This document shows positions 1 to 64,000 of a DNA stretch of 64,000 bases, one piece after another. Below the pieces are notes generated by a model. That model ran no database searches and had not been told where the DNA came from. It saw only the letters and a list, made by a program, of their open reading frames with translations. Made by a program: the position numbers and the translations under genes. Every line of letters starts with the position of its first letter. The stretch's first letter is position 1. The stretch comes from a virus, in the IMG/VR virus record IMGVR_UViG_3300047471_000189, positions 1 through 64,000 of that record. The stretch is one strand, 5' to 3'.

Positions 1-1
1 T

Positions 2-175
2 ATGCGTTCGGAAGATATCTATTGCCCCTGCGGTAAATGGATCGGTCAAGACTACCCCAACACGTGGCACGAACAAGGGTACTACGAAGGAATCAGCGAC
101 TACTGGAGCGAGAAATTGCAACGGTATTGCTGCTCACCCCAGTGCCTGAACGAAGCGGAGGAAAATGAAGAATAG
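2..175 (+). CDS. Small cysteine-rich protein, possibly 5'-truncated
   Basis: A 57-residue open frame starts with ATG two bases into the window, so the true start may lie upstream. It holds a Cys-Pro-Cys-Gly motif at residues 8-11 and a later Cys-Cys...Cys group (residues 43, 44, 48), a spacing that suggests a small zinc-binding protein. It overlaps the next ORF by 11 bases, as is usual in this early cluster. I do not recognise the family. Confidence 0.5.
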   Translation: MRSEDIYCPCGKWIGQDYPNTWHEQGYYEGISDYWSEKLQRYCCSPQCLNEAEENEE

Positions 176-425
176 CTTGTACTGGTCTTTCAACCTGCCG
201 TTGCAGATGTTACCCTACGGAGATGACTATCGCATCTTAAACTACATGCCCCACAGAGGATCAATTGCGTTCCTGAACATGAGCGATGTCCTCGGGGACC
301 AGACGAAAGAAGAGTTCTGCGAACAGGCTGCGCTCACGTTGGAGAATCTGGCCCGGTTGTTCCGGCAACTACACCAGAACAAAGTCAATCTAATTTACTA
401 CCCAGATGAAGGGATGAACAAATGA
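165..425 (+). CDS. Hypothetical protein, 86 aa
   Basis: This ORF overlaps the preceding ORF and the clamp-loader gene (ATGA overlap at 422-425). The protein has aromatic residues near the N-terminus and a helical, Glu/Leu-rich second half. No catalytic motif, membrane segment or cysteine pattern is visible. Its position suggests co-translation with the clamp loader, but no function can be assigned. Confidence 0.6.
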   Translation: MKNSLYWSFNLPLQMLPYGDDYRILNYMPHRGSIAFLNMSDVLGDQTKEEFCEQAALTLENLARLFRQLHQNKVNLIYYPDEGMNK

Positions 426-1345
426 GTAGCCTAGCGAACGATCTTAGACCCGAGTCTCTGGACCAAGTAATAGGACAGGACGCGGCCAAGCAAGCCATCA
501 AGTCCTTCGCCGCAAAAGGCAACTGGCCGAACGTGTTTCTGTTCTACGGACCGCCGGGAACAGGCAAGACCACGCTGGCCGAGATCGTAGCTAAGATGGT
601 GGGGGCCGATGAGTCGTGCATCCACAACATCAACGGATCTGTCCAGAACAAGGTGGAGGATGCCCGGGCACTGGCTGAGATGGCCGAGAGTGTGCCCTTC
701 ACCGGAACCCGGCGGGTATTCATCCTCAATGAGTTCCACCGGTTCACGGACGCCGCGCAGGACGCCCTCAAGGACCCGATGGAGAAGACCCCGGCAATGT
801 GGATCATCACCACTGACGCTCCGGACAAAATCAGCGCGGCCATCCTGTCCCGGGCGAAGCCTGCTACGTTCCAGCTTCATCTGCTTAATCTAGAGGGTAT
901 AGACATCCTCATAAACAGGGCCGGGATAGGGAGCGGGGAGCGGGCAGAGATCGGGAAATTCCTGTGGGACAAGCATATTCAATCCCCCCGGGAGATCCTC
1001 GGCATTGTTGACCAATACAAGGCCGGGGTTCCCCTCGAAAAAGCTGCCCACGGAGCCGAGCACGAGCCCCTCTACAAAGACGTGGCCGGTGCTGTACTAC
1101 GTGGGGATTGGACAAAAGCTTCGGCTGCGTTGTCCCAGATCAAGACCGGCGACAGTCGGGGGCTGATTGCTATCACCTCGGCGTTCTTCCGGTCGGAGCT
1201 ACTCAAGACCCCAGTCGGGGGACGCGCCGACGCTTTAGCCGCCTGCTTGGTCGGGATGGATCAGACCGGATTCGCAGACGGCGTGGCCTATGGGGCCGTG
1301 ACTGGGTTGCTGTATAAAGCTTGCAAAGTACTGGGGGCGAAATGA
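422..1345 (+). CDS. AAA+ sliding-clamp loader ATPase
   Basis: This 307-residue AAA+ protein resembles the small subunit of clamp loaders (RFC small subunit, T4 gp44, DnaX). Visible motifs are a Walker A loop GPPGTGKT at residues 43-50, a degenerate Walker B VFILNEFH around 99-106 with Asn where Asp is usual, a sensor-1-like IITTD at 128-132, and SRAK at 143-146 where clamp loaders usually have SRC. The C-terminal 100 residues fit the helical collar domain. It would open and load the clamp encoded at 15786-16844, using ATP. The altered SRC and Walker B residues are odd and could mean a diverged or partly active loader. No second loader subunit is visible here. Confidence 0.85.
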   Translation: MSSLANDLRPESLDQVIGQDAAKQAIKSFAAKGNWPNVFLFYGPPGTGKTTLAEIVAKMVGADESCIHNINGSVQNKVEDARALAEMAESVPFTGTRRVFILNEFHRFTDAAQDALKDPMEKTPAMWIITTDAPDKISAAILSRAKPATFQLHLLNLEGIDILINRAGIGSGERAEIGKFLWDKHIQSPREILGIVDQYKAGVPLEKAAHGAEHEPLYKDVAGAVLRGDWTKASAALSQIKTGDSRGLIAITSAFFRSELLKTPVGGRADALAACLVGMDQTGFADGVAYGAVTGLLYKACKVLGAK

Positions 1346-1536
1346 TCGTAAAACTAATTCAGAACGGAACCGCGCTCTACGTAAATTCGGATCAGATGGC
1401 CATCGTGTCACCGCATCCGCAGCTTATCAACCAAACCAACGTCACATTAGGCACCGGCATCAACGTTTTAGTCGAAGGCGCGGCCTCAGAGATCGCCGTT
1501 CTGTTTGGATACAAAGCGGCGTGGGTCACGGAATAA
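1342..1536 (+). CDS. Hypothetical protein, 64 aa
   Basis: I chose the ATG at 1342, which overlaps the clamp-loader stop codon (ATGA), over an upstream TTG. The short protein is rich in beta-forming residues and has no cysteines or membrane segment. It ends two bases before the 17-bp palindrome and promoter that precede the annealing-protein gene, so it is the last gene of the first transcription unit. Confidence 0.6.
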   Translation: MIVKLIQNGTALYVNSDQMAIVSPHPQLINQTNVTLGTGINVLVEGAASEIAVLFGYKAAWVTE

Positions 1537-1537
1537 G

Positions 1538-1554
1538 TTTCTCAAATTGAGAAA
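1538..1554. promoter_or_regulatory. 17-bp palindromic operator copy 1
   Basis: A perfect palindrome, TTTCTCAA-A-TTGAGAAA, has 8-bp arms around one central base. It sits just upstream of an extended -10 promoter (TATAAT at 1563-1568), where a bound protein would cover the -35 region. Four copies occur in the window. Confidence 0.7.
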
Positions 1555-1558
1555 AAGT

Positions 1559-1568
1559 GTGGTATAAT
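1559..1568 (+). promoter_or_regulatory. Extended -10 promoter for the annealing-protein gene
   Basis: The sequence GTGGTATAAT has a consensus TATAAT preceded by a TG extension. No good -35 box is present at 17-bp spacing, as expected for an extended -10 promoter. A ribosome-binding site (GGAGAG, 1581-1586) and the ATG at 1590 follow. Confidence 0.65.
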
Positions 1569-1589
1569 GGAGCATAAACAGGAGAGAAA

Positions 1590-2942
1590 ATGAGTCTGGA
1601 ATTTACAGAGCAGGAACTAGCTGCGATGCGTGCTGAATATTGCAAGGGTGCGACGGATACCCAGTTCGACCTATTCATCAGCGAGTGCAAGGCCCGCAAC
1701 TTGAGGCCCGGGGTTCACCTTGTTTTCCAACTTCGTAACTCGAAGGAGTACGACCCCTCAGTCGGAGCTTCCGTCTTTGTAAAGAAGCCCTATTGGATCA
1801 CGACCATCGCCGCCCTCAGACTTATAGCCCAACGCACCGGGGAATATCTTGGGCAAGGTCCTGATGAGTTTGTGTATCTGGATGACGCCGGGCTGCCGAC
1901 GATCAAATCCGATATTCCATTGCCTGTCAGTAAGACCGATCCAACTCCTCGCGAGCCGTGGGTGGCAAGGGCCAAAGTCTATCGCAAGGGGTTCGCTGAA
2001 CCGATGATCGGGATGGCGCGGTTTGAAGCCTACGCTGGCACCCGCAAGATAGATAAAAACAGCAATGAAGTGGTCCTAACCGACATGTGGCTCAAGCGGG
2101 GCAGCGAGCAGTTGCAGAAATGCGCTGAGGCTCTTGCGTTAAGAAAAGCCTTTGCCGAGGAAATGTCCGGACTCATGATCCTCGAAGAACTGAAGGAAGT
2201 CGAGGAGCACACAGCACCGGCAGCGGTAACCCCCGCCTCCGTGGTCCCGCTTCCTCCCTCCCCTCCAAAGGTCGACCAGACCCCGGCTGTGGGTAAGAAC
2301 GAGCCGAGGCCGGGAGAGAATGTAGTTTCCTTCCCAAAGTTAGGAACCCCCGCAGGCCCCATTGCGACTGTTCTTGCCGAGGGGGTTGTAATTGACAAGC
2401 ATCTTGGCCCGGTTCCTCCAGTTGACCCAAAACTGGCTGAAGCTCTAGCGGCAGTTCCGAGCCTGAAACCAGCCTCAGAACTTCCTGCTCCAAAGAAGCG
2501 CGGTCGCCAAGCCAAACCGAAGAGTCCAGATAATGGAATTCCTCCGGTAGAGGGGATCTCGGACGCGGATATAGCGTTAGCGGGAACCCCGGCCCCGGTT
2601 GACACCACCGATCCCAAGGTAGCTCAGGAATTCGTGGAGTCAGTAACCAGCTTCACCAGCGAAGAAGCGGCGGCTCAGGGCCTCCCGGAACCACCGGACC
2701 CGATCCCGTCGAAAGAAGAAGGAGCGGCGTTCGTAGCCCGTGCCCGTAAGCTGGTCGAACCCGGGGTAGACATCAAGAGCGTGGGGGACTACACCCTCAA
2801 GCTTGGAGACAAAACCTCGTCCAAGTACCTGACCGTAGGGGACTGGACCAAAGCTTTGACCAACCTCGAAGCGGCCAAGGCTGCCGGGACGTTGAAGGAA
2901 CTGGTGAAGGGGAAGGAGGTTCCACTTGGCGAGTTCCAATAA
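1590..2942 (+). CDS. RecT/Bet-family single-strand annealing protein
   Basis: The first 195 or so residues match the RecT/Redbeta (phage recombination protein Bet) pattern: an FISECKARNLRPG segment near residues 29-41, a beta-rich core, and the KCAEALALRKAF segment near 174-185. Such proteins coat ssDNA and anneal complementary strands during recombination-dependent replication. After about residue 200 there is a 250-residue tail rich in Pro, Ala and Lys with a small predicted folded part at the end. This makes the protein much longer than the usual 250-300 residues. The tail may dock partners such as SSB or the nuclease. The gene has its own promoter and SD. A copy of the 15-bp element lies in the tail-coding part. 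Confidence 0.85.
   Translation: MSLEFTEQELAAMRAEYCKGATDTQFDLFISECKARNLRPGVHLVFQLRNSKEYDPSVGASVFVKKPYWITTIAALRLIAQRTGEYLGQGPDEFVYLDDAGLPTIKSDIPLPVSKTDPTPREPWVARAKVYRKGFAEPMIGMARFEAYAGTRKIDKNSNEVVLTDMWLKRGSEQLQKCAEALALRKAFAEEMSGLMILEELKEVEEHTAPAAVTPASVVPLPPSPPKVDQTPAVGKNEPRPGENVVSFPKLGTPAGPIATVLAEGVVIDKHLGPVPPVDPKLAEALAAVPSLKPASELPAPKKRGRQAKPKSPDNGIPPVEGISDADIALAGTPAPVDTTDPKVAQEFVESVTSFTSEEAAAQGLPEPPDPIPSKEEGAAFVARARKLVEPGVDIKSVGDYTLKLGDKTSSKYLTVGDWTKALTNLEAAKAAGTLKELVKGKEVPLGEFQ
2524..2538 (+). repeat. 15-bp element copy 1 (14/15)
   Basis: GTCCAGATAATGGAA differs from the consensus GTCC[GA][AG]ATAATGGAC only in the last base. It lies inside the annealing-protein gene and is read as Ser-Pro-Asp-Asn-Gly. 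Confidence 0.6.
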
Positions 2943-3399
2943 GTGCGATCATTGTTTCCCGACAAATAAATCTCTTACCAACCTATCCAGCCCCGACGGG
3001 AAGAAAGTCCGGGCCGTCTGCGGTGTGTGCATGAAACTCGGGCCATTCTCTGAAATCAGTTGGGGAGACGCAGTCCAAAAATTCTGGGAACAGGAGAAAT
3101 CAATGTCCAACGAAGACTACAAACGTGGAGTTAAAGAAGCGCTTGACCTACCTATCTCCGGGGGATGGTACTCAGCGGAGCGCGTCAAGAATATCATTGA
3201 AGACAGACTCAGGACCCTCCTTGGACCACCCAAGAAGGTAACCAAGTGGGTCATCGTTCTTCCGGCCCCAATGCACGGCGAAGAATACATCTCTCAAGGT
3301 AGACTCTGGGACTCCAAGGAAGCCGCTGAAAAGTTCTCCAAACTCTACTACGTTAAAAACGTTGGGATATTCCCAATCGAGATCGAGGTTGAAATTTGA
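2926..3399 (+). CDS. Zinc-finger-like hypothetical protein, 157 aa
   Basis: A TTG start at 2926 is supported by a strong SD (AAGGAGG) six bases upstream, inside the end of the annealing-protein gene. The N-terminus carries CxxC pairs (residues 7/10 and 32/35), suggesting one zinc ribbon. The rest is mixed alpha/beta with no catalytic motif I recognise. An internal ATG at 3103 with a good SD (CAGGAG) might give a shorter form without the zinc ribbon. Confidence 0.6.
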   Translation: MASSNKCDHCFPTNKSLTNLSSPDGKKVRAVCGVCMKLGPFSEISWGDAVQKFWEQEKSMSNEDYKRGVKEALDLPISGGWYSAERVKNIIEDRLRTLLGPPKKVTKWVIVLPAPMHGEEYISQGRLWDSKEAAEKFSKLYYVKNVGIFPIEIEVEI

Positions 3400-3617
3400 C
3401 CCACTACAGCGTCCAGCTTCAGGACCAAGCCATACCCATGCCGGTCGAAGCTGAGAAGTTCAATTGTGAAGGAGACGGGTACACTGTGTTCTACGCCCGG
3501 CCTGCCCCGGGAGAGAAATTCGAAGAGGTAGCCCGGTTCCTAACCAAAAACGTAAAACTTGTTGAGGAGACATTATGCCAGACTACATTGTCAAAACGCA
3601 CGAAGGCCGGAATCTGA
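3396..3617 (+). CDS. Hypothetical protein, 73 aa
   Basis: The TTG start overlaps the upstream stop (TTGA). An alternative ATG is at 3438. No cysteine pattern, membrane segment or known motif is seen. The end overlaps the next gene by 43 bases, so the last codons are less certain. Confidence 0.45.
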   Translation: MTHYSVQLQDQAIPMPVEAEKFNCEGDGYTVFYARPAPGEKFEEVARFLTKNVKLVEETLCQTTLSKRTKAGI

Positions 3618-4156
3618 TTATCACCGCAGACGAATATTCCTACGACGGGAAAGCTGAACTGCATCTGTTCCTTACCAACCACAAAGTCGTGGCGACCGTT
3701 CCGTTTAACGCTGCTTTCTCTGTCGCCGAGTACGACGACGCCTACCAAGCGGACTACCACAACGATGACAGCGACCCGCTCGAAGACGAAGCTCCTTGTC
3801 TCTGCAACGCGCTGGACGACTTTTCCAAGTCGGAGACGTTCTTCGACACGGTGGTCAGCATCATCGAGTACTACCACAACGTGATAGCGAAAGAGACGGC
3901 TGAGGCCCCCGTTCAAGCGTGCCCCGTTCCCGAGACACCGACAGCGGTTCCGGACGTCCAGACCGAGCAGTACCCAATCGAGCACTGGCGGACCGTCAGC
4001 GGAGAAGAGTTCTACGGGTTCTGGGTGGGCGGAAAGTTTGTCCACTTCACTTACAAAGATACCGCCGAACTCGGACGTGAAGATCAAATCAACAAACCGG
4101 AGTCCGTTGTCTGGGCCTACAAAGACCTGATCGGCGGAACGAGGTTGGAGGACTAA
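3575..4156 (+). CDS. Acidic hypothetical protein, 193 aa
   Basis: The ATG at 3575 has the SD GAGGAG. The protein is acidic, with a central linker around residues 110-130 rich in Pro and Ala. The last 50 residues contain a compact aromatic segment (EEFYGFWVGGKFVHF). Its stop codon overlaps the SSB start (TAATG), so the two are translationally coupled. This suggests a link with ssDNA metabolism but does not prove one. Confidence 0.6.
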   Translation: MPDYIVKTHEGRNLIITADEYSYDGKAELHLFLTNHKVVATVPFNAAFSVAEYDDAYQADYHNDDSDPLEDEAPCLCNALDDFSKSETFFDTVVSIIEYYHNVIAKETAEAPVQACPVPETPTAVPDVQTEQYPIEHWRTVSGEEFYGFWVGGKFVHFTYKDTAELGREDQINKPESVVWAYKDLIGGTRLED

Positions 4157-4620
4157 TGAGCAAGGGATTTAGCTTCGCACAAATAGGCGGTACCCTCGGA
4201 AAAGATCCGGAATCTAGGTCGACTTCTGGGGGCACCAAAATCGTTTCCTTCTCTCTTGCCGTAGAAAAAGGCTTCGGCGAGAAGGCCAGCACCTCTTGGT
4301 TTAATATTATTTCGTTTGACAAGAACGCGGAGTTCGCGGAGAAGTACCTCAAGAAAGGCAAGTCCGTAACCGTGTGCGGAGACCTTCAGATTCGCTCGTG
4401 GGACGACAAGAACTCCGGGCAAAAGAGGTACACCACGGAGATCACTGCGTACAAGATCGACTTCGCGGACAGCGGTACACGGTCTGGCGGAGGGGAACAG
4501 CAGGGACGATCTGCACCAGCCCCGCAGGCGAGGCAGGAGGCGGCAGCGCCGACCCGGGCCGGGTACGACACAGCCCGCACTGACTCGTTCAACGGAGAGG
4601 ACGACGATATCCCGTTCTAG
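4156..4620 (+). CDS. ssb: Single-stranded DNA-binding protein (SSB)
   Basis: The 154-residue protein has an N-terminal OB-fold region of about 105 residues (GTLGKDPES... SLAVEK... WFNII... KGKSVTVCGDLQ). A Gly/Gln/Ala/Pro-rich linker follows, then the C-terminal acidic tip DDDIPF. This matches bacterial SSB in length and architecture. The acidic tip is the usual docking site for recombination and replication partners. The protein would protect ssDNA at phage replication forks and work with the annealing protein, helicases and primase in this cluster. Confidence 0.92.
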   Translation: MSKGFSFAQIGGTLGKDPESRSTSGGTKIVSFSLAVEKGFGEKASTSWFNIISFDKNAEFAEKYLKKGKSVTVCGDLQIRSWDDKNSGQKRYTTEITAYKIDFADSGTRSGGGEQQGRSAPAPQARQEAAAPTRAGYDTARTDSFNGEDDDIPF

Positions 4621-4627
4621 AGGACAA

Positions 4628-4873
4628 ATGAAAATCACAGTAACTCAGAAACACATAGATTTCGGTCTCCGGGGGTCCTGTAGCAGGGACCCCATTTGCT
4701 TGGCTATGCTGGAGGCGGGGCTCGACGATCCGTGGGTAAGTCTCCAATACCTGCGATGGAGTAAAAACAGAAGAACTTACTTCCATCCAATCCCGGAAAG
4801 TGTTATACTGTTCATGAAAAGATTTGACAACCAGAGGCCAACCGGGCCATTCATATTCGAGGTGGAGTTATGA
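4628..4873 (+). CDS. Hypothetical protein, 81 aa
   Basis: The gene starts 7 bases after the SSB stop with an AGGAC SD. The N-terminal half (ITVTQKHIDFGLRGSCSRDPICLAM) looks like small phage proteins with a conserved RGSxxxDPxxLA segment, but I cannot name the family. No membrane segment is visible. Confidence 0.6.
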   Translation: MKITVTQKHIDFGLRGSCSRDPICLAMLEAGLDDPWVSLQYLRWSKNRRTYFHPIPESVILFMKRFDNQRPTGPFIFEVEL

Positions 4874-5040
4874 CAGCTAAAGAGATTCGTAATACAAATT
4901 GGATATCAGGAGTCGAAACCCTAGCGATTGCGGAGTTTCTCCAAGAAATTGCGGCCCAACTAGCCGACCTAAACGAACTGTTCAAAGGTACTGTATCTGA
5001 GGATGGATGTTCCCTCGACGTATCATTTTTACCGAAGTAG
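4870..5040 (+). CDS. Hypothetical protein, 56 aa
   Basis: The ATG overlaps the preceding stop (ATGA) and has GGTGGAG upstream. A central amphipathic helix (residues 15-40, Leu/Ala/Ile-rich) could mediate oligomerisation. The stop codon touches a copy of the 15-bp element. Confidence 0.55.
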   Translation: MTAKEIRNTNWISGVETLAIAEFLQEIAAQLADLNELFKGTVSEDGCSLDVSFLPK

Positions 5041-5054
5041 TCCGAATAATGGAC
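5040..5054 (+). repeat. 15-bp element copy 2 (exact)
   Basis: GTCCGAATAATGGAC lies between two small genes, one base into the upstream stop codon and just ahead of the SD of the gene at 5065. Confidence 0.75.
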
Positions 5055-5064
5055 AGGAGGGGTG

Positions 5065-5214
5065 ATGGCGAAGTGGAGAGTGACCGTTAATTACTGGGAG
5101 TGGGAAGGCGAAGCCGACGACGAAGGCGATGCGCTGATGCAGGCCGACTACGACTTCGGCTTCATGAGCGAAGCTAGTGCAGAAGAAATCTCCGACGACG
5201 AAGAGGAGGGGTGA
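5065..5214 (+). CDS. Small acidic protein, 49 aa
   Basis: The ATG follows AGGAGGGGTG and the stop overlaps the next ATG (TGATG). The sequence has an aromatic N-terminal segment (VTVNYWEWEGEA), then a strongly acidic C-terminus (DDEEEG). It resembles small acidic phage proteins that can mimic DNA or bind basic partners, but no family is recognised. Confidence 0.55.
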   Translation: MAKWRVTVNYWEWEGEADDEGDALMQADYDFGFMSEASAEEISDDEEEG

Positions 5215-5465
5215 TGCGTATTCTGTGTAAGCTGATGGGGTGCGAAACCGGTCTCAGTCCATGCTGCCGCCGCTGCGGTTCCGACCTGTACGAATATGAC
5301 TTCATTCAACAAGGTTGGTTACAACCGTGGTTCAGAGCCGTCTGGTGGGTTGCCTCCAAGCAGGAGTGGATACGCCACAGGTGCGATGTGTGCAGGAAGC
5401 CGATGTATTTCACTGACGCGAGTTGCTGCTCAGAAGAATGTTACGAAGATTGGTACCCGTTTTAA
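5214..5465 (+). CDS. Cysteine-rich zinc-binding protein, 83 aa
   Basis: I chose the ATG at 5214 over a GTG one codon earlier. Ten cysteines occur in clusters: CxxxxxC near the N-terminus, CCRRC, CDVC and CCSEEC. The layout suggests two treble-clef or zinc-ribbon folds. A Trp-rich stretch lies between them. The C-terminal cluster (CDVC...CCSEEC) resembles small zinc-finger proteins common in phages. Its partner is unknown. Confidence 0.6.
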   Translation: MRILCKLMGCETGLSPCCRRCGSDLYEYDFIQQGWLQPWFRAVWWVASKQEWIRHRCDVCRKPMYFTDASCCSEECYEDWYPF

Positions 5466-5474
5466 GGAGGGGTG

Positions 5475-5663
5475 ATGGGACGAGAATTTGATGCTGCCGG
5501 GGAATATTTGATTATGAACGGGATCAACCTTGGGGATCAAGTACCAGCACACAAGGTCCGGGAACTGCTGGCTAACTTTCACAGAGAGAACCCGTATGTA
5601 GTCGGCTCTCAGTTCAAGCAATGGTGGAAAGACCACATCCATTATGCCCCCAAAGAAAAGTAG
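5475..5663 (+). CDS. Hypothetical protein, 62 aa
   Basis: The gene begins at the third copy of an identical SD-start module (AGGAGGGGTGATG). The product is a small, mainly helical protein with a basic, aromatic C-terminus (FKQWWKDHIHYAPKEK). It overlaps the helicase gene by 20 bases. No motif is recognised. Confidence 0.55.
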   Translation: MGREFDAAGEYLIMNGINLGDQVPAHKVRELLANFHRENPYVVGSQFKQWWKDHIHYAPKEK

Positions 5664-6681
5664 TCCAAAACCGATTACTCTGAACGACGAGCAACGATCT
5701 GTAGTCGATGCTCGGACTGGGTACTGGTGCTGCATGGCGGGTCCCGGGAGCGGCAAGAGTGCGTCCATTGTGGCCCGGTTCGCTGCCCTGATCCAAGAAG
5801 GGGTCAGCCCGGACGACATCCTTTCCCTCAGCTTCACCAAGACGGCAGCGAAGAACCTGCGCGACCGGGTAGAAGCTCAGGTCGGACAGCTAACCACAAC
5901 CCAAACCGCCGGGGCCGTGACGTTCCATTCTCTCGCCCTTTCGTTTGCTCAGGAGCAGAGAGATGATTTTGGTTTTGACCTTGCGGAGTTTCCTCTTGCC
6001 GACGAACCGACAGCCAACAAATTGTCCGGAGAATCTGCCCGACGATTTGAAGTTAATCCCCGCGATCTTCGGCCCGTTATCAGCCTTTGGAAACGAAAAC
6101 GGCTTCGTCCTGCTGCGGTCATTAAAGATTGTGAAAATAAGCTTGATGCCAAAGGACTGAAGCTGGGGCTGGCCTACAAGGACTACGAGAAGCGGTGCCG
6201 GGAGAAGGGCGTGCTCGACTTCGACAGCCTGATTCTGGAGATGGTTGAGATCCTAGATAAGAAACCGGGAGTGAGAGCGCGATGGAAAAGAAACTGGCTG
6301 CAACTGGACGAGAGTCAGGACATGTCGAAGATCGAGTGGGATTTGGCCAGACTGGTATCTGGCAAGAGCGTTCTCGCAGTGGGGGACGTATCTCAGGGTA
6401 TCTACGGCTTCCGTGGGTCGGACCCGAAAATATTCGCGGAGATGGGCGCTATTTTCCCGGGGACACAAATTTTATACTTGGCTTGCAACTACAGGTCGAC
6501 GCCCCAGATTGTTCAATTTATCAAACCCATAGCGGCCAGCCAAGACCTCGCCGCCTTGTTCCACACGAGTAATCCAGCCGGGCCGGAGCCCACGATACGC
6601 GGCTTCAACTCCCCCGGAGAAGAGGCGAACTGGGTGGTATCTAAAATTAAGGAGTCTTTATGTCAGACAACAACAGTCTAG
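5644..6681 (+). CDS. UvrD/Rep (SF1A) helicase, N-terminal half of a split gene
   Basis: This half carries SF1A motifs I (GPGSGKSA, residues 33-40), Ia/Ic (TFHSLA, 93-98), II (LDESQD, 221-226, with Ser in place of Phe), III (GDVSQGIYGFRGSD, 247-260) and IV (NYRS, 282-285). It stops about 60 residues after motif IV, where an intact UvrD would continue into domain 2A. The missing part, with motifs V and VI, is encoded separately at 8265-9095. The last six codons are read from the start of the next gene in another frame. Each half alone lacks a complete ATPase, so activity would require assembly of the two chains. Confidence 0.85.
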   Translation: MPPKKSSPKPITLNDEQRSVVDARTGYWCCMAGPGSGKSASIVARFAALIQEGVSPDDILSLSFTKTAAKNLRDRVEAQVGQLTTTQTAGAVTFHSLALSFAQEQRDDFGFDLAEFPLADEPTANKLSGESARRFEVNPRDLRPVISLWKRKRLRPAAVIKDCENKLDAKGLKLGLAYKDYEKRCREKGVLDFDSLILEMVEILDKKPGVRARWKRNWLQLDESQDMSKIEWDLARLVSGKSVLAVGDVSQGIYGFRGSDPKIFAEMGAIFPGTQILYLACNYRSTPQIVQFIKPIAASQDLAALFHTSNPAGPEPTIRGFNSPGEEANWVVSKIKESLCQTTTV

Positions 6682-7049
6682 GTCAATCGCAATTCGCGAG
6701 CCAGCAATGCAGCGACATATACGGGTTGCAAGGCTCTTTCGGGGGGTTCTGGGGTAACCTGCTAGGTGGTGTTGGGATCACGGGTTCGTGCTCGATGATG
6801 TTCTCCAGCTACGATGAATACGCCAGATACGTGACCCGTGGGCTGCCAGTGGCTCCCGACGCCGACGGCTGGTATGAGTACATAGGCAACGCCCCAACCA
6901 AAGAAGCCCTGTGCCAGTTCAAACAAGGGCACGAGGAGAACGAAGGGGAACCGTGGGTGGGGTACGCCGATTTCCACCCGGAATTCAACGTGGCTTACCT
7001 CAAGTGGAGATACACCGGCATCTCCAAGGAGCAAGGGTATGGGAAATGA
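6660..7049 (+). CDS. Hypothetical protein, 129 aa
   Basis: The ATG follows AAGGAGTC and overlaps the end of the helicase N-half. The N-terminal 45 residues are Gly/Ser/Gln-rich and contain a hydrophobic glycine-rich stretch (YGLQGSFGGFWGNLLGGVGITG) that is too short and polar to be a sure membrane helix. The C-terminal part is acidic and aromatic. It is the first gene of the cassette separating the two helicase halves. Confidence 0.6.
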   Translation: MSDNNSLGQSQFASQQCSDIYGLQGSFGGFWGNLLGGVGITGSCSMMFSSYDEYARYVTRGLPVAPDADGWYEYIGNAPTKEALCQFKQGHEENEGEPWVGYADFHPEFNVAYLKWRYTGISKEQGYGK

Positions 7050-7134
7050 CTGGATGTCCAACTTAGGTCTGGCGCTGTTTGTGTTGTTCGCGCTGATCGC
7101 TTATTACAAGTATGACCAAGGGGATTGGTTCTAA
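7039..7134 (+). CDS. 31-aa single-span membrane protein
   Basis: A short ORF follows an AAGGAG SD (7026-7031). Residues 9-23 form one hydrophobic helix (LGLALFVLFALIAYY), with a charged C-terminus (KYDQGDWF). This is typical of small phage membrane proteins. No function is evident. Confidence 0.5.
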   Translation: MGNDWMSNLGLALFVLFALIAYYKYDQGDWF

Positions 7135-7139
7135 TACTT

Positions 7140-7156
7140 TTTCTCAAATTGAGAAA
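7140..7156. promoter_or_regulatory. 17-bp palindromic operator copy 2
   Basis: A perfect TTTCTCAAATTGAGAAA lies between the 31-aa gene and the first DUF551-like gene. Its right arm runs directly into the SD AAGGAG (7155-7160), so a bound protein could also block translation or transcription here. Confidence 0.7.
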
Positions 7157-7166
7157 GGAGTCTGTA

Positions 7167-7508
7167 ATGGAAAAGTGGATAAGCGTACGCGAGAAGATGC
7201 CGCCGAACACCGTATCGGTTCTGGTGTGGTGTCCGGAACGGAAGAACAAGTATACAGCCTGTTGGGTTGCTCCAAAATGGAGACACTTCGGAGGAATCTC
7301 GTTCGAAGAACTACACGAAGACGTGACACACTGGAGACCTACCCCTGAACCACCTCCTCCACCCCTTACCAAGAAAGAACAAATCGTGGAAACGATTGTC
7401 GACACGATCCAGAAGATTGGTCGTATGCCGACGTGGGGAGATGAAATCCGTCCGTTTGCAAAAACCTTGGCGCATGAAATTCTTCATGATCTCGGGGAGT
7501 CCAAATAA
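7167..7508 (+). CDS. DUF551-like protein, 113 aa
   Basis: The N-terminal 60 residues match the DUF551 pattern: WISVREKMPPN at the start, a hydrophobic VSVLVW strand, and VTHWRPTPEPPPPP at the end. A Pro-rich linker and a helical extension (residues 70-113) follow. DUF551 proteins are common in phages and have no settled function. Another DUF551-like gene lies at 7678-8079 in the same cassette. Confidence 0.65.
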   Translation: MEKWISVREKMPPNTVSVLVWCPERKNKYTACWVAPKWRHFGGISFEELHEDVTHWRPTPEPPPPPLTKKEQIVETIVDTIQKIGRMPTWGDEIRPFAKTLAHEILHDLGESK

Positions 7509-7513
7509 TGGAC
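7499..7513 (+). repeat. 15-bp element copy 3 (exact)
   Basis: GTCCAAATAATGGAC contains both the TAA stop of the upstream gene and the ATG start of the next one. Confidence 0.7.
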
Positions 7514-7681
7514 ATCGATCCGAAAGAGATTACCATCGGGGAGTACGCCGACTATTACATCGAGTGGGACGGTATGGTTGAGAGCGGACCCGGTTGCCTA
7601 GAACGTATGCAGGCTAGAATCGACGCTTTGCCTGACGGTCACCGGAGCAAGGTTCAGTTGATACCCAAGGAGTCCGAATGA
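7508..7681 (+). CDS. Hypothetical protein, 57 aa
   Basis: The ATG sits inside a 15-bp element and the stop overlaps the next ATG. The product is small and acidic (EYADYYIEWDGMVES), with no motif recognised. Tight overlaps on both sides support it being a real gene. Confidence 0.5.
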   Translation: MDIDPKEITIGEYADYYIEWDGMVESGPGCLERMQARIDALPDGHRSKVQLIPKESE

Positions 7682-8079
7682 AAGAAACTATACCGCAAAT
7701 ACACACTCAAATGTTCGCCGGTAAGAAGCTGGAGAAAGTCACCGGGGCCGACCCGTATATCCGCTACCACTTCGAAGGCGGCGGGTATTTCGAGCATTAC
7801 CAGCACCTCGGCGAACTGAATTGGATCAAGGTGGAGGACGGTCTGCCACCGAATAGCCCGGTGGGTCCGGAAACCGACCTAGTCCTCGTCCACACGAACC
7901 GGGAGTACCTCCCGACCATTTCCACAGCCATTGGAGAATACACGGAAGATGGCTTTATGTGGCGTATCGATCAGGGGCAGGTCCTCGCACCGGTGTGGGG
8001 AGGAAAGTCCAAACTCGGGGTAACCCACTGGGCCGCTATTAGCCTCCCAATAAATCATGAGGGAAAGGCGTCCGAATAA
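7678..8079 (+). CDS. DUF551-like protein, 133 aa
   Basis: Residues 46-125 have the DUF551 signature: NWIKVEDGLPPN, a VLVHTN strand and a terminal GVTHWAAISLP. A 45-residue N-terminal region precedes it. It appears related to the domain at 7167-7508, so the cassette inside the helicase holds two copies of one domain family. The stop overlaps the next ATG (TAATG) in a partial copy of the 15-bp element. Confidence 0.65.
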   Translation: MKETIPQIHTQMFAGKKLEKVTGADPYIRYHFEGGGYFEHYQHLGELNWIKVEDGLPPNSPVGPETDLVLVHTNREYLPTISTAIGEYTEDGFMWRIDQGQVLAPVWGGKSKLGVTHWAAISLPINHEGKASE

Positions 8080-8081
8080 TG
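8070..8081 (+). repeat. 15-bp element copy 4 (left part only)
   Basis: GTCCGAATAATG matches the first 12 bases of the element, but the right GGAC arm is replaced by AGGA. It spans a stop/start junction (TAATG). Confidence 0.4.
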
Positions 8082-8243
8082 AGGAACACTACGCAGATTT
8101 ATGAATTGGTTTTGTTAACTTTTGGTTACTCCTTTTTGGTGGTATTTGCCGTCTCCGTATTATATTTTCTGCTTGATATCCTCAAAGAGATCATCGAGGG
8201 ACTGATCGACGTGTGGAGGTTCTTCGCTTCGTTGATAAATTAA
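8079..8243 (+). CDS. 54-aa membrane protein
   Basis: A TAATG junction couples this ORF to the upstream gene. Residues 10-34 form a strong membrane helix (LVLLTFGYSFLVVFAVSVLYFLL, split here for reading). An amphipathic helix follows (DILKEIIEGLIDVWRFF). It could be a small phage membrane effector, but no family is recognised. Confidence 0.55.
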   Translation: MRNTTQIYELVLLTFGYSFLVVFAVSVLYFLLDILKEIIEGLIDVWRFFASLIN

Positions 8244-8255
8244 CACAGAAAAGGA

Positions 8256-8270
8256 GTCCAGATAATGGAC
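8256..8270 (+). repeat. 15-bp element copy 5 (exact)
   Basis: GTCCAGATAATGGAC overlaps the SD (AAGGAG) on its left and contains the ATG of the helicase C-half, giving Met-Asp as the first codons. Confidence 0.75.
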
Positions 8271-9095
8271 AAAACCGTAGCCATCCTAGCTCGGACCAAC
8301 CGGGCCCTCATGCTGTTCGAGCAGGCTCTGACCGAGGCTCAGGTGAAGTACCACCTCGTGGGCCGGTCGGGTTTCTGGGCCCAACCAGAAGTCAAGTCCG
8401 TGCTGGCTTATCTCGGTTGTGTCCTCTACCCGGCTGACTGGCTCGTGGCCGGGGCTATCCGCAGCCCGTTCTTCCCGTCTCAGTACCTACCGAAGACCAA
8501 GCTGCTGGCCACGCTCAAGGAGTTTCATGCGGAACAAGCTGAATCTAGCTCTGCTACGTCTTACTGGATGGGGTTAACCCAAAAACCAGAAGCGTTTGTA
8601 GAGGCTAAGAACCTCGGCTCTCTCCGGGACTTCACCGGATTCATCCACAGCCTCAGCCGGTACCGGGACCTGCCTGCGGTCGACGCTTTACGCAAGGTGA
8701 TCGAAGCCCTGAAGGTCATCGAGTTCTACCACGGAGAGGAAGCCAGTCCGGATAACGACCCTCTGGGCAACCTGTCCGAGCTTCTCAAGCTGGCCGGTCG
8801 GCGTGGATCAGTAAAGGACTTCCTCGACTACTGCCGACGGGCATCCGCTGCGAGCAAGAGCAAGAAGGGTGTCGCCTTAGCCACGTGTCACGCGGCCAAG
8901 GGTATGGAGTTTTCGACGGTGTACCTAGTGACTTGTCAGGACGGCATGATGCCGCACGCCAAGGCGACCGATCTCGAAGAGGAACGGAACATCTACTTCG
9001 TTGCCTGCTCCCGGGCGGAGCGCGAGCTTCACATTACGTATTCCGGAACACCCAGTCCATTTTTGGCCAACCAGTTTTCAAAACCCGTGGTATAA
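8265..9095 (+). CDS. UvrD/Rep (SF1A) helicase, C-terminal half of a split gene
   Basis: This 276-residue chain begins at the point where the N-half stops. VAILARTNRAL (residues 5-15) is the first strand after motif IV in intact UvrD proteins. Motif V (ATCHAAKGMEF, 206-216) and motif VI (EERNIYFVACSRAER, 239-253) are intact, including the arginine finger. It has no Walker motifs of its own. The start has a strong SD, so it is made as a separate chain. Together with 5644-6681 it accounts for a complete SF1A helicase of about 620 residues, probably acting in replication or recombination beside the RecB/Cas4-like nuclease. Confidence 0.87.
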   Translation: MDKTVAILARTNRALMLFEQALTEAQVKYHLVGRSGFWAQPEVKSVLAYLGCVLYPADWLVAGAIRSPFFPSQYLPKTKLLATLKEFHAEQAESSSATSYWMGLTQKPEAFVEAKNLGSLRDFTGFIHSLSRYRDLPAVDALRKVIEALKVIEFYHGEEASPDNDPLGNLSELLKLAGRRGSVKDFLDYCRRASAASKSKKGVALATCHAAKGMEFSTVYLVTCQDGMMPHAKATDLEEERNIYFVACSRAERELHITYSGTPSPFLANQFSKPVV

Positions 9096-9096
9096 T
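9087..9096 (+). promoter_or_regulatory. Extended -10 promoter after the helicase
   Basis: GTGGTATAAT overlaps the last codons of the helicase C-half. An SD (GAAAGGA) and the ATG at 9114 follow. It has the same TGGTATAAT core as the promoter at 1559 and lacks a clear -35 box. Confidence 0.6.
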
Positions 9097-9113
9097 AACC
9101 GAAAGGAAAACCC

Positions 9114-9362
9114 ATGAACCCAGTTAGTCCAGTAATCAAGAAATTTGCGGATCGTGAAATTCTTCTTGGAGAAGGACAACCACAGTATTTTCCTATCCCG
9201 ACTTTAGTTATGGATGGGGAAGACAAAACCTTCATCAGTCGGTGGGAATTTACGGAGGAAGAACGAAAGAAAATCTCTTCCGGAGCCTCGTTGTTTTTCT
9301 ACCAGAGCACCTTTGGTCTTCCGTTCCAGCCCGTTCTAATGATGGTCGAGGAGTCAGAATGA
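9114..9362 (+). CDS. Hypothetical protein, 82 aa
   Basis: This is the first gene after an extended -10 promoter, with SD GAAAGGA. The protein is mixed alpha/beta with no cysteines or membrane segment. Its stop overlaps the next ATG (ATGA). No family is recognised. Confidence 0.6.
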   Translation: MNPVSPVIKKFADREILLGEGQPQYFPIPTLVMDGEDKTFISRWEFTEEERKKISSGASLFFYQSTFGLPFQPVLMMVEESE

Positions 9363-9889
9363 CTTGGTGGAACCGTAAATCAAAACCCAAAGACGAAATC
9401 ACCGACCCCGTTGGGTCTACCGCTGGGACGTATTCAGTCCCTCTGGATGCGTATGCGAATATACCTCACCCCGAAGCCACGGGGAAGGTGATCCCTTACG
9501 TAAACGTCATAGCAGAAACAGCCCCCCAAAAACCCGAACCCGATCTATCCACCAAACCCGAAGACTATATTGGGTACTGCTTCGGGTATGTCTGCCCAAA
9601 GAAACACGTGAACTCGACGTTTGAGAACATCACGGTCGACGGATATAAGGAACGCCGGGCCTGCCAGTACTGCGGGGGCGTGGGCAAACCGGCGGTCGTC
9701 AAGAGGACAGCGGAGCCTATATGGGGGATGACCAACCGCGCCCGTAGACTGCGTCAAGAATGGCGAGGAGAAGTTGTGGAAGCTCCGACGTGGAGTTGGA
9801 GCTTACTGTACGACGACTTTACCATCAGGTGGATGCGCCTCGAATTTGTCCATTATCTGGACACACCGAAGCCGAGGAAGAAGAAATGA
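9359..9889 (+). CDS. Zinc-ribbon hypothetical protein, 176 aa
   Basis: I chose the ATG at 9359 (SD GAGGAG), which overlaps the upstream stop, over an earlier in-frame start. The N-terminal 70 residues are Pro-rich and probably disordered. A zinc ribbon is formed by FGYVCPKKH and ACQYCGG (about residues 76-112). The C-terminal part is basic and aromatic and ends in KPRKKK. A 15-bp element lies near the 3' end. Confidence 0.6.
   Translation: MTWWNRKSKPKDEITDPVGSTAGTYSVPLDAYANIPHPEATGKVIPYVNVIAETAPQKPEPDLSTKPEDYIGYCFGYVCPKKHVNSTFENITVDGYKERRACQYCGGVGKPAVVKRTAEPIWGMTNRARRLRQEWRGEVVEAPTWSWSLLYDDFTIRWMRLEFVHYLDTPKPRKKK
9848..9862 (-). repeat. 15-bp element copy 6 (exact)
   Basis: On the + strand the sequence is GTCCATTATCTGGAC, so the element points against transcription of the host gene. 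It is read there as Val-His-Tyr-Leu-Asp. Confidence 0.75.
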
Positions 9890-10152
9890 AATACAAACGC
9901 AAGACCCATGTCCTCCACGAAATAAACCAGAAAATTCAAGGGGACGAACCGTTTCTGAACTTCATACACCCGTGGATGATCGTCAACCTCAACGGAGGCC
10001 CCCGAGGGTCTCATAACTTCTTCGAGGGACACTCAGATTCCATGTCTAAACTCTTTCCCGGGGACACTTTAAGATTCCAAGTCCAGCGGGTATCTCTGGT
10101 CCCGATGAAGTGGTACGAACGAGTGTGGGTGTGGATCAAGGAGAGGATATGA
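9886..10152 (+). CDS. Hypothetical protein, 88 aa
   Basis: The ATG overlaps the preceding stop. A basic N-terminus is followed by a beta-rich segment (WMIVNLNGG) and a Trp-rich C-terminal helix (WYERVWVWIKERI). It looks like a small all-beta protein with a C-terminal amphipathic helix. No family is recognised. Confidence 0.55.
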   Translation: MKYKRKTHVLHEINQKIQGDEPFLNFIHPWMIVNLNGGPRGSHNFFEGHSDSMSKLFPGDTLRFQVQRVSLVPMKWYERVWVWIKERI

Positions 10153-10328
10153 TCGAAGATACCGCAGCAAAGAAAACATCCTACGAGGCCCGGATGAAGC
10201 TGACTGAACTCAGGAACGTAATGTACGATTACCCGACCAACGTCGACCAGTCTTGCTACAACCTTGTGATGCACTTGCTGGACGCGCTGCAAACCGCTAT
10301 CCGTTTGGCTGGAGAGGTAAAGGAATGA
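10149..10328 (+). CDS. Hypothetical helical protein, 59 aa
   Basis: ATGA overlaps occur at both ends. The product is almost entirely helical with heptad-like hydrophobic spacing, which suggests a small dimer. No motif is recognised. Confidence 0.5.
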   Translation: MIEDTAAKKTSYEARMKLTELRNVMYDYPTNVDQSCYNLVMHLLDALQTAIRLAGEVKE

Positions 10329-10489
10329 AAACAACAAACGAAGTCATGACCGAGTGGTTCGACATATCCGTCGAGATTCTGGTCTCGATTATTTTTCTTC
10401 CCTTCGTAATACTCATGTCGATCCCGCTGGCCCCTTTCTGGGTCGCGGCCAAGATTTACACGACGTGGTTTCAGAAGGAGAGCAAGTGA
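10325..10489 (+). CDS. 54-aa membrane protein
   Basis: The ATG at 10325 overlaps the previous stop and has AGG upstream. Residues 14-43 form one long or two short hydrophobic segments (ISVEILVSIIFLPFVILMSI and LAPFWVAAKIY), so it is a small integral membrane protein. Its stop overlaps the GTG start of the nuclease. Confidence 0.6.
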   Translation: MKTTNEVMTEWFDISVEILVSIIFLPFVILMSIPLAPFWVAAKIYTTWFQKESK

Positions 10490-11679
10490 GTCTCTACAAA
10501 TCAGCATCAGGCCGGGAAGTCAACCACGCCAGTTCAAGTTCGATTGATACCTTCAGGCTGTGCCGCCGAAAGTTCAAGCTGTCCCGGATCGACGGTTACC
10601 GTCAGAAAGACAAGAAGGCCAGCCTCGAATTCGGGAAGTGTGTAGAAGCTGGAGTCCAGTATTACCACGACAACGGCCTGAAACCAGACGACGGGGTCGC
10701 AGAGTTCACCCGGCTGTGGGTTAAATTCATCGACCAGCCTCTATCCTATACCGATCAGGAAGGCAACTGGAAATCCCTCAACACGATGGGCAAAGAGATG
10801 CTCCGGCTGTACGAGATCAAGCTCCCGGAACTGCCGATCAAGAACCCGAAGTGGCAACTCCAGTTCCTGAAGAGTCTCTGGCCGGGGACCGATCTGGCCG
10901 ACCTGCAATTCATGGCGTATGTCGACCTGCTGTCTACTCTGGACGACGGGTCCCGAATCATCATCGACATCAAGACCGCGAAGGCTCCGCTCGACGTGAC
11001 GCCGGGCATGATGGCTCTGGACGGTCAGCTTCGGAAATACGCATGGGTGTCCGGTATCCGGGATGTCGGCTTCCTGAACTTCGTCAAGGCAGAGCCGGAG
11101 GGGTTCAAGAAGGGCAGCCGGGTTACGTTGCTCGAAGACTGTGCGTCATGGCACGCCGGGGACCAGTTGACCGTGGTGAAGTTCCAAGCACCCAAGGAAT
11201 CCATAGAGGTGTCGGGCGGAGTCAAGATGGCCCCAGTGCCATGGCTCATGCTGGTAGCCACAGACGAGACTGTCCAGAAAATGGACGAGGAGATCGAGAA
11301 GATTTCCGGGAAGGGTGCGACTGAGAAAAAGGAAGCGGTCGTTTCCACCTACTTGTCCAGTGGAACTCTGGGGTCGGTTACCCGCGAGTCGATCACAAAA
11401 ACTCGGCTCCAGTTCGTTCGTGGTATAATCCCGGAAGAAGAACTGGCAGAAATCGGGCAGCAGATAGGCGGGGACGTCTTCGCCTTGAAGAACGCCCACG
11501 ACACGGGTGCCTATCCCAAAGACGGCGGAGTAAGATTCCCAAATGCAATCTGTGGCTGGTGCGAGATGCGTGGTATCTGCCTGAAGGACGACAAACTTAG
11601 GGACGACATCTTGGTCCAGATTGGGGCCAAGGAAGAAGAGAAAGACTGGTTGTCAGAAATGGAGGAGGATTCAGAATGA
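10486..11679 (+). CDS. PD-(D/E)XK nuclease, RecB/Cas4-like, with Cys cluster
   Basis: I chose a GTG at 10486 (SD AAGGAG) over an upstream frame extension that runs through the membrane-protein gene. The N-terminus (SSIDTFRLCRRKFKL, residues 18-32) matches the first helix of RecB/Cas4-type nucleases. The active-site core is AYVDLL (Asp near 146) followed by IIIDIKT (Asp near 160, Lys 162). Cys 26 plus a C-terminal CxxCxxxxxC (about 354-363) matches the four-Cys iron-sulphur arrangement of Cas4 and AddB. It probably resects DNA ends to feed the annealing protein. The region between about 190 and 300 is larger than in Cas4 proteins. Confidence 0.8.
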   Translation: MSLYKSASGREVNHASSSSIDTFRLCRRKFKLSRIDGYRQKDKKASLEFGKCVEAGVQYYHDNGLKPDDGVAEFTRLWVKFIDQPLSYTDQEGNWKSLNTMGKEMLRLYEIKLPELPIKNPKWQLQFLKSLWPGTDLADLQFMAYVDLLSTLDDGSRIIIDIKTAKAPLDVTPGMMALDGQLRKYAWVSGIRDVGFLNFVKAEPEGFKKGSRVTLLEDCASWHAGDQLTVVKFQAPKESIEVSGGVKMAPVPWLMLVATDETVQKMDEEIEKISGKGATEKKEAVVSTYLSSGTLGSVTRESITKTRLQFVRGIIPEEELAEIGQQIGGDVFALKNAHDTGAYPKDGGVRFPNAICGWCEMRGICLKDDKLRDDILVQIGAKEEEKDWLSEMEEDSE

Positions 11680-11873
11680 ACGAGATAAATGATTTTGACG
11701 AACGTTTCTGGGAAGCGTGGCCCCGCTGGCGTTTCATAAACAACTGGCATGAGTACGAGGGTACCCGCACATTTGGTCTCCTTGGGGTCTGGTGGACCAA
11801 AAGAGGCTCTATGGGGGTTACCGTATTCAACTTCGGTGTCGAGTTTAACCCCCACCACAAGGAGAAGTCATGA
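11676..11873 (+). CDS. Hypothetical protein, 65 aa
   Basis: The ATGA overlap with the nuclease gene and the SD GGAGGA support the start. The sequence is rich in Trp, Phe and Gly (WEAWPRWRF, FGLLGVWW), suggesting a compact beta protein. No family is recognised. Confidence 0.55.
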   Translation: MNEINDFDERFWEAWPRWRFINNWHEYEGTRTFGLLGVWWTKRGSMGVTVFNFGVEFNPHHKEKS

Positions 11874-12091
11874 CAACGCCTTATGACGAGTATGCGGAGA
11901 AGTGCATAAACGGGGGATATCTCTCGTTGCAAAGTCTTGTTATGCGCCCGAACGGCTGGCAGGGGGAGTGGCATTATGACTTCTCCGAAAGTGAGCTTAG
12001 AGAGGTTCTCAAAAACGCTTGGATGGCCGGGCTCAACCACAGCTTGAAACTGATTGAAGGAGTGAAAAATGACACAAACAATTCTGCATAA
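11870..12091 (+). CDS. Hypothetical protein, 73 aa
   Basis: The start overlaps the previous stop and has AAGGAGAAG upstream. The C-terminal part (ELREVLKNAWMAGLNHSLKLIE) is helical. The last residues overlap the next gene by 23 bases. Confidence 0.55.
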   Translation: MTTPYDEYAEKCINGGYLSLQSLVMRPNGWQGEWHYDFSESELREVLKNAWMAGLNHSLKLIEGVKNDTNNSA

Positions 12092-12269
12092 CCGCATCCG
12101 TTGCAAAAAGTGCAACGACATCATTGAGTCCGTTCACGTCCATGATTTCAACTACTGCAAGTGCGGTAAAGTGTTTGTGGATGGTGGCCGCGAATATGGC
12201 CGGTTCGGATTCCCCGGCGGTAACATAGAAGACTGGATTGAAGACCTGTCGGAATACAAGTCCGAATAA
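12069..12269 (+). CDS. Zinc-ribbon protein, 66 aa
   Basis: CKKC (residues 12-15) and CKC (30-32) form a likely zinc ribbon. A Gly-rich turn and acidic tail follow. Such small ribbon proteins are common in phage early regions and may bind host polymerase or DNA, but nothing here identifies the partner. It ends within a 15-bp element. Confidence 0.6.
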   Translation: MTQTILHNRIRCKKCNDIIESVHVHDFNYCKCGKVFVDGGREYGRFGFPGGNIEDWIEDLSEYKSE

Positions 12270-12274
12270 TGGAC
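12260..12274 (+). repeat. 15-bp element copy 7 (exact)
   Basis: GTCCGAATAATGGAC contains the stop codon of the zinc-ribbon gene and lies upstream of the SD of the gene at 12283. Confidence 0.75.
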
Positions 12275-12282
12275 GGAGAATT

Positions 12283-12690
12283 ATGCCAGCACGAGTAGTG
12301 GACGGAGACGCGGTGTACCTGTCAGACAAGGTCAAGGCGCTCAAGCCGGAGCACCGGGCGGAGTACTCTTACCTGCTCCCTCTGGCCGAGGCTAACGGTG
12401 TGTTCGAGGCAAATCCTCACCGAATCTGGGTGACGGCTTATGCTTTTCATCGTGACGGGACCAGTCCGGGATGGGTCCGGGACTTGATTTCCGACCTCGA
12501 AAAGGTGGATCTTCTGCGGACTTGGGACGAGGCTGGAAAAACTTGGGGATACTGGGTCGGAATCGACAAACCCGGTCGACTTCCAACCAAAGCTCACCTC
12601 AATAGATACAAGAACTTACCCCCTAATCCACCCCTCCGTATCCGGTCCGGAGAACTTGTCCCGGATGAATCCGGGATAGATCCGGAGTAG
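12283..12690 (+). CDS. Putative replication-initiation / replisome-organiser protein
   Basis: The ATG at 12283 has the SD GGAGAA. The 135-residue protein begins with a segment (SDKVKALKPEHRAEYSYLLPLAEANGVFEANPHRIW) resembling the winged-helix N-terminal domain of phage replisome organisers. It then has a helix-rich DNA-binding-like part (GWVRDLISDLEKVDLLRTW) and a Pro-rich tail. Its position just before the pentamer-repeat region and upstream of the primase-helicase supports a role in origin recognition. This is inferred from fold pattern and context rather than a clear family match. Confidence 0.5.
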   Translation: MPARVVDGDAVYLSDKVKALKPEHRAEYSYLLPLAEANGVFEANPHRIWVTAYAFHRDGTSPGWVRDLISDLEKVDLLRTWDEAGKTWGYWVGIDKPGRLPTKAHLNRYKNLPPNPPLRIRSGELVPDESGIDPE

Positions 12691-12700
12691 TCCCGCTAGG

Positions 12701-12735
12701 ATTGGTATGGATTGGATTGGATTGGTATGGAGTGG
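12701..12735 (+). repeat. Seven tandem pentamers (ATTGG/TATGG)
   Basis: The run reads ATTGG TATGG ATTGG ATTGG ATTGG TATGG AGTGG. It is the only clear short tandem repeat in the early region and lies between the putative initiator and the next replication gene. The repeats may be iterons of a replication origin. Confidence 0.6.
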
Positions 12736-12739
12736 AGCC

Positions 12740-12775
12740 CTCCCGGCGGGGAGCTTTAAAAAACTTCTTTTTAAA
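12740..12775 (+). other. GC hairpin plus A/T-rich inverted repeat; terminator or origin
   Basis: A short CTCCC/GGGAG hairpin (12740-12753) is followed by TTTAAAAA-N5-TTTTTAAA (12755-12775), an 8-bp inverted repeat rich in A and T. The hairpin with the nearby T run could end transcription. The A/T tract beside the pentamers could be a DNA-unwinding element. The sequence alone does not decide between these. Confidence 0.5.
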
Positions 12776-12795
12776 AACATCGGACAAGGAAAACA

Positions 12796-13419
12796 ATGAA
12801 AATCAAGAAGCAGCTTCAAGCTATCTGCGCGGGATTCGGAGTGAGTGGCAAAGGTTACCAAGCCACGTGGGAAGAAGCCCAAGCTCTGGGTATCGTCCAT
12901 TCCGTGGGTGCCGTCTCCCGTGACTTCGAGGCGTGGATGACCGAGAACCAAGGGGACGACTTCCCGTATGGGGCGGTTTCTGCCTACCTTCAAGTTGCCT
13001 CAAGCAGGCTTTCCGGCCCCACAGCGCCTCTAGGAGCCTCTATACGCGATTCGGAGGTGGTTTCCCTAGCCCGGGAGCTTTCCTACGCCTCTGGGGGGCT
13101 TATAAGCTTCATGGACAAGCAGCGTGTCAGGCTGGCCGAAGTCCTGAAAGACTTCACGGCTGCGGAGATCAAGGCGGCATTTACCTCGTGGCTTGCGGAT
13201 CAGGACACAAACAACCCCAAAAACGTGACGTTCTTGGCCGGGAAGTTTGTCCAGATGGCTGACGGGCTGGCGTATGCCACTCGAAGAAGGAAACAGGAAT
13301 CCGATAAACTTCAGATCGCCCGAGACGCTCTGGCCCGGAAGTTGCAGGATGACGCAGAGGCCGAGAGGCAGAAAGCGGCTCAGAAGGAAAAGAACGAAGC
13401 GTTCGATCCGTTCGCTTAA
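12796..13419 (+). CDS. Helical hypothetical protein, possible replication accessory factor
   Basis: The 207-residue protein begins with a basic HTH-like segment and ends with a long charged coiled coil (residues 165-200), then EAFDPFA. The last residues (acidic-hydrophobic DPF) recall SSB-type docking tips. Position between the putative origin and the primase-helicase suggests a helicase loader or primosome factor. No Walker motif is present, so it would not be a DnaC-type ATPase. I do not recognise the family. Confidence 0.55.
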   Translation: MKIKKQLQAICAGFGVSGKGYQATWEEAQALGIVHSVGAVSRDFEAWMTENQGDDFPYGAVSAYLQVASSRLSGPTAPLGASIRDSEVVSLARELSYASGGLISFMDKQRVRLAEVLKDFTAAEIKAAFTSWLADQDTNNPKNVTFLAGKFVQMADGLAYATRRRKQESDKLQIARDALARKLQDDAEAERQKAAQKEKNEAFDPFA

Positions 13420-13423
13420 TTCC

Positions 13424-13438
13424 GTCCATTTTCTGGAC
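13424..13438 (-). repeat. 15-bp element copy 8 (variant spacer)
   Basis: GTCCATTTTCTGGAC keeps both arms, but the spacer has T in place of A at one position. It lies immediately upstream of an extended -10 promoter, overlapping where a -35 contact would be. Confidence 0.6.
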
Positions 13439-13443
13439 AAATC

Positions 13444-13453
13444 GTGGTACAAT
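13444..13453 (+). promoter_or_regulatory. Extended -10 promoter upstream of the primase operon
   Basis: GTGGTACAAT (TACAAT at 13448-13453) follows the variant 15-bp element by nine bases and precedes the ATG at 13462. The layout of operator-like repeat plus extended -10 parallels the promoter at 1559. Confidence 0.6.
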
Positions 13454-13461
13454 AGGGGCAC

Positions 13462-13653
13462 ATGCTAATCAGAGAATTCAATCTTCGTCATCAGAGGAAC
13501 CTGCCTGAAACTGTCCTGTACGCAGGAGATTTCCTTGAACACATTGGGTTCATCTTCATGATCGACTTCGGGGTTTTAAACGCCATTGACATCGCCTCGA
13601 CCGAATACACCAAGTGGCTGGACGACTTGTACTACTGGGAGCTAAATGGGTAA
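13462..13653 (+). CDS. Hypothetical protein, 63 aa
   Basis: This is the first gene after the promoter at 13444, with an AGGGG SD. The product is small and acidic, with a hydrophobic centre (FLEHIGFIFMIDFGVLNAI). It overlaps the primase-helicase start by 8 bases. Confidence 0.5.
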   Translation: MLIREFNLRHQRNLPETVLYAGDFLEHIGFIFMIDFGVLNAIDIASTEYTKWLDDLYYWELNG

Positions 13654-15517
13654 CGAAGATTTAGACGCGATAAAATCCGATCCCGGTGTAATCAGGGTTT
13701 ACGGGCAGTATGTCCAAGGATTGAAGAAGACCGGAGACAAGTGGGTCGGGTTGTGCCCGATTCACGGGGAGAAGACTCCGTCCTTCACGATCTTCAAGGA
13801 CATGAGGTTCCAGTGCTTCGGGTGTTCGGAATCCGGAAACATCTTCCAGCTAGTTCAGAAAATTGACAGTTGTGATTTCAAATCTGCGTTGGCAAAGGTG
13901 AAGGTGGAGGTTGGGGACTGGGCGGAGACGAAAGAAAGATTCCACTCGGCCTTCCAGCCTGTAACTGAGACCAAGGTTTACAAAACCTTTCCAACAGACC
14001 AGTGGAACAAGCTGGAGGACGCCCTCACCAATTCCAAAGTGGCCCTCAACTGGCTCAACAAGGAAAGAGGGATAGGGCCCGGCACCGCACAAAGAATGCA
14101 CCTCGGGTTCACCCAGAACATCGGAAAACTCGCGGGAGAGTCCGGAGCCGACATTGCCGACGGCGGATGGATAGCCTTCCCCTGCATCGAAGACGACAAA
14201 GTTGTCAGCATCAAGTATCGCTCCATCGTTCGCAAGAAGCCGGGAGGATTTGCCCGGCAGTCCGGGATGGCAACAGCCATGTTCGGGATGGAAGAGATTG
14301 ATCCGTTCGAACCAGTCTACCTCGTGGAAGGAGAATTCGATCAACTGTGCATGACCCAAGCGGGATTCAGGTCTGTTTCTGTGCCGTCTGCCGGGGTGAA
14401 GTTGACCCCGGAAATGAAAGACAAGCTGATGCAAGCGAGCCAAGTGATCTTGGCCGGGGACAACGATGCGACCGGCTCCGGATACATGTCCAAGCTCTGG
14501 AAGGAACTGGGGGAGCGGACATATCTGCTGGCGTGGCCCGAGGGGATCAAGGACGCGAATGAGTTCTTCCTCAAAACCTGTAACCGGGATGTGTCTGTTT
14601 TCCAGACTAAGGTTGAGGAGCTAACCCAGACAGCTAAGTCCAAACCAACTCCTGACGTGTATGCGATTCAGGAGGTCATGCGGAACGGAGAAGATACCAG
14701 CCTCGCGGACCGCGCCGACCGTCTGCGTTTTCCGTGGACTGAGGTGGACAAAATGGCTATCCTGCTGCCCGGCTCCGTGCTGGGGCTCATGGCCACTTCG
14801 ACTGGTATGGGTAAAACAGCGTTCTCCTTGCAACTCAGTTTGTTCAATGCACGTAAGTACAACGCCACAGTAATCAACTGGCAGTGCGAATTGTCCCCGT
14901 CTGAGATCGCTACGATGGTAACTGCACAGGTCCTCAGAAAGAACAGGAACTTTGTCGGGAAAGAAGATCAGAAAAAGGCCGCTGATGATCTCGACGGAGT
15001 GCAATATTATGTCGGAAATAATCCAGCGACTCATGGTATAATGGAAGTATTAGACCTGATGGAAGCAGCTATTCGCAGGACCGGTGCCACGATTGCCGTC
15101 TTGGATAACTTGCATTACTACACCACAGGCATTGACGACGAAGTCCGGGTACAGGCAGCGTCTATGATCCGCATCAAGCAGATTGCTGTCCAACTAGGTT
15201 GCATCTTCATCGTGGTCTTTCAGCCCCGTAAGGCGACCAGCCAGAGCAAGGGCAAGAAGACCCACATCTCGGACGTGAAGGGTTCCGGGGCCGCAGGCGA
15301 TACCACAGACTCTGTCATGGCCATCCACCGCGACGGGGTTAAAGAAGACGGCAAGTCCGACACCTACGAAGAGAAGACGCTGGTTGAAATGCTGAAGACG
15401 CGGTCCAAGGGTATAGGAAAAGCAAGTTGCTTCCTGCACTTCTTCGGTGAATTTGCGGCTTTCGAAGCTCTGGAGACAAGGCACGAGGAGGAACCGAATG
15501 GATACGAATTGGGTTAA
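13646..15517 (+). CDS. Primase-helicase (T7 gp4-like)
   Basis: This 623-residue bifunctional protein has a CHC2-type zinc domain (Cys 37, His 40, Cys 57, Cys 60), a TOPRIM primase domain (VEGEFDQ near 229 and GDNDATG near 270), and a DnaB-type RecA helicase domain with Walker A STGMGKT near 384-390. The layout matches T7 gp4. It would unwind the fork 5' to 3' and lay down RNA primers for lagging-strand synthesis. Neighbouring clamp, loader and SSB genes complete much of a replisome. The DNA polymerase must lie outside the window. An internal TGGTATAAT sequence occurs at 15034. Confidence 0.93.
   Translation: MGNEDLDAIKSDPGVIRVYGQYVQGLKKTGDKWVGLCPIHGEKTPSFTIFKDMRFQCFGCSESGNIFQLVQKIDSCDFKSALAKVKVEVGDWAETKERFHSAFQPVTETKVYKTFPTDQWNKLEDALTNSKVALNWLNKERGIGPGTAQRMHLGFTQNIGKLAGESGADIADGGWIAFPCIEDDKVVSIKYRSIVRKKPGGFARQSGMATAMFGMEEIDPFEPVYLVEGEFDQLCMTQAGFRSVSVPSAGVKLTPEMKDKLMQASQVILAGDNDATGSGYMSKLWKELGERTYLLAWPEGIKDANEFFLKTCNRDVSVFQTKVEELTQTAKSKPTPDVYAIQEVMRNGEDTSLADRADRLRFPWTEVDKMAILLPGSVLGLMATSTGMGKTAFSLQLSLFNARKYNATVINWQCELSPSEIATMVTAQVLRKNRNFVGKEDQKKAADDLDGVQYYVGNNPATHGIMEVLDLMEAAIRRTGATIAVLDNLHYYTTGIDDEVRVQAASMIRIKQIAVQLGCIFIVVFQPRKATSQSKGKKTHISDVKGSGAAGDTTDSVMAIHRDGVKEDGKSDTYEEKTLVEMLKTRSKGIGKASCFLHFFGEFAAFEALETRHEEEPNGYELG
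15034..15042 (+). promoter_or_regulatory. Possible internal extended -10 promoter
   Basis: TGGTATAAT inside the primase-helicase gene is identical to the core of the intergenic promoters at 1559 and 9087. A transcript from here could raise expression of the clamp gene. A chance match cannot be excluded. A similar sequence lies at 11421-11429 in the nuclease gene. Confidence 0.35.
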
Positions 15518-15540
15518 AACCTCCAAGAGGAGATACACGA

Positions 15541-15789
15541 ATGAAAGTTGAGGAGCTAGTAAAACAATGTATAGACTCGATAAACAATCCACTCCGATCT
15601 CCGGAAAGTTACGGCCCTTTGATTACTCTCGTTGGAAAACACACTCTATTTCCAAGGGGAGGAGGGCCCAGACCTGTTGAACTATTGTGCGTAAATTCAA
15701 ACGGAGATAAGGTTTGGTTATACTCTGCCACTAAGGTTCTAGCCGCTCTTGTGGCGAATGGTTTAGTTGAAATAAAGGAAGGGATATGA
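15541..15789 (+). CDS. Hypothetical protein, 82 aa
   Basis: An AGAGGAG SD precedes the ATG and the stop overlaps the clamp start. The product has a helical N-terminus and a hydrophobic helix near the C-terminus (ATKVLAALVANGLVE) that is too short to be a sure membrane segment. No family is recognised. Confidence 0.55.
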   Translation: MKVEELVKQCIDSINNPLRSPESYGPLITLVGKHTLFPRGGGPRPVELLCVNSNGDKVWLYSATKVLAALVANGLVEIKEGI

Positions 15790-16844
15790 ACATCTCCGCA
15801 GCAGAATTAAAACACGCGCTGAAGAAGCTCTCGCCCGTCAAGACCGAGACCTATGTCTTCGACGTAGACGGAATCAGGGCGCAGGACTCGGACGTTCTGG
15901 TCGTGGTTCCGGGGCCTACCTTCGGTGGGACGTTTACGGTGTCGGGCAAGAAGCTGGCTCAGGTCGTGAATCGCATGACCGGCCAGATCGAAATTTCTCA
16001 ATTTGAGAAAAAGTTGACCCTCAAGTCTGCTAAAGCCGTAGTCGATCTTGAGATTCAACTGGTCAAGTCAATCCCCCTCCCGGACGGCCCGGCTTGCTCC
16101 TTGGCCTTGAGTTTGACCCCGTTCAAGAAGGCAATGTCCATTGCTTCCGCCTCGGCTTCCCCTGCCAAGTCCGCTGCGTTCGGCGGCGTCGTGCTGTTAC
16201 AGAATCTGCCGCTGGGCATCGAGGAGACAATCTCCTCCGGGTACCGGATCACAGGCACCGATGCCGTCGTTCTGACAGCGGTTACCGTGGAGACGCCGGT
16301 CGACCTCCAGTTCCGGGCCCTCGTGAACCTGACAGCTTCCGCTGTTGTCCAGTTAATGGACGGCGAGACGATTGAGGTCGGGGACACGAACAAGTGTCTG
16401 GTCCTCAAATCTGGTGGGGTCTCCATCTACGCCTCAAAGCCGGTTCAGAAATATCCCGATTTTGACGGGTTAATGGCTAAAATTCCAGAGATACGGGTCG
16501 GGTTTAACCCCCAAGAACTTCTGTCCGCGCTGAAGACGGTCGAGCCATTGATCGACGAAACCGTGGACAAAGGTGCGGTGAGTTTACATTTCGACTCCAG
16601 TGTGGTAAAATGTTCTAATATTGGAGTTGGATCAACAGCTTCCGATGAATCTGCTTATGAGCAGATAGAACCGGACCCGGTTTTCGACCCGAGGGAGTTT
16701 AACTTAAAACTTACAGCTAAATATTTATCTGGGTTCCTAAGCCGGGCCGGGGAACAAGCCACTCTGGGCGTTACAGACGGACCAGTAAGATTAGAATCTG
16801 AAAACGTGATCGTGCTGACTATGCCAGCAAAGGTGGGAAAATGA
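15786..16844 (+). CDS. Sliding clamp (DNA polymerase III beta-like)
   Basis: The 352-residue length and three-part repeat of alpha/beta segments fit a bacterial beta clamp, although identity looks low. The start MNISAAELKHALKKL resembles the first helix of the family. A GYRITGTDAVVLTAVTV-type segment (about residues 150-170) matches the loop where beta clamps have RYYLNGV..., and the C-terminus ends with a hydrophobic strand (VIVLTMPAKVG). It would hold the phage polymerase on DNA and be loaded by the ATPase at 422-1345. A 17-bp palindrome lies inside the gene. Confidence 0.65.
   Translation: MNISAAELKHALKKLSPVKTETYVFDVDGIRAQDSDVLVVVPGPTFGGTFTVSGKKLAQVVNRMTGQIEISQFEKKLTLKSAKAVVDLEIQLVKSIPLPDGPACSLALSLTPFKKAMSIASASASPAKSAAFGGVVLLQNLPLGIEETISSGYRITGTDAVVLTAVTVETPVDLQFRALVNLTASAVVQLMDGETIEVGDTNKCLVLKSGGVSIYASKPVQKYPDFDGLMAKIPEIRVGFNPQELLSALKTVEPLIDETVDKGAVSLHFDSSVVKCSNIGVGSTASDESAYEQIEPDPVFDPREFNLKLTAKYLSGFLSRAGEQATLGVTDGPVRLESENVIVLTMPAKVGK
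15994..16010. promoter_or_regulatory. 17-bp palindromic operator copy 3
   Basis: A perfect TTTCTCAATTTGAGAAA lies inside the clamp gene, read there as part of Ile-Ser-Gln-Phe-Glu-Lys. Codon choice does not require the palindrome, so it is probably kept as a DNA site. Confidence 0.6.
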
Positions 16845-17554
16845 ACGAACCGACCTACCTAGAGCCCCTGAACAAAGACGCCGCCCTCCGGCTGTCTGAG
16901 GACATCGATGCCCTCCTCGGCCAGATCAGTACCCACGAGATCAAGCTGGCCCGTTCCTACGCCCGTCTAGGGGGTCTTCTCAGAGAGGTCAAGAACCAGC
17001 AGTACTGGATGTCCTACGGGTACGACCGGTTCTCCTCCTACCTAGAATTCGTACGGGGAAAGATCGGAAGAGAGCGCAGTCAGGTGTACGCGATCCTGTC
17101 CGTGGCTGAGGCTCTGCTCCCTCTGATGACCGAGTCGGAACTGGAGACCGTTGGGATTACGAAGGCCCACGAACTCCGCAGGCTGGTGGGTCAGGGAGGC
17201 AGTCTAGAGGCTACGTTCGAAGTCGCAGTCTCCGCCGGGGGGAACGACTGGACCGAATCTGTCCGAATAATGGACTACGCCGCGAGCCCCAAGGTCACCG
17301 CAAAACAGCTTCGGGTAAAGGTGAATGAGATTCTCCACATCCACGAAGACAGGCAGGGGCTCTGGTTCGACCCGGGCGGGTTCTACGCAACCCCGGATGA
17401 ACGTAAAGAGATCGACCAGTTCTGGTCTGTGGGTAGACAGTTGTTTGGGTCTAAGGACGAGCAGCCGGACCACGTATGGAAGAAAGAAGTGTTCTTGGCT
17501 GCGATACGAGAGTCGCTAAGTACGTGGGCTGCGGAGGTCGCGGATGGTCGTTGA
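16841..17554 (+). CDS. Putative DNA-binding regulatory protein, 237 aa
   Basis: The protein is mainly helical. Residues 20-110 (LARSYARLGGLLREVKNQQYW... SQVYAILSVAEALLPLM) resemble the helical region of phage and plasmid proteins of the DUF3102/ParB-HTH type, in which a YGYDRFSSY-like segment precedes an HTH. The remainder is charged, with no catalytic motif. It could bind one of the repeated DNA sites in this window, but that is speculation. It carries a 15-bp element read as Val-Arg-Ile-Met-Asp. Its start overlaps the clamp stop. Confidence 0.5.
   Translation: MNEPTYLEPLNKDAALRLSEDIDALLGQISTHEIKLARSYARLGGLLREVKNQQYWMSYGYDRFSSYLEFVRGKIGRERSQVYAILSVAEALLPLMTESELETVGITKAHELRRLVGQGGSLEATFEVAVSAGGNDWTESVRIMDYAASPKVTAKQLRVKVNEILHIHEDRQGLWFDPGGFYATPDERKEIDQFWSVGRQLFGSKDEQPDHVWKKEVFLAAIRESLSTWAAEVADGR
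17261..17275 (+). repeat. 15-bp element copy 9 (exact)
   Basis: GTCCGAATAATGGAC lies in mid-gene in the putative regulator, in the same reading frame (Val-Arg-Ile-Met-Asp) as the copy at 23172 in an unrelated gene. Confidence 0.75.
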
Positions 17555-17717
17555 TGCGTTGTTAGAGACAATCAAAATTTGGATGACGGGGTTGATAAGA
17601 GGGTCGGCGTTCTGGCTTCTTTGCATGGTTGCGGTTCCGAATAAATCTCTTACGATAGGGCAACTCATTCTTTGTTACTTGGCTGGACTCTTCTGGGAAT
17701 ACGCGAATGAAAAGTAA
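17544..17717 (+). CDS. 57-aa membrane protein with two spans
   Basis: The ATG overlaps the regulator gene, and the stop lies inside the next gene's start region. Two hydrophobic segments are visible (residues 20-32 SAFWLLCMVA and 38-51 LILCYLAGLF). Two-span proteins of this size can be holin-like, but lysis genes are not otherwise clustered here. Confidence 0.5.
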   Translation: MVVDALLETIKIWMTGLIRGSAFWLLCMVAVPNKSLTIGQLILCYLAGLFWEYANEK

Positions 17718-18099
17718 AACCGTCCACGTAGAGATCGACGAAACGGGCCTACCCTGCCGCATCTTCCGAACGAAGGAGTGGAGGAACCTCCCCAGTACTC
17801 AAGTCCTGACTATGAGCAGAGCGGATGCGGTTGGGGCTATAAGGCGTCGGGTATACCAGCGGTCCCGCCAGAGTCTTGGTCACGCTGAATGCGAGCGGTG
17901 CGGAAGATTTATAACCGAAGATAGTTTCGAGATGAACGAGATACGCCCTAAAGGAGCAAGCGGAGGCAAAACGGGAGGGGAAGTTAGCCTATCGAATTGC
18001 GAAGCTCTATGTCATGCCTGCCATCAGGGAGGACCAGATTCAGCCCACGGCGACCGCCGCTGGCAAACAGCAAAAATCAAGTCCGAAGAAGGACAATAA
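17707..18099 (+). CDS. HNH endonuclease
   Basis: The C-terminal half has a zinc-supported HNH signature: CERCG, then MNEIRPKG, a Gly-rich loop and LSNCEALCHACHQ near residues 96-108. The HNH His (HACH region) and the treble-clef cysteines are present. The N-terminal 55 residues form a basic helical extension probably used for DNA binding. It may be a homing-type nuclease or a packaging-related nicking enzyme. Its place next to the sigma gene gives no hint which. Confidence 0.75.
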   Translation: MKSKTVHVEIDETGLPCRIFRTKEWRNLPSTQVLTMSRADAVGAIRRRVYQRSRQSLGHAECERCGRFITEDSFEMNEIRPKGASGGKTGGEVSLSNCEALCHACHQGGPDSAHGDRRWQTAKIKSEEGQ

Positions 18100-18641
18100 T
18101 GGAAGTCGATATCACTAAATACGCCCCCGTAATTTCAAAAATTTTAACCAAGTTGAAGGTCAAGAAGCAGGACCGGGAAGACTTGACTCAGGAGTGCTAC
18201 TTAGCCCTCTTGGAAAAACATAAACACTTGGTTCGGGGGATAGAACTCGGGACCGAAAACAGCTTCGCGACCTCGATTTGCCGAAGCCGAGTTACCGACA
18301 TATGGAGACGGGACCATCAGGACCGGGGACAGTACAAGACCAAAGCAGGAGTCCGGTTCGACTCTTTGTCCGACCCCCGGGTATACAGGAAAGCGGCCAA
18401 GGTTATTGAGCCAATTGCCGAGTTAGACTCAGAGATAGATTCCGGAGAATTGGAAGCAGCTATCCTCAGCCTGCCGTTCGACGAGTTCAGGGTTATTTAC
18501 GAAGTGTTTGTTGAAGGAAAGACACAAGCGTCGGTGGCTCAGGAATTGGGCATAAGTATTCGCACCGTCGGGACCCGCCAGCAAAAAGGAATTTCTGGGT
18601 TAAAGAAGTATTTTAAGGTGGACAACGAACCTGAATTGTAG
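18099..18641 (+). CDS. Phage ECF-like sigma factor
   Basis: I chose the ATG at 18099 (TAATG overlap) over a long upstream extension inside the HNH gene. The 180-residue protein has sigma region 2 (DREDLTQECYLALLEKH, then ATSICRSRVTDIWRRDHQ) and a region 4 helix-turn-helix (ASVAQELGISIRTVGTRQQKGISGLKKYF), with a linker between. This matches the two-domain ECF sigma-70 layout. It would redirect host RNA polymerase to phage promoters, possibly those of the leftward virion arm. No anti-sigma gene is recognised nearby. Confidence 0.8.
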   Translation: MEVDITKYAPVISKILTKLKVKKQDREDLTQECYLALLEKHKHLVRGIELGTENSFATSICRSRVTDIWRRDHQDRGQYKTKAGVRFDSLSDPRVYRKAAKVIEPIAELDSEIDSGELEAAILSLPFDEFRVIYEVFVEGKTQASVAQELGISIRTVGTRQQKGISGLKKYFKVDNEPEL

Positions 18642-18667
18642 TAAAATGTAGTTACATCAAGAAAAGA

Positions 18668-19090
18668 GTGTGTACCTTGGGGATTCAGACCAGAATCACA
18701 GTTTCCTGTGACTACGCGGGCTGCAAGCAGTCCGTGTCATGGATCAAGGAAGACGTCGAGAGCGGCCAAGTTCCTGCTCCAGAAGAAGGTCTGTACCTAG
18801 TGTTATTCCAACAGATGGGAGTAACCAAGTCCTTCTGCGGCCAGTACCACGCCGCGATGTACTTCATGCCTCCCGGGTACGACGTTACCAAGAAGAAGGT
18901 TGTGCAGGTTCCTGCTGTAGAAGTTGTGAAGCACGAGCCAATCGCGCAGGCCGATGGGGCTGGACCGGAAGAGGTATTGTGTAATTGCGGTCACCCGGTT
19001 AATGAGCATAACAACTGGGGATGCTGCGTAACTCTTTCGGATACGATTGGTGATTTCTGTAAGTGTGAAAACCAAGGACCCCTAGTATGA
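18668..19090 (+). CDS. Cysteine-rich hypothetical protein, 140 aa
   Basis: The start is uncertain: a GTG at 18668 or a TTG at 18677. Cysteines occur as an N-terminal pair (CDYAGC) and a C-terminal group (CNCG...CC...CKC), suggesting two zinc sites. A Val/Pro-rich linker joins them. The stop overlaps the next ATG. No family is recognised. Confidence 0.55.
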   Translation: MCTLGIQTRITVSCDYAGCKQSVSWIKEDVESGQVPAPEEGLYLVLFQQMGVTKSFCGQYHAAMYFMPPGYDVTKKKVVQVPAVEVVKHEPIAQADGAGPEEVLCNCGHPVNEHNNWGCCVTLSDTIGDFCKCENQGPLV

Positions 19091-19455
19091 CATCTTCCGA
19101 CTTCACCAAATCGATCATCGCTCTGGCTTGCTGGAGGGCAGCGCGAACCGAGCTACACCAAGCGATGCTGTCCGTTTGCATGGTGTTCCTGAACCGGGCC
19201 AGAGATGGATGGTACGAAGGCAGCGTGTATGAGAATGCCTGCCACTGGCTGTCCGAGCATGACGGGGGTTTCCCGGACGAGCGGGACCCTCAGTTTCTAC
19301 AGATGCTTGTCAAGATCGATGCGGTAACGGCTGGACTGATACCGGACAAAACGGGCGGGGCGTTGTGGTTCTACCCGAAGACAGAAGAGGATATCCAGAT
19401 TCCTGAAGGATACAACATAACGACAACGATTGGCAGTCTGGTTTTCGTGAGGTAA
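19087..19455 (+). CDS. SleB-like cell-wall hydrolase (Hydrolase_2)
   Basis: The 122-residue protein matches the SleB/CwlJ (Hydrolase_2) pattern: a helix ending in RAARTE with the catalytic-type Glu, then VFLNRARDGWYEGSVYENACHWL, where the family has VILNRV...FP..VCxVIYQ. The C-terminal part (GALWFYP) corresponds to the family ALxF/Y segment. These enzymes cleave peptidoglycan glycan strands. It is short and has no signal peptide, so it may be an endolysin released by a holin. It is far from the holin-like gene at 38.6 kb. Confidence 0.65.
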   Translation: MTSSDFTKSIIALACWRAARTELHQAMLSVCMVFLNRARDGWYEGSVYENACHWLSEHDGGFPDERDPQFLQMLVKIDAVTAGLIPDKTGGALWFYPKTEEDIQIPEGYNITTTIGSLVFVR

Positions 19456-19456
19456 A

Positions 19457-19624
19457 ATGGCAATTTACTCATACGTTTGTAAAAGATGCTCTCACCAGTT
19501 CGACCAGCTTATTGTCCGAAAAATGGACGACCCACCTCCGTGCCCCGAATGCGGAGGATATACACAGAAAACATGGAGTGTCCCCAGTCAGGCTCAATGG
19601 AAATGCAGCAAGGGGAGTCTGTAA
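19457..19624 (+). CDS. FmdB-like zinc-ribbon protein, 55 aa
   Basis: The sequence MAIYSYVCKRCSHQFD and CPECG (residues 29-33) match the CxxC...CxxC ribbon of FmdB-type small regulatory proteins (MPxYxYxCxxCGxxFE...CPxCG). These are thought to be regulatory, but their targets are unknown. The gene is coupled to neighbours by overlapping stop and start codons and contains a variant 15-bp element. Confidence 0.7.
   Translation: MAIYSYVCKRCSHQFDQLIVRKMDDPPPCPECGGYTQKTWSVPSQAQWKCSKGSL
19514..19528 (+). repeat. 15-bp element copy 10 (variant spacer)
   Basis: GTCCGAAAAATGGAC keeps both arms and differs at one spacer base. The same variant occurs in reverse at 38145. Confidence 0.6.
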
Positions 19625-19872
19625 TGGGGTCAGAATATCTCGGAGAGGTGGTCTACCTTTTATGGAAGGTTAATCGATCCTATGATTCCAGAGAACTAGT
19701 CGGGGTATTTAGCTCTCAGGAAAAAGCTCGGGGGCATGTCGTTCTTCACCCTTCAGAGAAAAGTATAACTAGGTGGGTAGATCACGTAGAAGAAACAACT
19801 CGGAATATACCATACGAACTTCAGGAAGCAAGAATAGATTGGTGGGCTACTAATAAGAGGGCACCGGCATGA
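19624..19872 (+). CDS. Hypothetical protein, 82 aa
   Basis: The start overlaps the FmdB-like stop (TAATG) with GGGGAG upstream. The protein has a beta-strand-rich N-terminus (EVVYLLWKVNRSYDSRELVGVFSS), reminiscent of small phage proteins that parse a value and display it in a beta sheet, but no family is certain. Confidence 0.55.
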   Translation: MGSEYLGEVVYLLWKVNRSYDSRELVGVFSSQEKARGHVVLHPSEKSITRWVDHVEETTRNIPYELQEARIDWWATNKRAPA

Positions 19873-20414
19873 AGAAACCCAAGACGCAGGCGCAGGCAGA
19901 CAAAGCGGCCAACGCCCGGCTCCAGAAAACATACAACCGGGATCTAGCTTGGTACGACGAACAGTTGGAGAAGCAAAACGGAGGCTGCGCGATCTGCGGT
20001 CGACCGGCAGGTACCAGACGGCTCCACATCGACCACGACCACTCATGGAAGAAGTCCAAGATTGTTTCAAGGAAGCTGGACTCGATTCTAAGTACGTGGA
20101 TCGCAGAAGGATCATATCTAGACAAGGGCTACATCGCTAGGGACACGAAGAAATCTCTGGCGGTCCGGGCAGTAAAGCGGATGATGCTCCGGGACAGCGT
20201 CCGTGGGTTACTGTGCTATTCGCATAACGCCGGGCTCCAGAAGTTCCAAGACGATCCGGAGTTGCTTAGGTCGGCGGCGGACTATCTAGAGAATCATCAG
20301 ATCTCTACGCAGGATCAATGGTGCGACGGATGCGACGGCACTGGGCTGATGGAAGGATGGAACCGGAGGGACGGATACTCCTGTCCAAAGTGTAAAGGAA
20401 AAGCGACCGTATGA
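19869..20414 (+). CDS. Endonuclease VII-type resolvase with DnaJ-like zinc tail
   Basis: Residues 1-145 match the recombination endonuclease VII family: CAICG (40-44), the active-site segment LHIDHDHS (52-59), and VRGLLCYSHNAGLQKFQDD (about 115-133). T4 gp49 of this family resolves branched DNA before packaging. The last 30 residues add a CDGCDGTG...CPKCKGKA motif like the cysteine-rich zinc domain of DnaJ, which is unusual on this enzyme and may bind a partner. An insertion of about 45 residues lies between the active-site segment and the second Cys pair. Confidence 0.82.
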   Translation: MKKPKTQAQADKAANARLQKTYNRDLAWYDEQLEKQNGGCAICGRPAGTRRLHIDHDHSWKKSKIVSRKLDSILSTWIAEGSYLDKGYIARDTKKSLAVRAVKRMMLRDSVRGLLCYSHNAGLQKFQDDPELLRSAADYLENHQISTQDQWCDGCDGTGLMEGWNRRDGYSCPKCKGKATV

Positions 20415-20590
20415 GGACCACGGGAGAAAAGCTGGTTGAACTCTGCACGAAGTTTGTGACCGAGCAGGAAATTACCTGTTCCGAATCCGTGTACCAAAGT
20501 GATCGGGTGATAGAAAACGCATACGAACTGATTGACCGGATTTGCAAGATTGTTGGGTTTTATAAAGACCCGGAGGACGAAGATGAGTAG
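20411..20590 (+). CDS. Hypothetical helical protein, 59 aa
   Basis: An ATGA overlap with the endonuclease gene supports this small ORF. The product is helical and ends in the acidic DPEDEDE. No family is recognised. Confidence 0.5.
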   Translation: MRTTGEKLVELCTKFVTEQEITCSESVYQSDRVIENAYELIDRICKIVGFYKDPEDEDE

Positions 20591-20738
20591 ACCAATTTCA
20601 CAATACAGCACGCCAAGGAAATGCTCGGTATGTCTGAAGCCAGCTACCGTCTGGGTGCTGGCGTCTCTGGACCAACGGGGCGGACCGGACAAGAGTTCTG
20701 TCCAGCCGAGATGTGCGGAGCACGAGGAGGCGCGATGA
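20583..20738 (+). CDS. Zinc-finger-like protein, 51 aa
   Basis: CSVCL (residues 14-18) and a later Cys/His (CAEH, 44-47) give a possible CxxC...CxxH zinc site. The ORF overlaps genes on both sides. No family is recognised. Confidence 0.5.
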   Translation: MSRPISQYSTPRKCSVCLKPATVWVLASLDQRGGPDKSSVQPRCAEHEEAR

Positions 20739-21244
20739 AGACCAAGATCATGCTGGCTCTGTTGATGGTGTGTGTCGCTGCCGGGGCGCAGGGTACCGAC
20801 TCCAAAGTAAACAAGAAAGTCCGGTCCTGTGAGAAGCGGAACTGGCCGGTCGACGACTCTGTCTGCCACGGGTACGCGCTCGCGATGGCTCATGAGTATT
20901 ACGTTGAGCATCCTGATTTCTTTGCGGCCCCGAAGCCGCCTGTTACACAACCGGACCTTTCTATCAACGGAGCAGGACCGATCACATACGGTCAGATATC
21001 CGGCGGTAGCCTCAACATCACCTATCCCGAAACCCCGGCACTGATCTGCGATAAGTATCAGCATGTCGAGGCGTCGTATGTCTCTATGGATGGAGATCAG
21101 ATGACCTATCACCCGAGCCGGTGCGTAGACGATATTCACATGGTCACTGAAAAGGAGTGGCAGGAGTTGACGGAGCGGCTCAAGACCTTTTGGTACATCG
21201 GTCAAGGGTTGACGACCAACGTAAGTACCGGGGGAGCGAAATGA
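20735..21244 (+). CDS. Exported hypothetical protein, 169 aa
   Basis: The first 20 residues form a classic Sec signal peptide: a basic start (MKTK), the hydrophobic core IMLALLMVCVAAG and a likely AQG cleavage site. The mature part has four cysteines (RSCEK, VCHGY, ICDKY, RCVDD) that could form disulphides outside the cytoplasm. It is the only early-arm gene with an obvious signal peptide. It might modify the cell envelope or block superinfection, but no family is recognised. Confidence 0.65.
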   Translation: MKTKIMLALLMVCVAAGAQGTDSKVNKKVRSCEKRNWPVDDSVCHGYALAMAHEYYVEHPDFFAAPKPPVTQPDLSINGAGPITYGQISGGSLNITYPETPALICDKYQHVEASYVSMDGDQMTYHPSRCVDDIHMVTEKEWQELTERLKTFWYIGQGLTTNVSTGGAK

Positions 21245-21417
21245 AGATTTCCGACTCAATGGTACAGAAGCTCAAGGAATGTGCGGCCCAAGAGATGGCT
21301 CGCAGCATTCACGTAGAGGACCAGAAAGTGTACGCCCGTGGGGTAGCCGACGGAGCCACTGTTCTCGCACAAACGATACTTGAAAATTTGGAAGAGGAGA
21401 CCCCAGTTGCCGAATAA
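21241..21417 (+). CDS. Hypothetical protein, 58 aa
   Basis: The start overlaps the previous stop (ATGA). The small helical protein has a DGATVLAQTILENLEEE C-terminus. It overlaps the start of the metallophosphatase gene. Confidence 0.5.
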   Translation: MKISDSMVQKLKECAAQEMARSIHVEDQKVYARGVADGATVLAQTILENLEEETPVAE

Positions 21418-22702
21418 TCCAGTACAGGACTCCATTAAGCAGAGAGTTGTTGACCTGAAGGCAATGCACCCGGACTGGTCGAGCCGAAAGATTGCGAAGT
21501 TGATCGGTATTCACCACAAGACAGTGAACCGGATTTTGAAGCTGGCAAACTTCGCTCAAGAGATCTCCGAATTCGAGGAACTCAGCCAAGTGACTGAACC
21601 CTCTCGGACCTTGTCAGAAACTTGCGAGGTCAAGGGAGACAACTGGACCATCACCCTTCCTAAAACACGTATCCACACCTTGGAAGAATTGCTTGAGTAT
21701 TTCAAAGTCGACATCCTTATCTGGGAAGTCGAGAGATTCGTCTGCAACAAATGGGAGATGGCGTACAAGGATAAGGATGACAACGCGAAAGTCGAGCCGT
21801 TGTTCCAAGTTAAGGCTTTCCTCAAGAAGAAGAAAGACGTAGAATCCGTTCTCAAAGAAATTGAGGAATTAAAGGAACAAGCGAAAACACACGCCCCAGA
21901 AGCCCCCTTCGTTGTCCAGACCGCTTCGTCCGATTTGATGTTAGAAATCAACTTCCCAGACGCCCATTTGGGCAAGCTGGCTTGGGGAGTTGAGACCGGT
22001 CACGGAAACTACGACGTCAAGATAGCGGAGCAAGTTTATTGGACGGCTCTAGAAACTATTCTGCAAAGGGTTGAGCCGCATAATTTCGATCATATACTTT
22101 ACGTGGTAGGAAACGACCTACTCAACTCGGATGACATTGAGGGCCGCACGACTTCTGGGACGTACGTAAGCTCAGACGCTCGGTATCACAAGACCTTCGG
22201 GGCCGTCCGGAACTTGATGGTAAAGTCTATCGAGCGGTTGCGTCAGATCGCTCCGGTGAAGGTAATGATCGTAAGTGGTAACCACGATCAGCTTTCTTGC
22301 TGGCACATGGGGGACTCGCTGGAATGCTTCTTCCATAACTACGGGGATGTCCAGATCGACAATCTTCCCCGGTCCCGAAAGTATCACGAATTCGGTAACG
22401 TGGGTTTGATGTTTACTCATGGGCACAAGGGGAAGCGGACGGACTACCCGGCCCTGATGGCTGCGGAACAGCCCCAGATGTGGGGAAGGACCAAATACCG
22501 CGAGTGTCACACCGGTCACCTTCACATGACCAAAACCGACGAACAGCATGGGTTCCGGACGAGGATTCTACCTTCGTTGACTGCTCCCGACGACTGGCTG
22601 TCCACGAACGGATTTGTTGGCAACCTTCGGAACGCAGAAGGGTACATCTGGTCAAAGCAAGAAGGGTTGATCGGACAGGTGTACTACACGGTACCGGAAT
22701 AG
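21407..22702 (+). CDS. HTH-metallophosphoesterase fusion
   Basis: I chose the TTG at 21407 (SD GAGGAG) over a TTG at 21380. The first 45 residues form a helix-turn-helix (WSSRKIAKLIGIHHKTVNRILKL), with about 125 residues of helical, coiled region after it. A calcineurin-like phosphoesterase domain follows, with DAHLG, GNDLLNSDD, SGNHD, THGH and GHLH motifs in the usual order. All metal ligands appear present. The fold suits a nuclease or phosphatase, and the HTH suggests it acts on DNA at specific sites. It lies directly upstream of a DHH phosphoesterase. Confidence 0.8.
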   Translation: MPNNPVQDSIKQRVVDLKAMHPDWSSRKIAKLIGIHHKTVNRILKLANFAQEISEFEELSQVTEPSRTLSETCEVKGDNWTITLPKTRIHTLEELLEYFKVDILIWEVERFVCNKWEMAYKDKDDNAKVEPLFQVKAFLKKKKDVESVLKEIEELKEQAKTHAPEAPFVVQTASSDLMLEINFPDAHLGKLAWGVETGHGNYDVKIAEQVYWTALETILQRVEPHNFDHILYVVGNDLLNSDDIEGRTTSGTYVSSDARYHKTFGAVRNLMVKSIERLRQIAPVKVMIVSGNHDQLSCWHMGDSLECFFHNYGDVQIDNLPRSRKYHEFGNVGLMFTHGHKGKRTDYPALMAAEQPQMWGRTKYRECHTGHLHMTKTDEQHGFRTRILPSLTAPDDWLSTNGFVGNLRNAEGYIWSKQEGLIGQVYYTVPE

Positions 22703-22709
22703 GAGAAAC

Positions 22710-23537
22710 ATGAGCACACCGCTTGTAATCTATCACGGCAACTGTCAGGACGGGTTTACCGCCGCTTGGGCTATCTGGAAGAAGTTTCCGGACTTTGAAT
22801 TCTACCCCGGAAAGTATCAGGAAACTCCTCCAGATGTATCAGGTCGAGATGTATTCTTCGTCGACTTCTCTTATAAGCGCCCAGTAATTCTGGAGATGGC
22901 GGCAAAGGCGAATTCGATCACGATCTTAGATCATCACGCCTCAGCGGAGAAGGACCTTGTCGATCTACCTGAAAATGTGTTCGTAATTTTCGATATGGAA
23001 CGCTCCGGTGCCCGTATAACGTGGGAGTTTTTTCATAGCAAAGAAGAGGTCCCGGCTCTCGTAAAGTACGTCGAGGACCGAGACCTGTGGAGATTCAAGT
23101 ACGAGGAAACCAAATCACTTTCTGCGTATTTGTTCAGCTTCGAGTACAGCTTTGCTATCTGGGATCAGGCCGTCCGAATAATGGACGATCTTAATAGGAG
23201 GAACGCTGCCGAGTTACAAGGACAGTCGATTCTCCGCAAGCAAGCCAAGGACATCGACGAACTTCTCCAGAACAAGTTTCGGATGACCATCGGCGGCACA
23301 GAAGTATGGTCGGCGAACCTGCCGTATACCTTATGCTCTGAAGCCGGACACATCTTGTCCAAAGGAGAGCCCTTCGCTGCGACATTTTACCTAGACGGAA
23401 AGTCGGCTATCTTTAGTCTTCGATCTGCTGAGGACGGAATCGATGTATCAGAGGTTGCCAAGAAGTATGGGGGCGGGGGCCACAAACACGCCGCAGGATT
23501 CAAGGTACCTTCACCTGTAGCATGGGAGTTAAAATGA
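22710..23537 (+). CDS. DHH/DHHA1 phosphoesterase
   Basis: The 275-residue protein has the N-terminal HGNCQDGFTAAW segment, FFVDFSY, the signature DHHASAE near residues 71-77, and a C-terminal DHHA1 glycine motif GGGGHKHAAGF. This is the layout of NrnA/RecJ-type enzymes that cleave short oligonucleotides or cyclic dinucleotides. It could recycle nano-RNA during DNA degradation or remove nucleotide second messengers used in host defence. The sequence alone does not choose. It contains a 15-bp element. Confidence 0.8.
   Translation: MSTPLVIYHGNCQDGFTAAWAIWKKFPDFEFYPGKYQETPPDVSGRDVFFVDFSYKRPVILEMAAKANSITILDHHASAEKDLVDLPENVFVIFDMERSGARITWEFFHSKEEVPALVKYVEDRDLWRFKYEETKSLSAYLFSFEYSFAIWDQAVRIMDDLNRRNAAELQGQSILRKQAKDIDELLQNKFRMTIGGTEVWSANLPYTLCSEAGHILSKGEPFAATFYLDGKSAIFSLRSAEDGIDVSEVAKKYGGGGHKHAAGFKVPSPVAWELK
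23172..23186 (+). repeat. 15-bp element copy 11 (exact)
   Basis: GTCCGAATAATGGAC lies within the DHH phosphoesterase gene, read as Val-Arg-Ile-Met-Asp. Confidence 0.75.
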
Positions 23538-23671
23538 AACTTATCAGAAAGATCGCAGCTTGGGTTTTGAAGGATAACGTGTTGGGTTACTGTATGCAGC
23601 AAGACATGGATTCCGGATGGATATATGGCGAGGGATGGCATCTTAACTTCGGAAGGGGGACAGAAAAATGA
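23534..23671 (+). CDS. Hypothetical protein, 45 aa
   Basis: The ATGA overlap with the DHH gene and the overlap with the next gene support this ORF. It has a basic amphipathic N-terminus and a Gly/Trp-rich C-terminus. No family is recognised. Confidence 0.45.
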   Translation: MKLIRKIAAWVLKDNVLGYCMQQDMDSGWIYGEGWHLNFGRGTEK

Positions 23672-23871
23672 GAGACCCACGCGCTTTTGAAATATGGCTT
23701 TCGTGGCTGAAGGATTTGGGTGGAAGCTACACCCCTGTCCGAAACCTCGATGAACCCAAACCCCCAACCGGTCGACGGGACCCGGACAAAAAACCTCGCC
23801 AGTACGAACTTGGAGAAAAATACGGTATCAATTCCAACGGAAGTGTGATACGATTAGAAATTAAACCATAA
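23668..23871 (+). CDS. Hypothetical protein, 67 aa
   Basis: The start overlaps the previous stop. The small protein has an aromatic N-terminal helix (FEIWLSWLKDLGG) and a basic, Pro-rich centre. No function is evident. A 15-bp element follows the stop. Confidence 0.5.
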   Translation: MRDPRAFEIWLSWLKDLGGSYTPVRNLDEPKPPTGRRDPDKKPRQYELGEKYGINSNGSVIRLEIKP

Positions 23872-23873
23872 CT

Positions 23874-23888
23874 TTCCATTATTCGGAC
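23874..23888 (-). repeat. 15-bp element copy 12 (14/15)
   Basis: TTCCATTATTCGGAC lies in the 28-base gap before the HNH gene and differs only in the first base. It abuts the SD GGAGGG of that gene. Confidence 0.65.
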
Positions 23889-23899
23889 CGGAGGGAAAC

Positions 23900-24220
23900 G
23901 TGTCGAGAGGGATGGGAAAAGCGAGACGCCGTCACCTTTACCAAAAGCAGAAGGGGAAGTGCTTCTGGTGTGGGGGTACCTGCCTCGATGTTAGGATCGG
24001 AGGTAGCTTCTCGGACATATTCACCGTCGATCACATCGTCCCTCGTTCGAGGGGAGGAAGCAACGAGTGGGGCAACTTGGTTGGGGCCTGTTACTCCTGT
24101 AATGCAAAACGAAACGAAATCGAAATCAAGTTGGATTCTGTCCGGAAATTTTACGACTACTTCAAGAAGCAGCCCCTGCATATGTTTCCCGTGGATCACC
24201 CAGAAGATGTACGAAACTAA
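23900..24220 (+). CDS. HNH endonuclease
   Basis: A GTG start has the SD GGAGGG seven bases upstream. The 106-residue protein has CFWCGG, the HNH core TVDHIVPRSRGGSNEWGN and ACYSCNAKR, a compact treble-clef HNH domain with zinc-binding cysteines. It is probably a small nicking or homing-type nuclease of the McrA/HNH family. It is one of three HNH genes in the window. Confidence 0.85.
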   Translation: MSRGMGKARRRHLYQKQKGKCFWCGGTCLDVRIGGSFSDIFTVDHIVPRSRGGSNEWGNLVGACYSCNAKRNEIEIKLDSVRKFYDYFKKQPLHMFPVDHPEDVRN

Positions 24221-24232
24221 ATTGGAGGAACC

Positions 24233-24652
24233 ATGAAGGTCTACTTAGCCTCACGATACCCACGACGGAAAGAGTTGTCGGCTCTGGTACCTCTTCTCAA
24301 GGAGCACAACATTTCCGTCACCAGCCGGTGGTTAAACGAGACCCTGTCTCCAAACACAACCCTGCACGAGGTGTCCCCAGCTTTCTGCCTAGAGACCGCC
24401 CTAATCGATCTCGAAGATATTGACCGAGCAGACACAATCGTATTCTTCTCCGAGGACCCGCTGATCGGAACTCCCCGGGGAGGCAGACACGTTGAGTTCG
24501 GGTACGCTTTAGCCAAGGGAAAAAGAATTATAGTCCTCGGTGGGAATGAGAATATATTCCATTTCCTGCCGCATATCATCCATTACTCAACCATACAAGA
24601 CTTCTTGGAAGCGGAGGGGATACCAAATGAAACTGCTGTCGATGCCGACTGA
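24233..24652 (+). CDS. Nucleoside 2-deoxyribosyltransferase-like protein
   Basis: The 139-residue protein begins MKVYLASRY, has a central DRADTIVFFSEDP segment and RGGRHVEFGYALAKGKRIIVLG, matching the nucleoside 2-deoxyribosyltransferase/Rcl Rossmann-like fold with the catalytic-type Glu in HVEFGYA. Such enzymes exchange or hydrolyse bases on deoxynucleosides and in phages adjust nucleotide pools. The next gene is also a nucleotide-pool enzyme. Confidence 0.78.
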   Translation: MKVYLASRYPRRKELSALVPLLKEHNISVTSRWLNETLSPNTTLHEVSPAFCLETALIDLEDIDRADTIVFFSEDPLIGTPRGGRHVEFGYALAKGKRIIVLGGNENIFHFLPHIIHYSTIQDFLEAEGIPNETAVDAD

Positions 24653-24935
24653 GGCTGCGGAACGTAAGAAGATTCCAATTTGGTCGGGGTTGTTCAAATA
24701 CTTTCCGGACGCACTCATCGAAGTGGCTCGGCTGTCCTACATCGGAAACGAGCAACACAACCCGGGTGAACCCCTTCATTGGGCCCGGGAGAAGTCGGCG
24801 GATCAGGAAGACACACTGCTCCGGCACCTGATGCAGTCGGACGAAATAGATACAGACGGAGTCCCCCATATCATCAAGGCGACGTGGAGATGTCTGGCAG
24901 CCAGCCAGTTGTTCTTGGAGTCACAGAAAAAGTAA
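24627..24935 (+). CDS. dATP/dGTP diphosphohydrolase-like protein (DUF5664/MazZ-like)
   Basis: The 102-residue protein fits the DUF5664 pattern found in MazZ: a PDALIEVARLSYIGNEQHNPG segment, LHWAREKSADQEDTLLRHL with the acidic and His metal-site residues, then HIIKATWRCLAAS. Related proteins remove pyrophosphate from dATP or dGTP, and in some phages take part in 2-aminoadenine synthesis. Neither PurZ nor DatZ is seen in this window, so general nucleotide-pool control is the safer reading. The gene overlaps the transferase gene by 26 bases and is the last of the rightward arm. Confidence 0.65.
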   Translation: MKLLSMPTEAAERKKIPIWSGLFKYFPDALIEVARLSYIGNEQHNPGEPLHWAREKSADQEDTLLRHLMQSDEIDTDGVPHIIKATWRCLAASQLFLESQKK

Positions 24936-24955
24936 TTTGTAACGAACACAAAAAT

Positions 24956-24975
24956 GCCCCGGTTTTGGCCGGGGC
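24956..24975. terminator. Bidirectional terminator between the two arms
   Basis: A 7-bp GCCCCGG/CCGGGGC stem with a TTTTGG loop lies between the ends of the convergent arms. On the - strand it is followed by ATTTTTGTG, a good T run. On the + strand by GTTTCTGTC, a weaker one. Confidence 0.85.
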
Positions 24976-24990
24976 GTTTCTGTCTATGGA

Positions 24991-25530
24991 CTACTTCTTG
25001 TCTGGTTTCTTCTTGGGTATCTGTTTTGCGCGTTCGTCAAAAAGAACTTTCCCGTTGGGGGCGATAAGCTGATCTTTGTCGTTCCACGTTGGTCCGCCCG
25101 GTTTTGCGTAGATGGACTCTCCCGAAAATGACTCGTGATACGGAGTCTTCCATGCGTCATTAAAGTGCAGACGATGGTCGTTGGGATTTACCTGTTGAAC
25201 AGCCCGGGGATCACCGGCCTGACCCGCCTTGAACCAACCACGATAATCATAACCGGCGTGAGGGGAGTCCGGGTCATCCATGCCGGGATGGGCGGTGCTA
25301 TACGACTTCCACCATTGCCGGAACTGCTGTTCGTCTTTCGGTGGCAACGTAGTGACGTATGGTCCCGGTTTCGCGTACTGAGCTTGCCAAGGTGGGGGCT
25401 GGGGCTGGGTGGGAGCGTCTGGAACGTACCCGGTCGGTGGAGTTACGTCTAGCTTGTAACCCACCGGGGGTATAGGAGTCGACGGAAGAGTTTGAACTTC
25501 CGCGAGTTGTCCATTATCTGGACTATCCAT
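24991..25530 (-). CDS. Proline-rich hypothetical protein, 179 aa
   Basis: The ATG overlaps the stop of the giant protein gene by 8 bases, with GAGAGG as SD. The first 70 residues are Pro-rich and probably disordered. The second part is aromatic and charged (DEQQFRQWWKSYSTAHPG; DYRGWFKAGQAG), resembling short conserved regions found near phage virion proteins. It is the last gene of the leftward arm and may accompany the giant protein in the virion. Confidence 0.6.
   Translation of the reverse strand: MDSPDNGQLAEVQTLPSTPIPPVGYKLDVTPPTGYVPDAPTQPQPPPWQAQYAKPGPYVTTLPPKDEQQFRQWWKSYSTAHPGMDDPDSPHAGYDYRGWFKAGQAGDPRAVQQVNPNDHRLHFNDAWKTPYHESFSGESIYAKPGGPTWNDKDQLIAPNGKVLFDERAKQIPKKKPDKK
25509..25523 (-). 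repeat. 15-bp element copy 13 (exact)
   Basis: The element spans codons 3-8 of the 179-aa gene and starts at the stop codon of the giant gene. Confidence 0.75.
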
Positions 25531-28500
25531 TTACAGCCTCTCCCGTTTGGTGATCGAACCAGTTCTGTCCGTCATCAGATCCAACCCTGTGTCCGGTCTG
25601 GGGGTGGGTTGCCGTGTAGAGGTAGGCAACCTCCTTCTGGAGAGGAGACTGTGCGGTCGGAGGAGGAGTATAGGACGACTGCGGTTGAGGAGCGGCCTGC
25701 TGTTGTTGCTGCGGGATCATTCTCATGAACCGGTTGAACGTCGGGTCCTTCGCCCGCTCGGCTGGGGTCATCTCCTTCTTCACCTTGTTCAGGTAACGCT
25801 TCTGGACCTGTAGGGTCAAGGTAGCGAGGGCTGCCTTCTCCTGCGGGTTCAGAACGTCGTACAGCTTCAAGTACTCAGCCGCCGGTAACCGGGCCGCTCT
25901 GGTGTAGAGAGAAGCCATGTCCGGGGGAATGCCTTGGGTCTTCTTGAAGTTGTTCTGGATCTGCTTCAGTTCCGATTCCTTCAACTGGTCCGTCTGGTAG
26001 GTAAGCTTGACCAAGTCGGGCCACGTGATTTGTCCGGAACGTAGCTGGTCCTCTAGCTGCATCACTCTGCGGTGGCGAGCCATCTGGGTTGAATCGACGG
26101 GACCATCCTCGTTGTGGTTGGAGGCAAGTTCTGCCGCCAGCTTCTGAGCCGGGGTGTTATAGACCTGTGCCGTGCCTCCGGAGGCTTTCCATGCTTGGCC
26201 GAGGTTTCCGATTTCAGGACCGGTGCCAGTTACCGCTTGTCCGATACTCTGGGCAGCGATAGGAGCCATGTTCCTGAAGATGTCGACCCACATGTCTTCC
26301 GGCGCGAGCTTGCGGCCAAACTGGTCGCGCTGGGTAAGGAGTTCCTGACCCATACGGACAGTTGGGGACAACCGGCCCTTGATGAAGCCAACAGGATCGT
26401 CTGCGGCGTGGAGCAAGTCGGTTGGGAGGGTACGGATTCCGAAGATGGTTTCCTTGCCTTCCTTGTTCTTTACGGCCAGTCCGAACGGAGCTTCGTAGTG
26501 AGCGTTGCCTGTGGTAAGCAGGTTCAACACACGGGCAATTCCCCAGAGTCCGAGAGCCATCTTGGCAACCTGAGCCCTGCCTAGTCCCCCTTCATCACGG
26601 TTGAACAACCGGACTCCGGAACGCATTTCTGATTCGAGCCAGTCAGGAGCGAGCAGCATCAAGCGGCCCCAGTCCTGTGTGGTCGCGCTGCGGCCCATAG
26701 CCTTCCAGTTGATTCCACCGAAGCTGTCGTTGGCGTGAGTTGCCGCCATCTTGGCTACCTTGTCTGTGGACCACTCTGGGTGCAGGCGCTGGTATTCGTC
26801 GAACATGTGCTCGGCTGCCGTAGCCTTGATCGCCGGGATGTAGCGACGGAACAGCAGGTCTTGGAACCAGTCCATTGAGCCAGCCAATACCTTACCAACT
26901 CCGGGGATCATACGCAGGGCACCGCCTCCGGCAGATACGCCTTCGGAGTGTTCCTGCATGGCCCGGTAGTCAGTTCCGACGGTCAATCCCTGCTCGGCCA
27001 TCTTGTACATCTTGGTGGGCGAGTTCGGGTCCATCGGGTCGATCTTCGCTCCGTGGATCAAATCAGGTGCGTGCAGCGTGAACGGGTTGACCCCGGTCAT
27101 AACTCCGCGCAGAGCAATCTGCACCATGTGGAACGGAGACAACGAAAGCAACGTGTGCTTCAGTTTGGTTCCCGCTCCGAGCAATGCTTTGCCAACAGGG
27201 TTCTGGCCAATGGTCGACGGGTTCAGTCCGAGGCGATTCTTCAGGTACTCCGCGAATTCCGGGTGAACCTTGATGTCCGACCGGACGAGCACGCCGTTTC
27301 CGGCAGAGTCGTTGGTGACGAAGTTCCACCCCTTCATCGCCCCGTTGTCGAGACTGATGTAGTCCTGCGGGTCCCAAGCATATTTCTTGGGTTGCGCGTC
27401 GTTGAACTCCTTCAATCCAGAGAAGTCGTTGTTGTTGAGCATCGACTTCAGATACATGAGATCAGTCCTGAGTTTGTTGTTACCGACCTGATCGTACTGA
27501 GCTTCCTTAGACTCCGCCCTGTCTTCGAGGCGTGCGATAGCGGCCCGAATGTTACCCGGGTGAACGTAGGGAGTAATATCCTTTAGAGTCCCGTCCGCTA
27601 TGAACCGGTCGAAGTCTCCGTTCTTCTTGAGTCCCCTTACCATGTCGTCGGACAAGTTGATCTTCCGGACGCGGTTCGGGTCGATGAACGTTTTCGGGTC
27701 TTCCCCGTTCTGTCCAGTTACAACGCGACCTGTTCCGGATAGAACGACTGCCGGGCGACCGTCTGATGCACGGGTTCCTGCGTCACGCAGCTTGTCAATC
27801 AACTGCCGATTAGCGGCAGCCTTGATAAGCTGGGCCCGGCCCTGTGCCGTGGTCTGGACCGGGTCAAGGAATAACTCTTTTGGAGACTTGAGCAGAGCGG
27901 TAACCGTAGAATCGTACACGCGCTGCCGGGCCATGTTCACGTCGGTCGCGAACTTACCCTGCTTGGAATCGGACAGAATAAGTTTACCTTTCGGGTTCTC
28001 GTCCTTGTAGACGCGGGTCATGTAGTCTTCGATGTGGTTATGGAGCAGGTCGTTCGCTGAACCGAGTTGCCAGTTCTTGTCCTGCTCGTCCCTCAAGTAT
28101 TTGGCTGTCTGGAGCACTCGGTCGGGAGACGTACCGCTGGCCACGCGCTCGTACGCACGGATCACGCGGTCCTTATATTCCTTGGGCATGTTCTTGAACT
28201 TGTTGTCCCGGATCATGTCATCGATATTCGACGGTAGTCCATTATCTGGACCACCACGGGCGAACAACGGCTGCCCCTGCTTGAGTACGGACTCACGCAT
28301 GGAATCGGTGATTGGGAAGTAGGGAACGGATTTTGACTCCGGGACGGCCATGTTCATTTTGCCGCCAAGTTTTTCGGCCAGTGCTAGACTACCGTTACGC
28401 CGCATTGCGTCTTCGAAGGAGTACCCGGACAGCTTCATATCATTGGCTATTGCCTGTGCCTGATGAGGCAGGGAGACAGGCCCACCTTCTTTAAGCCACT

Positions 28501-31500
28501 TATTCCCCATTTTAATTAGTTCGAGAGAATCATATGACGGACCTTCGTACGTCCATTCGGAACGACCAATAGAAGGAGGAAGGTCGATCTTCGTCTCCCC
28601 AACCTTAGCTCCAAACTGTTTTCCAAGTTTGTTGGCTAGGTCTGGGACGATTTTGTCGTAGAAGCCACGCATACCTTCGCCGCCGACTTTGAGGTCAACA
28701 CCTGAAAGCTCGTGACTGGCTAAGTGTCTAAGTTCTACAAACCACCTATTTTCCTTACCACCAACTTCGGAAACCATTATGCTTTCGCGGGGGTTTCCTT
28801 CGTTGAGTCTTCGGTCTGGGTGTAGAATAACTTCGACTGGCTTCCCGTCAGGGTTTCCGCTAGGGGGAACCATCGCCCGATCCCCGTCCTTCATAGTATC
28901 TGTATCGACACGGGGGGTCCGGAGAAGCTTGTTTGCTGCCTCTTTGCCAATATAGTCAGGAAGTTTTTCAGGAGACGAGTTTTCTGTAAGGATTTGATTT
29001 CCGGAGTGATCGAAGGCCCGGAGTGTTCCGTCTACCGGAGCATACGTAACCCGGCTAATCTGCTTCGACAAATCATACCGAGTGGCTTGGTCTTCTCCCG
29101 GTGTCCACAAAACTCCGTCATACCCGTGTTCCGCAGCGTACCGGACCATCCTCTTCATTAAGAGTTCTGGCCATGTTTTCTTGAAGGGGGCGTCAGGGAC
29201 CCCGCCATTCTTTTTCTTATTGAGGCTCTCAAGTTCTCTATCGAGAGTCTCCATTCTAGAAGTTGCTTCGTTAAAAGCAGTACTGTCTTGCTCTTGGCGG
29301 TGATACGCTCTTTCCTCTGCCGCTACGTTTCTTTCTCTAGCTACCTGATAGCGTCGTTGTTCTTCCTCGGGGGTGAGTTCAGATTTGTACCCCTGTGTCC
29401 GTCCCTTCTGGTGCCAGTCGCTCTGCAACTCTTCGAGGTGCAACAGTTTTTCACCGTTGGGGCCGGTGCGGTCGTTGAAGCGGACGTGTCCTACTACGTT
29501 GGGTTCGTCCCAGTGAGAACTGCGGAAGTTTCCGTGTTCTTCGGTAGAGGAATTAGCGGTGTAGTCGTACTGCACTTGACCGTCTTCGTCCAAGTGAGAG
29601 CTAACATACCGATGCGCTTCCACCTCTGTTGGGAACGTAGCTAGAATTTTGTTCGGATTTGCTGGGTTATAAACGTGGAATCCGGACACTGTCTTCTGGG
29701 GCAGCGTCAACAGCATCTCTCGGTAGTTCTCACCACCGGGAAGGGTGTAGGTGCCGAATTTAGGAGCGTCGTGGGGTTGATCTCGGTGGTCCATCAAGCG
29801 GTGGAGGGCCGCTCGTTCCAACTCTCCGATGCGGGTAACCTCTTCGTAGTCCGCTTTGGCTCCGGAAGCTTCTGCCTTTTTCATAGCTTCCGAGCGTTCA
29901 TCTCCGAGGCGGAAGTAGTCGTTTCTTAGAGCTTCTTCTCTTCCTGCATCCGCGCCCTTCGTAACTTCCTGCACCTGTAGGTTATTAGCTGCCAAGTACT
30001 GCCGGACTTCGTCCGGGCGCACCGGTTCCTTCCCCTTCGAGCGGAGGAATTCGTCGAGACCGGTGTACTTCATTTCGTCCGGTTTTACGCCGTTGTTCTC
30101 CAGCATTTTCTGGACGGTGTCGGCGGGCATCGGTCCCTGCATCCGGGAGCCGATAATCTGGTTGGATTTCAGGTACCACTGCGGAGCGGGGTTGTCCCGG
30201 GCGTACAACGGTATGTACTTGGCACCGATTCCGGTACCGCCGCCGATATGCTGATCCATGTATGCCGGGTTGAAGTCTGTTGCCGCTCCAAAATCAAACG
30301 CGCTTTGCGGCCCGGACTTCGCTTCTAGGTGCCGCTGGATTGCCGAGTTGGCGCGGGCGGCTTCGAGTCGACCAGCCGCGTTAAGAAGTCGGTCAGAAAC
30401 TCCCGAAGTTTCTCCTTGGGCAGGGCGTTCGGGGACATAGGACTTGAGTTTTTCGTCGAAGGCATTTAGGTCTCCTCCTAATTTGGTTATGAGACCCCGA
30501 ATTTGGGGGTCATGTTGTAACAGGTCAGCGAAGTCCGCCGAATGCGCGGCCACGAGTTCTGGGGTCAGAAGACCCTGCTTCACGATCTGCTGTGGAGGTA
30601 TCCAGCGGTCGTTACCCCATCCGGACAGTTCGGCGAGGCTCTTGATGAAGCTCCACGCTGCGGCCTGAGCCTGACGCGGGGCTATCCCGTGCGCCTCTGC
30701 GGCTTCCCGGACCTTGGCGGACATCGAGTCGTAGACTGCGGGTTTGTTGATGCGGCCCGGGTCCTGACCGGCGAGCACAGCCATCCACGTGTCGTTAGTT
30801 ACGCGGTTGACATCCTCTCCGAGATTCTTGGTAAACGCCGAGACCTTGGGTCCCGATAGTGGTTCTCCTTGCAGAGCACGAATAGCGTTACCCAAACGCG
30901 ATTGTAAGTCTACGCCCCGGCGCATCATCTGGTAGAGCTTGGCCGATTTGTTTGGTTTCCCGTCTTTCCAGACAACATCGGTTGGGCGACCAGCCTTGTC
31001 CCACTTCGCCCATTGTTCAATGGCCATAACAAGGTTTGTCTTGACCGGCTGAACTGGGCTGAGAGCAGCGACGAAATTCAGGAACTTGTCTTTGTCCGCT
31101 GGGTGAAGGCGGTCGAATCCCGAATCAAGGAGGGCGTCGAACGCACGCGACGAACGCTCATACCACATCTGCCCGGCCCGGCCAGCCCTAACGGCGTCGG
31201 ACCATTCTTCTGCGTCAGGCAGTGAGTTGAATGCGGCGACTAGTGAGTTCTTCTTTTCGTCGGTGTTGTGTTTTGCTTGTTCCTCGTCGGTGAGGTATTT
31301 CTTGATGGAGTTCCAATCACGAGAGTAGAGACCCGAGAAGTTCTGGCGGAAGTAGTTCACACTGCCGTACGCCGGGGCAGCGTGTTGTCCGCGTCCTTCG
31401 TCCCAGTCCCTCAGCTTCCGGAGAATGGTATCCTTGTCTCCCGCCGAGGCGCTGAAGCCTTTTTCTCCTTTGGGGTGGATGAATTCGATTTGATAATGCT

Positions 31501-34500
31501 TGGCCTCTGGGGAAGAAGCAATGGACTGATAAACACGGTCCACTGTGTCCGGGTCGTTCTTCTGAAACTCTACGTTCAATCCGCCGCGCATCGTACGCAG
31601 GCGTACTCCACCAGCCTTAAAGAGGGCAGTGTATGCGTCATCATATCCTTTTGGTACGATCCCGGCTTCATCCATCAGGTCTTCGTGCCAGTCCCCGACA
31701 AATGTTTTGTTCTTTCCTGTTACAATAGCCGCGCTACCGGGCTCTCCCATTCCCGCACGGAGTTTGAGACCGCCAAGCTTTTTGAATTCTTCCTTCTCCT
31801 TGGCGGTGAAGTCGCGAGCAGCCAACCCGAGGGCCGGAACTTGTCCAGATAATGGACTGGTTCCCTCCCGCATCTGTTGCTCGACCGGTGTGTCTTTGAA
31901 CGTGGCTATTTCTCCGCCCGGGTGGTAGTACCCGTCGTAGCCTGCGTCCTTCATCATCCGTTCGTAGATTGTGCCGATTGCCCCTCTCTGGCCTTGAATG
32001 CCACGAGCCGCCGCTTCTTGATACGCGGCAGACATCAGCTTGTCCGGGTCGTCCACCCACGGGTACAGGTTCTCGTTGTTAAAACGAGCTTTGTACTGGT
32101 AGGGTTGGCGTTCGTAGAACGGCTCGCCGTGCGACCCCTCGACACGCCAGTAAGACTTCTTGACGTAGTCCTTGGGGAAGTTGGCTGCCCGTTCCCGTTC
32201 CGCGCCCTTCTGCGGGCCCGTGAATTGCTTCTCGGGTGAGACTGTATCTAGACCTTCTGCTCTAGTGCCGTGAACGGCGTCGACGAAGGGTTCCCTTGGC
32301 TCGCGTGTGAGTTTCGATAGCCCCACGTAATCGGGCCTTGATTCGAAAGCTTTACGAACTGGACCCCACGTGGGATGCTTTGATTCAAGCTCGGCGAGTC
32401 TGGTATCGAGGACCCGCTGGGCGGCGTCCCGGCTTTCGTAGTCGCCGTGTTGGAATGCTCTGCCATTTGTTTCTCCTATGTTTCCTGCGTCGAGGCGTGA
32501 AGCTACTTCCGCGACCTGTGGGCGGTACCTGTCTCCCGGGCTAACTATGTGGACAAGGTGTCCTCCCGGGATTGGCTCGATGGTGTCGCCGGGGATTCCG
32601 TGGGCTTCGAGTACGGCACCAATCTGACTGGCGTCCGCCGTAGAGAGAGGAACCCGGAACTGGAACAACTTGTCCGAGCCAGCGCCCGGCACGAATCCGG
32701 CACCCATGTTCTGGTAACCAGCTTTGGTGATGAAGGCGTTGTGGTATTCAACTGCATCGGGGTCTGTACCCGGAGCGAACCTCTGTAGGGTAGAGTTTTC
32801 TGCTCCACCTTCCCAGTGGCCAATGGCCGGACGCACGACTGCCTTGACCCCGGGGAGGGCCTCGGCAAAGTCTTTCGATAATGTTTCAGCGAGTTTCTGC
32901 GGGCGGGAATTGAGACGGAACTCTGCGTCCTGTACATTTGGTAGGTTATGTACGTTCGGGGAGACGAACCCGATGGGGCTCTGAACCTCGTCTTCGTGGA
33001 GTTCCCGGGCTGTTAGGCCGGGTTTTGCTGGGACTTCTGGTTCTGCTTCACCCACTCCAGCAGGGCGGCGTCCCCCTTCTTGAACGCCTGCCACGCTCCG
33101 GTCAACTGGTCCTTGCTTGGTAGCGCGAGTTGCGGCTTCTGTTTGGGCATGTATATCCTCCACGTGTTGACGTGCTATTTCGTTGATTTTGTCGAGGTTG
33201 GCAAAAGCGTCTTTGCCGTGCTTTGCTTCTACCTCTTTGAAGTATTCTTTGATAAACTTGAATTGCTCTTCCGGGGAGATGATTCCCTCGGCCCGGCCAG
33301 CCAAGAACTGGGCGGCGGTTTCGACGACACGAACAACTGGGCTGGGATCGTACCCAACGTCACTCTGACGCTTTGCCCATTCTGCCGGTATGAGGCCATG
33401 AAGCCGGTCCCACTGGGAGCCCGGGGCCACGGTAACACTGCCGTCGGGATGTGTGGTGGCTCCGTCGAGATGGTTGACGATGTCCCCGTCCTTGGACAAC
33501 TCGCGCTGCCAAGTGTGGTGGAGTTCCTCGGAGACGATGGGGATCGCTTGATCTTTGAGCAACGTTGGGTGGGCGGCGGTGGTGAGCAGCCCTTGCTTGG
33601 ACAGCGTCGTGGCGGACTGGAACAACTCCTGAATTTCTTTGTTCTGGCTGACTCCGGCGTTCTCCAGACTGCGGCCCAGAGTCCCGATTTCATCCGGGGC
33701 AAAGCTGACGCCCTTGATCGGGTTACCCGGTTCGGTGGCATGGTTAAACTGCGCCCACGCGCTGGGGGTAAGCCAGACAACGGGGCGACCGTCGGCTCCA
33801 ATACGAACCTGACCGGCATCGTTCGAGTGTGCTACTTCTGTCCCGGCCCTCGGCGGCATGTCCGCTGGGGCAATCGGGGTTCCAGTGGGCGGCTGTCCAT
33901 TATTCGGATCGATTTCATCTGCCCGGCCATCTGCCCGTCTTAGAGCAGAAGCGATGGCTGCGGCCTTCTCGGCGTCCGATCCTGTCTCGGCGTGTGCGAA
34001 AGTCTCCGCAAGTTCATCATTCTTAAGTGCTTTAACTTCTGTGGAGTCTCCCAAAACTGCACGCGGTTCTTCGTGCCCGAGCAACTGCCGGGCATGTTGG
34101 TCGATCTCTATTGCGTGCTGTTCGGCGACGGCGTGCTGGGCTTCCCGCTCTTTGTTCGTGCGGTCGACGGCCAGCCACTCGTCATTCGGGCGGAATGCCC
34201 CTTCCTGAATCAGCGGCTTGAATAACTCACCGGCTGAGTGGAGGGCGTGGGTAGCCCCGAGAACTCCCAATCCGTATCCGGCGACCATCTCGGTGCCGTA
34301 CTCCATAGCCTTGTCATAGTCCCCGGACTTGAGGGCGTCGAGGAACTGGGGGGACATCTGGGCCCCCATCTCAAGCTGTTGGTAAGTAAACCCAGCATTC
34401 AGAAGGTAGTTGGCCGTCTTAGCCGCTCTTGCCGTTGCGGCTATCGGCATAGTGGGAACAGCCTTCCGTATAAGCTGGAAGGACCCACGTTCCATCAGGT

Positions 34501-35383
34501 TCCCACCAATCAGATCGTGCTCGGTGAGACCGTTCTTGTAAAGGATGTCCTGCCCACGCTTCCACAGCGCAGGGTCGACCCCGGCTTCGCGCACGGCGTC
34601 TTCGACCGGCTTGAACGCTTCCCGGGCTTTCGCGATAGTTGCGGAGGTTTTAGCCAGAGCTTCCCGCTGTATATCCGAAAGCCCCGCCTTCTCCAGAACA
34701 CTCTGGACGGCTGGCTCCCCAAACATAGTATCGGGAACGAGGTTGGAGGTGATCTCCTTAGCCCGCCGTAGAAGGTCCAGATCATGCCCTCCTGCCTCTA
34801 GCGCGGCGTTGACGGCAGGTTCTATTGCCTTCTGGTCCTTGAACGCTTGTATGGCCGCTTCTGAGGCTTTAACGATCTGTGGGATTTCGGTGTCAGTAAA
34901 CAAACGGGTACCAGTTTCGGTAACCGCTTCTTTGAGAGCCGTGGCCCCAGCGCTTTCGATAGCTCCGCCGGTACCGAACGTGGCAGCGGTAAGAGCGACA
35001 GACAACGGGGAGGTTAATCCGGAGGCAATCTTCTCGACACCCCGTTCAAACCCACCGGCACCTTCGCGGTACTCAGGCATTCCGAACAAGCTTTCGGTAA
35101 CCGGGGTATTCGCCCAGTCCCACGCACGCTTGTACCACGGCTGGGATTCGTCTTGATATAGGTGAGACGCTGGTCCCTCCGGAGCAGAAGGTTGTCCATT
35201 ATTCGGACCGGAAAGACCGGCATCGAATAGGTTTCCAGTAGCTGCTGGGGAAACGGGAGCAGACGGAGAAACCCCTCCGCCCCCGGTTAACCCTTGGTCA
35301 AACAGGTTTCCGGAAGCGATAGGGGTTGTCTTTGTGACAGGAGAAGACTCCAGTCCTTGGTCAAACAGATTGGTATTGGCCAT
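25523..35383 (-). CDS. Giant polyvalent virion-associated protein, 3286 aa
   Basis: This very long ORF is probably a multidomain protein injected with the DNA. The N-terminus has three NLFD[QA]GL motifs (residues 5-11, 26-32, 51-57) in a Pro/Gly-rich linker. Near residue 1030-1180 an ART-like module is suggested by VHGTRAEGL, then GYDGYYHP and IATFKDTPVEQ. Around 1985-2090 a second module has HLEELQSDW and GYDGVLWTPGEDQ, a pattern recurring in phage large polyvalent proteins. The C-terminal 800 residues resemble the helical LPD-type tail with amphipathic helices, which could form part of a DNA-ejection channel. Order and family relations are inferred from motifs. No RNA polymerase motifs were found. 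Five 15-bp elements lie inside. Confidence 0.75.
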   Translation of the reverse strand: MANTNLFDQGLESSPVTKTTPIASGNLFDQGLTGGGGVSPSAPVSPAATGNLFDAGLSGPNNGQPSAPEGPASHLYQDESQPWYKRAWDWANTPVTESLFGMPEYREGAGGFERGVEKIASGLTSPLSVALTAATFGTGGAIESAGATALKEAVTETGTRLFTDTEIPQIVKASEAAIQAFKDQKAIEPAVNAALEAGGHDLDLLRRAKEITSNLVPDTMFGEPAVQSVLEKAGLSDIQREALAKTSATIAKAREAFKPVEDAVREAGVDPALWKRGQDILYKNGLTEHDLIGGNLMERGSFQLIRKAVPTMPIAATARAAKTANYLLNAGFTYQQLEMGAQMSPQFLDALKSGDYDKAMEYGTEMVAGYGLGVLGATHALHSAGELFKPLIQEGAFRPNDEWLAVDRTNKEREAQHAVAEQHAIEIDQHARQLLGHEEPRAVLGDSTEVKALKNDELAETFAHAETGSDAEKAAAIASALRRADGRADEIDPNNGQPPTGTPIAPADMPPRAGTEVAHSNDAGQVRIGADGRPVVWLTPSAWAQFNHATEPGNPIKGVSFAPDEIGTLGRSLENAGVSQNKEIQELFQSATTLSKQGLLTTAAHPTLLKDQAIPIVSEELHHTWQRELSKDGDIVNHLDGATTHPDGSVTVAPGSQWDRLHGLIPAEWAKRQSDVGYDPSPVVRVVETAAQFLAGRAEGIISPEEQFKFIKEYFKEVEAKHGKDAFANLDKINEIARQHVEDIHAQTEAATRATKQGPVDRSVAGVQEGGRRPAGVGEAEPEVPAKPGLTARELHEDEVQSPIGFVSPNVHNLPNVQDAEFRLNSRPQKLAETLSKDFAEALPGVKAVVRPAIGHWEGGAENSTLQRFAPGTDPDAVEYHNAFITKAGYQNMGAGFVPGAGSDKLFQFRVPLSTADASQIGAVLEAHGIPGDTIEPIPGGHLVHIVSPGDRYRPQVAEVASRLDAGNIGETNGRAFQHGDYESRDAAQRVLDTRLAELESKHPTWGPVRKAFESRPDYVGLSKLTREPREPFVDAVHGTRAEGLDTVSPEKQFTGPQKGAERERAANFPKDYVKKSYWRVEGSHGEPFYERQPYQYKARFNNENLYPWVDDPDKLMSAAYQEAAARGIQGQRGAIGTIYERMMKDAGYDGYYHPGGEIATFKDTPVEQQMREGTSPLSGQVPALGLAARDFTAKEKEEFKKLGGLKLRAGMGEPGSAAIVTGKNKTFVGDWHEDLMDEAGIVPKGYDDAYTALFKAGGVRLRTMRGGLNVEFQKNDPDTVDRVYQSIASSPEAKHYQIEFIHPKGEKGFSASAGDKDTILRKLRDWDEGRGQHAAPAYGSVNYFRQNFSGLYSRDWNSIKKYLTDEEQAKHNTDEKKNSLVAAFNSLPDAEEWSDAVRAGRAGQMWYERSSRAFDALLDSGFDRLHPADKDKFLNFVAALSPVQPVKTNLVMAIEQWAKWDKAGRPTDVVWKDGKPNKSAKLYQMMRRGVDLQSRLGNAIRALQGEPLSGPKVSAFTKNLGEDVNRVTNDTWMAVLAGQDPGRINKPAVYDSMSAKVREAAEAHGIAPRQAQAAAWSFIKSLAELSGWGNDRWIPPQQIVKQGLLTPELVAAHSADFADLLQHDPQIRGLITKLGGDLNAFDEKLKSYVPERPAQGETSGVSDRLLNAAGRLEAARANSAIQRHLEAKSGPQSAFDFGAATDFNPAYMDQHIGGGTGIGAKYIPLYARDNPAPQWYLKSNQIIGSRMQGPMPADTVQKMLENNGVKPDEMKYTGLDEFLRSKGKEPVRPDEVRQYLAANNLQVQEVTKGADAGREEALRNDYFRLGDERSEAMKKAEASGAKADYEEVTRIGELERAALHRLMDHRDQPHDAPKFGTYTLPGGENYREMLLTLPQKTVSGFHVYNPANPNKILATFPTEVEAHRYVSSHLDEDGQVQYDYTANSSTEEHGNFRSSHWDEPNVVGHVRFNDRTGPNGEKLLHLEELQSDWHQKGRTQGYKSELTPEEEQRRYQVARERNVAAEERAYHRQEQDSTAFNEATSRMETLDRELESLNKKKNGGVPDAPFKKTWPELLMKRMVRYAAEHGYDGVLWTPGEDQATRYDLSKQISRVTYAPVDGTLRAFDHSGNQILTENSSPEKLPDYIGKEAANKLLRTPRVDTDTMKDGDRAMVPPSGNPDGKPVEVILHPDRRLNEGNPRESIMVSEVGGKENRWFVELRHLASHELSGVDLKVGGEGMRGFYDKIVPDLANKLGKQFGAKVGETKIDLPPSIGRSEWTYEGPSYDSLELIKMGNKWLKEGGPVSLPHQAQAIANDMKLSGYSFEDAMRRNGSLALAEKLGGKMNMAVPESKSVPYFPITDSMRESVLKQGQPLFARGGPDNGLPSNIDDMIRDNKFKNMPKEYKDRVIRAYERVASGTSPDRVLQTAKYLRDEQDKNWQLGSANDLLHNHIEDYMTRVYKDENPKGKLILSDSKQGKFATDVNMARQRVYDSTVTALLKSPKELFLDPVQTTAQGRAQLIKAAANRQLIDKLRDAGTRASDGRPAVVLSGTGRVVTGQNGEDPKTFIDPNRVRKINLSDDMVRGLKKNGDFDRFIADGTLKDITPYVHPGNIRAAIARLEDRAESKEAQYDQVGNNKLRTDLMYLKSMLNNNDFSGLKEFNDAQPKKYAWDPQDYISLDNGAMKGWNFVTNDSAGNGVLVRSDIKVHPEFAEYLKNRLGLNPSTIGQNPVGKALLGAGTKLKHTLLSLSPFHMVQIALRGVMTGVNPFTLHAPDLIHGAKIDPMDPNSPTKMYKMAEQGLTVGTDYRAMQEHSEGVSAGGGALRMIPGVGKVLAGSMDWFQDLLFRRYIPAIKATAAEHMFDEYQRLHPEWSTDKVAKMAATHANDSFGGINWKAMGRSATTQDWGRLMLLAPDWLESEMRSGVRLFNRDEGGLGRAQVAKMALGLWGIARVLNLLTTGNAHYEAPFGLAVKNKEGKETIFGIRTLPTDLLHAADDPVGFIKGRLSPTVRMGQELLTQRDQFGRKLAPEDMWVDIFRNMAPIAAQSIGQAVTGTGPEIGNLGQAWKASGGTAQVYNTPAQKLAAELASNHNEDGPVDSTQMARHRRVMQLEDQLRSGQITWPDLVKLTYQTDQLKESELKQIQNNFKKTQGIPPDMASLYTRAARLPAAEYLKLYDVLNPQEKAALATLTLQVQKRYLNKVKKEMTPAERAKDPTFNRFMRMIPQQQQQAAPQPQSSYTPPPTAQSPLQKEVAYLYTATHPQTGHRVGSDDGQNWFDHQTGEAVNG
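28237..28251 (-). repeat. 15-bp element copy 14 (exact)
   Basis: This copy lies inside the giant gene, read as Gly-Pro-Asp-Asn-Gly-Leu. Confidence 0.75.
31843..31857 (+). repeat. 15-bp element copy 15 (exact)
   Basis: This copy is inside the giant gene but in the opposite orientation to the others there, read as Ser-Pro-Leu-Ser-Gly-Gln. Confidence 0.75.
33895..33909 (-). repeat. 15-bp element copy 16 (14/15)
   Basis: GTCCATTATTCGGAT on the + strand differs in the outer base of one arm. In the giant gene it is read as Asp-Pro-Asn-Asn-Gly. Confidence 0.6.
35194..35208 (-). repeat. 15-bp element copy 17 (exact)
   Basis: This copy lies near the 5' end of the giant gene, just after the third NLFD repeat, read as Gly-Pro-Asn-Asn-Gly-Gln. 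Confidence 0.75.
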
Positions 35384-35407
35384 GTATTCCTAAATTTCGG
35401 CTAGTGG

Positions 35408-37084
35408 TTAAAGCATATTTCCGGGATTGAACGGAGTAGGCTGGACATTTAGAATCTTTTCGCCTACAGAGCCTTTCGGAACGGAGTCAAAGAAAGGTTT
35501 AGGAGCGGCAGGTGTTCTTCCGATAGACGTTAGAATTTTATTCTTCACATCTTCCGATAACTTGGAGGACTGTAGTTGAGCCACTATTTCGTCTGGAGAT
35601 AGGCTCGCAATCTTTTGTGCGGTCTGTGGATCAAACCCGGGGATGTTTTGTAGAATTGCCAGTACCCCTTGATTCGGATTGGCTCCGGGGGTCTTCCCTA
35701 TGGTAGTCAACGCCCTTTGTCCCAAACTTGTCAAGTTCTGAATCTGCCGGAGTACTTCTCCGGCTTCCGCCTGAGAGTTCGGATTCATGGTATCATCGAT
35801 CAGCGTCTTATACTGCTGGTTAAGAGCAGGGACCATTTTGTTCATGGACTCTGCTATTATAACACGAGAACCCGGGCTTATCGCATCAAAATTACCACCC
35901 TTATCATTTAATTCTTTCAGGGCGTTATTAAACTGTTCGGCTTGGGTTCTCCCGAGGGCCGCATCCTTGGCTTCCTGACGGATTCGGCTTGCGTCGGCCA
36001 GATACTTTGCTTTCTCGGCGTTGTCTTTGTCGATCTCAACCTGAACCTTCTTGACTCCTAAATCCTGAAGTTGTCGAGTCAGATTATCAGCACGCACTTT
36101 ATCTGCATCCCGCTTAATCGAGACAAACTGGGATGCGGTAAGTTGTTTGTTGTCTTTTAGAACTGCACCATATTCTGGGAACCTATCAAATACGCCGTCC
36201 TTCTTCCACTGATCGTATGTGGCCGTAGACACATTGACTTTGCCCTTCGGATCATAGGCAGTATAAACCCCCTCATACGCTGGTTTTCCGTCGGGACCAA
36301 CCGTCAGTTTTGTTCCTGTTAGCTCCCAATCCAATGTTGTTGACCCGGGGTGATCCGCGATATATTGAGTCTGTTCTGATTCGGGAATGTCTTTAGCCAC
36401 CGGGGTCATCCCGGCGTCGACATATGACTGAATCTGTGCTTTTCCGGCATCGGCCATTTTTTGATGAAGTTCGAAACTTTCTCCCTGCATCGTCTGATTC
36501 ATCCGGAGCGTTTCCACATTAGATAAGGCGATTTGAGCTTTGCGAAGAGTCTCCTCGCTGGATGCTGCGGCTTGTGCCCGCTTCTCTCTTTCTTGTGCCT
36601 GCTGGTTCTGGAACTGCTGTTGGGACTCTGCTTGCAGTTTGTCCCTCTGTTGTTCCTGTTGCTGTTGTGCAGCACCGGCACCAACGGCGAACGAACCGAT
36701 ACCTCCGCCCATCTTTGCTTGGGCACCAGAGGCCATGCCCATAATGGCTCCAGACAAAATGCTGCGGAACAACTGACCGGCGGTGTTCTGTTGCTGGACT
36801 ACAGTTCCGTTCGGTCCGACTTCACCGTGCGTGCCCATGAGGGCGTGCCACCCCAGTCCAGCTTTAGCCAGTCTCGGGTCGATAGTTGGGGTCTCGGGTT
36901 GAGGGGCATCTGGTCTTTGCTGCGCGTTCTGTGCGGAACTCAGCACATACTGGGCGGCACCCTGTGGCATAGAGGATAACTGAGCCGGGGCGGCGTCCTG
37001 CATATTGAGAGGCGTGGAGACGTCAGCAGGGGCCGGGGCAGCCGTGGGGGTAGCAACAGGTTGAGAGGCTAGAGGATCGGCCAT
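35408..37084 (-). CDS. Coiled-coil virion-type protein, 558 aa
   Basis: The N-terminal 100 residues are Pro/Ala-rich. A Gln/Glu-rich coiled coil follows (about residues 135-215, with runs of Gln), then a mixed region and a second helical stretch with many charged residues. It contains no enzyme motif. Lying between the small tail genes and the giant protein, it fits an internal virion or DNA-ejection protein that assembles with the giant protein. This is context only. The ATG is one base inside the upstream stop region. Confidence 0.6.
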   Translation of the reverse strand: MADPLASQPVATPTAAPAPADVSTPLNMQDAAPAQLSSMPQGAAQYVLSSAQNAQQRPDAPQPETPTIDPRLAKAGLGWHALMGTHGEVGPNGTVVQQQNTAGQLFRSILSGAIMGMASGAQAKMGGGIGSFAVGAGAAQQQQEQQRDKLQAESQQQFQNQQAQEREKRAQAAASSEETLRKAQIALSNVETLRMNQTMQGESFELHQKMADAGKAQIQSYVDAGMTPVAKDIPESEQTQYIADHPGSTTLDWELTGTKLTVGPDGKPAYEGVYTAYDPKGKVNVSTATYDQWKKDGVFDRFPEYGAVLKDNKQLTASQFVSIKRDADKVRADNLTRQLQDLGVKKVQVEIDKDNAEKAKYLADASRIRQEAKDAALGRTQAEQFNNALKELNDKGGNFDAISPGSRVIIAESMNKMVPALNQQYKTLIDDTMNPNSQAEAGEVLRQIQNLTSLGQRALTTIGKTPGANPNQGVLAILQNIPGFDPQTAQKIASLSPDEIVAQLQSSKLSEDVKNKILTSIGRTPAAPKPFFDSVPKGSVGEKILNVQPTPFNPGNML

Positions 37085-37479
37085 TACTTATCTCCTTCTA
37101 AAAACCAAGCCAGCGGCGTGGTTGTAGTAACTGATTGGTCTTTCAGGGCCCGCTTCAGGAATTTAACGATCTGTTGCTGGCCGAGCTTTTCCACGACACC
37201 GAAGACGCGCAACACGTTTTCGAGGGTGTCCTCGGCCTTGATTCCGGCGCGGGACTTACCTTCGATCTTGATTTGCAGGTCGAACAACCCGGCGCGAATA
37301 CCAGCGAGCGAGGAAGTGAATACGCGGGTACCGTCGTCTGTAATCTCGTTCTTGCCCGGCCTAGAGAACGACTTGACAAGGAGCGGATTACGAAGCTGGT
37401 AGCAAACGGAATCGGGGTTGGACCAACCCTTCAAACTGGCGAGCGCGTCAAACAATGCTTCTAAGCGTGTAACGGACAT
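37084..37479 (-). CDS. Hypothetical virion-arm protein, 131 aa
   Basis: I chose the ATG at 37479 (SD AGGAGAAG) over an upstream extension overlapping the previous gene. The protein is basic and helical, with a small beta region (RVFTSSLAGIRAGLFDLQIKIEG). Its stop overlaps the start of the coiled-coil protein. No family is recognised. Confidence 0.6.
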   Translation of the reverse strand: MSVTRLEALFDALASLKGWSNPDSVCYQLRNPLLVKSFSRPGKNEITDDGTRVFTSSLAGIRAGLFDLQIKIEGKSRAGIKAEDTLENVLRVFGVVEKLGQQQIVKFLKRALKDQSVTTTTPLAWFLEGDK

Positions 37480-37504
37480 TCTCTTCTCCTGTGTCCCTTT
37501 AAAA

Positions 37505-38230
37505 TTACGGTTTCTTTGCAAGTCCGCCGGTTAGATAAGCGCCCGCTGCCCCACCCACCGCCCCCAAAATCGCGTTGAACGGGTTGGCTGCTTGGTTCTC
37601 TTGGGCAATCTGGTTCCACGAATTTCCTGCGGCGGTACTCGCCCCTGTAGCTTGTCCAGCAAACCCTGTAGGGTTATAACCAGCGGCAACTCCGCCCAAC
37701 TGGCCGAGAGCAGATTCATACATGTTGTAGCCCTGTTGATACCCGGCGTTCTGAATTCCCAGAAGCTGGTCGGACGCTTGGTTAGCCGCGCTCGACGCCA
37801 ATGCCGAATTCTGTTGGGCGTTAACTCCGGACGGGAGCAGGACGTTGCCTCCCCCGGCTGCCGCTTGATTCTCAGCCAGAGCCTTTTTCGCATGGGCATA
37901 CTGCTGGCCGGTCCCCTGAATGGCTTGGGAGTTGAGGACGTTTGTCTGGGCATCAGAGAAACCGAATTGATTTGGGCCTTTGGCAACAATAGGATTCAGA
38001 GTATTCACCAGAGTCTGGTAAATAGCCTCCGAATTTCCAAATGTTTGCTTCGCGTCATCCATCATCTGTTTGGTGAAGGCCGTCTGCGCGTTAGCCAAAT
38101 CAGTCTGTTGAGGGGAAGCTCCTTTGCAAAGAGCTACAGGACCTGTCCATTTTTCGGACACGCGCCTGACGAGAATGTACCGGCTCTGCCGATCACTCCA
38201 GATATACGAAACCGATGTGGTTATTTTCAT
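37505..38230 (-). CDS. Ala/Gln/Gly-rich virion-type protein, 241 aa
   Basis: The start has an AAAGGA SD. After a basic N-terminal segment (YIWSDRQSRYILVRR), residues 38-195 are rich in Ala, Gln and Asn and mostly helical. The C-terminus is glycine-rich and hydrophobic (NAILGAVGGAAGAYLTGGL), similar to membrane-interacting ends of podovirus internal proteins. That similarity and the position suggest an ejection-associated protein. A variant 15-bp element lies near the N-terminus. Confidence 0.6.
   Translation of the reverse strand: MKITTSVSYIWSDRQSRYILVRRVSEKWTGPVALCKGASPQQTDLANAQTAFTKQMMDDAKQTFGNSEAIYQTLVNTLNPIVAKGPNQFGFSDAQTNVLNSQAIQGTGQQYAHAKKALAENQAAAGGGNVLLPSGVNAQQNSALASSAANQASDQLLGIQNAGYQQGYNMYESALGQLGGVAAGYNPTGFAGQATGASTAAGNSWNQIAQENQAANPFNAILGAVGGAAGAYLTGGLAKKP
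38145..38159 (-). repeat. 15-bp element copy 18 (variant spacer)
   Basis: On the - strand GTCCGAAAAATGGAC, the same variant as at 19514, is read as part of Ser-Glu-Lys-Trp-Thr. Confidence 0.6.
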
Positions 38231-38631
38231 TCTAGGTCCTTTAACTTGACGCGAAATACTCGAAACGGGAGTTCCTCGAAGATATGGTTCTTGGCAAACT
38301 CATCCGTCGAGTCGTCGCTTCCCAGAAAATAAATTTCCCCAACTCCAATACCAGCGGCCTGCGTCACAGCGTTCTGTGTGAGTTCCTTCATCGCCGCAGC
38401 GGCTTGGAGCTTGGTAGACCCCGGCCTCATTGCCAGACTCTCCAACATGAATGGATGCTGAATAGTCTGGAAGGCAAGAGGTCCGTCTTTATCGAACGCG
38501 CACCAAGTTGAGCTAGTGGGGAACAACGCCACTTGGGGGTCGAATTCGTTAGCCGGGTTTTCTTTGGCCCAGTCGAAAAACATCTGGCCTTCATCGGGCC
38601 GGACCGGTCGTACAAAAATTGGTTTACTCAT
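38227..38631 (-). CDS. GNAT-fold acetyltransferase-like protein
   Basis: The 134-residue protein has a GNAT-like order: an N-terminal strand-helix (FVRPVRPDEGQMFFDWA), a central SLAMRPGSTKLQAAAAMKEL resembling the beta4-alpha3 CoA loop, and a late beta-strand (GEIYFLGSDDSTDEFAKNHIFEEL). Similar acyltransferase-like proteins occur in the virion arms of podoviruses, where they may be structural rather than catalytic. The CoA-loop Gly pattern is incomplete. Confidence 0.6.
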   Translation of the reverse strand: MSKPIFVRPVRPDEGQMFFDWAKENPANEFDPQVALFPTSSTWCAFDKDGPLAFQTIQHPFMLESLAMRPGSTKLQAAAAMKELTQNAVTQAAGIGVGEIYFLGSDDSTDEFAKNHIFEELPFRVFRVKLKDLE

Positions 38632-38959
38632 TATCCTTGATTTTCTGAAGAAGGATCAGACGGAAGTCGTCCTTCATATCCGACAAATGTTCGTTGGTCT
38701 TCTGCAACTCAGCAAGAATGTGCGGGAGGTGGTTCGTAGAGAGAAGCTCGACAGTCCCCTTGACACTGGTGATAGTCTGCTCGGCCTGTGTAAATCTGGT
38801 TAGAGCCATGTTAATCCCTGTGACCGCCCGGGCGAGAGCCGCACCGATACGGTAAAGAACAACCAAGACAGTGGCCCAGCCACAAACCGCTTGCCAATTT
38901 GACGCAATCCAATTGATAACTTGCATAGTAATTCCAACGAGTTGAGTGTGTGTTGACAT
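38624..38959 (-). CDS. Single-span membrane protein, holin-like
   Basis: I chose the ATG at 38959 (SD GGAAGG); 38926 is also possible. One clear membrane helix lies near the N-terminus (AVCGWATVLVVLYRIGAALA), followed by a helical, coiled-coil-like cytoplasmic or periplasmic tail (FTQAEQTITSVKGTVELLSTNHLPHILAELQKTNEHL). The layout fits class III-like holins or tail-associated membrane proteins. No endolysin lies next to it. Confidence 0.5.
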   Translation of the reverse strand: MSTHTQLVGITMQVINWIASNWQAVCGWATVLVVLYRIGAALARAVTGINMALTRFTQAEQTITSVKGTVELLSTNHLPHILAELQKTNEHLSDMKDDFRLILLQKIKDNE

Positions 38960-38987
38960 CAAGCGTGCCCTTCCCGGGGTATGAAAA

Positions 38988-39359
38988 CTAAGTGGCTGGA
39001 ACGAGTGAAGTAAGAATCCCATTAACGAGAGTGATGCTCCCGTTAGTTCCCCCGACCGTTAGCTTTGCTGTAACGATTGTCGTGCTGAGTCCAGTGGGGG
39101 CCGCTGTTTTTGGTGCGGCGGACAAGGGTGCTACCGGGGTAAGTCTGTATTGCGGAATCGAACCACCAGCGTAGTACTGACGAAGGTTGTCCGAAGTAGA
39201 CGAAACCCCCACTACAGGGAGGGGGCAGCGCAAAGTCGTGCTGAGAACCGGAGCAGCCTCCGCCGACGTTGGGGCCGACGGAAAATGCTGCGCCGACCGC
39301 ACGTAGGAACCGCCTACCGGAGAACTTGTATCAAGTCTTGAAGCTATTGAAGGCATCAC
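38988..39359 (-). CDS. Hypothetical virion-arm protein, 123 aa
   Basis: The start at 39359 overlaps the stop of the nozzle-like gene. The protein is Ser/Thr/Pro-rich with a beta-rich C-terminus (STTIVTAKLTVGGTNGSITLVNGILTSLVPA), which suggests a small structural protein. An alternative Met lies one codon downstream. No family is recognised. Confidence 0.55.
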   Translation of the reverse strand: MMPSIASRLDTSSPVGGSYVRSAQHFPSAPTSAEAAPVLSTTLRCPLPVVGVSSTSDNLRQYYAGGSIPQYRLTPVAPLSAAPKTAAPTGLSTTIVTAKLTVGGTNGSITLVNGILTSLVPAT

Positions 39360-42300
39360 TTCTCCTGATCGAACCCGCCGAATAACGACAAGCTCAACAA
39401 CTCATTTTTAACTGTGTCCGATCCCCAGTTCACCATGACCTGAAGGTGACGGCACTTGGCCGGTAGCTGGGTCTGAGATACATAGAACCGTTGGGCATAG
39501 GTGCTGACGCTGGGTTCGAGTTCTGTCGGGTCTTGAACGTACAAGGTGAGAGGTTCAAAGTAGCTGACCGAGGTTATGTTCACAGACAGTGCCTGACCTG
39601 TTCCTCCGGTAGTAGCCAGAGCCGTTCCTGTAGCTGGGTATCCTTCTCCGGGAAGGAGTAAGGAAAGTCCAGTTACTGGACCGGTGGGTCCTCCGGATAC
39701 GCTCGTAACTTTCGCAAGCCCGCCGGTTCCTCCGGGATAAACCACGGCGACTATGTCTCCGACGGTGTATCCGGCTCCAGCGTTGTTAGGAGTTATGAAA
39801 TTGATTCCGAAATACGGAGCGATTTCATCTAGCTGGATAGCAAGAGAAATTGGAGTTCCGATAGCTTTGGAGTCCGAGGTGAAGCTTTCAATCGTACCCA
39901 ACTGGCCGGGCTGCGCGATAACGATGCTGCCAAGGGTGGCCCACGCCGGGTAAGCAGAACCGTTGTCCGTAGAAACCGTGTAGTCCCTCTTCAAGATCGG
40001 GCCGCTGGTCTGTGGTCCGAGCAGAAGTTCGTGCGTACCCGGAAGAACTTCGATGGATTGTACAGCGGAGAACCCGCCAACGATCTGGGCTTTGGGGCTC
40101 CATGTTGTGCCGGTTTCGGGAGACGGTGTGGGAGTCATCCTCCACCAAACTCCGTTGAAGTCCGAAACGTATAATCCCTTATCCTGTGATCCAGCGACGT
40201 GCCAAGATATAAAAGTGCTGGACGGAGTAAAGGTTCCCGTGCCGAGGCCGGGCCCAAATTGATCGCCTATTGGAAACCCGATTTCGGATACACCCGAGCT
40301 TGGGTCCAACGTGAGGACCTGATTGTCGGATGAGTACAGGTATACGATGCTTCCGTTGACAGAAAAGGCGTCGTAGGAAACGAGCCCGATGTCTGTCAGG
40401 AACGGAGCAGAGAAGAACGCGCTTGTTGGTGTTCCTAACCCCTGAATGATGAAGATATCAGAGATCGTAAACACGAGCAGCCCGGAGGATGTTGGGAACA
40501 ACCTCGTCACCGTTTCCGGGAACGCGAATACGTTCGACGCAGACCAAGCTTCGTTTCCATTTCCGGCGGTTACATCCGGACCGGTAGAGAAGTAGACAAG
40601 GTTGTTGACTGCTCCCCAGATTCTTCCGAGGTGGTAAGTTAATGCCAGTAGTCCGGTCGGAGGGGGGTCGTTGATTCCGTCGATAGGAGCTTCGATGAGT
40701 TCATTAAGTCCGGTATCGGGAGTAGTATCCGTGTATGTCCACGTCGCTCCGCCACCGGGGTTCGGAATTTCATCTAGGAAGAAGAGGACCGATCCACCCT
40801 GTACCGTTCTCCAGATTACAATTGTGTCGATCTGTGTCGCAGAAGACCCGGCACCTTGGATAATGGCTAGGTTATCGGCACTGACGAGAATCGGAGCGCT
40901 TTCTTGACTTGCTGTCCCAATGTGCCCAGTAATGCTGTTTTTGTAACTGTAGGCATAGATCCACGCCCCAGTGTTTGCTTCTCCGAAAGGACCAGAGTTC
41001 AACCACAGTTCTGTGCTGTCCGTGGTGTAGGCACCAACAGCGGTAGCCCATGTCGGAGCCGTGGTTCCGCTTTCTCCGAGAATGGTGGTTTTCTCGACGG
41101 CGTTGTTAGAATCGAGAATAGCTGTGGCAAGACTTAGAGTCTGGGTGCTGCCGGGCCACGGGGATAAGGAAGGACCGCTCTGGTTTACCCACACCACTGT
41201 GTTGTCAATAGTGGTGGTCCCAACTCCGTTGGTCCAGTTCGGAAACGTGGTTCCGCTGGTTCCACCAATCGTGCATTGGAATAAGCAGTCTACCGTGACT
41301 GCTTGCTGAAAAGTTACAAAGACCGGGTTCCCAAACTCATCTGTCCCATTTTGTTCAGACGTGGTGATGTAGTAAGTGAAGGTAACCGCAAGTATGTCCC
41401 CGGCCACATAAGTATGACCCGTCAACCATGTCCCGGGACCGATACATGACCAAGTGACGTCCCCGTCGGCAGTAGTTCCCCCGATGATGGTGTTCCAAGT
41501 AGGAGCGGAACCGCCGGTCTGGTGAGGAGCACTTCCTGTAGAGATAAGTTTCTGGAGGTTGCTGTTCGAATCCAGAATAACGAACAACGGAGCATACCAC
41601 GTGCTGGCTCCCCACGCCGGGTAAACGGCAGGAGACGGGGCCTGTGTAACGGTAGGCGTTACAGTGGGAGTAGGTATTCCCCACGGTTCGACCTGTGATC
41701 CGAGGTTCTCCCATTGCGCCCCGCCGTCTTGAGTTATCGCATGAAGAACGGTCGACCACGTCGGTTGTGCGGCACCGGTAGTCCCGCTGCCCGTTGTGAT
41801 CTGGCCGGTCTCTGCGGCAAACGCTTGAGTCCCGCCGTTAGCAAATTGAACCTGCTGGCTATTTGAGTTTCCTGTCGAAGTCTGAGTCGTTCCATTTAAA
41901 GCAGGAACTGTAGTTAAACCAGACAGGGTGACCTTAGTTCCAACCGGAATTTCAAGAGAAGTACCGGTCCCCAAGAAAATCGTGGCTGTTCCGGAAGCGA
42001 TCTGTATGTCGGCAATGTTGCCTGTTTGGCTCCCGATGTTTAGCTGCAAATTCCCGTTGGGGTCTACGATGTACTGACCAGAGGTAAATGCCGTGTTGGC
42101 TTTCCAGATTAGTGGACTTTCTATAAGCTGGTTGGTAGACACTCCGTCCGAGAAGTAGAGAGTGTTTCCTACTCCCTGAAAGCTGGTGACCTTCGCGTCA
42201 GGGTTCTTGTTCCACAGAATCTGATTTGTGCTCGGTCCCGTTACATCTCGGACCGTGCCGCCTAATCCCGGGATAGGAGTAATAACCGCCTGCCCGGTAT

Positions 42301-42928
42301 CCGGGCTAGTGAAGAAGTTAAAGGTCCCGAACTGGAACATCGCCTGATTAGCGCCGAGAGTTATCCCAGAACCAGACGGAGGGGTTGTCGGGCCGAGGAC
42401 CTGTCCATTAAGGGCGGTGTAATTCGTCAGCCCGGAGAAGCTGTAGGTCTGACCAGAGACCGTTGCCGGTACGTTGGTCGAGAAGGTTACGATGGCAAAA
42501 TACCGGAAGATCGGCTGATGTAACGGGGTGTATCCGATAACCAGTCTGAGACTCTCCGTGGCCGTGACTAACCGGGTGCCATGCGGAGCAGCGGTTCCTT
42601 GGACATCAGCGATAACTCTGATCTGCTCTTGGTTGTTGATGACCGGGCTGAAGGCGTAGTACCGATTGATGCCGGGGAAAGTCTGGTTGTTGTAGACAGA
42701 GGTTCCCGGTCTCCGGATGAAGGTTAGCTTCGTGGAGATTTCAGAGTTGAGACCAGAAATGGCCGTGTCTGCCCGAGACCCGTAGTACTCTGCCTCGATG
42801 TGTGGGGCATTACCACGCAGCGGGTTTCTCTGGGTAACCACACCGTCGTAGAAGGTGTCGATCCAGAGAACTCCGTAGCGGGTTGGCTTAGAGGGTTGTG
42901 CCCCTTTTTTGGCAAGCTCGTTTGGCAC
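39356..42928 (-). CDS. Putative tail nozzle / tubular protein, 1190 aa
   Basis: The N-terminus (YGVLWIDTFYDGVVTQRNPLRGNAP and STKLTFIRRPGTSVYN) has the pattern seen at the start of large podovirus tail-tube B or nozzle proteins, which read an early R-x-G. The rest is beta-rich with many Gly/Thr repeats and repeated W..G.TW-like segments, fitting several beta-domains. It lies downstream of the adaptor-like protein, the order gp11-gp12 of T7. The identification is by pattern and position. The protein is larger than the usual 700-800 residues, so it may also include fibre-like domains. Confidence 0.5.
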   Translation of the reverse strand: MPNELAKKGAQPSKPTRYGVLWIDTFYDGVVTQRNPLRGNAPHIEAEYYGSRADTAISGLNSEISTKLTFIRRPGTSVYNNQTFPGINRYYAFSPVINNQEQIRVIADVQGTAAPHGTRLVTATESLRLVIGYTPLHQPIFRYFAIVTFSTNVPATVSGQTYSFSGLTNYTALNGQVLGPTTPPSGSGITLGANQAMFQFGTFNFFTSPDTGQAVITPIPGLGGTVRDVTGPSTNQILWNKNPDAKVTSFQGVGNTLYFSDGVSTNQLIESPLIWKANTAFTSGQYIVDPNGNLQLNIGSQTGNIADIQIASGTATIFLGTGTSLEIPVGTKVTLSGLTTVPALNGTTQTSTGNSNSQQVQFANGGTQAFAAETGQITTGSGTTGAAQPTWSTVLHAITQDGGAQWENLGSQVEPWGIPTPTVTPTVTQAPSPAVYPAWGASTWYAPLFVILDSNSNLQKLISTGSAPHQTGGSAPTWNTIIGGTTADGDVTWSCIGPGTWLTGHTYVAGDILAVTFTYYITTSEQNGTDEFGNPVFVTFQQAVTVDCLFQCTIGGTSGTTFPNWTNGVGTTTIDNTVVWVNQSGPSLSPWPGSTQTLSLATAILDSNNAVEKTTILGESGTTAPTWATAVGAYTTDSTELWLNSGPFGEANTGAWIYAYSYKNSITGHIGTASQESAPILVSADNLAIIQGAGSSATQIDTIVIWRTVQGGSVLFFLDEIPNPGGGATWTYTDTTPDTGLNELIEAPIDGINDPPPTGLLALTYHLGRIWGAVNNLVYFSTGPDVTAGNGNEAWSASNVFAFPETVTRLFPTSSGLLVFTISDIFIIQGLGTPTSAFFSAPFLTDIGLVSYDAFSVNGSIVYLYSSDNQVLTLDPSSGVSEIGFPIGDQFGPGLGTGTFTPSSTFISWHVAGSQDKGLYVSDFNGVWWRMTPTPSPETGTTWSPKAQIVGGFSAVQSIEVLPGTHELLLGPQTSGPILKRDYTVSTDNGSAYPAWATLGSIVIAQPGQLGTIESFTSDSKAIGTPISLAIQLDEIAPYFGINFITPNNAGAGYTVGDIVAVVYPGGTGGLAKVTSVSGGPTGPVTGLSLLLPGEGYPATGTALATTGGTGQALSVNITSVSYFEPLTLYVQDPTELEPSVSTYAQRFYVSQTQLPAKCRHLQVMVNWGSDTVKNELLSLSLFGGFDQEK

Positions 42929-42944
42929 TCAGGCTCCTAGTTCG

Positions 42945-44036
42945 TTATCCGTTGAAGGGCCCGGGTCCGTAAGGCCACGCGGCCCCGATACCTTGCCAGT
43001 TAGCTGTCCAGCTTCCGTCGATACCCATTGCTCCGCGTTCCGGAGTCATGCGAAATTCTTCCTGCTGCCGGTCGGCACCACGGACGGATTTCATGAGTTG
43101 TTCTTCCCACTCTAGGTAAGACGCCTGTGCGTCCTTGGCTCCGTTGAAAGCCTTGAGCGCGGCCCGGCAGCCCTGCCGGAAAGTAAAGAACATGCTCTGT
43201 GGGATCGGGTCCAGAGACTGCTGTAGCGTAGCCACAACAGGGGGAAGCATTTGATACCGAGGAACAATCCACCAGCAGAGGCCGTTCAGAGCCGGGACAG
43301 GGGATAGCCGGAACCCATAACCGTTGGGGTCGGCAACTGTCCAGATTACGGTGTTGTCCTGAATTCTAGTTCCCGGGGTAGATTGTGGGGGAGCGGCTGG
43401 CTCGGTAGCCCCAGAGATACCGTAAGGAGAAAATCCGGGCGGTATGATCGTGGTCCCTGTGTACCCCGGAGACTCGATAGTCAAACCCAGTTGGGTCGAG
43501 TCAAGGAACAGAATGTTTCCGTTCACGTCGATAAACTGTTGTATAGGGGTCCGAGGAGTCATCGACACACCGTACCCACTGGAGTATTCGGTGTTCGGCT
43601 GCCACTGTCCCATGATTGCAAAGTTATTCTGGATGAAGCAGATTTGGAGAGGGACGCTTTGTGCCGATACCTGCGGAATGTCTCTGACGGTTTCTACGAC
43701 GAACGTCGGCTTTGGGGCCCCATTGTTATTGGACGTAGAGTTGTTGATGTCGACCCGCCACGCATCCTCCAACCACCCTATGTCTGTGAGGTTAGTGACA
43801 TAATCCTGCTGCAAGCTGGACGTGAGAAACGGTGGAGCAACTTTCCGGTTCCACTTCCACGGCATGTTCTCATCGAGAACCCGTTGCATCACCTCGTTCA
43901 CAATGGTGAGCATCGGCTCAGTGCTGTATCCAGCAGCACCTCCGAGAACATTATAGAATTCCGGATTGGCCTTTAGCTGGTTCGCGATCTGCTGACCAGT
44001 TAAGGAGTAAGCGTGATTTCCGGGGATTAAAGGCAT
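42945..44036 (-). CDS. Tail-adaptor-like protein, 363 aa
   Basis: The protein shares a core with the 237-residue protein at 55009-55722: W-K-W-N-R, DYVTNLTDIGWLEDA, and DPIPQSM...QGCRAALKAF match its WRWNRV, DYIVNLPTFGWIEKA and NPIPDYL...GFQAKAF. Such proteins resemble the podovirus head-tail adaptor (tail tubular A). This copy has an extra beta-rich stretch of about 110 residues in the middle. It is directly upstream of the nozzle-like gene, which supports an adaptor role. Confidence 0.6.
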   Translation of the reverse strand: MPLIPGNHAYSLTGQQIANQLKANPEFYNVLGGAAGYSTEPMLTIVNEVMQRVLDENMPWKWNRKVAPPFLTSSLQQDYVTNLTDIGWLEDAWRVDINNSTSNNNGAPKPTFVVETVRDIPQVSAQSVPLQICFIQNNFAIMGQWQPNTEYSSGYGVSMTPRTPIQQFIDVNGNILFLDSTQLGLTIESPGYTGTTIIPPGFSPYGISGATEPAAPPQSTPGTRIQDNTVIWTVADPNGYGFRLSPVPALNGLCWWIVPRYQMLPPVVATLQQSLDPIPQSMFFTFRQGCRAALKAFNGAKDAQASYLEWEEQLMKSVRGADRQQEEFRMTPERGAMGIDGSWTANWQGIGAAWPYGPGPFNG

Positions 44037-44045
44037 GAAGTCTCC

Positions 44046-44060
44046 GTCCGAATAATGGAC
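44046..44060 (+). repeat. 15-bp element copy 19 (exact)
   Basis: GTCCGAATAATGGAC occupies the short gap between the 363-residue adaptor-like gene and the fibre gene upstream, pointing against transcription. Confidence 0.75.
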
Positions 44061-44063
44061 AAG

Positions 44064-45314
44064 TTAGTTAGAGGCCCAGCAGGTCGTCGCGAGTGCCGCT
44101 ATAGTGCGACCAGCGTCTTGTCGGCTATCAATGTTATAGGAAAAAGTGGTGGTCGTTTGTGCGCTGATGTTAATCGCAAACCCACCCCGGTTCCCGATAG
44201 TTCCTCCGCCAGACCAAGTTCCTACCTGACACCACATGTAGTAAGTAGCGGGAAGTGTAGCTCCCCATGCTTGGGTAGCTTCGCATCCTTCTCCAGCGTT
44301 TCCGTCATCGACTACCGTGCAGGAAGTGAAAGTAACTTTCCCTATAATCGTAGTGGTAGGTCCTGTAGGGTAAGTAATCGCAACAGCGGTCTGGGCAGTT
44401 GTGCGACCCTTACCGTCGGTAGTTACCTGACACACATGGGTAGCATCTCCGCACGATCCCGGTGACCCGTTCACTGTGTTGAGGGTAAGGGGCTGCACTC
44501 CTCCGCCGCTTGGAGTAGTTGCGTCTCCGCCGCCGTTGATCTGTGTGATTCCGGCAGACGCCGACCCGCAGTTAGCTGCTCCTGACACCGCGATTCCTGT
44601 AGCGAATTGTCCACCCGGGCATTGTGCCGGAGTGGTGGCTAGAGCCGTAGCGGTTGCTGCGAGAGTGGCTGTGCCTGCGTTTCCTGAAGTGTTCGCGGCG
44701 TTGTCCGGGATGTCTGCACTTACTAACCCACGGATAGCAAGAGCCGCCGACCCTCCGGATGCTGGCCCGGCCAGTACCGTGTTTGCCGCAGCGGAAGACC
44801 CGGCTAAAATATTCGTCCAAGCTCCGGGGGCGGTTTGTGCTCCGGTTCCACCTTGGAGAATAGTAGCGAAATTCTCTCCACTTATGGTAGTTCCACCGGC
44901 TGCATAATACGCAAGTTGACCGGTAGTTCCGGGGTTGATTAACCCGGTTGTGGTGCTACTGACGACACAGACATTCGGAATCACTATCCCGCCCGCGCTC
45001 GGGTAGGAGATGGTTTCCGTTACGCAGTACCCCAACGGGATGTAGTAGTCGTAGTTACCGCCTTCGTCTGCGGTCACGACGGACGGGATAATCGGGGCTG
45101 TTAATAACGGGTCCGAGTATATCGTGGCTGCCATATCGGTCGCGGTGGAGGTGACGGCAACTGTTGAGTACGGTTGAATCACAGCTTCCACCCCGGACGA
45201 CCCGCGAGCTAAGACCTGTCCGACACGGTGATACCCGATGGTAACCTGACCATCGCTGTGTGCAGCGATAGCCAAGGCCATCAGTGTGCCGGAAATTATA
45301 TGAACTAATTTCAT
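44064..45314 (-). CDS. Tail fibre/spike with signal peptide, 416 aa
   Basis: Residues 1-23 look like a Sec signal peptide (MKLVHIISGTLMALAIAAHS, then DGQ). A domain of about 95 residues follows (VTIGYHRVGQVLARGSSGVEAV...YYIPLGYCV) that is shared with the N-terminus of the 1310-residue fibre. The centre is Ala/Thr-rich with collagen-like low complexity. The C-terminal 100 residues form a beta domain with Cys residues and Trp. This fits a receptor-binding protein that shares an attachment domain with the larger fibre. Confidence 0.6.
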   Translation of the reverse strand: MKLVHIISGTLMALAIAAHSDGQVTIGYHRVGQVLARGSSGVEAVIQPYSTVAVTSTATDMAATIYSDPLLTAPIIPSVVTADEGGNYDYYIPLGYCVTETISYPSAGGIVIPNVCVVSSTTTGLINPGTTGQLAYYAAGGTTISGENFATILQGGTGAQTAPGAWTNILAGSSAAANTVLAGPASGGSAALAIRGLVSADIPDNAANTSGNAGTATLAATATALATTPAQCPGGQFATGIAVSGAANCGSASAGITQINGGGDATTPSGGGVQPLTLNTVNGSPGSCGDATHVCQVTTDGKGRTTAQTAVAITYPTGPTTTIIGKVTFTSCTVVDDGNAGEGCEATQAWGATLPATYYMWCQVGTWSGGGTIGNRGGFAINISAQTTTTFSYNIDSRQDAGRTIAALATTCWASN

Positions 45315-45323
45315 CCTAACTCC

Positions 45324-48300
45324 TTATCGCAAAACCGAACCTTTGAAGTGTCCACCGTGTCCCTTAGAACCGTGGGTTGTCGGGTTCGTCACAGTGAGTC
45401 CAGTTGAACCGGATACACTTGACGAGGTAGCCATGATCGTCGTGCTACCTGCCAGAACGCCTGTGGCTAATCCCCCTGCCGAGATCGTGGCGATGCTTGT
45501 GAAGGTGCTGGACCACGTAACAGTTGATGTGCAATTTGTTGTGGTCGAATCGGACCAGTGGCAAGTTGCGGTGTACTGCTTCGTCGACCCCACAACAACC
45601 GAGGTACCGGCTGGGGTCACGACGATGCTGGTTAGGGTCGGCGGGATATTGATCGTATACAACGAACTTCCCACAGAGCTATTCGTAAACCCTGACGCAG
45701 AGGCTATCGCCTTGACTGTCTGGGTCGTCGAGACGGTGAGAGGGGAAGAGTAGACCGTCGATCCTGTTGTTGGGGTCGATCCGTTGGTTGTGTAATAAAT
45801 GGTAGATGCAGGCGTGGTATCGGAGAGCGCCACTGTCTGGGTAGACGTGTACGTTCCGGCGTTCGGGCTGGTCACTGGCGTAGCGACAACCGGAGCGTTG
45901 ATTGTATAGGCTGCGCTGCCTGCGGTGGAATCTTGGAATCCTGTTCCGCCAGCGACAGCATACAGAGTTTCACTGGCCGCAACGGAAACAGGTGCGGTGT
46001 ATTTGGTACCGGTTGTACAGCCGGTTGCTCCATCAGTTGCCGGAGACCCGGTCGTGTTGTAGCAGATTACAGATCCCGACGTAGTCGAGATCGTTACCGT
46101 CTGTGTTCCGGTGTAGGTTCCCGCAACAGGAGAGAAGGTTGGGGTAACTGCTATTGGGGCCGTGGAGGCCGTGAAAGACGCCTGATCGAGATTGATAAAA
46201 TACGTCTGTGAACCGCTTGGCGTATTCGCGTCCATCTGAAACTGGAAGCCGTTACCCGACGTCCACCCCATTGGAAGCACGCCTGAGTTCGTCGTGATCC
46301 CGAGGTTATGCACGGTCCCGTTCAAAACGAACGTGTCGTACACCTGACTATTTCCTACCCTGTGATCGGTAGTTGTGATGTGGTTCCACCCTATTAACGG
46401 TGCCTGCGTCACACCTGAGTCAATCCACTGTATTGTGGCCTGATCCCATGCGTCCCACGAATTATGGCCACCCGGACATCCTGCGCCGTTGTAGCAGTAC
46501 TGCCAGCCGAACATGTACTCCCGATTCAAACCGACCGAGAACAGGAAGGCAGTGTCTAACTCCAAGGCACCAAGATTCGAAGTGGAAGGAAGATATACTT
46601 CAAAATCGGATGCAAAGTTTGTGCAAAGGTCGCAAACTGGAGCGAGCCAGTAGAATAGAACATTGGTGTCTGGTTGGTTTGCGACCATACTCATTTGCAT
46701 GGACGACCCAGACAAGGAGGGTGAAGCGTTTCTGATAGTCTGATTGGTTGAGACGGGGATTCCTGTTCCCCCGGGATCGCATCCCGGTTTGATGCAGGTG
46801 TTCCAGCCAGTAAGTGAATTCCACAAGCCGGGCAAGTTAATCGTGTAAGCGGCACTTCCGACAGAGCTAGTCACAAACCCGGCTGCGGTAGCGATAGCCT
46901 TCACTGTGGTGTTGGAATTCAGGGTGATTGCTCCCGAATAGACAGTTGACCCGGTCGTGGGGGTTGAGCCGTCCAGAGTGTAGTAGATTGTCGAGCTTGG
47001 GGTTGTATCAGAGATTGTTACTGTCTGAATGCTCGTGTAGGTTCCAGCAGTCGGGGAGAAGGTCGGAGTTGCAACAGTCGGAGTGGAGTTATCTACTGCT
47101 CCAATGATGCCTCCGGTCGAACTGGTCACTACTGTGGATCTGGCCGTAGCGTAGTGCGTGTTCGCGTTGAATTGAAAACGCACCGGCATGTTCGCCGCAC
47201 CACCGCTCAGCCCAGTACCGCTCTGCGGGGAAACCGGCACATAAGTTCCCGTGGTAAATGGCTGGCTTGCGGTCGATATGAAGTTGCCCGAGGATAACCC
47301 TGTTATGTGATTATTGATTGGCGTGACTGAGGTAAAGAGGGGAAGATCACTCCTTGTGCTTTCCCACCCGCTGTTCAGATTGCAGGCGCTTGATGGAGAG
47401 ATCGGCGTCGTGATATTCATCAAAGAGCCAGCCGCAACGACGTTGGTTGTGAAATCACTAACGAACGTCTCAGTACTATTCCAGCAGGCGCTTGTTCCCG
47501 GTGTTTGCCAGATAATATTATTCTGCGCCATGACGCGGGGGTACTCGAAGGGAGTCCCGCCGCCATTGTCGTTCGTGTCCAGAATCCCCGAACCAAGAAA
47601 CGTGCCGGTGAAGCTCAATGTGTTGTTGTAGAAGTAGAGATTGCCGGGACGTGCTGCTCCGTAGGGACCGTGATCGCCTATAAAGTGGACCCCGAAAAGA
47701 GCGGTTGAGTTCTGGATGATGTTGCCATAGATATGATAGGTGTGAAACTGATCGTACCAAGCGGTCATCAGGTCCATCGTCATGATGTTGCCCTGCGCCC
47801 ATCCATTAGGGATGTAGTTGTACGCTCCCATATATTGCGGGGAATCTTGGTTATCTACGGCATCGATCACTCGCTGCGGACTGTTCGGGGTTCCTCCGGC
47901 ACCATCGCCAAAATAGTTGTACCGAACGATTGTCCCTACGCCTCGATCCTTTAGATTGATTCCTCCAGAGTTGAAAAGCATCTTGTCGATGACGTTGAAT
48001 TGGACAAGCTGCAACCAGCCTTGCAGGTAGAACTGATGGATGCTTCCGTTGCCGCTGACGCCGGTTCCGTGGACGTGGTTACCTTCATAATCGGTGTTCT
48101 GAACCAGCGCCCAGCCGTTATTGGTATTGAAGTCGGAGAAGATTCCAAAGTCGCTGTTTGAAACATCGTTCCCACGGATGACCGTATCCATACTGGGCCA
48201 CACGCGAAGCCCGGATGTTGCCAGCGCCCAATTCGCTACCGTCCCACCCGGGGCCGTGTGACTCACAGAGGATGAGGCATTCTTGATCGCCAATCCTTCA

Positions 48301-50276
48301 AGGATCAAATACTGCGGTCCTGTCCACGGTCCGGGAGCATAGTTGCCCCACCAGTTTGTTGAGTAATTTCCGCCAACCGATACCGCCGCATATTGCTCAA
48401 TTGTGTAAGCAAAGGATGTGCTGATGGCTGGAGTAGCGTTTTGGCCGTCAATGACCGGAAGGTTTCCCGCAGAATCAGGAACACCGCAAACACGAATTGG
48501 CTGTGTTCTGGTTCCGGTTCCGCTGAACGGGAAGTATTCGTGATAGGTGGTCGGACTCGACCCGCTTAAATCTTCATTGTGAATGCGGACTGTAGAACCG
48601 GCGGTGAGCGCGGTCCACGGAACGGACGTAATAGTATGATAAGTCGCTTGCGTCGGTCCTACGTCATAGACAGTTCCTGTTGAACTTGGGTCGGCGGTGC
48701 AGTCCACCGGCATTGTCTGCGAGGGTGTTACCGGATACGGGAGAGCGTGGCCTGTAACATAAAGAGTAGCCGTCTGAGTCTTGGTTCCGTCAGCCACACT
48801 CGTCGCCAATACCGTATAGCGACCAGCAACCGTAGCGGAGAACACCGTATCTCTGTTTGTAATATCGCTGAGAATACCGTCCCCTCCCCCCGGCTGCGAA
48901 GTGATTGCCCAAGTCACGGCTTGGTTACTATTACCGAGAACCCATGTCTGTAAGTCGACTTTTTGGTTAGCGTACAGGGCTTCATAGAACGGGGTTACAA
49001 TTACCTGAGTGCTTGGCTGACACACATCGATTGGAAAATCTACAGTCTTGCTTGTATCGTCCACGCTCTGTGCCCTGATCGTCACAATGGCAGTAGAGGT
49101 TGCCGTATAGGTGACGTTGCCGCTGCCAGAGCCGGGAGATACGGAACAGGTTCCCGGCGTCGAGCCAACGGTGACATCCACCCACGGAAAGGTATTTGCC
49201 GTAGCGGACAATGTGGCGGAGGCTCCGCCTGTTGTCGAGGCTACACTCCAGTTCACCTTATTGGTCGTTCCGTTGGTGATCGTCGCGTAGATACGCCGCA
49301 CATCACCCGGAAGAACCTGCCAGCCATATTGGGATTGGTTCGCAGTGATAGCAACGGCTGGGGGAGGGGTTCCCTGCGTATACGACCACGAGTTAATAAG
49401 CACCGCACCGGCATTGCCTGCCGAGACGGTAGAAGCAGTGATGCCTGCGAGGGCTGTATTACTTCCGCCTACGATGGACGGGATGTTGACTCCTGTCCAA
49501 GTATGGGTAAAGCAGGAAGGTCCCGGACATGTCCCGCCAGCCGTCACGTCGAACAGGTTCTCAATAAGATTCGATCCGTCATAGGTGATCGTTACCGAGT
49601 AGACGTGGCCGGTGGTTGTGTTGAACTGAGTAGCTGGGGAGTTCAGCGGAACGGGATTAGTAACAAAGCTAGCGTAAGACCGATAACCGGGGTCGCCATC
49701 ATTTGGGTGGCATGGATCATAGCCAGACGTATAGAGGTTAGTCGTGCTGTAGGTAAATCCGTTGGCAAAGGGACCGTTGGCAACCGGGTCCACGTTGTTG
49801 AACCCGTCCATCGTTATGGCAAAGACGTTGTTCAGGTAAGTACCGGATAGGGTCACGTTCGGAGCCTGATAGAACCCGCCTTCGCAGCCAGCGCCGTTGA
49901 AGAACCCGATCCCCTGATAGCCGGGTTGATTGTTGGTGTTCTGGAGCACGAAGGCCAGCGTATTACCGCTGGGAATGAAGGTGTAGGTTGTCGAGAATGC
50001 CTGCACGTTGACCGGGGTCGTGAAGTTGGCAGACATTGCAGTGTGAGAACTATGCGCGGGTGCTAACTGCACTTGGCCTGAGCCGGTAATGCTGGTGGTG
50101 GTAGTACTGTTGAGCTTGAAGTTGTTCGCGCCCAGCGTGTTGTTGCTGCCTGATGCCCCGCAGGTGCCAGCACCTGAATTGAACGCGGAACAGTTAAAGA
50201 TAGTCTGTCCGTGGCTATGAGCAGCGATTGCTAAAGCAAGAAGGCCGCCAGAAAGAATGCGAATGATTTTCATCAT
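45324..50276 (-). CDS. Multidomain adhesin-like tail protein, 1650 aa
   Basis: After a signal-peptide-like start (MKIIRILSGGLLALAIAAHSH), rough domains are: an L-type lectin-like beta sandwich (25-310), an Ig-like part (320-520), a right-handed beta-helix (about 530-1010) with repeated N-x-I/V-G turns, a chitobiase/hexosaminidase C-terminal-like repeat (near 1085-1165, TPTFSPTAGTYTS...STIYYTLDGSTP), a concanavalin-like domain (1170-1370), two more copies of that repeat (1380-1540) and a bacterial Ig-like BIG2 domain (1545-1640). It is a strong candidate for carbohydrate recognition or degradation. The signal peptide is odd for a tail protein. Confidence 0.7.
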   Translation of the reverse strand: MMKIIRILSGGLLALAIAAHSHGQTIFNCSAFNSGAGTCGASGSNNTLGANNFKLNSTTTTSITGSGQVQLAPAHSSHTAMSANFTTPVNVQAFSTTYTFIPSGNTLAFVLQNTNNQPGYQGIGFFNGAGCEGGFYQAPNVTLSGTYLNNVFAITMDGFNNVDPVANGPFANGFTYSTTNLYTSGYDPCHPNDGDPGYRSYASFVTNPVPLNSPATQFNTTTGHVYSVTITYDGSNLIENLFDVTAGGTCPGPSCFTHTWTGVNIPSIVGGSNTALAGITASTVSAGNAGAVLINSWSYTQGTPPPAVAITANQSQYGWQVLPGDVRRIYATITNGTTNKVNWSVASTTGGASATLSATANTFPWVDVTVGSTPGTCSVSPGSGSGNVTYTATSTAIVTIRAQSVDDTSKTVDFPIDVCQPSTQVIVTPFYEALYANQKVDLQTWVLGNSNQAVTWAITSQPGGGDGILSDITNRDTVFSATVAGRYTVLATSVADGTKTQTATLYVTGHALPYPVTPSQTMPVDCTADPSSTGTVYDVGPTQATYHTITSVPWTALTAGSTVRIHNEDLSGSSPTTYHEYFPFSGTGTRTQPIRVCGVPDSAGNLPVIDGQNATPAISTSFAYTIEQYAAVSVGGNYSTNWWGNYAPGPWTGPQYLILEGLAIKNASSSVSHTAPGGTVANWALATSGLRVWPSMDTVIRGNDVSNSDFGIFSDFNTNNGWALVQNTDYEGNHVHGTGVSGNGSIHQFYLQGWLQLVQFNVIDKMLFNSGGINLKDRGVGTIVRYNYFGDGAGGTPNSPQRVIDAVDNQDSPQYMGAYNYIPNGWAQGNIMTMDLMTAWYDQFHTYHIYGNIIQNSTALFGVHFIGDHGPYGAARPGNLYFYNNTLSFTGTFLGSGILDTNDNGGGTPFEYPRVMAQNNIIWQTPGTSACWNSTETFVSDFTTNVVAAGSLMNITTPISPSSACNLNSGWESTRSDLPLFTSVTPINNHITGLSSGNFISTASQPFTTGTYVPVSPQSGTGLSGGAANMPVRFQFNANTHYATARSTVVTSSTGGIIGAVDNSTPTVATPTFSPTAGTYTSIQTVTISDTTPSSTIYYTLDGSTPTTGSTVYSGAITLNSNTTVKAIATAAGFVTSSVGSAAYTINLPGLWNSLTGWNTCIKPGCDPGGTGIPVSTNQTIRNASPSLSGSSMQMSMVANQPDTNVLFYWLAPVCDLCTNFASDFEVYLPSTSNLGALELDTAFLFSVGLNREYMFGWQYCYNGAGCPGGHNSWDAWDQATIQWIDSGVTQAPLIGWNHITTTDHRVGNSQVYDTFVLNGTVHNLGITTNSGVLPMGWTSGNGFQFQMDANTPSGSQTYFINLDQASFTASTAPIAVTPTFSPVAGTYTGTQTVTISTTSGSVICYNTTGSPATDGATGCTTGTKYTAPVSVAASETLYAVAGGTGFQDSTAGSAAYTINAPVVATPVTSPNAGTYTSTQTVALSDTTPASTIYYTTNGSTPTTGSTVYSSPLTVSTTQTVKAIASASGFTNSSVGSSLYTINIPPTLTSIVVTPAGTSVVVGSTKQYTATCHWSDSTTTNCTSTVTWSSTFTSIATISAGGLATGVLAGSTTIMATSSSVSGSTGLTVTNPTTHGSKGHGGHFKGSVLR

Positions 50277-50280
50277 GCTC

Positions 50281-51075
50281 CTAAGAGATTCCGTACTTGG
50301 TTCGGAAGTACGCTTCGTTCTGTTGTACCTGTGGGAGGGTGAGGGCCGACTGGTAGACGATCAACTCCACAAATTTGCCAGCAAATAAGGCAGTACCAGT
50401 AGCGTTACCATCTCCGCCAATAACAGTAGGGCCACCAATTAGACCGCCACCGGCAGCGGACGTACTAACATCCACCGCACTTGCCATTCGAAAGTTAGTA
50501 GAAGTGCTCTGTATCCATGTAACGTTGGTCTGCGTAAACGTGTTTGCTGTGGCATGAGTCACACCTACGGCTACTAGATGGTCATCTTGTCCGGAATAAC
50601 TATTGAAATTGAGATCTGTTGCCTCACCGAATGCCGGACCCAAATAGCCGGAGCCAATCACATACCCCGATGAGGTACTAGGTGGAATGCTAAAGACAAA
50701 GAATACTGTCTGCTGACTTATACAGCACCCGCTCGGAGGAACTGTAAAAGCCAACGCCCCCCAGCAACTACTAAAGGTGACGGCTGGCAGGCCGTTCACT
50801 TGGTTGGTGTTGAATGTGCAAGTGCCGTGATTCAGGGTGGCATCGTTGGCGTTGCCGCTTCTATCAGCCCAAGCAGTGATGTTAGTACCGTTGCTCGGGG
50901 TCCCGCATACGCTGCTGGGATATGTGATGCAATCAGAAGATAACCATAGAGCCATCCCGGCCACTGGGCCTGAAGCGGCAGCGGTAACCGTGCGGTGATT
51001 TCCGGTACTGATAACCTGCCCGCCGTTGGCAGCGAGCAGAGGAATAAGAGCGAGGAGCACTAGTAATTTCTTCAT
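50281..51075 (-). CDS. LamG/concanavalin-like lectin protein, 264 aa
   Basis: I chose the ATG at 51075, where a TAATG overlaps the stop of the upstream fibre, over an earlier start inside that gene. The N-terminus is a signal-peptide-like MKKLLVLLALIPLLAANG. The rest matches a LamG/concanavalin A-like jelly roll (ALWLSSDC... AWADRSGNANDAT... LPAVTFSSC... VFFVFSIPP... FVELIVYQSALTLPQVQQNEAYFRTKYG). It probably binds a surface polysaccharide as part of the tail cassette. Confidence 0.65.
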   Translation of the reverse strand: MKKLLVLLALIPLLAANGGQVISTGNHRTVTAAASGPVAGMALWLSSDCITYPSSVCGTPSNGTNITAWADRSGNANDATLNHGTCTFNTNQVNGLPAVTFSSCWGALAFTVPPSGCCISQQTVFFVFSIPPSTSSGYVIGSGYLGPAFGEATDLNFNSYSGQDDHLVAVGVTHATANTFTQTNVTWIQSTSTNFRMASAVDVSTSAAGGGLIGGPTVIGGDGNATGTALFAGKFVELIVYQSALTLPQVQQNEAYFRTKYGIS

Positions 51076-54000
51076 TAGTATGTTCCCTGAACAACCCAAG
51101 TTGCTTGCTTCGAGGTTCCGTCTGCGACGAAAGTAAATTTGATATAATCTCCATTCGTCAACGCTACATTTCCGCTCTGTGACGCTGTAGCGAATGAACT
51201 TGTACAAGTTACTGCGCCCGTCAGAAGTGCCCCAAGCGTGTTCCCTGCCGCGTTCATCGTCGAGGTTCCAGAGTTGTCGGTGAAGCATTGCAGACCAGTG
51301 AGTGTAACCGTCGACCCGGTTGTGTTCTTACAGGTCGACTGGAGATAGGTTCCCGCTGTGATTGCGTTCAAGCCGTCACCAAGACCCGGCTGGCAAGACC
51401 ATTGACGTGTTCCGCCCACTACAGCCGCATCGACATAAGCTGTCGTCGCAACCTTAGTGGAGTTATCCGCCGGAGATTGAGTCGTTGCCGTCGTTCCGTT
51501 AGGGATTGCGTTTGTGCCGCTAACAGCAGTCCCGGTTCCAGCGTAATAAGCTATCTGGTTTGCTGTTCCGCTATTGACGGTACCGCTTCCACCTCCGCCT
51601 GTGCATCCGATATTCGTCAAGCCACCGTGAGTTCCGTTAAAACAGGCAGGGTTTGGGCTTGCGGAGGTCGCAATACTCGGGATCGTAAACTCGCCGCTAG
51701 CATAAGCTCGAAACACATCGGTAGACCCACCATACGGACGAACCATATAGTAGTTGTTGGTAGACGTCGAACTCGTGTAATTGAAGCCGTGACAGAAGGC
51801 GTTGTTGTTTCCTGTATCCCGCCCAAGGCAATCCCCGAACCAGTCACCAGATGCTAGGGTAGAATTCCACTCTCGGATTAGCGTTGGTGGTCCGCCTGTT
51901 GTTGAATGCGAGTAAATGTCCATGCCAAGGAACCCGCCCGCGTTCGCTTGCCACGCCATGAAATTAAACCAGTTGGAATCGAACCATAATCTCGCAGCCG
52001 GAGCGTATACGCTCTGAACATCGGCACCGAGGCCGCTTGCTGAATACGAGAAGGTATCCGCAGGTTGGATCGGTAGCCCTCCCTTAGCAGCGAAAGCTTC
52101 GTTAACCGTTTGCGCCCAAATTACATCTGCATGGGGGTCCGGTAGCGATGGGGTGTTATCTGCGACATGCAGTAGAGCCCTAGCCGTGTCCGCGTAATAG
52201 TCGATGTACTGACCGTTCGACACCATCGTCGCGTTCTTGCCCATGTACTGGGTCCACATGAAGTAGTTCACTTGACCGGGCTTAACGTCTGCTCCGGTGA
52301 GGCCGTACTGGGCAGGAACGATGGTCGTTTCTAACACCTTCATTCCAGCCGTATGAGCCGCAGCCCAGAGTGTCTGCTTGTCGGCCTCTACTTGAGTTGA
52401 GCTTCTTCCGCCAAGAAAGTCGTTCTGGCCGGTCTGATCGATCAGGAACATGGGTGACGCGCTGATGCTGGCAACCCAAGTTGCCAGATTTGCTGCGGCA
52501 GCCTGAGTGGTTGTTTCAAACCCGTAGATAGTCCCGTGACCGTAAATATAAGATTGCTTTCCAAACTGCCATATACCCCACAACGATGCGTCGTAGGTAG
52601 TGCCGGTGCAAGGGGAGCAAGTGTAGGTTAAAGTGGTCGGGGTCGTGAAAGTAATCTGTGTTGACGAAGGGACGGTGGTGACTTGGAAAGATCCATACTG
52701 GGCAGCCTGCTGAACTGATCCGATGATACCGGCGGGCCAACTAGCCAAATTGGACATATCGACTGCATCCCCTATGGACAGACTATGTGCAGAACCGTAG
52801 GTGACGGTGCAGGTTGAAGTGGAGGTATGAACGCAACTTACGCTGGACGGAACACCAAGCGAACGACTGTTCTGTGCGTTTGCATCGTCGTAAAGCCCAG
52901 AGAATGACGTAACCACATAAGCCGTTGTAATCGGGTTGTACTGAACTCCGCTTGATCCTCCTGCGGTGGTAAGATCGATGTCATTTGTGGTTGTGCTGAC
53001 CGTGACGCTTGCGTCAGATGAATGAATTGTGACTGCTGGTCCGGTCTGGGAATTGATGCTTGTAATGCCGCCTCCGCCTCCTCCACCAAACGGGGCTTCT
53101 GCTACTCCGTTTTCTGAGTGAACGAGTTGGTGCGTAACCGCATCGCAGCGGATGTAATCGACCCCAGCAGCCGGAACTCCGGCAGTAGAGGATTCATCAC
53201 AAGAAAATCCGTGGGCCCCTGAAGGGAGAGCGGCGTCTGCGGCTGGCGATACCGTGCCTGCTGTTAGAGAAGGCGCTGTGACAGCTTCAGAACACGCAAC
53301 GGTTGTGCCGTTGTCGGTGCAGGCCGAAGCGGCGTGGCTCCCTGCCGTAGACCCAACCATCTGCATCTGACCAGCGGTCCCGACCGTGGGACTACCGCTT
53401 CCTCCACTCCCGTACGGCACCCAAGCGGTTCCATTACTCTGGCAAAGATGAGATGTGGACCCGGTGCCTGCTGCGCAATCCAAGGCGTCAACGGCGTTAT
53501 CGACGGCGATAATTGCGTACGGCCATGAGGTAGCGGGAGGAAGTTCCTGAATCCATCTTGACTGCAATCCCTTGCCCCAGAAGTTCGCGTTCGGATCAAT
53601 CGAAAGCCCCTCGGTCGCGCTATATAAGAGCGGGACATTGACCGGAATGAAGCCGGGAGATGAAACAGGAGATCCTGTGTAATAGAGGAACAACCTCACG
53701 CCATTAACGGTGGTATCGCTTGCTCCCCTGAAGTCGCCTGACATGGCAATCGATGTGAGAACCTGTGTTGTATCGACGTTGGCTCCTGTCAGACTGACCA
53801 GTTGGCCGGTGGCCGGTACGGATTCAAACTCTTCTGAGGAGATGGGGAATAAACTTCCGCCCGTTGCTCCGGTGGCCGTTGCCGTTGCGCTGAAAGCCGC
53901 GACGTTATAGGTAGACGCGCTTAAACAGCCATCAGCTACGGGCAAGATACCGTGATTGGCACCAACCGCAGCAGCATAAACCGCCGTGATTCTACCGGGA

Positions 54001-55007
54001 GAGGCTGCTAGATCGGGATACTGGGCTTCGAGCGCCCCCGTAAAGGTCCATGTCGCGGTACCGCTAGAGCCGAAGGAGCAATACGACCCAGATGCCATAT
54101 CCGCAGAAGTCAAGTCACCCGTCACGGTGACAGCGGGAGCATCAGTCTTCGAGAATCCTGTCGGGGTAAGAATGACGTACTGACCGGAAATAGGGGGCTG
54201 GATGAACTGTCCTATCCCGCTGGTAACATCTACGTCGGCAGTTTCAATTCCTCCGCTGGGGTTTCGGAACCGAACGGTGGGGCTGTCCTGAAAATCAAGT
54301 AAAACCTGACTGGTGTTGTCAATCTCGTCCGTCTGTAAGTTCACACTTGGGTTGGCCGAGATGACCCCAGCAACGCAATTCGTGGTCGTGCCGTCACACT
54401 GCGCGGCTCCCTTGGACGAATTGGTCGCATTGGGAACAGTCGCTGATTCGATTCCCCCACTGGGGTTCGTGAACTTAACCGTAGCCGTATCTTTGAAGTT
54501 GAGGATGGTTTGTAGAGCGTTATCGACATCGTTGGTTTGAATCTCTGCGCCGGTAGTGTTAGAAAACGTACAAGTGTTTCCTGTGCAACTTACATTTGCC
54601 CCAGTGAAAGTAAACGGACCGGAAACAGAGTTTATGCTGGAAACGATAGCTCCTCCGGCTCCGGCCAGAGAGCATATGTTAATAGTCGTAAAGTTCCCTG
54701 ATCCCGGGTATTGGACACGCTCGTTTACGCAGTATCCCAAGGGCATGTAATACGAGAAGTTACCGCTGGAGTCAGCCGTCACCATTCCCGTGGGGATCGG
54801 AATAGTCAGAAGAGGGTCCCGGTAGATGGTAGCCAACGCACCGGTAGCCGTCGACGTAACATAGATGTTCGCGTTGGGGACAACTACAGCCTCTGTCCCG
54901 GACGAACCACGGGCCACGACTTGGTTTACCCGGTGAAACCCGATGGTCACTTGTCCGAATAATGGACCAGCTATAAGAAGAAGTGCGGATAGAAGAAATT
55001 TCTTCAC
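51075..55007 (-). CDS. Tail fibre with SGNH-hydrolase-like domain, 1310 aa
   Basis: A signal-peptide-like N-terminus (MKKFLLSALLLIAGPLFGQ) leads into the shared domain VTIGFHRVNQVVARGSSGTEAV. Two Asn/Ser-rich repeats with ETDxDNxxQ and DxQDS-like segments follow. A central region (about 820-990) has an SGNH/GDSL-like pattern: LIDQTGQNDFLGGR near 860 (GxND block III) and DPHADVIW near 955 (block V Asp-x-x-His-like). The C-terminal part has collagen-like and beta domains. It may deacylate host surface polymer. A 15-bp element lies in the signal-peptide codons. Confidence 0.62.
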   Translation of the reverse strand: MKKFLLSALLLIAGPLFGQVTIGFHRVNQVVARGSSGTEAVVVPNANIYVTSTATGALATIYRDPLLTIPIPTGMVTADSSGNFSYYMPLGYCVNERVQYPGSGNFTTINICSLAGAGGAIVSSINSVSGPFTFTGANVSCTGNTCTFSNTTGAEIQTNDVDNALQTILNFKDTATVKFTNPSGGIESATVPNATNSSKGAAQCDGTTTNCVAGVISANPSVNLQTDEIDNTSQVLLDFQDSPTVRFRNPSGGIETADVDVTSGIGQFIQPPISGQYVILTPTGFSKTDAPAVTVTGDLTSADMASGSYCSFGSSGTATWTFTGALEAQYPDLAASPGRITAVYAAAVGANHGILPVADGCLSASTYNVAAFSATATATGATGGSLFPISSEEFESVPATGQLVSLTGANVDTTQVLTSIAMSGDFRGASDTTVNGVRLFLYYTGSPVSSPGFIPVNVPLLYSATEGLSIDPNANFWGKGLQSRWIQELPPATSWPYAIIAVDNAVDALDCAAGTGSTSHLCQSNGTAWVPYGSGGSGSPTVGTAGQMQMVGSTAGSHAASACTDNGTTVACSEAVTAPSLTAGTVSPAADAALPSGAHGFSCDESSTAGVPAAGVDYIRCDAVTHQLVHSENGVAEAPFGGGGGGGITSINSQTGPAVTIHSSDASVTVSTTTNDIDLTTAGGSSGVQYNPITTAYVVTSFSGLYDDANAQNSRSLGVPSSVSCVHTSTSTCTVTYGSAHSLSIGDAVDMSNLASWPAGIIGSVQQAAQYGSFQVTTVPSSTQITFTTPTTLTYTCSPCTGTTYDASLWGIWQFGKQSYIYGHGTIYGFETTTQAAAANLATWVASISASPMFLIDQTGQNDFLGGRSSTQVEADKQTLWAAAHTAGMKVLETTIVPAQYGLTGADVKPGQVNYFMWTQYMGKNATMVSNGQYIDYYADTARALLHVADNTPSLPDPHADVIWAQTVNEAFAAKGGLPIQPADTFSYSASGLGADVQSVYAPAARLWFDSNWFNFMAWQANAGGFLGMDIYSHSTTGGPPTLIREWNSTLASGDWFGDCLGRDTGNNNAFCHGFNYTSSTSTNNYYMVRPYGGSTDVFRAYASGEFTIPSIATSASPNPACFNGTHGGLTNIGCTGGGGSGTVNSGTANQIAYYAGTGTAVSGTNAIPNGTTATTQSPADNSTKVATTAYVDAAVVGGTRQWSCQPGLGDGLNAITAGTYLQSTCKNTTGSTVTLTGLQCFTDNSGTSTMNAAGNTLGALLTGAVTCTSSFATASQSGNVALTNGDYIKFTFVADGTSKQATWVVQGTY
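54953..54967 (+). repeat. 15-bp element copy 20 (exact)
   Basis: GTCCGAATAATGGAC falls inside the signal-peptide codons of the large fibre, read there as Gly-Pro-Leu-Phe-Gly-Gln. Confidence 0.75.
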
Positions 55008-55008
55008 G

Positions 55009-55722
55009 TTAACCTCTGCCTCCCTGAATGGCGGCTAGTTGTCGGAGAGAATTCAGTTTGTCGGCGAGCCAAACATTCTTTTGGGACTGGCTCAAGCCCT
55101 GAGATTCCGTTGCCAAATCAGTCATGAATATCTGCATTGATGTCGTAAACCGGGGGTCGTTGCTGTACTCGAACGCTTTCGCTTGGAACCCCTCGTTATA
55201 CAGGTAGCTTAGATAATCCGGAATCGGGTTCCATGTCTGGTTAAGAGCAGTGAACAACGGAGCCGACTTCTGATAATCAACCACAACGTTGTAAATTTTG
55301 TCCGGAGCGGGAAAAACCCGGAAGGTTATGTTCCCCGAGTCGTCATCGTATTGGGCTGAAATTCTGGCTGGTTGATTGGGTAGGGGTTCTTCGCCTTTGA
55401 TTAACTCGACCTGTAACTCAAACGCAGCAAACCCGTCCCCGGGGAGGTAGGCCACAGCCTTCTCAATCCAACCAAACGTAGGCAGGTTGACGATGTAATC
55501 CGAAACCCCGATGTCGGTCGTAAACGTAGGAGTAGACGGTGTGGCCCCCACGCGGTTCCATCTCCACCCGCCTAAAGCAGGAGACAAGATCGTCTGCATC
55601 ACCCAGTCGGCGTTGGAAAACGCCGGGTCGTTCGCAGTATTAGCCGTGAACGTCAAGGGGGCGAGACGCTGGTATTGCTGGGCCAAGTTAATGGTCCGCT
55701 GTAACTGGATTGTGCTTGCCAT
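55009..55722 (-). CDS. Tail-adaptor-like protein, 237 aa
   Basis: This is the smaller member of the pair with 42945-44036. Shared landmarks are WRWNR, DYIVNLPTFGWIEKA and WNPIPDYLSYLYNEGFQAKAFEYSNDPRF. A beta-rich middle (QYDDDSGNITFRVFPAPDKIYNVVVDYQ) fits a tail tubular A-type protein. It lies immediately before the fibre cassette. Having two adaptor-like proteins is unusual and may reflect an ancient duplication split by fibre genes. Confidence 0.58.
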   Translation of the reverse strand: MASTIQLQRTINLAQQYQRLAPLTFTANTANDPAFSNADWVMQTILSPALGGWRWNRVGATPSTPTFTTDIGVSDYIVNLPTFGWIEKAVAYLPGDGFAAFELQVELIKGEEPLPNQPARISAQYDDDSGNITFRVFPAPDKIYNVVVDYQKSAPLFTALNQTWNPIPDYLSYLYNEGFQAKAFEYSNDPRFTTSMQIFMTDLATESQGLSQSQKNVWLADKLNSLRQLAAIQGGRG

Positions 55723-55723
55723 A

Positions 55724-56125
55724 CTACCTTGGTGGGATTAGATTTTTGGGGAGGGTTTTTAAGATAACCATCGTCAGCTTTTGGGTCTGCTGTTCCAAGA
55801 TGTTCATAAAGAAGGGAGAGGTAATTTCTGAGAGATACGGATTCGAAAACTCATGGAACGGATCAAAGAAGACATGGACTAACTCGTGAACCAAAGCCAT
55901 AACTAACGTCTTCATTTGTCCAGAATCAAAATCTCGTTTAGCTGGCGGATAGACGTGGACCAGTACGTGCTGGTAGTTAGAGTTTATCGTAGCCTCGGCG
56001 TAAGAATTTCCTTTCCCTTCTTCGGGAAACTCTACGCCGATGGCCCATCCGTTCAGATTTAAATGAGACCCGACTCGGGAAAGAAACTCGGATACCCACT
56101 GTTCGTAGGGAAGCGGTATCTTCAT
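55724..56125 (-). CDS. Zincin-type metalloprotease-like protein, 133 aa
   Basis: The centre carries HELVH (His 80, Glu 81, His 84) in a helix preceded by MKTLVMALV, the zinc-binding signature of zincins, with a possible third ligand in the FDPFHEF segment just after. Length and context resemble small SprT-like or phage-specific peptidases. It could process a virion protein or act on the cell wall. It lies one base after the adaptor gene start on the same strand. Confidence 0.62.
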   Translation of the reverse strand: MKIPLPYEQWVSEFLSRVGSHLNLNGWAIGVEFPEEGKGNSYAEATINSNYQHVLVHVYPPAKRDFDSGQMKTLVMALVHELVHVFFDPFHEFSNPYLSEITSPFFMNILEQQTQKLTMVILKTLPKNLIPPR

Positions 56126-56139
56126 ACGCCCTCGTCGGT

Positions 56140-56718
56140 TTAGTTATCGTGTAGGTAGGACTCTTCTCTTGCACGAACCGGGTCCAGAACGGACCGGTAA
56201 CCAGAAGCGGACAGCTTGTTAAAGCTAGGCTTCTTGCGCCATGAGGCGTAGTCAGACTGCCCGGGACGGAAGATTCTCTGACACACGGTGCAGATGCCCA
56301 CATCCACGTTGACGTCGTTGCGGTGCCAGATGATACTGGTGCGCCCGGCGATGTCGCGCTGCTCGGAGAGCGGGGAGCCGCCTGCGATGTGGTCGCAACT
56401 GTCCTGCTCGGCCTTCTGCGTTTCCTTCTGGCGTTTTGCCAGTTCCTTGGCGCGTTCGTCGAACAGTTTGTTGTTGGCGTCTTCCGCGATTTCCTTCTGG
56501 GACTTGACGTATTCGCGGGGCTCGGTGGTCTTGATGATGGCGGCAGCAAGCGCTTGGTTCGCGGCTGAGGCTTCCTTCTGTGCCTGCGCGGTCTGCTGTT
56601 GCAGAGTTACGATAAGGGCCAGAAGTTGGTCTGTACTCAAAGGTACAGGAGCTTGAGTTTCAGTAGAAACGGGGTTTTCAGCATCTGCTGAAAGTGGCTT
56701 AATGGGTTTAATCGACAT
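56140..56718 (-). CDS. Coiled-coil protein with C-terminal CxxC, 192 aa
   Basis: I chose the ATG at 56718 (SD GAGGAGAG) over a long upstream extension. The first 35 residues are Pro-rich, followed by a coiled coil (residues 35-115, with Gln/Ala/Lys heptads). A C-terminal domain has HRNDVNVDVGICTVCQRIF with a CxxC. It may be a scaffold or assembly protein, but nothing proves this. The stop region lies close to the zincin start. Confidence 0.5.
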   Translation of the reverse strand: MSIKPIKPLSADAENPVSTETQAPVPLSTDQLLALIVTLQQQTAQAQKEASAANQALAAAIIKTTEPREYVKSQKEIAEDANNKLFDERAKELAKRQKETQKAEQDSCDHIAGGSPLSEQRDIAGRTSIIWHRNDVNVDVGICTVCQRIFRPGQSDYASWRKKPSFNKLSASGYRSVLDPVRAREESYLHDN

Positions 56719-56735
56719 GCTCTCTCCTCGGGAAA

Positions 56736-57455
56736 TCACTCCCAGACGGGTTTGTTGTTCAAGTTTTTGGAATTGCGATACTGGTGAAGTTTCTTGTACC
56801 AGTATGTTGAATCTGCGATGCCGGACGGGCGTCCAAACTCTTGGTATACCTGTTCTTCGGTCAGGATTCTGTTCTTGATGAACCGAAGTAAGACGTCTCT
56901 CCAACCGATTCGAGTAGCTCTCTGCATCACGTCGCGAGAATCAAACTCGTATTCGTTGTACTCAGGCATGGGCCCGATGGTGACGTAACCCATGTACTTC
57001 GCGGTATTCCCGTGCCAATCAGGATTGGAAGTTCCGGAAGTAGCGAATAAGGAGATGTCTACAGGAACTCCCCCGACGGTTACAGCCCCGGGGGTGATGT
57101 AGAGGCGAGGATAAACGTTGTGAAGCTTTTGGAGGAACAGGGAGTAGTCCATCATTTCCCCGCGCCGTTCTTTGTGGAAGTCGTCCTGATCGGGGTGCCG
57201 CATCCGCTTGGTGCCTTCGGAGTTGTAGTTCCGTTCCCGGAGACGAGCGGTGTGTTCCGCGATACTTAATTTGGGTTGCTTCTTGCACCACGAGCACTGG
57301 GGGTCGTACCCTGATTTGTAAGCTTCGTTCCGGTCGAAGAACCCGCCAGCGAAGGTCAGCAAACGAAAACAGCTTTGACATTCCTGCCCGCGAATCTCGT
57401 TGTCGACTCCGGCTGCCCAGTTGACTACGTCGAAATCGGACTCGATTAAACTCAT
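56736..57455 (-). CDS. Zinc-finger hypothetical protein, 239 aa
   Basis: I chose the Met at 57455, four residues after the first possible start. Two CxxC pairs (CQSC near 26-29 and CSWC near 54-57) make a probable zinc finger. A beta-rich central part (LYITPGAVTVGGVPVDISLFATSG) and a basic helical C-terminus follow. It overlaps the upstream gene by 4 bases. No family is recognised. Confidence 0.55.
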   Translation of the reverse strand: MSLIESDFDVVNWAAGVDNEIRGQECQSCFRLLTFAGGFFDRNEAYKSGYDPQCSWCKKQPKLSIAEHTARLRERNYNSEGTKRMRHPDQDDFHKERRGEMMDYSLFLQKLHNVYPRLYITPGAVTVGGVPVDISLFATSGTSNPDWHGNTAKYMGYVTIGPMPEYNEYEFDSRDVMQRATRIGWRDVLLRFIKNRILTEEQVYQEFGRPSGIADSTYWYKKLHQYRNSKNLNNKPVWE

Positions 57456-57745
57456 GCAGGCACCCATAGCTTACTGGGTTCCGGCTGATTCGGATCGGGG
57501 AAAGCTTCATTGAGCTTACGCTCGATAGTCTTTACTACGGATTCGGCGAGGCCGTTGTCTTCCGCGTTGTCGGCATGAACGGCGACTTCTCGTTCGAGGG
57601 TGATGCCGCCGTCGGCTTGTTTTACGACAGCGGCGATTACGTACCCTATCACGTTGTCCAGATCAACCAATTCGGTATTCGGATATTCCGTTGGAGAAAT
57701 ATACGACAGGTCGTTTAGTTTCCAAACACCAATAGCTACTGACAT
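57452..57745 (-). CDS. Hypothetical protein, 97 aa
   Basis: I chose the ATG at 57745, seven bases after AGGA, over a GTG two codons earlier. The protein is acidic and mixed alpha/beta, with no cysteines. It ends in a Pro-rich segment. The 15-bp element lies just upstream of its SD, in the gap before it. Confidence 0.55.
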   Translation of the reverse strand: MSVAIGVWKLNDLSYISPTEYPNTELVDLDNVIGYVIAAVVKQADGGITLEREVAVHADNAEDNGLAESVVKTIERKLNEAFPDPNQPEPSKLWVPA

Positions 57746-57758
57746 CTTCACATCCTTA

Positions 57759-57773
57759 GTCCATTATTCGGAC
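57759..57773 (-). repeat. 15-bp element copy 21 (exact)
   Basis: This copy lies in the intergenic gap between the small gene at 57452 and the tandem virion-protein genes, oriented with transcription. Confidence 0.75.
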
Positions 57774-57783
57774 AAGTTGTAGG

Positions 57784-58794
57784 TTAGACCTTTTCGAGCA
57801 CGAACTCCCGAACCGTGATCGAGTTGGCCGGGGAGGCAAACCCGAACGTTACGGAAGCGAGGAAGGACAGATCAGCCAGAGCCAGAGCCGTTACTACGTT
57901 CGTTACCACGGTTGTGGTTGTGAAGTAGGAAGAGGAACCGGCTGCCAGATTCGAGCTATACCATCCCGACAGAATTCCCGATGCCGAGTCCCACTGTAGA
58001 ACAGCAGTGATCTCGAAATCGAACGTTCCGCCTGCGGTTGCAATCGACTGTGCGGCAATGGCCCCAATCGCGTGATCGTTGGCCAGAGTAGAGGACGTTC
58101 CCTGATAGAGCTTGAACCCTACCTGAGAGGTCCCTGCGGCTGGAAGAGCGCCTGCTGGGGTAATTGACCCATCATCTACGAACTGTAGAGTCGGGGCCGC
58201 AACGGTTGCCATGAACAGTTCGCCACCGGTTGTGCGCCCGTACACCTTGTACGAGGTAGCTCCGGTGACAGCGTGCCACTTGACCGTGACGGTGTTGATG
58301 TTGGTCCCCGGGGGGCCCGTGGTGATGCTGGTCTCGGTTGAGGCCAGAGAGGTTCCTCCCGAAGCGTTGACTGCCGCCACCCTGTAATAATAGGCAGTGG
58401 AGTCTAGGAGGGTTCCGCCGGTTGCCGCCGTCGTGAAGGTGTCGTTAACCGGAGCAGCTAACTGCGCTGCCGAGCTTCCGACGCCTGTGATACGAACTTT
58501 AAACGGGCGGCCATCCCATGTATCTGAGGTGAATTGGTCGTTTGATTCGCCGAACGGAAGGCCGTATTCACGTTGTGATCTTCCGGTAACGGCTTGGTTA
58601 GCGTTGATGTTCAGCTTCGAGGACGCGCCACGAATAGACCCGACCCGGGGAGCTACGACAAAAGCTGTCGCAGTCCCCGTATCGGTATTGACTACCAGAG
58701 CGGTCTCCGTAGCGGTCGCAACTGCCTGAGCAGAGAACTGATTGCGAGCCGAACTGTTTCCGGAGAAACCAGCTACACTGTTGGAGTTGCTCAT
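57784..58794 (-). CDS. Virion-type protein with inserted Fn3-like domain, 336 aa
   Basis: The N-terminal 105 residues and C-terminal 120 residues are clearly paralogous to the 228-residue protein encoded next (shared N[ST][NV][ST]V..G, QAVA[ST]ATE[TA]ALVVNTDTGTATA, REYG[LV]P.GESNDQF[TS]SD, VREFV[LV]EKV). Between them is an extra segment of about 105 residues (residues 112-220) with TAYYYRVAAVNASGGTS and WHAVTGATSYKVYGR, the pattern of a fibronectin type III domain. It looks like a decoration or head-fibre domain added to one copy. The head-protein role is inferred from high Ser/Thr/Ala content and position. Confidence 0.58.
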   Translation of the reverse strand: MSNSNSVAGFSGNSSARNQFSAQAVATATETALVVNTDTGTATAFVVAPRVGSIRGASSKLNINANQAVTGRSQREYGLPFGESNDQFTSDTWDGRPFKVRITGVGSSAAQLAAPVNDTFTTAATGGTLLDSTAYYYRVAAVNASGGTSLASTETSITTGPPGTNINTVTVKWHAVTGATSYKVYGRTTGGELFMATVAAPTLQFVDDGSITPAGALPAAGTSQVGFKLYQGTSSTLANDHAIGAIAAQSIATAGGTFDFEITAVLQWDSASGILSGWYSSNLAAGSSSYFTTTTVVTNVVTALALADLSFLASVTFGFASPANSITVREFVLEKV

Positions 58795-58797
58795 TGC

Positions 58798-59484
58798 TTA
58801 GACCTTTTCTACGACGAATTCCCGGACCGTAACCGTGCTTGCTGTGGTGTTGGCCAGCTTGATGCCCGCGCAGAAGGTAAGACCGGCTGCCGCCACGCTT
58901 GTTTGCACGTTGGTGATGACCGTCGTGGTCGTGAACTGCGAGGTGGTTCCGTTCGCGATGTTCGCGGTGTAGTAGCCGGACAGAATCTGCGACGTTGGGT
59001 CCCAGAGGCCGGTGAACTCGATCAGGAAGTTGCTGGGTGTGGTCGAGGTTCCTGCACCCGGATACGCCGCGCCCGTGAGAGCGATGCGGTTTCCGGCAGT
59101 GCCGACAACCGTGGCCGCGCCGTTGTACAGGTAGAAGATTGCCGTCTGGGTTGCGCCCAAGCTGGCAATACCTGACAAGCGGATCTTGAAGGCTCTGCCG
59201 TTCCAAGAATCGGACGAGAACTGGTCGTTCGACTCGCCGGACGGAACCCCATACTCGCGTCCACCACGGGTGGTGATGGCTGCGTTCGAGTTCACGTCAA
59301 ACTTGGGGCTGGCTCCAAGAACAACTCCACCGACGGGAACGGTGACCAAGGCGGTCGCGGTACCTGTGTCGGTGTTTACAACGAGTGCGGCTTCCGTTGC
59401 CGAGGCAACAGCTTGTGTGGGAAATTTGTCTCTGAGGGTTCCGCTTCCGGCGTAACCGCCAAGTACTGTATTGGTGTTCGACAT
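58798..59484 (-). CDS. Virion-type protein, 228 aa, paralogue of 57784-58794
   Basis: This is the shorter of the tandem pair, without the Fn3-like segment. It is a compact, beta-rich protein with conserved ends and no Cys-rich or enzymatic motif. Tandem placement before the tail genes fits a capsid decoration or minor head protein. The major capsid, portal and scaffold are not in this window, so this identity is tentative. A short hairpin (CCCGC-GAT-GCGGG, around 59516) lies in its 80-base leader. Confidence 0.55.
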   Translation of the reverse strand: MSNTNTVLGGYAGSGTLRDKFPTQAVASATEAALVVNTDTGTATALVTVPVGGVVLGASPKFDVNSNAAITTRGGREYGVPSGESNDQFSSDSWNGRAFKIRLSGIASLGATQTAIFYLYNGAATVVGTAGNRIALTGAAYPGAGTSTTPSNFLIEFTGLWDPTSQILSGYYTANIANGTTSQFTTTTVITNVQTSVAAAGLTFCAGIKLANTTASTVTVREFVVEKV

Positions 59485-59567
59485 TGATTTTTGTCCTTAA
59501 TTGATTTTGGTTACGCCCGCATCGCGGGGTGTGTTACATTCTGGTCCTCGTTGAAGGCAGGACTAAA

Positions 59568-60200
59568 TTACGAGATTGTGCTGGACCGGCTTCCGGTTTC
59601 CTTCACCGGCTTAAACACGGGACAGGCGCAGAGCTTGCCGCGCTCTACGTGGGCCGCTGCGACCCCTCCCGGGTGAACTAATACTCCGTGGTGGTCGCCC
59701 ATTGTGATCGACCCGAGTTCATGGACAATACTGCTGTGTCCAACGAGTAGGGGAGGGATTCCGCAGTCCATAAATATGTGGAGAGCTTCTTGGAAGCAGG
59801 GAGCTATCCGGCTTTTGAAATCGTTCAGGGATTCGCCGCCGGGGATCACAGAGTCCGGGTTGTCCAGATAAACTTGCAGCCGGGCTTCAGATTCCTTGTT
59901 TCTCGGAGTGCCGGAGAATGAGCCAACGTTGAGGGCCCGGAGTTGTTCAGAAGAGTGGACAGGGAGTCCTTTAGCTGCGGCTATGATCTCGGCTGTTTTA
60001 GTCGCTCGTTGTTTGTCGGAGCATAGGATGCAGGAGATATCGATGTCGGAGAACAGGTCCGCGAGCTTGTGCGCCTGCTTCAGGCCGGTTGCATCGAGAG
60101 GGGGATTGGCGTTCCCTCGAAACATTCCAGAAGCGTTGAGGACCGTCTGTCCGTGCCGAACGACATAGAAGGCGGTTTGCTTATTCTGCTGGAGAGGCAT
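59568..60200 (-). CDS. Histidine phosphatase (phosphoglycerate mutase-like)
   Basis: I chose the Met at 60200 (codon 32 of the longer frame), which overlaps the upstream stop. The protein starts QTAFYVVRHGQTVLN, with the signature RHG at 15-17. It then has a GLKQAHKLADLFSDI segment, CSDKQRATKTAEII and a late GHSSIVHEL, the second His site of the family. All core residues appear present. A phage in this family may alter a phosphorylated host molecule or a cofactor. It is unusual in a virion arm and may be a transferred host gene. Confidence 0.75.
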   Translation of the reverse strand: MPLQQNKQTAFYVVRHGQTVLNASGMFRGNANPPLDATGLKQAHKLADLFSDIDISCILCSDKQRATKTAEIIAAAKGLPVHSSEQLRALNVGSFSGTPRNKESEARLQVYLDNPDSVIPGGESLNDFKSRIAPCFQEALHIFMDCGIPPLLVGHSSIVHELGSITMGDHHGVLVHPGGVAAAHVERGKLCACPVFKPVKETGSRSSTIS

Positions 60201-60603
60201 CAACGGGTTCCTTTGGCTTGCGCGTTCTCTGGGGCTGGGGCGGTACGGGATCGGCGGGGGCGGGCGGAACATCAGGCTCCGTTTCGGGTACATGGCCGTC
60301 AGAAAACATCGTAGCGGTGGTTACGCTCGCGACCAGAGGACCCGAGTTCTTCGCAGGGGCTTCCTCGGGGGCCGGGTACTCAAACTGGAGGCCGTCAAGT
60401 TCTACGTCTAACTCAGCTTTGAGGTCGGCCAACTCTGGATGGTTAGCCAGAGAGGATTTGCGGACAACCAAGACCTCCACAGCTTGCCGACGGTAGTCGC
60501 GCTCGGCGCAATCGTTTCGGGCTATGTCTCGCAGGACGTAATCAGGAAGGAGTTTCAGGTGAGCGTGGTAGTCAAAGAATGGGTCTTTAAGGCGGTCGGT
60601 CAT
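60181..60603 (-). CDS. Hypothetical protein with Pro-rich tail, 140 aa
   Basis: The first 75 residues are helical and acidic (DCAERDYRRQAVEVLVVRK). From about residue 80 the protein is Pro/Ala-rich and ends in a basic segment (RTRKPKEPVDASPAE). It is probably a linker or virion accessory protein. The last codons overlap the phosphatase start. No family is recognised. Confidence 0.5.
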   Translation of the reverse strand: MTDRLKDPFFDYHAHLKLLPDYVLRDIARNDCAERDYRRQAVEVLVVRKSSLANHPELADLKAELDVELDGLQFEYPAPEEAPAKNSGPLVASVTTATMFSDGHVPETEPDVPPAPADPVPPQPQRTRKPKEPVDASPAE

Positions 60604-60614
60604 GAAACCTCGTG

Positions 60615-60629
60615 GTCCATTATTCGGAC
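60615..60629 (-). repeat. 15-bp element copy 22 (exact)
   Basis: GTCCATTATTCGGAC on the + strand contains the stop codon of the small ORF at 60620 and lies upstream of the gene starting at 60603, oriented with transcription. Confidence 0.75.
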
Positions 60630-60808
60630 GGGGTTAAGTCAAATTCTCGGCAGTCGGATAAGAGATGGGGACATTCAATGCGACACCGGGGAGTAGAAGA
60701 ATGAGCCACCCATTCCGGGTCTCGAAAACTCATCAAGACCGTTTCGTGGTTCAGGTACGCTGGCTCTACCTGACAATCGAAATAATGTCCTCTTTTATAT
60801 GACATCAT
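60620..60808 (-). CDS. Small Cys-containing protein, 62 aa
   Basis: An ORF with Met-Met at its start lacks a clear SD. It has CRIECPHLLSDC near the C-terminus, a possible metal site. Its 5' end borders the structured region at 60820-61160. It may be real, but this is one of the weakest ORFs accepted here. Confidence 0.4.
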   Translation of the reverse strand: MMSYKRGHYFDCQVEPAYLNHETVLMSFRDPEWVAHSSTPRCRIECPHLLSDCREFDLTPSE

Positions 60809-61175
60809 AGATTTGAAAAGTGCAGGTCGTAAGTTGTAACAGGTTAAGAGCGAGCTTGCCCGGCGGTAGGACCAGATTGACTACTTTTGCGGTGAGATCG
60901 TCACTGCTTTCGCCGAATCTGTTCTTTCCACCAGCCCGAACCACGTTCCCGACAACTCGGGGCTAACGAGAAGCCGGTTCAGTTCTGCGTAACAAACGAC
61001 CTGCGGGGTATGTCCTTATCGGACAAACGGCTGGGGACGACCTTGGTGATCGTCCCTGTATCTCCTTCCGCGCTTGGCGGATGAGAGGGAGGCCGGGACC
61101 AAAGATGAAAGGAGGGAACATTCCTTGGTCCCGGAAACGGGCCTGAAAGTATGTATAAGGAGGCGACCCGTTTAA
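60809..61175. other. Structured 367-bp gap; candidate ncRNA region
   Basis: No plausible gene is seen on either strand. Perfect or near-perfect inverted repeats include CAGATT...AATCTG (60873-60921) enclosing a 7-bp stem GCGGTGA/TCACTGC, GGGACGA/TCGTCCC (61034-61056), TGTCC/GGACA (61011-61025) and a 10-bp stem CCGGGACCAA/TTGGTCCCGG (61093-61134) with a 22-base loop. The + strand at 60825-60882 also has GGTCGTAAG ... ATTGACTA, resembling the paired Ro-binding strands of animal Y RNAs (GGTCCGAAG ... TTGACTA). The strand of any transcript is unknown. Together with the nearby Ro60 gene this suggests a Y-like RNA, at low confidence. Confidence 0.4.
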
Positions 61176-61391
61176 CTAGCGAACTCTTGTAATCTCGTGC
61201 TTGCCTTGGATGTTCTTGAAGAAGAAGTTTCCGTGGCTGTCGGCCTGCTGGTATGCCTGAGCTTTCTCAGGTGGAACGTCGTGGACAGCAAATGTCCCGT
61301 TGTTGAGGTCCAGAGTCAGGCGCTGCGCCTGTGGATCGTACCGGGCCCCTTGTACATGCGAACTGGGCTTCAGCTTGAGCGGTTGATCCAC
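61176..61391 (-). CDS. KTSC-domain protein, 71 aa
   Basis: The sequence ARYDPQAQRLTLDLNNGTFAVHDVPPEKAQAYQQADSHGNFF, split here as a pattern, matches the KTSC domain: YDxxxxxLxLxFxxGxxYxYxxVPxxxxxxxxxAxSxGxYFxxxI. This small beta fold often occurs alone in phages or fused to enzymes and may bind nucleic acid or protein. It overlaps the next upstream gene by one base. Confidence 0.75.
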   Translation of the reverse strand: MDQPLKLKPSSHVQGARYDPQAQRLTLDLNNGTFAVHDVPPEKAQAYQQADSHGNFFFKNIQGKHEITRVR

Positions 61392-61543
61392 TACTTGACC
61401 CTCTTGAGCTTGGGGTTCTTAGCCTTTGCCGCCGGGCTTGCTTTCCGGGTCGCAGACGCTAAAATGGCTCCAGCCGATTTCTTGCTGTAGCCTTCTCCTT
61501 GAATCTTGTTTTGAACTGCTTTGAAGCCGGGGTGTTTTGCCAT
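61391..61543 (-). CDS. Small basic protein, 50 aa
   Basis: I chose the ATG at 61543 (SD AAGGAG seven bases upstream) over a long upstream extension. The product MAKHPGFKAVQNKIQGEGYSK, then KSAGAILASATRKAS, is like small basic proteins often found next to phage KTSC genes. The C-terminus is Lys-rich. It may bind nucleic acid. Its function is not known. Confidence 0.65.
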   Translation of the reverse strand: MAKHPGFKAVQNKIQGEGYSKKSAGAILASATRKASPAAKAKNPKLKRVK

Positions 61544-61735
61544 GTAGCTCCTTATGAAATTCCCAGAGAGAACAGACGCTAACGGAGACGCCCTTTCGGG
61601 CATTCTTAGCTCCCGGGTTAGGGGAGTTTTAGGCAAGAAGTAACCGTCAACTACACTACTCTGAGTAAAACTACTGGAAGGAACAGACGAACTCGGAGAT
61701 TTTAGCGTTTTACCTTTAAACTACCGGCCCCCGAA
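61544..61735 (-). other. Non-coding leader with two hairpins
   Basis: About 190 bases between the tRNA-like element and the small basic-protein gene hold no gene. A GCCC-TTTC-GGGC hairpin (61589-61600) and a CTCCC...GGGAG hairpin (61609-61625, with TTTT on the + side) are present. On the - strand GTAGTTGACGG occurs near 61650, loosely like a Y RNA 3' strand, but I see no matching 5' strand. Confidence 0.35.
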
Positions 61736-61804
61736 GGGACCGACCGGGACTCGAACCCAGAACTCTTTCATTAGCATTGAAGTAACCGAACTCTACACCA
61801 TTCC
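61736..61804 (-). tRNA. tRNA-like element, anticodon GCU (possible Y-like RNA module)
   Basis: The - strand folds like a shortened tRNA. The acceptor is GGAATGG with TCGGTCC (6 of 7 pairs, two GU), and the T arm is CTGGG-TTCGAGT-CCCGG. The anticodon stem TTCA/TGAA has the loop ATGCTAA (U33 and A37 kept; anticodon GCU, Ser), and the D arm is weak. A tRNA-Ser normally has a long variable arm, and this one is short, so it may be degenerate or not used for translation. It directly follows the Ro60 gene on the same strand. Bacterial Y-type RNAs can carry a tRNA-like module, so that role is possible. Confidence 0.5.
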
Positions 61805-61814
61805 AGTAAAAGAT

Positions 61815-61832
61815 GTGGGGGCGAACCCCCAC
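61815..61832 (-). terminator. Rho-independent terminator after the Ro60 gene
   Basis: On the - strand GTGGGGG-TTCG-CCCCCAC forms a perfect 7-bp stem, followed by ATCTTTTA. It begins two bases after the Ro60 stop codon. Confidence 0.8.
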
Positions 61833-61834
61833 GG

Positions 61835-63160
61835 TTAGGATTGTCTTTCAAGTTCCTGAATGTAGTCTACGACAGCTTCGGACCATCCATCAATCCGGAC
61901 CCAGTCTCTTCCGCCGATTCCGTTCTGGTAAGAAGCAACGTTCAGCATGTATCCCTTGGTCCCGACTAGCGGGTTTCCGATGTTGGTTGCGGATTGCTCG
62001 TCGGTTAAGACGATAACCCGGTCGTAGCCCTTCGAAGCAGCCAGCATAACCGCCGCCTGTGTGTCAGTTCCGTGTCCGAACAACCCGCTGCCGATTGCGT
62101 CGTTTAACGCGAACCCGCGACGGGGAGGAACGAACCCGGCAGTCGATCCGAAGGCTATGATCTGGCAGTCGTCGCAGACTTCACGAAGCAACATGGCCAG
62201 AGCAGCCGCCGCGTCCCGACGGGAGATTTCCGACTTTCCGGATACAGTCGACGACATAGAACCAGAGGTATCTACGCAGAGGACCGTCTTTCCAGACAAC
62301 TTAGGTGCGTCGGCCAAGCACTTGAACATAGCCGCTTCCAACTGCGGTTCGAGCGACGGAGCGTACTTTGCAGCCGAGATGAACCGGAAAGGAAGGACAC
62401 GTTCGACCTTCATCTTCGCCAGACCCTCGCGGATCAGGCTATCCGATACTCCGGACCCCTGCATGTTACGCAGGTTGCGAAGCAAAGCCATTGCCCCGAG
62501 CTTGTTCTCGGACAGCAGGCGCTCAAATGTTCCCTTCTTGTCAGAGCCAGCGCTCAAGGAAACTTCCCATGTGTCCGGGGTTTCCAGAGTCTGGTCGACG
62601 ATCTTCTTGAACAGCACAGTCTCGTCGTTGGACGAAGGCTTTGCGTGTGTCAAGAACAGAACGTCCCGCAGCTTGATGGCCGCGTCTGACTTCTGCCACT
62701 TGGCGAATGAGTACTCGTTGAACTTGTTGAAGGCCGCAGCCAGACCCTTCTTGACCTGAGCCGAGAGGGGCTGCTTGCCATCCTTCCAGTAAATCGCGAG
62801 AAATTCCGCGATCTCGTCCGGACGCTGGATGACACGGGTGAGGGTTTCCCCTACCAGCTTGCGGGCTTCCTTGTTCGGGTGCCGGGCAAGTTCCCGTACC
62901 AAGAACAGCGGGATGTGCCGCAGCTTCATCTTTTCGCGGGCTTCGACAGCGATCTGAGACACTTCAAACGGATCGGCTTCGAGCAACGCTTCGCGGACGT
63001 ACTGGGCGTGAGAAACTCCGTCCACGTAGAAGCTGTCTTCCCACAACAGCGAGGCCATCACCAACCGGCGAAGCTTCTGGCTCTTGTTCAGACGGGCAGC
63101 CTGTGCTCCCTCGTGGGTGCGCTCCAGTACCGCCGATGCTGCATTCGTGTTCGTTCTCAT
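61835..63160 (-). CDS. Ro60/Rsr-like TROVE-vWA protein, 441 aa
   Basis: The N-terminal two-thirds (about residues 1-275) is a repeated helical TROVE module, with pairs such as ALLEADPFEVSQIAVEAREKM and HIPLFLVRELARHPNKEARKLV. The C-terminal part (from about 285) is a vWA domain with the metal site DTSGS at residues 297-301, GTDTQAA and VLTDEQS. This matches the domain order of the Ro60 autoantigen and bacterial Rsr, and the length is near the bacterial norm. Ro60 proteins bind Y RNAs and misfolded RNAs in a central ring and can link to exoribonucleases. The start has an AGGAAGTC SD. Confidence 0.88.
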   Translation of the reverse strand: MRTNTNAASAVLERTHEGAQAARLNKSQKLRRLVMASLLWEDSFYVDGVSHAQYVREALLEADPFEVSQIAVEAREKMKLRHIPLFLVRELARHPNKEARKLVGETLTRVIQRPDEIAEFLAIYWKDGKQPLSAQVKKGLAAAFNKFNEYSFAKWQKSDAAIKLRDVLFLTHAKPSSNDETVLFKKIVDQTLETPDTWEVSLSAGSDKKGTFERLLSENKLGAMALLRNLRNMQGSGVSDSLIREGLAKMKVERVLPFRFISAAKYAPSLEPQLEAAMFKCLADAPKLSGKTVLCVDTSGSMSSTVSGKSEISRRDAAAALAMLLREVCDDCQIIAFGSTAGFVPPRRGFALNDAIGSGLFGHGTDTQAAVMLAASKGYDRVIVLTDEQSATNIGNPLVGTKGYMLNVASYQNGIGGRDWVRIDGWSEAVVDYIQELERQS

Positions 63161-63273
63161 GACTTCCTCCAGCCGAAGCTCGGATGATTAAGACCGGGAA
63201 TAAGCGGAAAGGGTAGTTTTTCATGCAAGAGAAGTAACCCTAGCCTTCACCACGGTCTGACTTGACTAAAAAC

Positions 63274-63283
63274 ATTGTACCAC
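63274..63283 (-). promoter_or_regulatory. Extended -10 promoter candidate for the Ro60 gene
   Basis: On the - strand GTGGTACAAT matches the core of the + strand promoter at 13444. It lies about 115 bases upstream of the Ro60 ATG. A second TATACAAT is found about 20 bases further upstream. No good -35 is present. Confidence 0.45.
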
Positions 63284-63320
63284 AACGAAACTCGATTGTA
63301 TACCCTAATCTAAAAATAAT

Positions 63321-63557
63321 TTATATCGACCGTTCTTCTTTGTCCCAAGTCTGCGGCATGTGGGTAGATACTTCGGCCCGGAGTATCGGAAGCTTTTTCT
63401 CATCTCTTGCGACTTGAAATGCCTTAGTGAAAAGTTCCGTGTCAGACTTACTATCCACTTCTTCTTGGCTGACTAACCCTAACCCGAGGGCGATCCTCAG
63501 TTGCAAGTAATGCGGCAAGTTCATGAAATCGTAGGCCAAACGCCTCTCTTCCGTCAT
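63321..63557 (-). CDS. Hypothetical protein, 78 aa
   Basis: The ATG overlaps the stop of the upstream HNH gene by 4 bases. The protein is helical and charged, with a FMNLPHYLQLRIALGLGLVSQEEV segment like those in other small phage proteins. No family is recognised. Confidence 0.55.
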   Translation of the reverse strand: MTEERRLAYDFMNLPHYLQLRIALGLGLVSQEEVDSKSDTELFTKAFQVARDEKKLPILRAEVSTHMPQTWDKEERSI

Positions 63558-64000
63558 GCTGCTACCAACTCTTTCTCAATTTGAGAAACTTGGTCCATCC
63601 AGTCGGCTATACGGCGGTGTTCTTCCGAGGTTCCGTTGTTCTTGATTCTGTTCGCACGATAAGATATGACGGCTATATTGCCGGGGACGTACCCAAGTTC
63701 GGGATTGACGCGATCAAGGCTTGGACAAGCGTCTCTGTTGTCGTCTGCGGAACCGCGAACCAATTTGATTCCGAGTATGGGACAGAATTCGGGAATTACG
63801 ATATCGGTGTCGGCGATTGTGATTGGTAACCCAAACTTCTTTGCCCTTTTACGGGCTTCATAAAGCAGGGCCTTTTCTGGTTTCTCGTTGGCATACCGGC
63901 GGTTGTACTCCAGAAAGTAGTCTCTGTTTTCCGCTTTGTAGACTTTATTTCTCTCCGATATTTTCTCGGCATTATTCCGGTTGTACGCCTTACGGGTTGC
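63554..64000 (-). CDS. HNH endonuclease, 5'-truncated by the window edge
   Basis: The - strand frame stays open to the window end (149 codons, 148 residues seen), so the start is outside. The N-terminal part has repeated basic helices (KAYNRNNAEKISERNKVYKAENRDYF). The C-terminal part reads CPILGIKL... CPSLDRVNPELGYVPGNIAVISYRANRIKNNGT, the pattern of a common phage HNH nuclease family. It may be an independent mobile endonuclease. A 17-bp palindrome lies in the 3' end. Confidence 0.78.
   Translation of the reverse strand, partial: ATRKAYNRNNAEKISERNKVYKAENRDYFLEYNRRYANEKPEKALLYEARKRAKKFGLPITIADTDIVIPEFCPILGIKLVRGSADDNRDACPSLDRVNPELGYVPGNIAVISYRANRIKNNGTSEEHRRIADWMDQVSQIEKELVAA
63572..63588. 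promoter_or_regulatory. 17-bp palindromic operator copy 4
   Basis: A perfect TTTCTCAATTTGAGAAA in the 3' end of the HNH gene is read as Val-Ser-Gln-Ile-Glu-Lys. It lies 15 bases upstream of the ATG at 63557. Confidence 0.6.

What the first reader, a model, noticed from the sequence alone, without database searches (positions are those of the whole stretch)
44064..55007. Four consecutive tail-type genes that all begin with Sec signal peptides
Tail fibres are normally assembled in the cytoplasm and lack signal peptides, yet all four proteins in this cassette (1310, 264, 1650 and 416 residues) start with basic-hydrophobic-cleavage-like segments ending in HSHGQ, HSDGQ, GPLFGQ or similar. Either the genes came from host surface adhesins, or the proteins are exported to the cell surface during infection, or the hydrophobic ends serve in assembly.
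Basis: partly seen in the sequence, partly recalled or inferred. Interest (0 to 1): 0.7.

Follow-up and report, generated by a model that had tools for sequence, protein, structure and literature searches.

The report
Phage tail fibres with export signals
A family of soil viruses that most likely infect Acidobacteriota puts a secretion tag on every one of its tail-fibre-type genes, and cysteine counts suggest the tag is cut off and the fibres fold with disulfide bonds outside the cytoplasm, unlike any tailed-phage fibre I could find described.

Summary
All four genes (1310, 264, 1650, 416 aa) start with Sec/SPI-type signal peptides ending G|Q; a fifth lies outside the window. They fill the fibre slot of an SU10-like phage whose nearest cultured relative (portal, capsid, adaptors, 1190-aa protein) is the Acidobacteriota phage Tunturi_3. 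Related contigs and the plaque-forming isolate Tunturi_1 carry the same kind of cassette (114 SP proteins; +1 residue Q in about half to two thirds); T7, SU10, crAss001, phi38:1 and Tunturi_3 do not. Independent evidence for export and cleavage: mature SP proteins hold an even number of cysteines (84/97, p=7e-14; other ORFs 104/236), and where the signal peptide itself has an odd count, the mature part is even in 36/43. Other virion proteins of this phage are nearly cysteine-free. In 10 of 19 cases the gene after a conserved fibre-knob gene has the mature N-terminus Q-x-G-x-HR, as if cleavage exposes a docking peptide. Best reading: receptor-binding fibres/depolymerases exported by host Sec, processed, disulfide-bonded, then joined to virions at or after lysis. 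Export is well supported; virion attachment is inferred. No paper found describes this.

The parts
51075..55007 (-). 1310-aa fibre-type protein; signal peptide 54954-55007 (VKKFLLSALLLIAGPLFG|Q); 26 Cys
   Evidence: contains DNSTKVATTAYVDAAV-type fibre motif; C-terminal domain shared with other SP fibres
51078..51407 (-). 110-aa C-terminal knob domain of the 1310-aa protein, four invariant Cys
   Evidence: AF2 model pLDDT 86.5; Foldseek matches viral fibre and tail proteins, TMq up to 0.72
50281..51075 (-). 264-aa protein; signal peptide 51019-51075 (MKKLLVLLALIPLLAANGG|Q); 6 Cys; C-terminal part matches virion structural PHROG 10356 and weakly Laminin_G_3
50992..51018 (-). mature N-terminal motif QVISTGNHR of the 264-aa protein (proposed docking peptide exposed by cleavage)
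   Evidence: motif in 10 of 19 genes directly downstream of a knob-domain fibre (9 by strict pattern plus L013) vs 2 of 95 other SP proteins, p=6.5e-7 for the strict count
45324..50276 (-). 1650-aa protein; signal peptide 50208-50276 (MMKIIRILSGGLLALAIAAHSHG|Q); three CHB_HEX_C_1/Fn3_assoc and one Big_2 domain; 22 Cys
   Evidence: C-terminal region 44% identical over 179 aa to Tunturi_1 gp17, also SP-bearing
44064..45314 (-). 416-aa fibre-type protein; signal peptide 45249-45314 (MKLVHIISGTLMALAIAAHSDG|Q); N-terminal domain 59% identical to that of the 1310-aa protein; 10 Cys
55009..55722 (-). SU10-type head-tail adaptor flanking the cassette upstream (homologue of Tunturi_3 gp13), no signal peptide, 0 Cys
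42945..44036 (-). adaptor-like protein flanking the cassette downstream (homologue of Tunturi_3 gp12), no signal peptide
39356..42928 (-). 1190-aa structural protein (homologue of Tunturi_3 gp19), no signal peptide, 4 Cys; used to fetch backbone relatives

Best explanation
The cassette encodes the receptor-binding tail fibres/tailspikes (some with enzymatic, polysaccharide-acting domains) of an SU10-like podovirus, most likely of Acidobacteriota. Unlike ordinary tail fibres they are made as precursors, exported through the host Sec system, cut by the host signal peptidase to expose an N-terminal Gln, and folded with disulfide bonds in the periplasm. The processed N-terminus (in one family Q-x-G-x-HR) then serves as a docking end, and the fibres join the particle at or after lysis, outside the cytoplasm. 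Strongly supported by sequence: signal peptides, retention under domain shuffling, pairing of cysteines in the mature part only, location in the fibre slot. Inferred: presence in the virion, docking role of the motif, timing and place of assembly.
For: Four of four genes plus one outside the window have SPs. Nearly every homologue of the 1310-aa C-terminal domain in other viral contigs has an SP, even when the rest is unrelated or absent (L009, 143 aa: SP fused straight to the domain). 114 SP ORFs in the non-duplicate set of related contigs, Tunturi_1 and this contig; +1 Q in 61 (Q-agnostic scoring) against 3.7% Q in the mature parts; in an alignment of 54 SP proteins with mostly unrelated mature parts the +1 Gln column is at least 90% conserved. 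Even Cys count in mature SP proteins 84/97, cluster representatives 58/70 (p=2e-8), without the shared knob domain 56/66 (p=7e-9), other ORFs 59/123 at equal length cut; SPs with odd Cys: mature even 36/43, full length even 7/43. Backbone relatives found independently repeat it. This phage's other virion proteins are almost Cys-free (3286 aa: 0; portal 1; capsid 0) while the SP proteins have 26, 6, 22, 10, 6. Same synteny as Tunturi_3, whose fibres lack SPs; the isolate Tunturi_1, same host, carries an SP cassette in place of any other large fibre gene in the region read. Fibre identity.
Against: No proteomics was found for any of these virions. SP calls come from a home-made rule. Tunturi_3 infects the same host with SP-less fibres, so export is not obligatory. 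The N-terminal domain of the 1310/416-aa proteins shows no detectable homology to SP-less fibre anchors of backbone relatives, and another SP-fibre N-terminal domain only a weak match, so virion attachment is not shown by homology. The host of this contig is inferred from its nearest relatives only.
Confidence: 0.63

Rival explanations
1. The proteins are exported but never become part of the virion: secreted or surface-held depolymerases, receptor blockers or superinfection-exclusion proteins made during infection (compare lambda Lom, an SP-bearing outer-membrane protein encoded between tail genes).
For: Export evidence fits equally; enzymatic and carbohydrate-type domains occur (GDSL, GH18, CBM5/12, beta-helix); Lom precedent (PMC12309495); Porphyromonas phages encode Q-rule proteins of unknown function (PMC10367356).
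Against: They sit in the fibre slot between head-tail adaptors and the 1190-aa structural gene, where Tunturi_3 has SP-less fibres; they carry fibre motifs, Gp53-like_C and fibre-knob folds; no other large fibre-type gene was found in this contig or in the Tunturi_1 region read. No tyrosine integrase was found in this contig or Tunturi_1, which speaks against lysogenic conversion.
Confidence: 0.25
2. The hydrophobic N-termini are not removed; they serve as membrane or assembly anchors in the virion or injection apparatus.
Against: n-h-c architecture with Q at +1 as in host exported proteins; cysteine parity holds only when the signal peptide is left out (36/43 vs 7/43); the conserved Q-x-G-x-HR motif starts at the predicted mature N-terminus.
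Confidence: 0.07
3. Captured host adhesin genes or a mis-assembled contig.
For: CHB_HEX_C_1 domain of the 1650-aa protein matches a protein on an Acidisarcina plasmid (37%).
Against: The same kind of cassette occurs in dozens of independent viral contigs and in the plaque-forming isolate Tunturi_1; the only bacterial-genome match to the knob domain lies in one Patescibacteria MAG contig; only a module is shared with host proteins.
Confidence: 0.03

Closest known systems
Tunturiibacter phage Tunturi_3 (PP885686), podovirus with an SU10-type portal relative
   Same: Portal 34%, capsid 39%, adaptors 30-31%, gp19 44% identity; same order with the fibre block between adaptor and gp19
   Different: Its fibres gp14-gp18 have no signal peptide and mostly 0-1 cysteines (gp18: 7)
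Tunturiibacter phages Tunturi_1 and Tunturi_2 (PP887698, PP885685)
   Same: Tunturi_1: SP cassette gp12, gp13, gp14, gp16, gp17 after the adaptor; gp17 C-terminal region 44% identical to the 1650-aa protein. Tunturi_2 carries the gp12 and gp14 genes at 99-100% identity
   Different: No detectable similarity in the other backbone proteins compared; annotated as tail spike, tail fibre, pectin lyase or hypothetical; the paper's main text (PMC11924767) does not mention signal peptides or mass spectrometry
Bacteroidetes Q-rule (PMC5837995, PMC10653852)
   Same: Gln at +1 of signal peptidase I substrates, exposed by cleavage
   Different: Described as Bacteroidetes-specific; here in phages linked to Acidobacteriota and in Terriglobia plasmid-encoded proteins; pyroglutamate not tested
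Q-rule genes in Porphyromonas phages (PMC10367356)
   Same: Phage-encoded Sec substrates with Gln at +1
   Different: Genes of unknown function, thought to modify the host surface; not described as tail fibres
Ordinary tail fibres (T7 gp17, SU10, crAss001, phi38:1)
   Same: Place in the structural operon and fibre-type domains
   Different: No signal peptide

Membership tests
Sec / signal peptidase I substrate | Basic n-region, hydrophobic h-region, small residues at -1 (and -3) | tested here: met
   (own rule, not SignalP)
Sec / signal peptidase I substrate | Signal peptide is removed in the cell | tested here: inconclusive
Q-rule substrate | Gln at +1 | tested here: met
   4/4 here if cleavage is at G|Q; 61/114 Q-agnostic, 78/114 A|Q, G|Q or S|Q with Q-aware scoring
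Q-rule substrate | Cyclised to pyroglutamate | not testable with these tools
   needs mass spectrometry
Tail fibre / tailspike | Encoded in the structural operon at the fibre position | tested here: met
   synteny with Tunturi_3
Tail fibre / tailspike | Fibre-type domains or fold | tested here: met
   Foldseek matches of the knob to viral fibre proteins; Gp53-like_C and tail-fibre PHROGs in members of the SP set; the 1310- and 416-aa proteins themselves hit no Pfam or PHROG family
Tail fibre / tailspike | Present in the virion and binds the host | not testable with these tools
   no proteomics found
SU10-like phage | SU10 portal and adaptor | tested here: met
   PF23899 E=1.4e-23; adaptor family match is below its curated cut-off
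Lambda Lom-like surface protein | Outer-membrane beta-barrel | not tested
   no barrel predictor available; domain content is fibre-like instead

The most novel reading that the evidence does not exclude
A class of tailed phages completes its virions outside the cytoplasm: receptor-binding fibres are Sec-exported, matured to an N-terminal (pyro)Gln docking end, disulfide-bonded in the periplasm, and attached to heads released at lysis. A periplasmic tail-fibre assembly route, gained or lost within one phage family.
Probability: 0.5. Interest if true: 0.92.

Novelty: new variant of a known kind. Interest (0 to 1): 0.8.

Why it matters
As generally taught, tailed dsDNA phages build virions wholly in the cytoplasm. 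Fibres that cross the inner membrane first would open a new assembly route, explain how disulfide-rich, robust fibres are made for soil conditions, and warn that secreted 'auxiliary' carbohydrate-active enzymes in soil viruses may be fibres. It also suggests that a Gln(+1) rule holds in Terriglobia. A cultured pair on one host (Tunturi_1 with, Tunturi_3 without signal peptides) makes the question directly testable.

Tried and rejected
Host-adhesin capture (only modules are shared). Chance hydrophobic starts (shuffles 0.3-2.4%; control phages). Uncleaved anchors (parity). Lysogenic conversion (no tyrosine integrase here or in Tunturi_1; 3 of 24 contigs have one). Homology between SP-fibre N-terminal domains and SP-less anchors: none for one group, weak for another. 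Full-length 1310-aa search in phages and PDB: no match. AF2 of the 264-aa protein failed (pLDDT 36.8). Genome scan with the knob domain gave one Patescibacteria MAG contig only. Acidobacteriota genomes could not be reached with the genome search, so host signal peptides were sampled from Granulicella and Acidisarcina plasmids. T7-type portal search gave nothing anywhere, including controls.

Full report
Observation. The window is 64 kb of a 78,229-bp viral contig. The four genes exist as stated, all on the minus strand, contiguous (1310 and 264 aa overlap as TAATG); the 1650- and 416-aa genes have AGGAG-type ribosome-binding sites. Each starts with a basic n-region, a hydrophobic core and a G|Q end. 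With a rule-based detector, no other listed ORF of the contig starts with such a segment except a fifth fibre-like gene outside the window (one likely transmembrane ORF if internal starts are allowed). Shuffled N-termini pass at 0.3-2.4%. I had no SignalP, so these are rule-based calls.

What phage this is. The contig has an SU10-type portal and an SU10-type adaptor match below its cut-off. Its nearest cultured relative by portal and terminase is Tunturiibacter phage Tunturi_3, a podovirus of an Acidobacteriota host (PMC11924767). Direct comparison gives portal 34%, capsid 39%, two adaptors 30-31%, and the 1190-aa protein 44% identity. In Tunturi_3 the block between adaptor gp13 and gp19 holds fibres gp14-gp18, none with a signal peptide. 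In the window the gp13 homologue is followed by the four SP genes, then the gp12 and gp19 homologues. An Acidobacteriota host for this contig is therefore likely, but inferred.

The trait is clade-wide. The C-terminal 110-aa domain of the 1310-aa protein was found in 29 viral loci. Nearly every homologue with a readable start carries a signal peptide, although the middles are unrelated; in L009 the signal peptide is fused straight to the domain. Across these contigs, Tunturi_1 and this contig I counted 123 SP ORFs (114 after removing duplicate contigs), clustered in cassettes. The residue after the cut is Gln in 61 of 114 with scoring blind to Gln, against 3.7% Gln in mature parts. When 54 of these mostly unrelated proteins are aligned, the +1 Gln is one of only five columns conserved at 90% or more. 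The plaque-forming isolate Tunturi_1, on the same host strain as Tunturi_3, has an SP cassette (gp12, gp13, gp14, gp16, gp17) after its adaptor-like gp11. Its paper mentions neither signal peptides nor mass spectrometry in the main text. A second, independent collection made with the 1190-aa protein shows a polymorphic slot: SP genes in L049, L057, L058, L061, no SP fibres in L054, L056, L059, L060, L063 and others. T7, SU10, crAss001 and phi38:1 fibres have none.

Independent evidence for export and cleavage. Proteins that fold in an oxidising compartment tend to have all cysteines paired. Mature SP proteins have an even cysteine count in 84 of 97 (p=7e-14), cluster representatives 58 of 70 (p=2e-8), and 56 of 66 when proteins with the shared knob domain are left out, against 104 of 236 in other ORFs. 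The sharpest test: 43 signal peptides contain an odd number of cysteines; the mature part is even in 36, the full-length protein in only 7. The independent set repeats this: all six SP proteins counted are even after cleavage, three of them odd before it. In this contig the SP proteins have 26, 6, 22, 10 and 6 cysteines, while the 3286-aa protein, capsid, upstream adaptor and 558-aa protein have none and the portal one. The knob domain has four cysteine columns, conserved in every row that covers them.

Host match. Annotated exported proteins on Granulicella and Acidisarcina plasmids also favour Gln at +1 (13 of 23 with Gln-blind scoring, 16 of 23 otherwise). The phage signal peptides thus look like host ones. 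The published Q-rule is stated to be Bacteroidetes-specific (PMC5837995).

Are they tail fibres? For: position; the DNSTKVATTAYVDAAV-type motif; Gp53-like_C above its cut-off in L008:15532-16401; several tail-fibre PHROGs in the SP set; a beta-rich knob model (pLDDT 86.5) whose viral matches include tail fibre and minor tail proteins; no other large fibre-type gene seen in this contig or in the Tunturi_1 region read. Against: no proteomics, and no firm homology between SP-fibre and SP-less-fibre N-terminal domains.

A possible docking end. In 9 of 19 loci (10 with L013, GNDHRKIF) the gene directly after a knob-domain fibre has a mature N-terminus Q-x-G-x-HR; only 2 of 95 other SP proteins have it, both in this window (p=6.5e-7). 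The rest of these proteins is variable. The motif starts at the predicted cut, so I propose that cleavage exposes a peptide that docks on the neighbour, perhaps on the knob domain. This is inference.

Mechanism. Supported by sequence: precursor with signal peptide, removal, paired cysteines. Inferred: export by host Sec, (pyro)Gln formation, periplasmic folding, attachment to particles at or after lysis. The main rival is export without virion attachment (secreted depolymerase or receptor blocker, as lambda Lom is a surface protein encoded among tail genes, PMC12309495). Virion proteomics of Tunturi_1 would decide.

Novelty. Full-text searches of the held open-access library found no description of signal peptides on tail fibres of tailed phages; the nearest are Q-rule genes of unknown function in Porphyromonas phages and one or two signal peptides per genome in Bacteroides phages (PMC5723332). 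Subscription journals and preprints were not searched, so novelty is provisional.

Noticed in passing
L037, L042, L043, L044 (Granulicella and Acidisarcina plasmids): Exported proteins of Terriglobia mostly carry Gln at +1 of the signal peptide, although the Q-rule is published as Bacteroidetes-specific.
   Followed up: partly
61835-63160: TROVE/Ro60-like RNA-binding protein with a vWA domain encoded by the phage.
   Followed up: no
25523-35383: A 3286-aa protein without a single cysteine, with DUF7178 and an endolysin-PHROG match; probably a giant ejection protein.
   Followed up: no
L036: The knob-domain gene in a contig of a Patescibacteria MAG, perhaps a phage contig binned by mistake.
   Followed up: no
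L025:13069-15780: A 903-aa SP protein of the cassette whose leader ends in a lipobox (LSG|C), so it may be a lipoprotein variant.
   Followed up: no
44064-45314 and 45324-50276: The two signal peptides share 16 of 23 residues, with 9 synonymous codon differences, before unrelated mature parts; suggests shuffling and selection on the leader.
   Followed up: partly
L022 and L034: Knob-domain gene split over both ends of one contig, so that contig may be circular.
   Followed up: no
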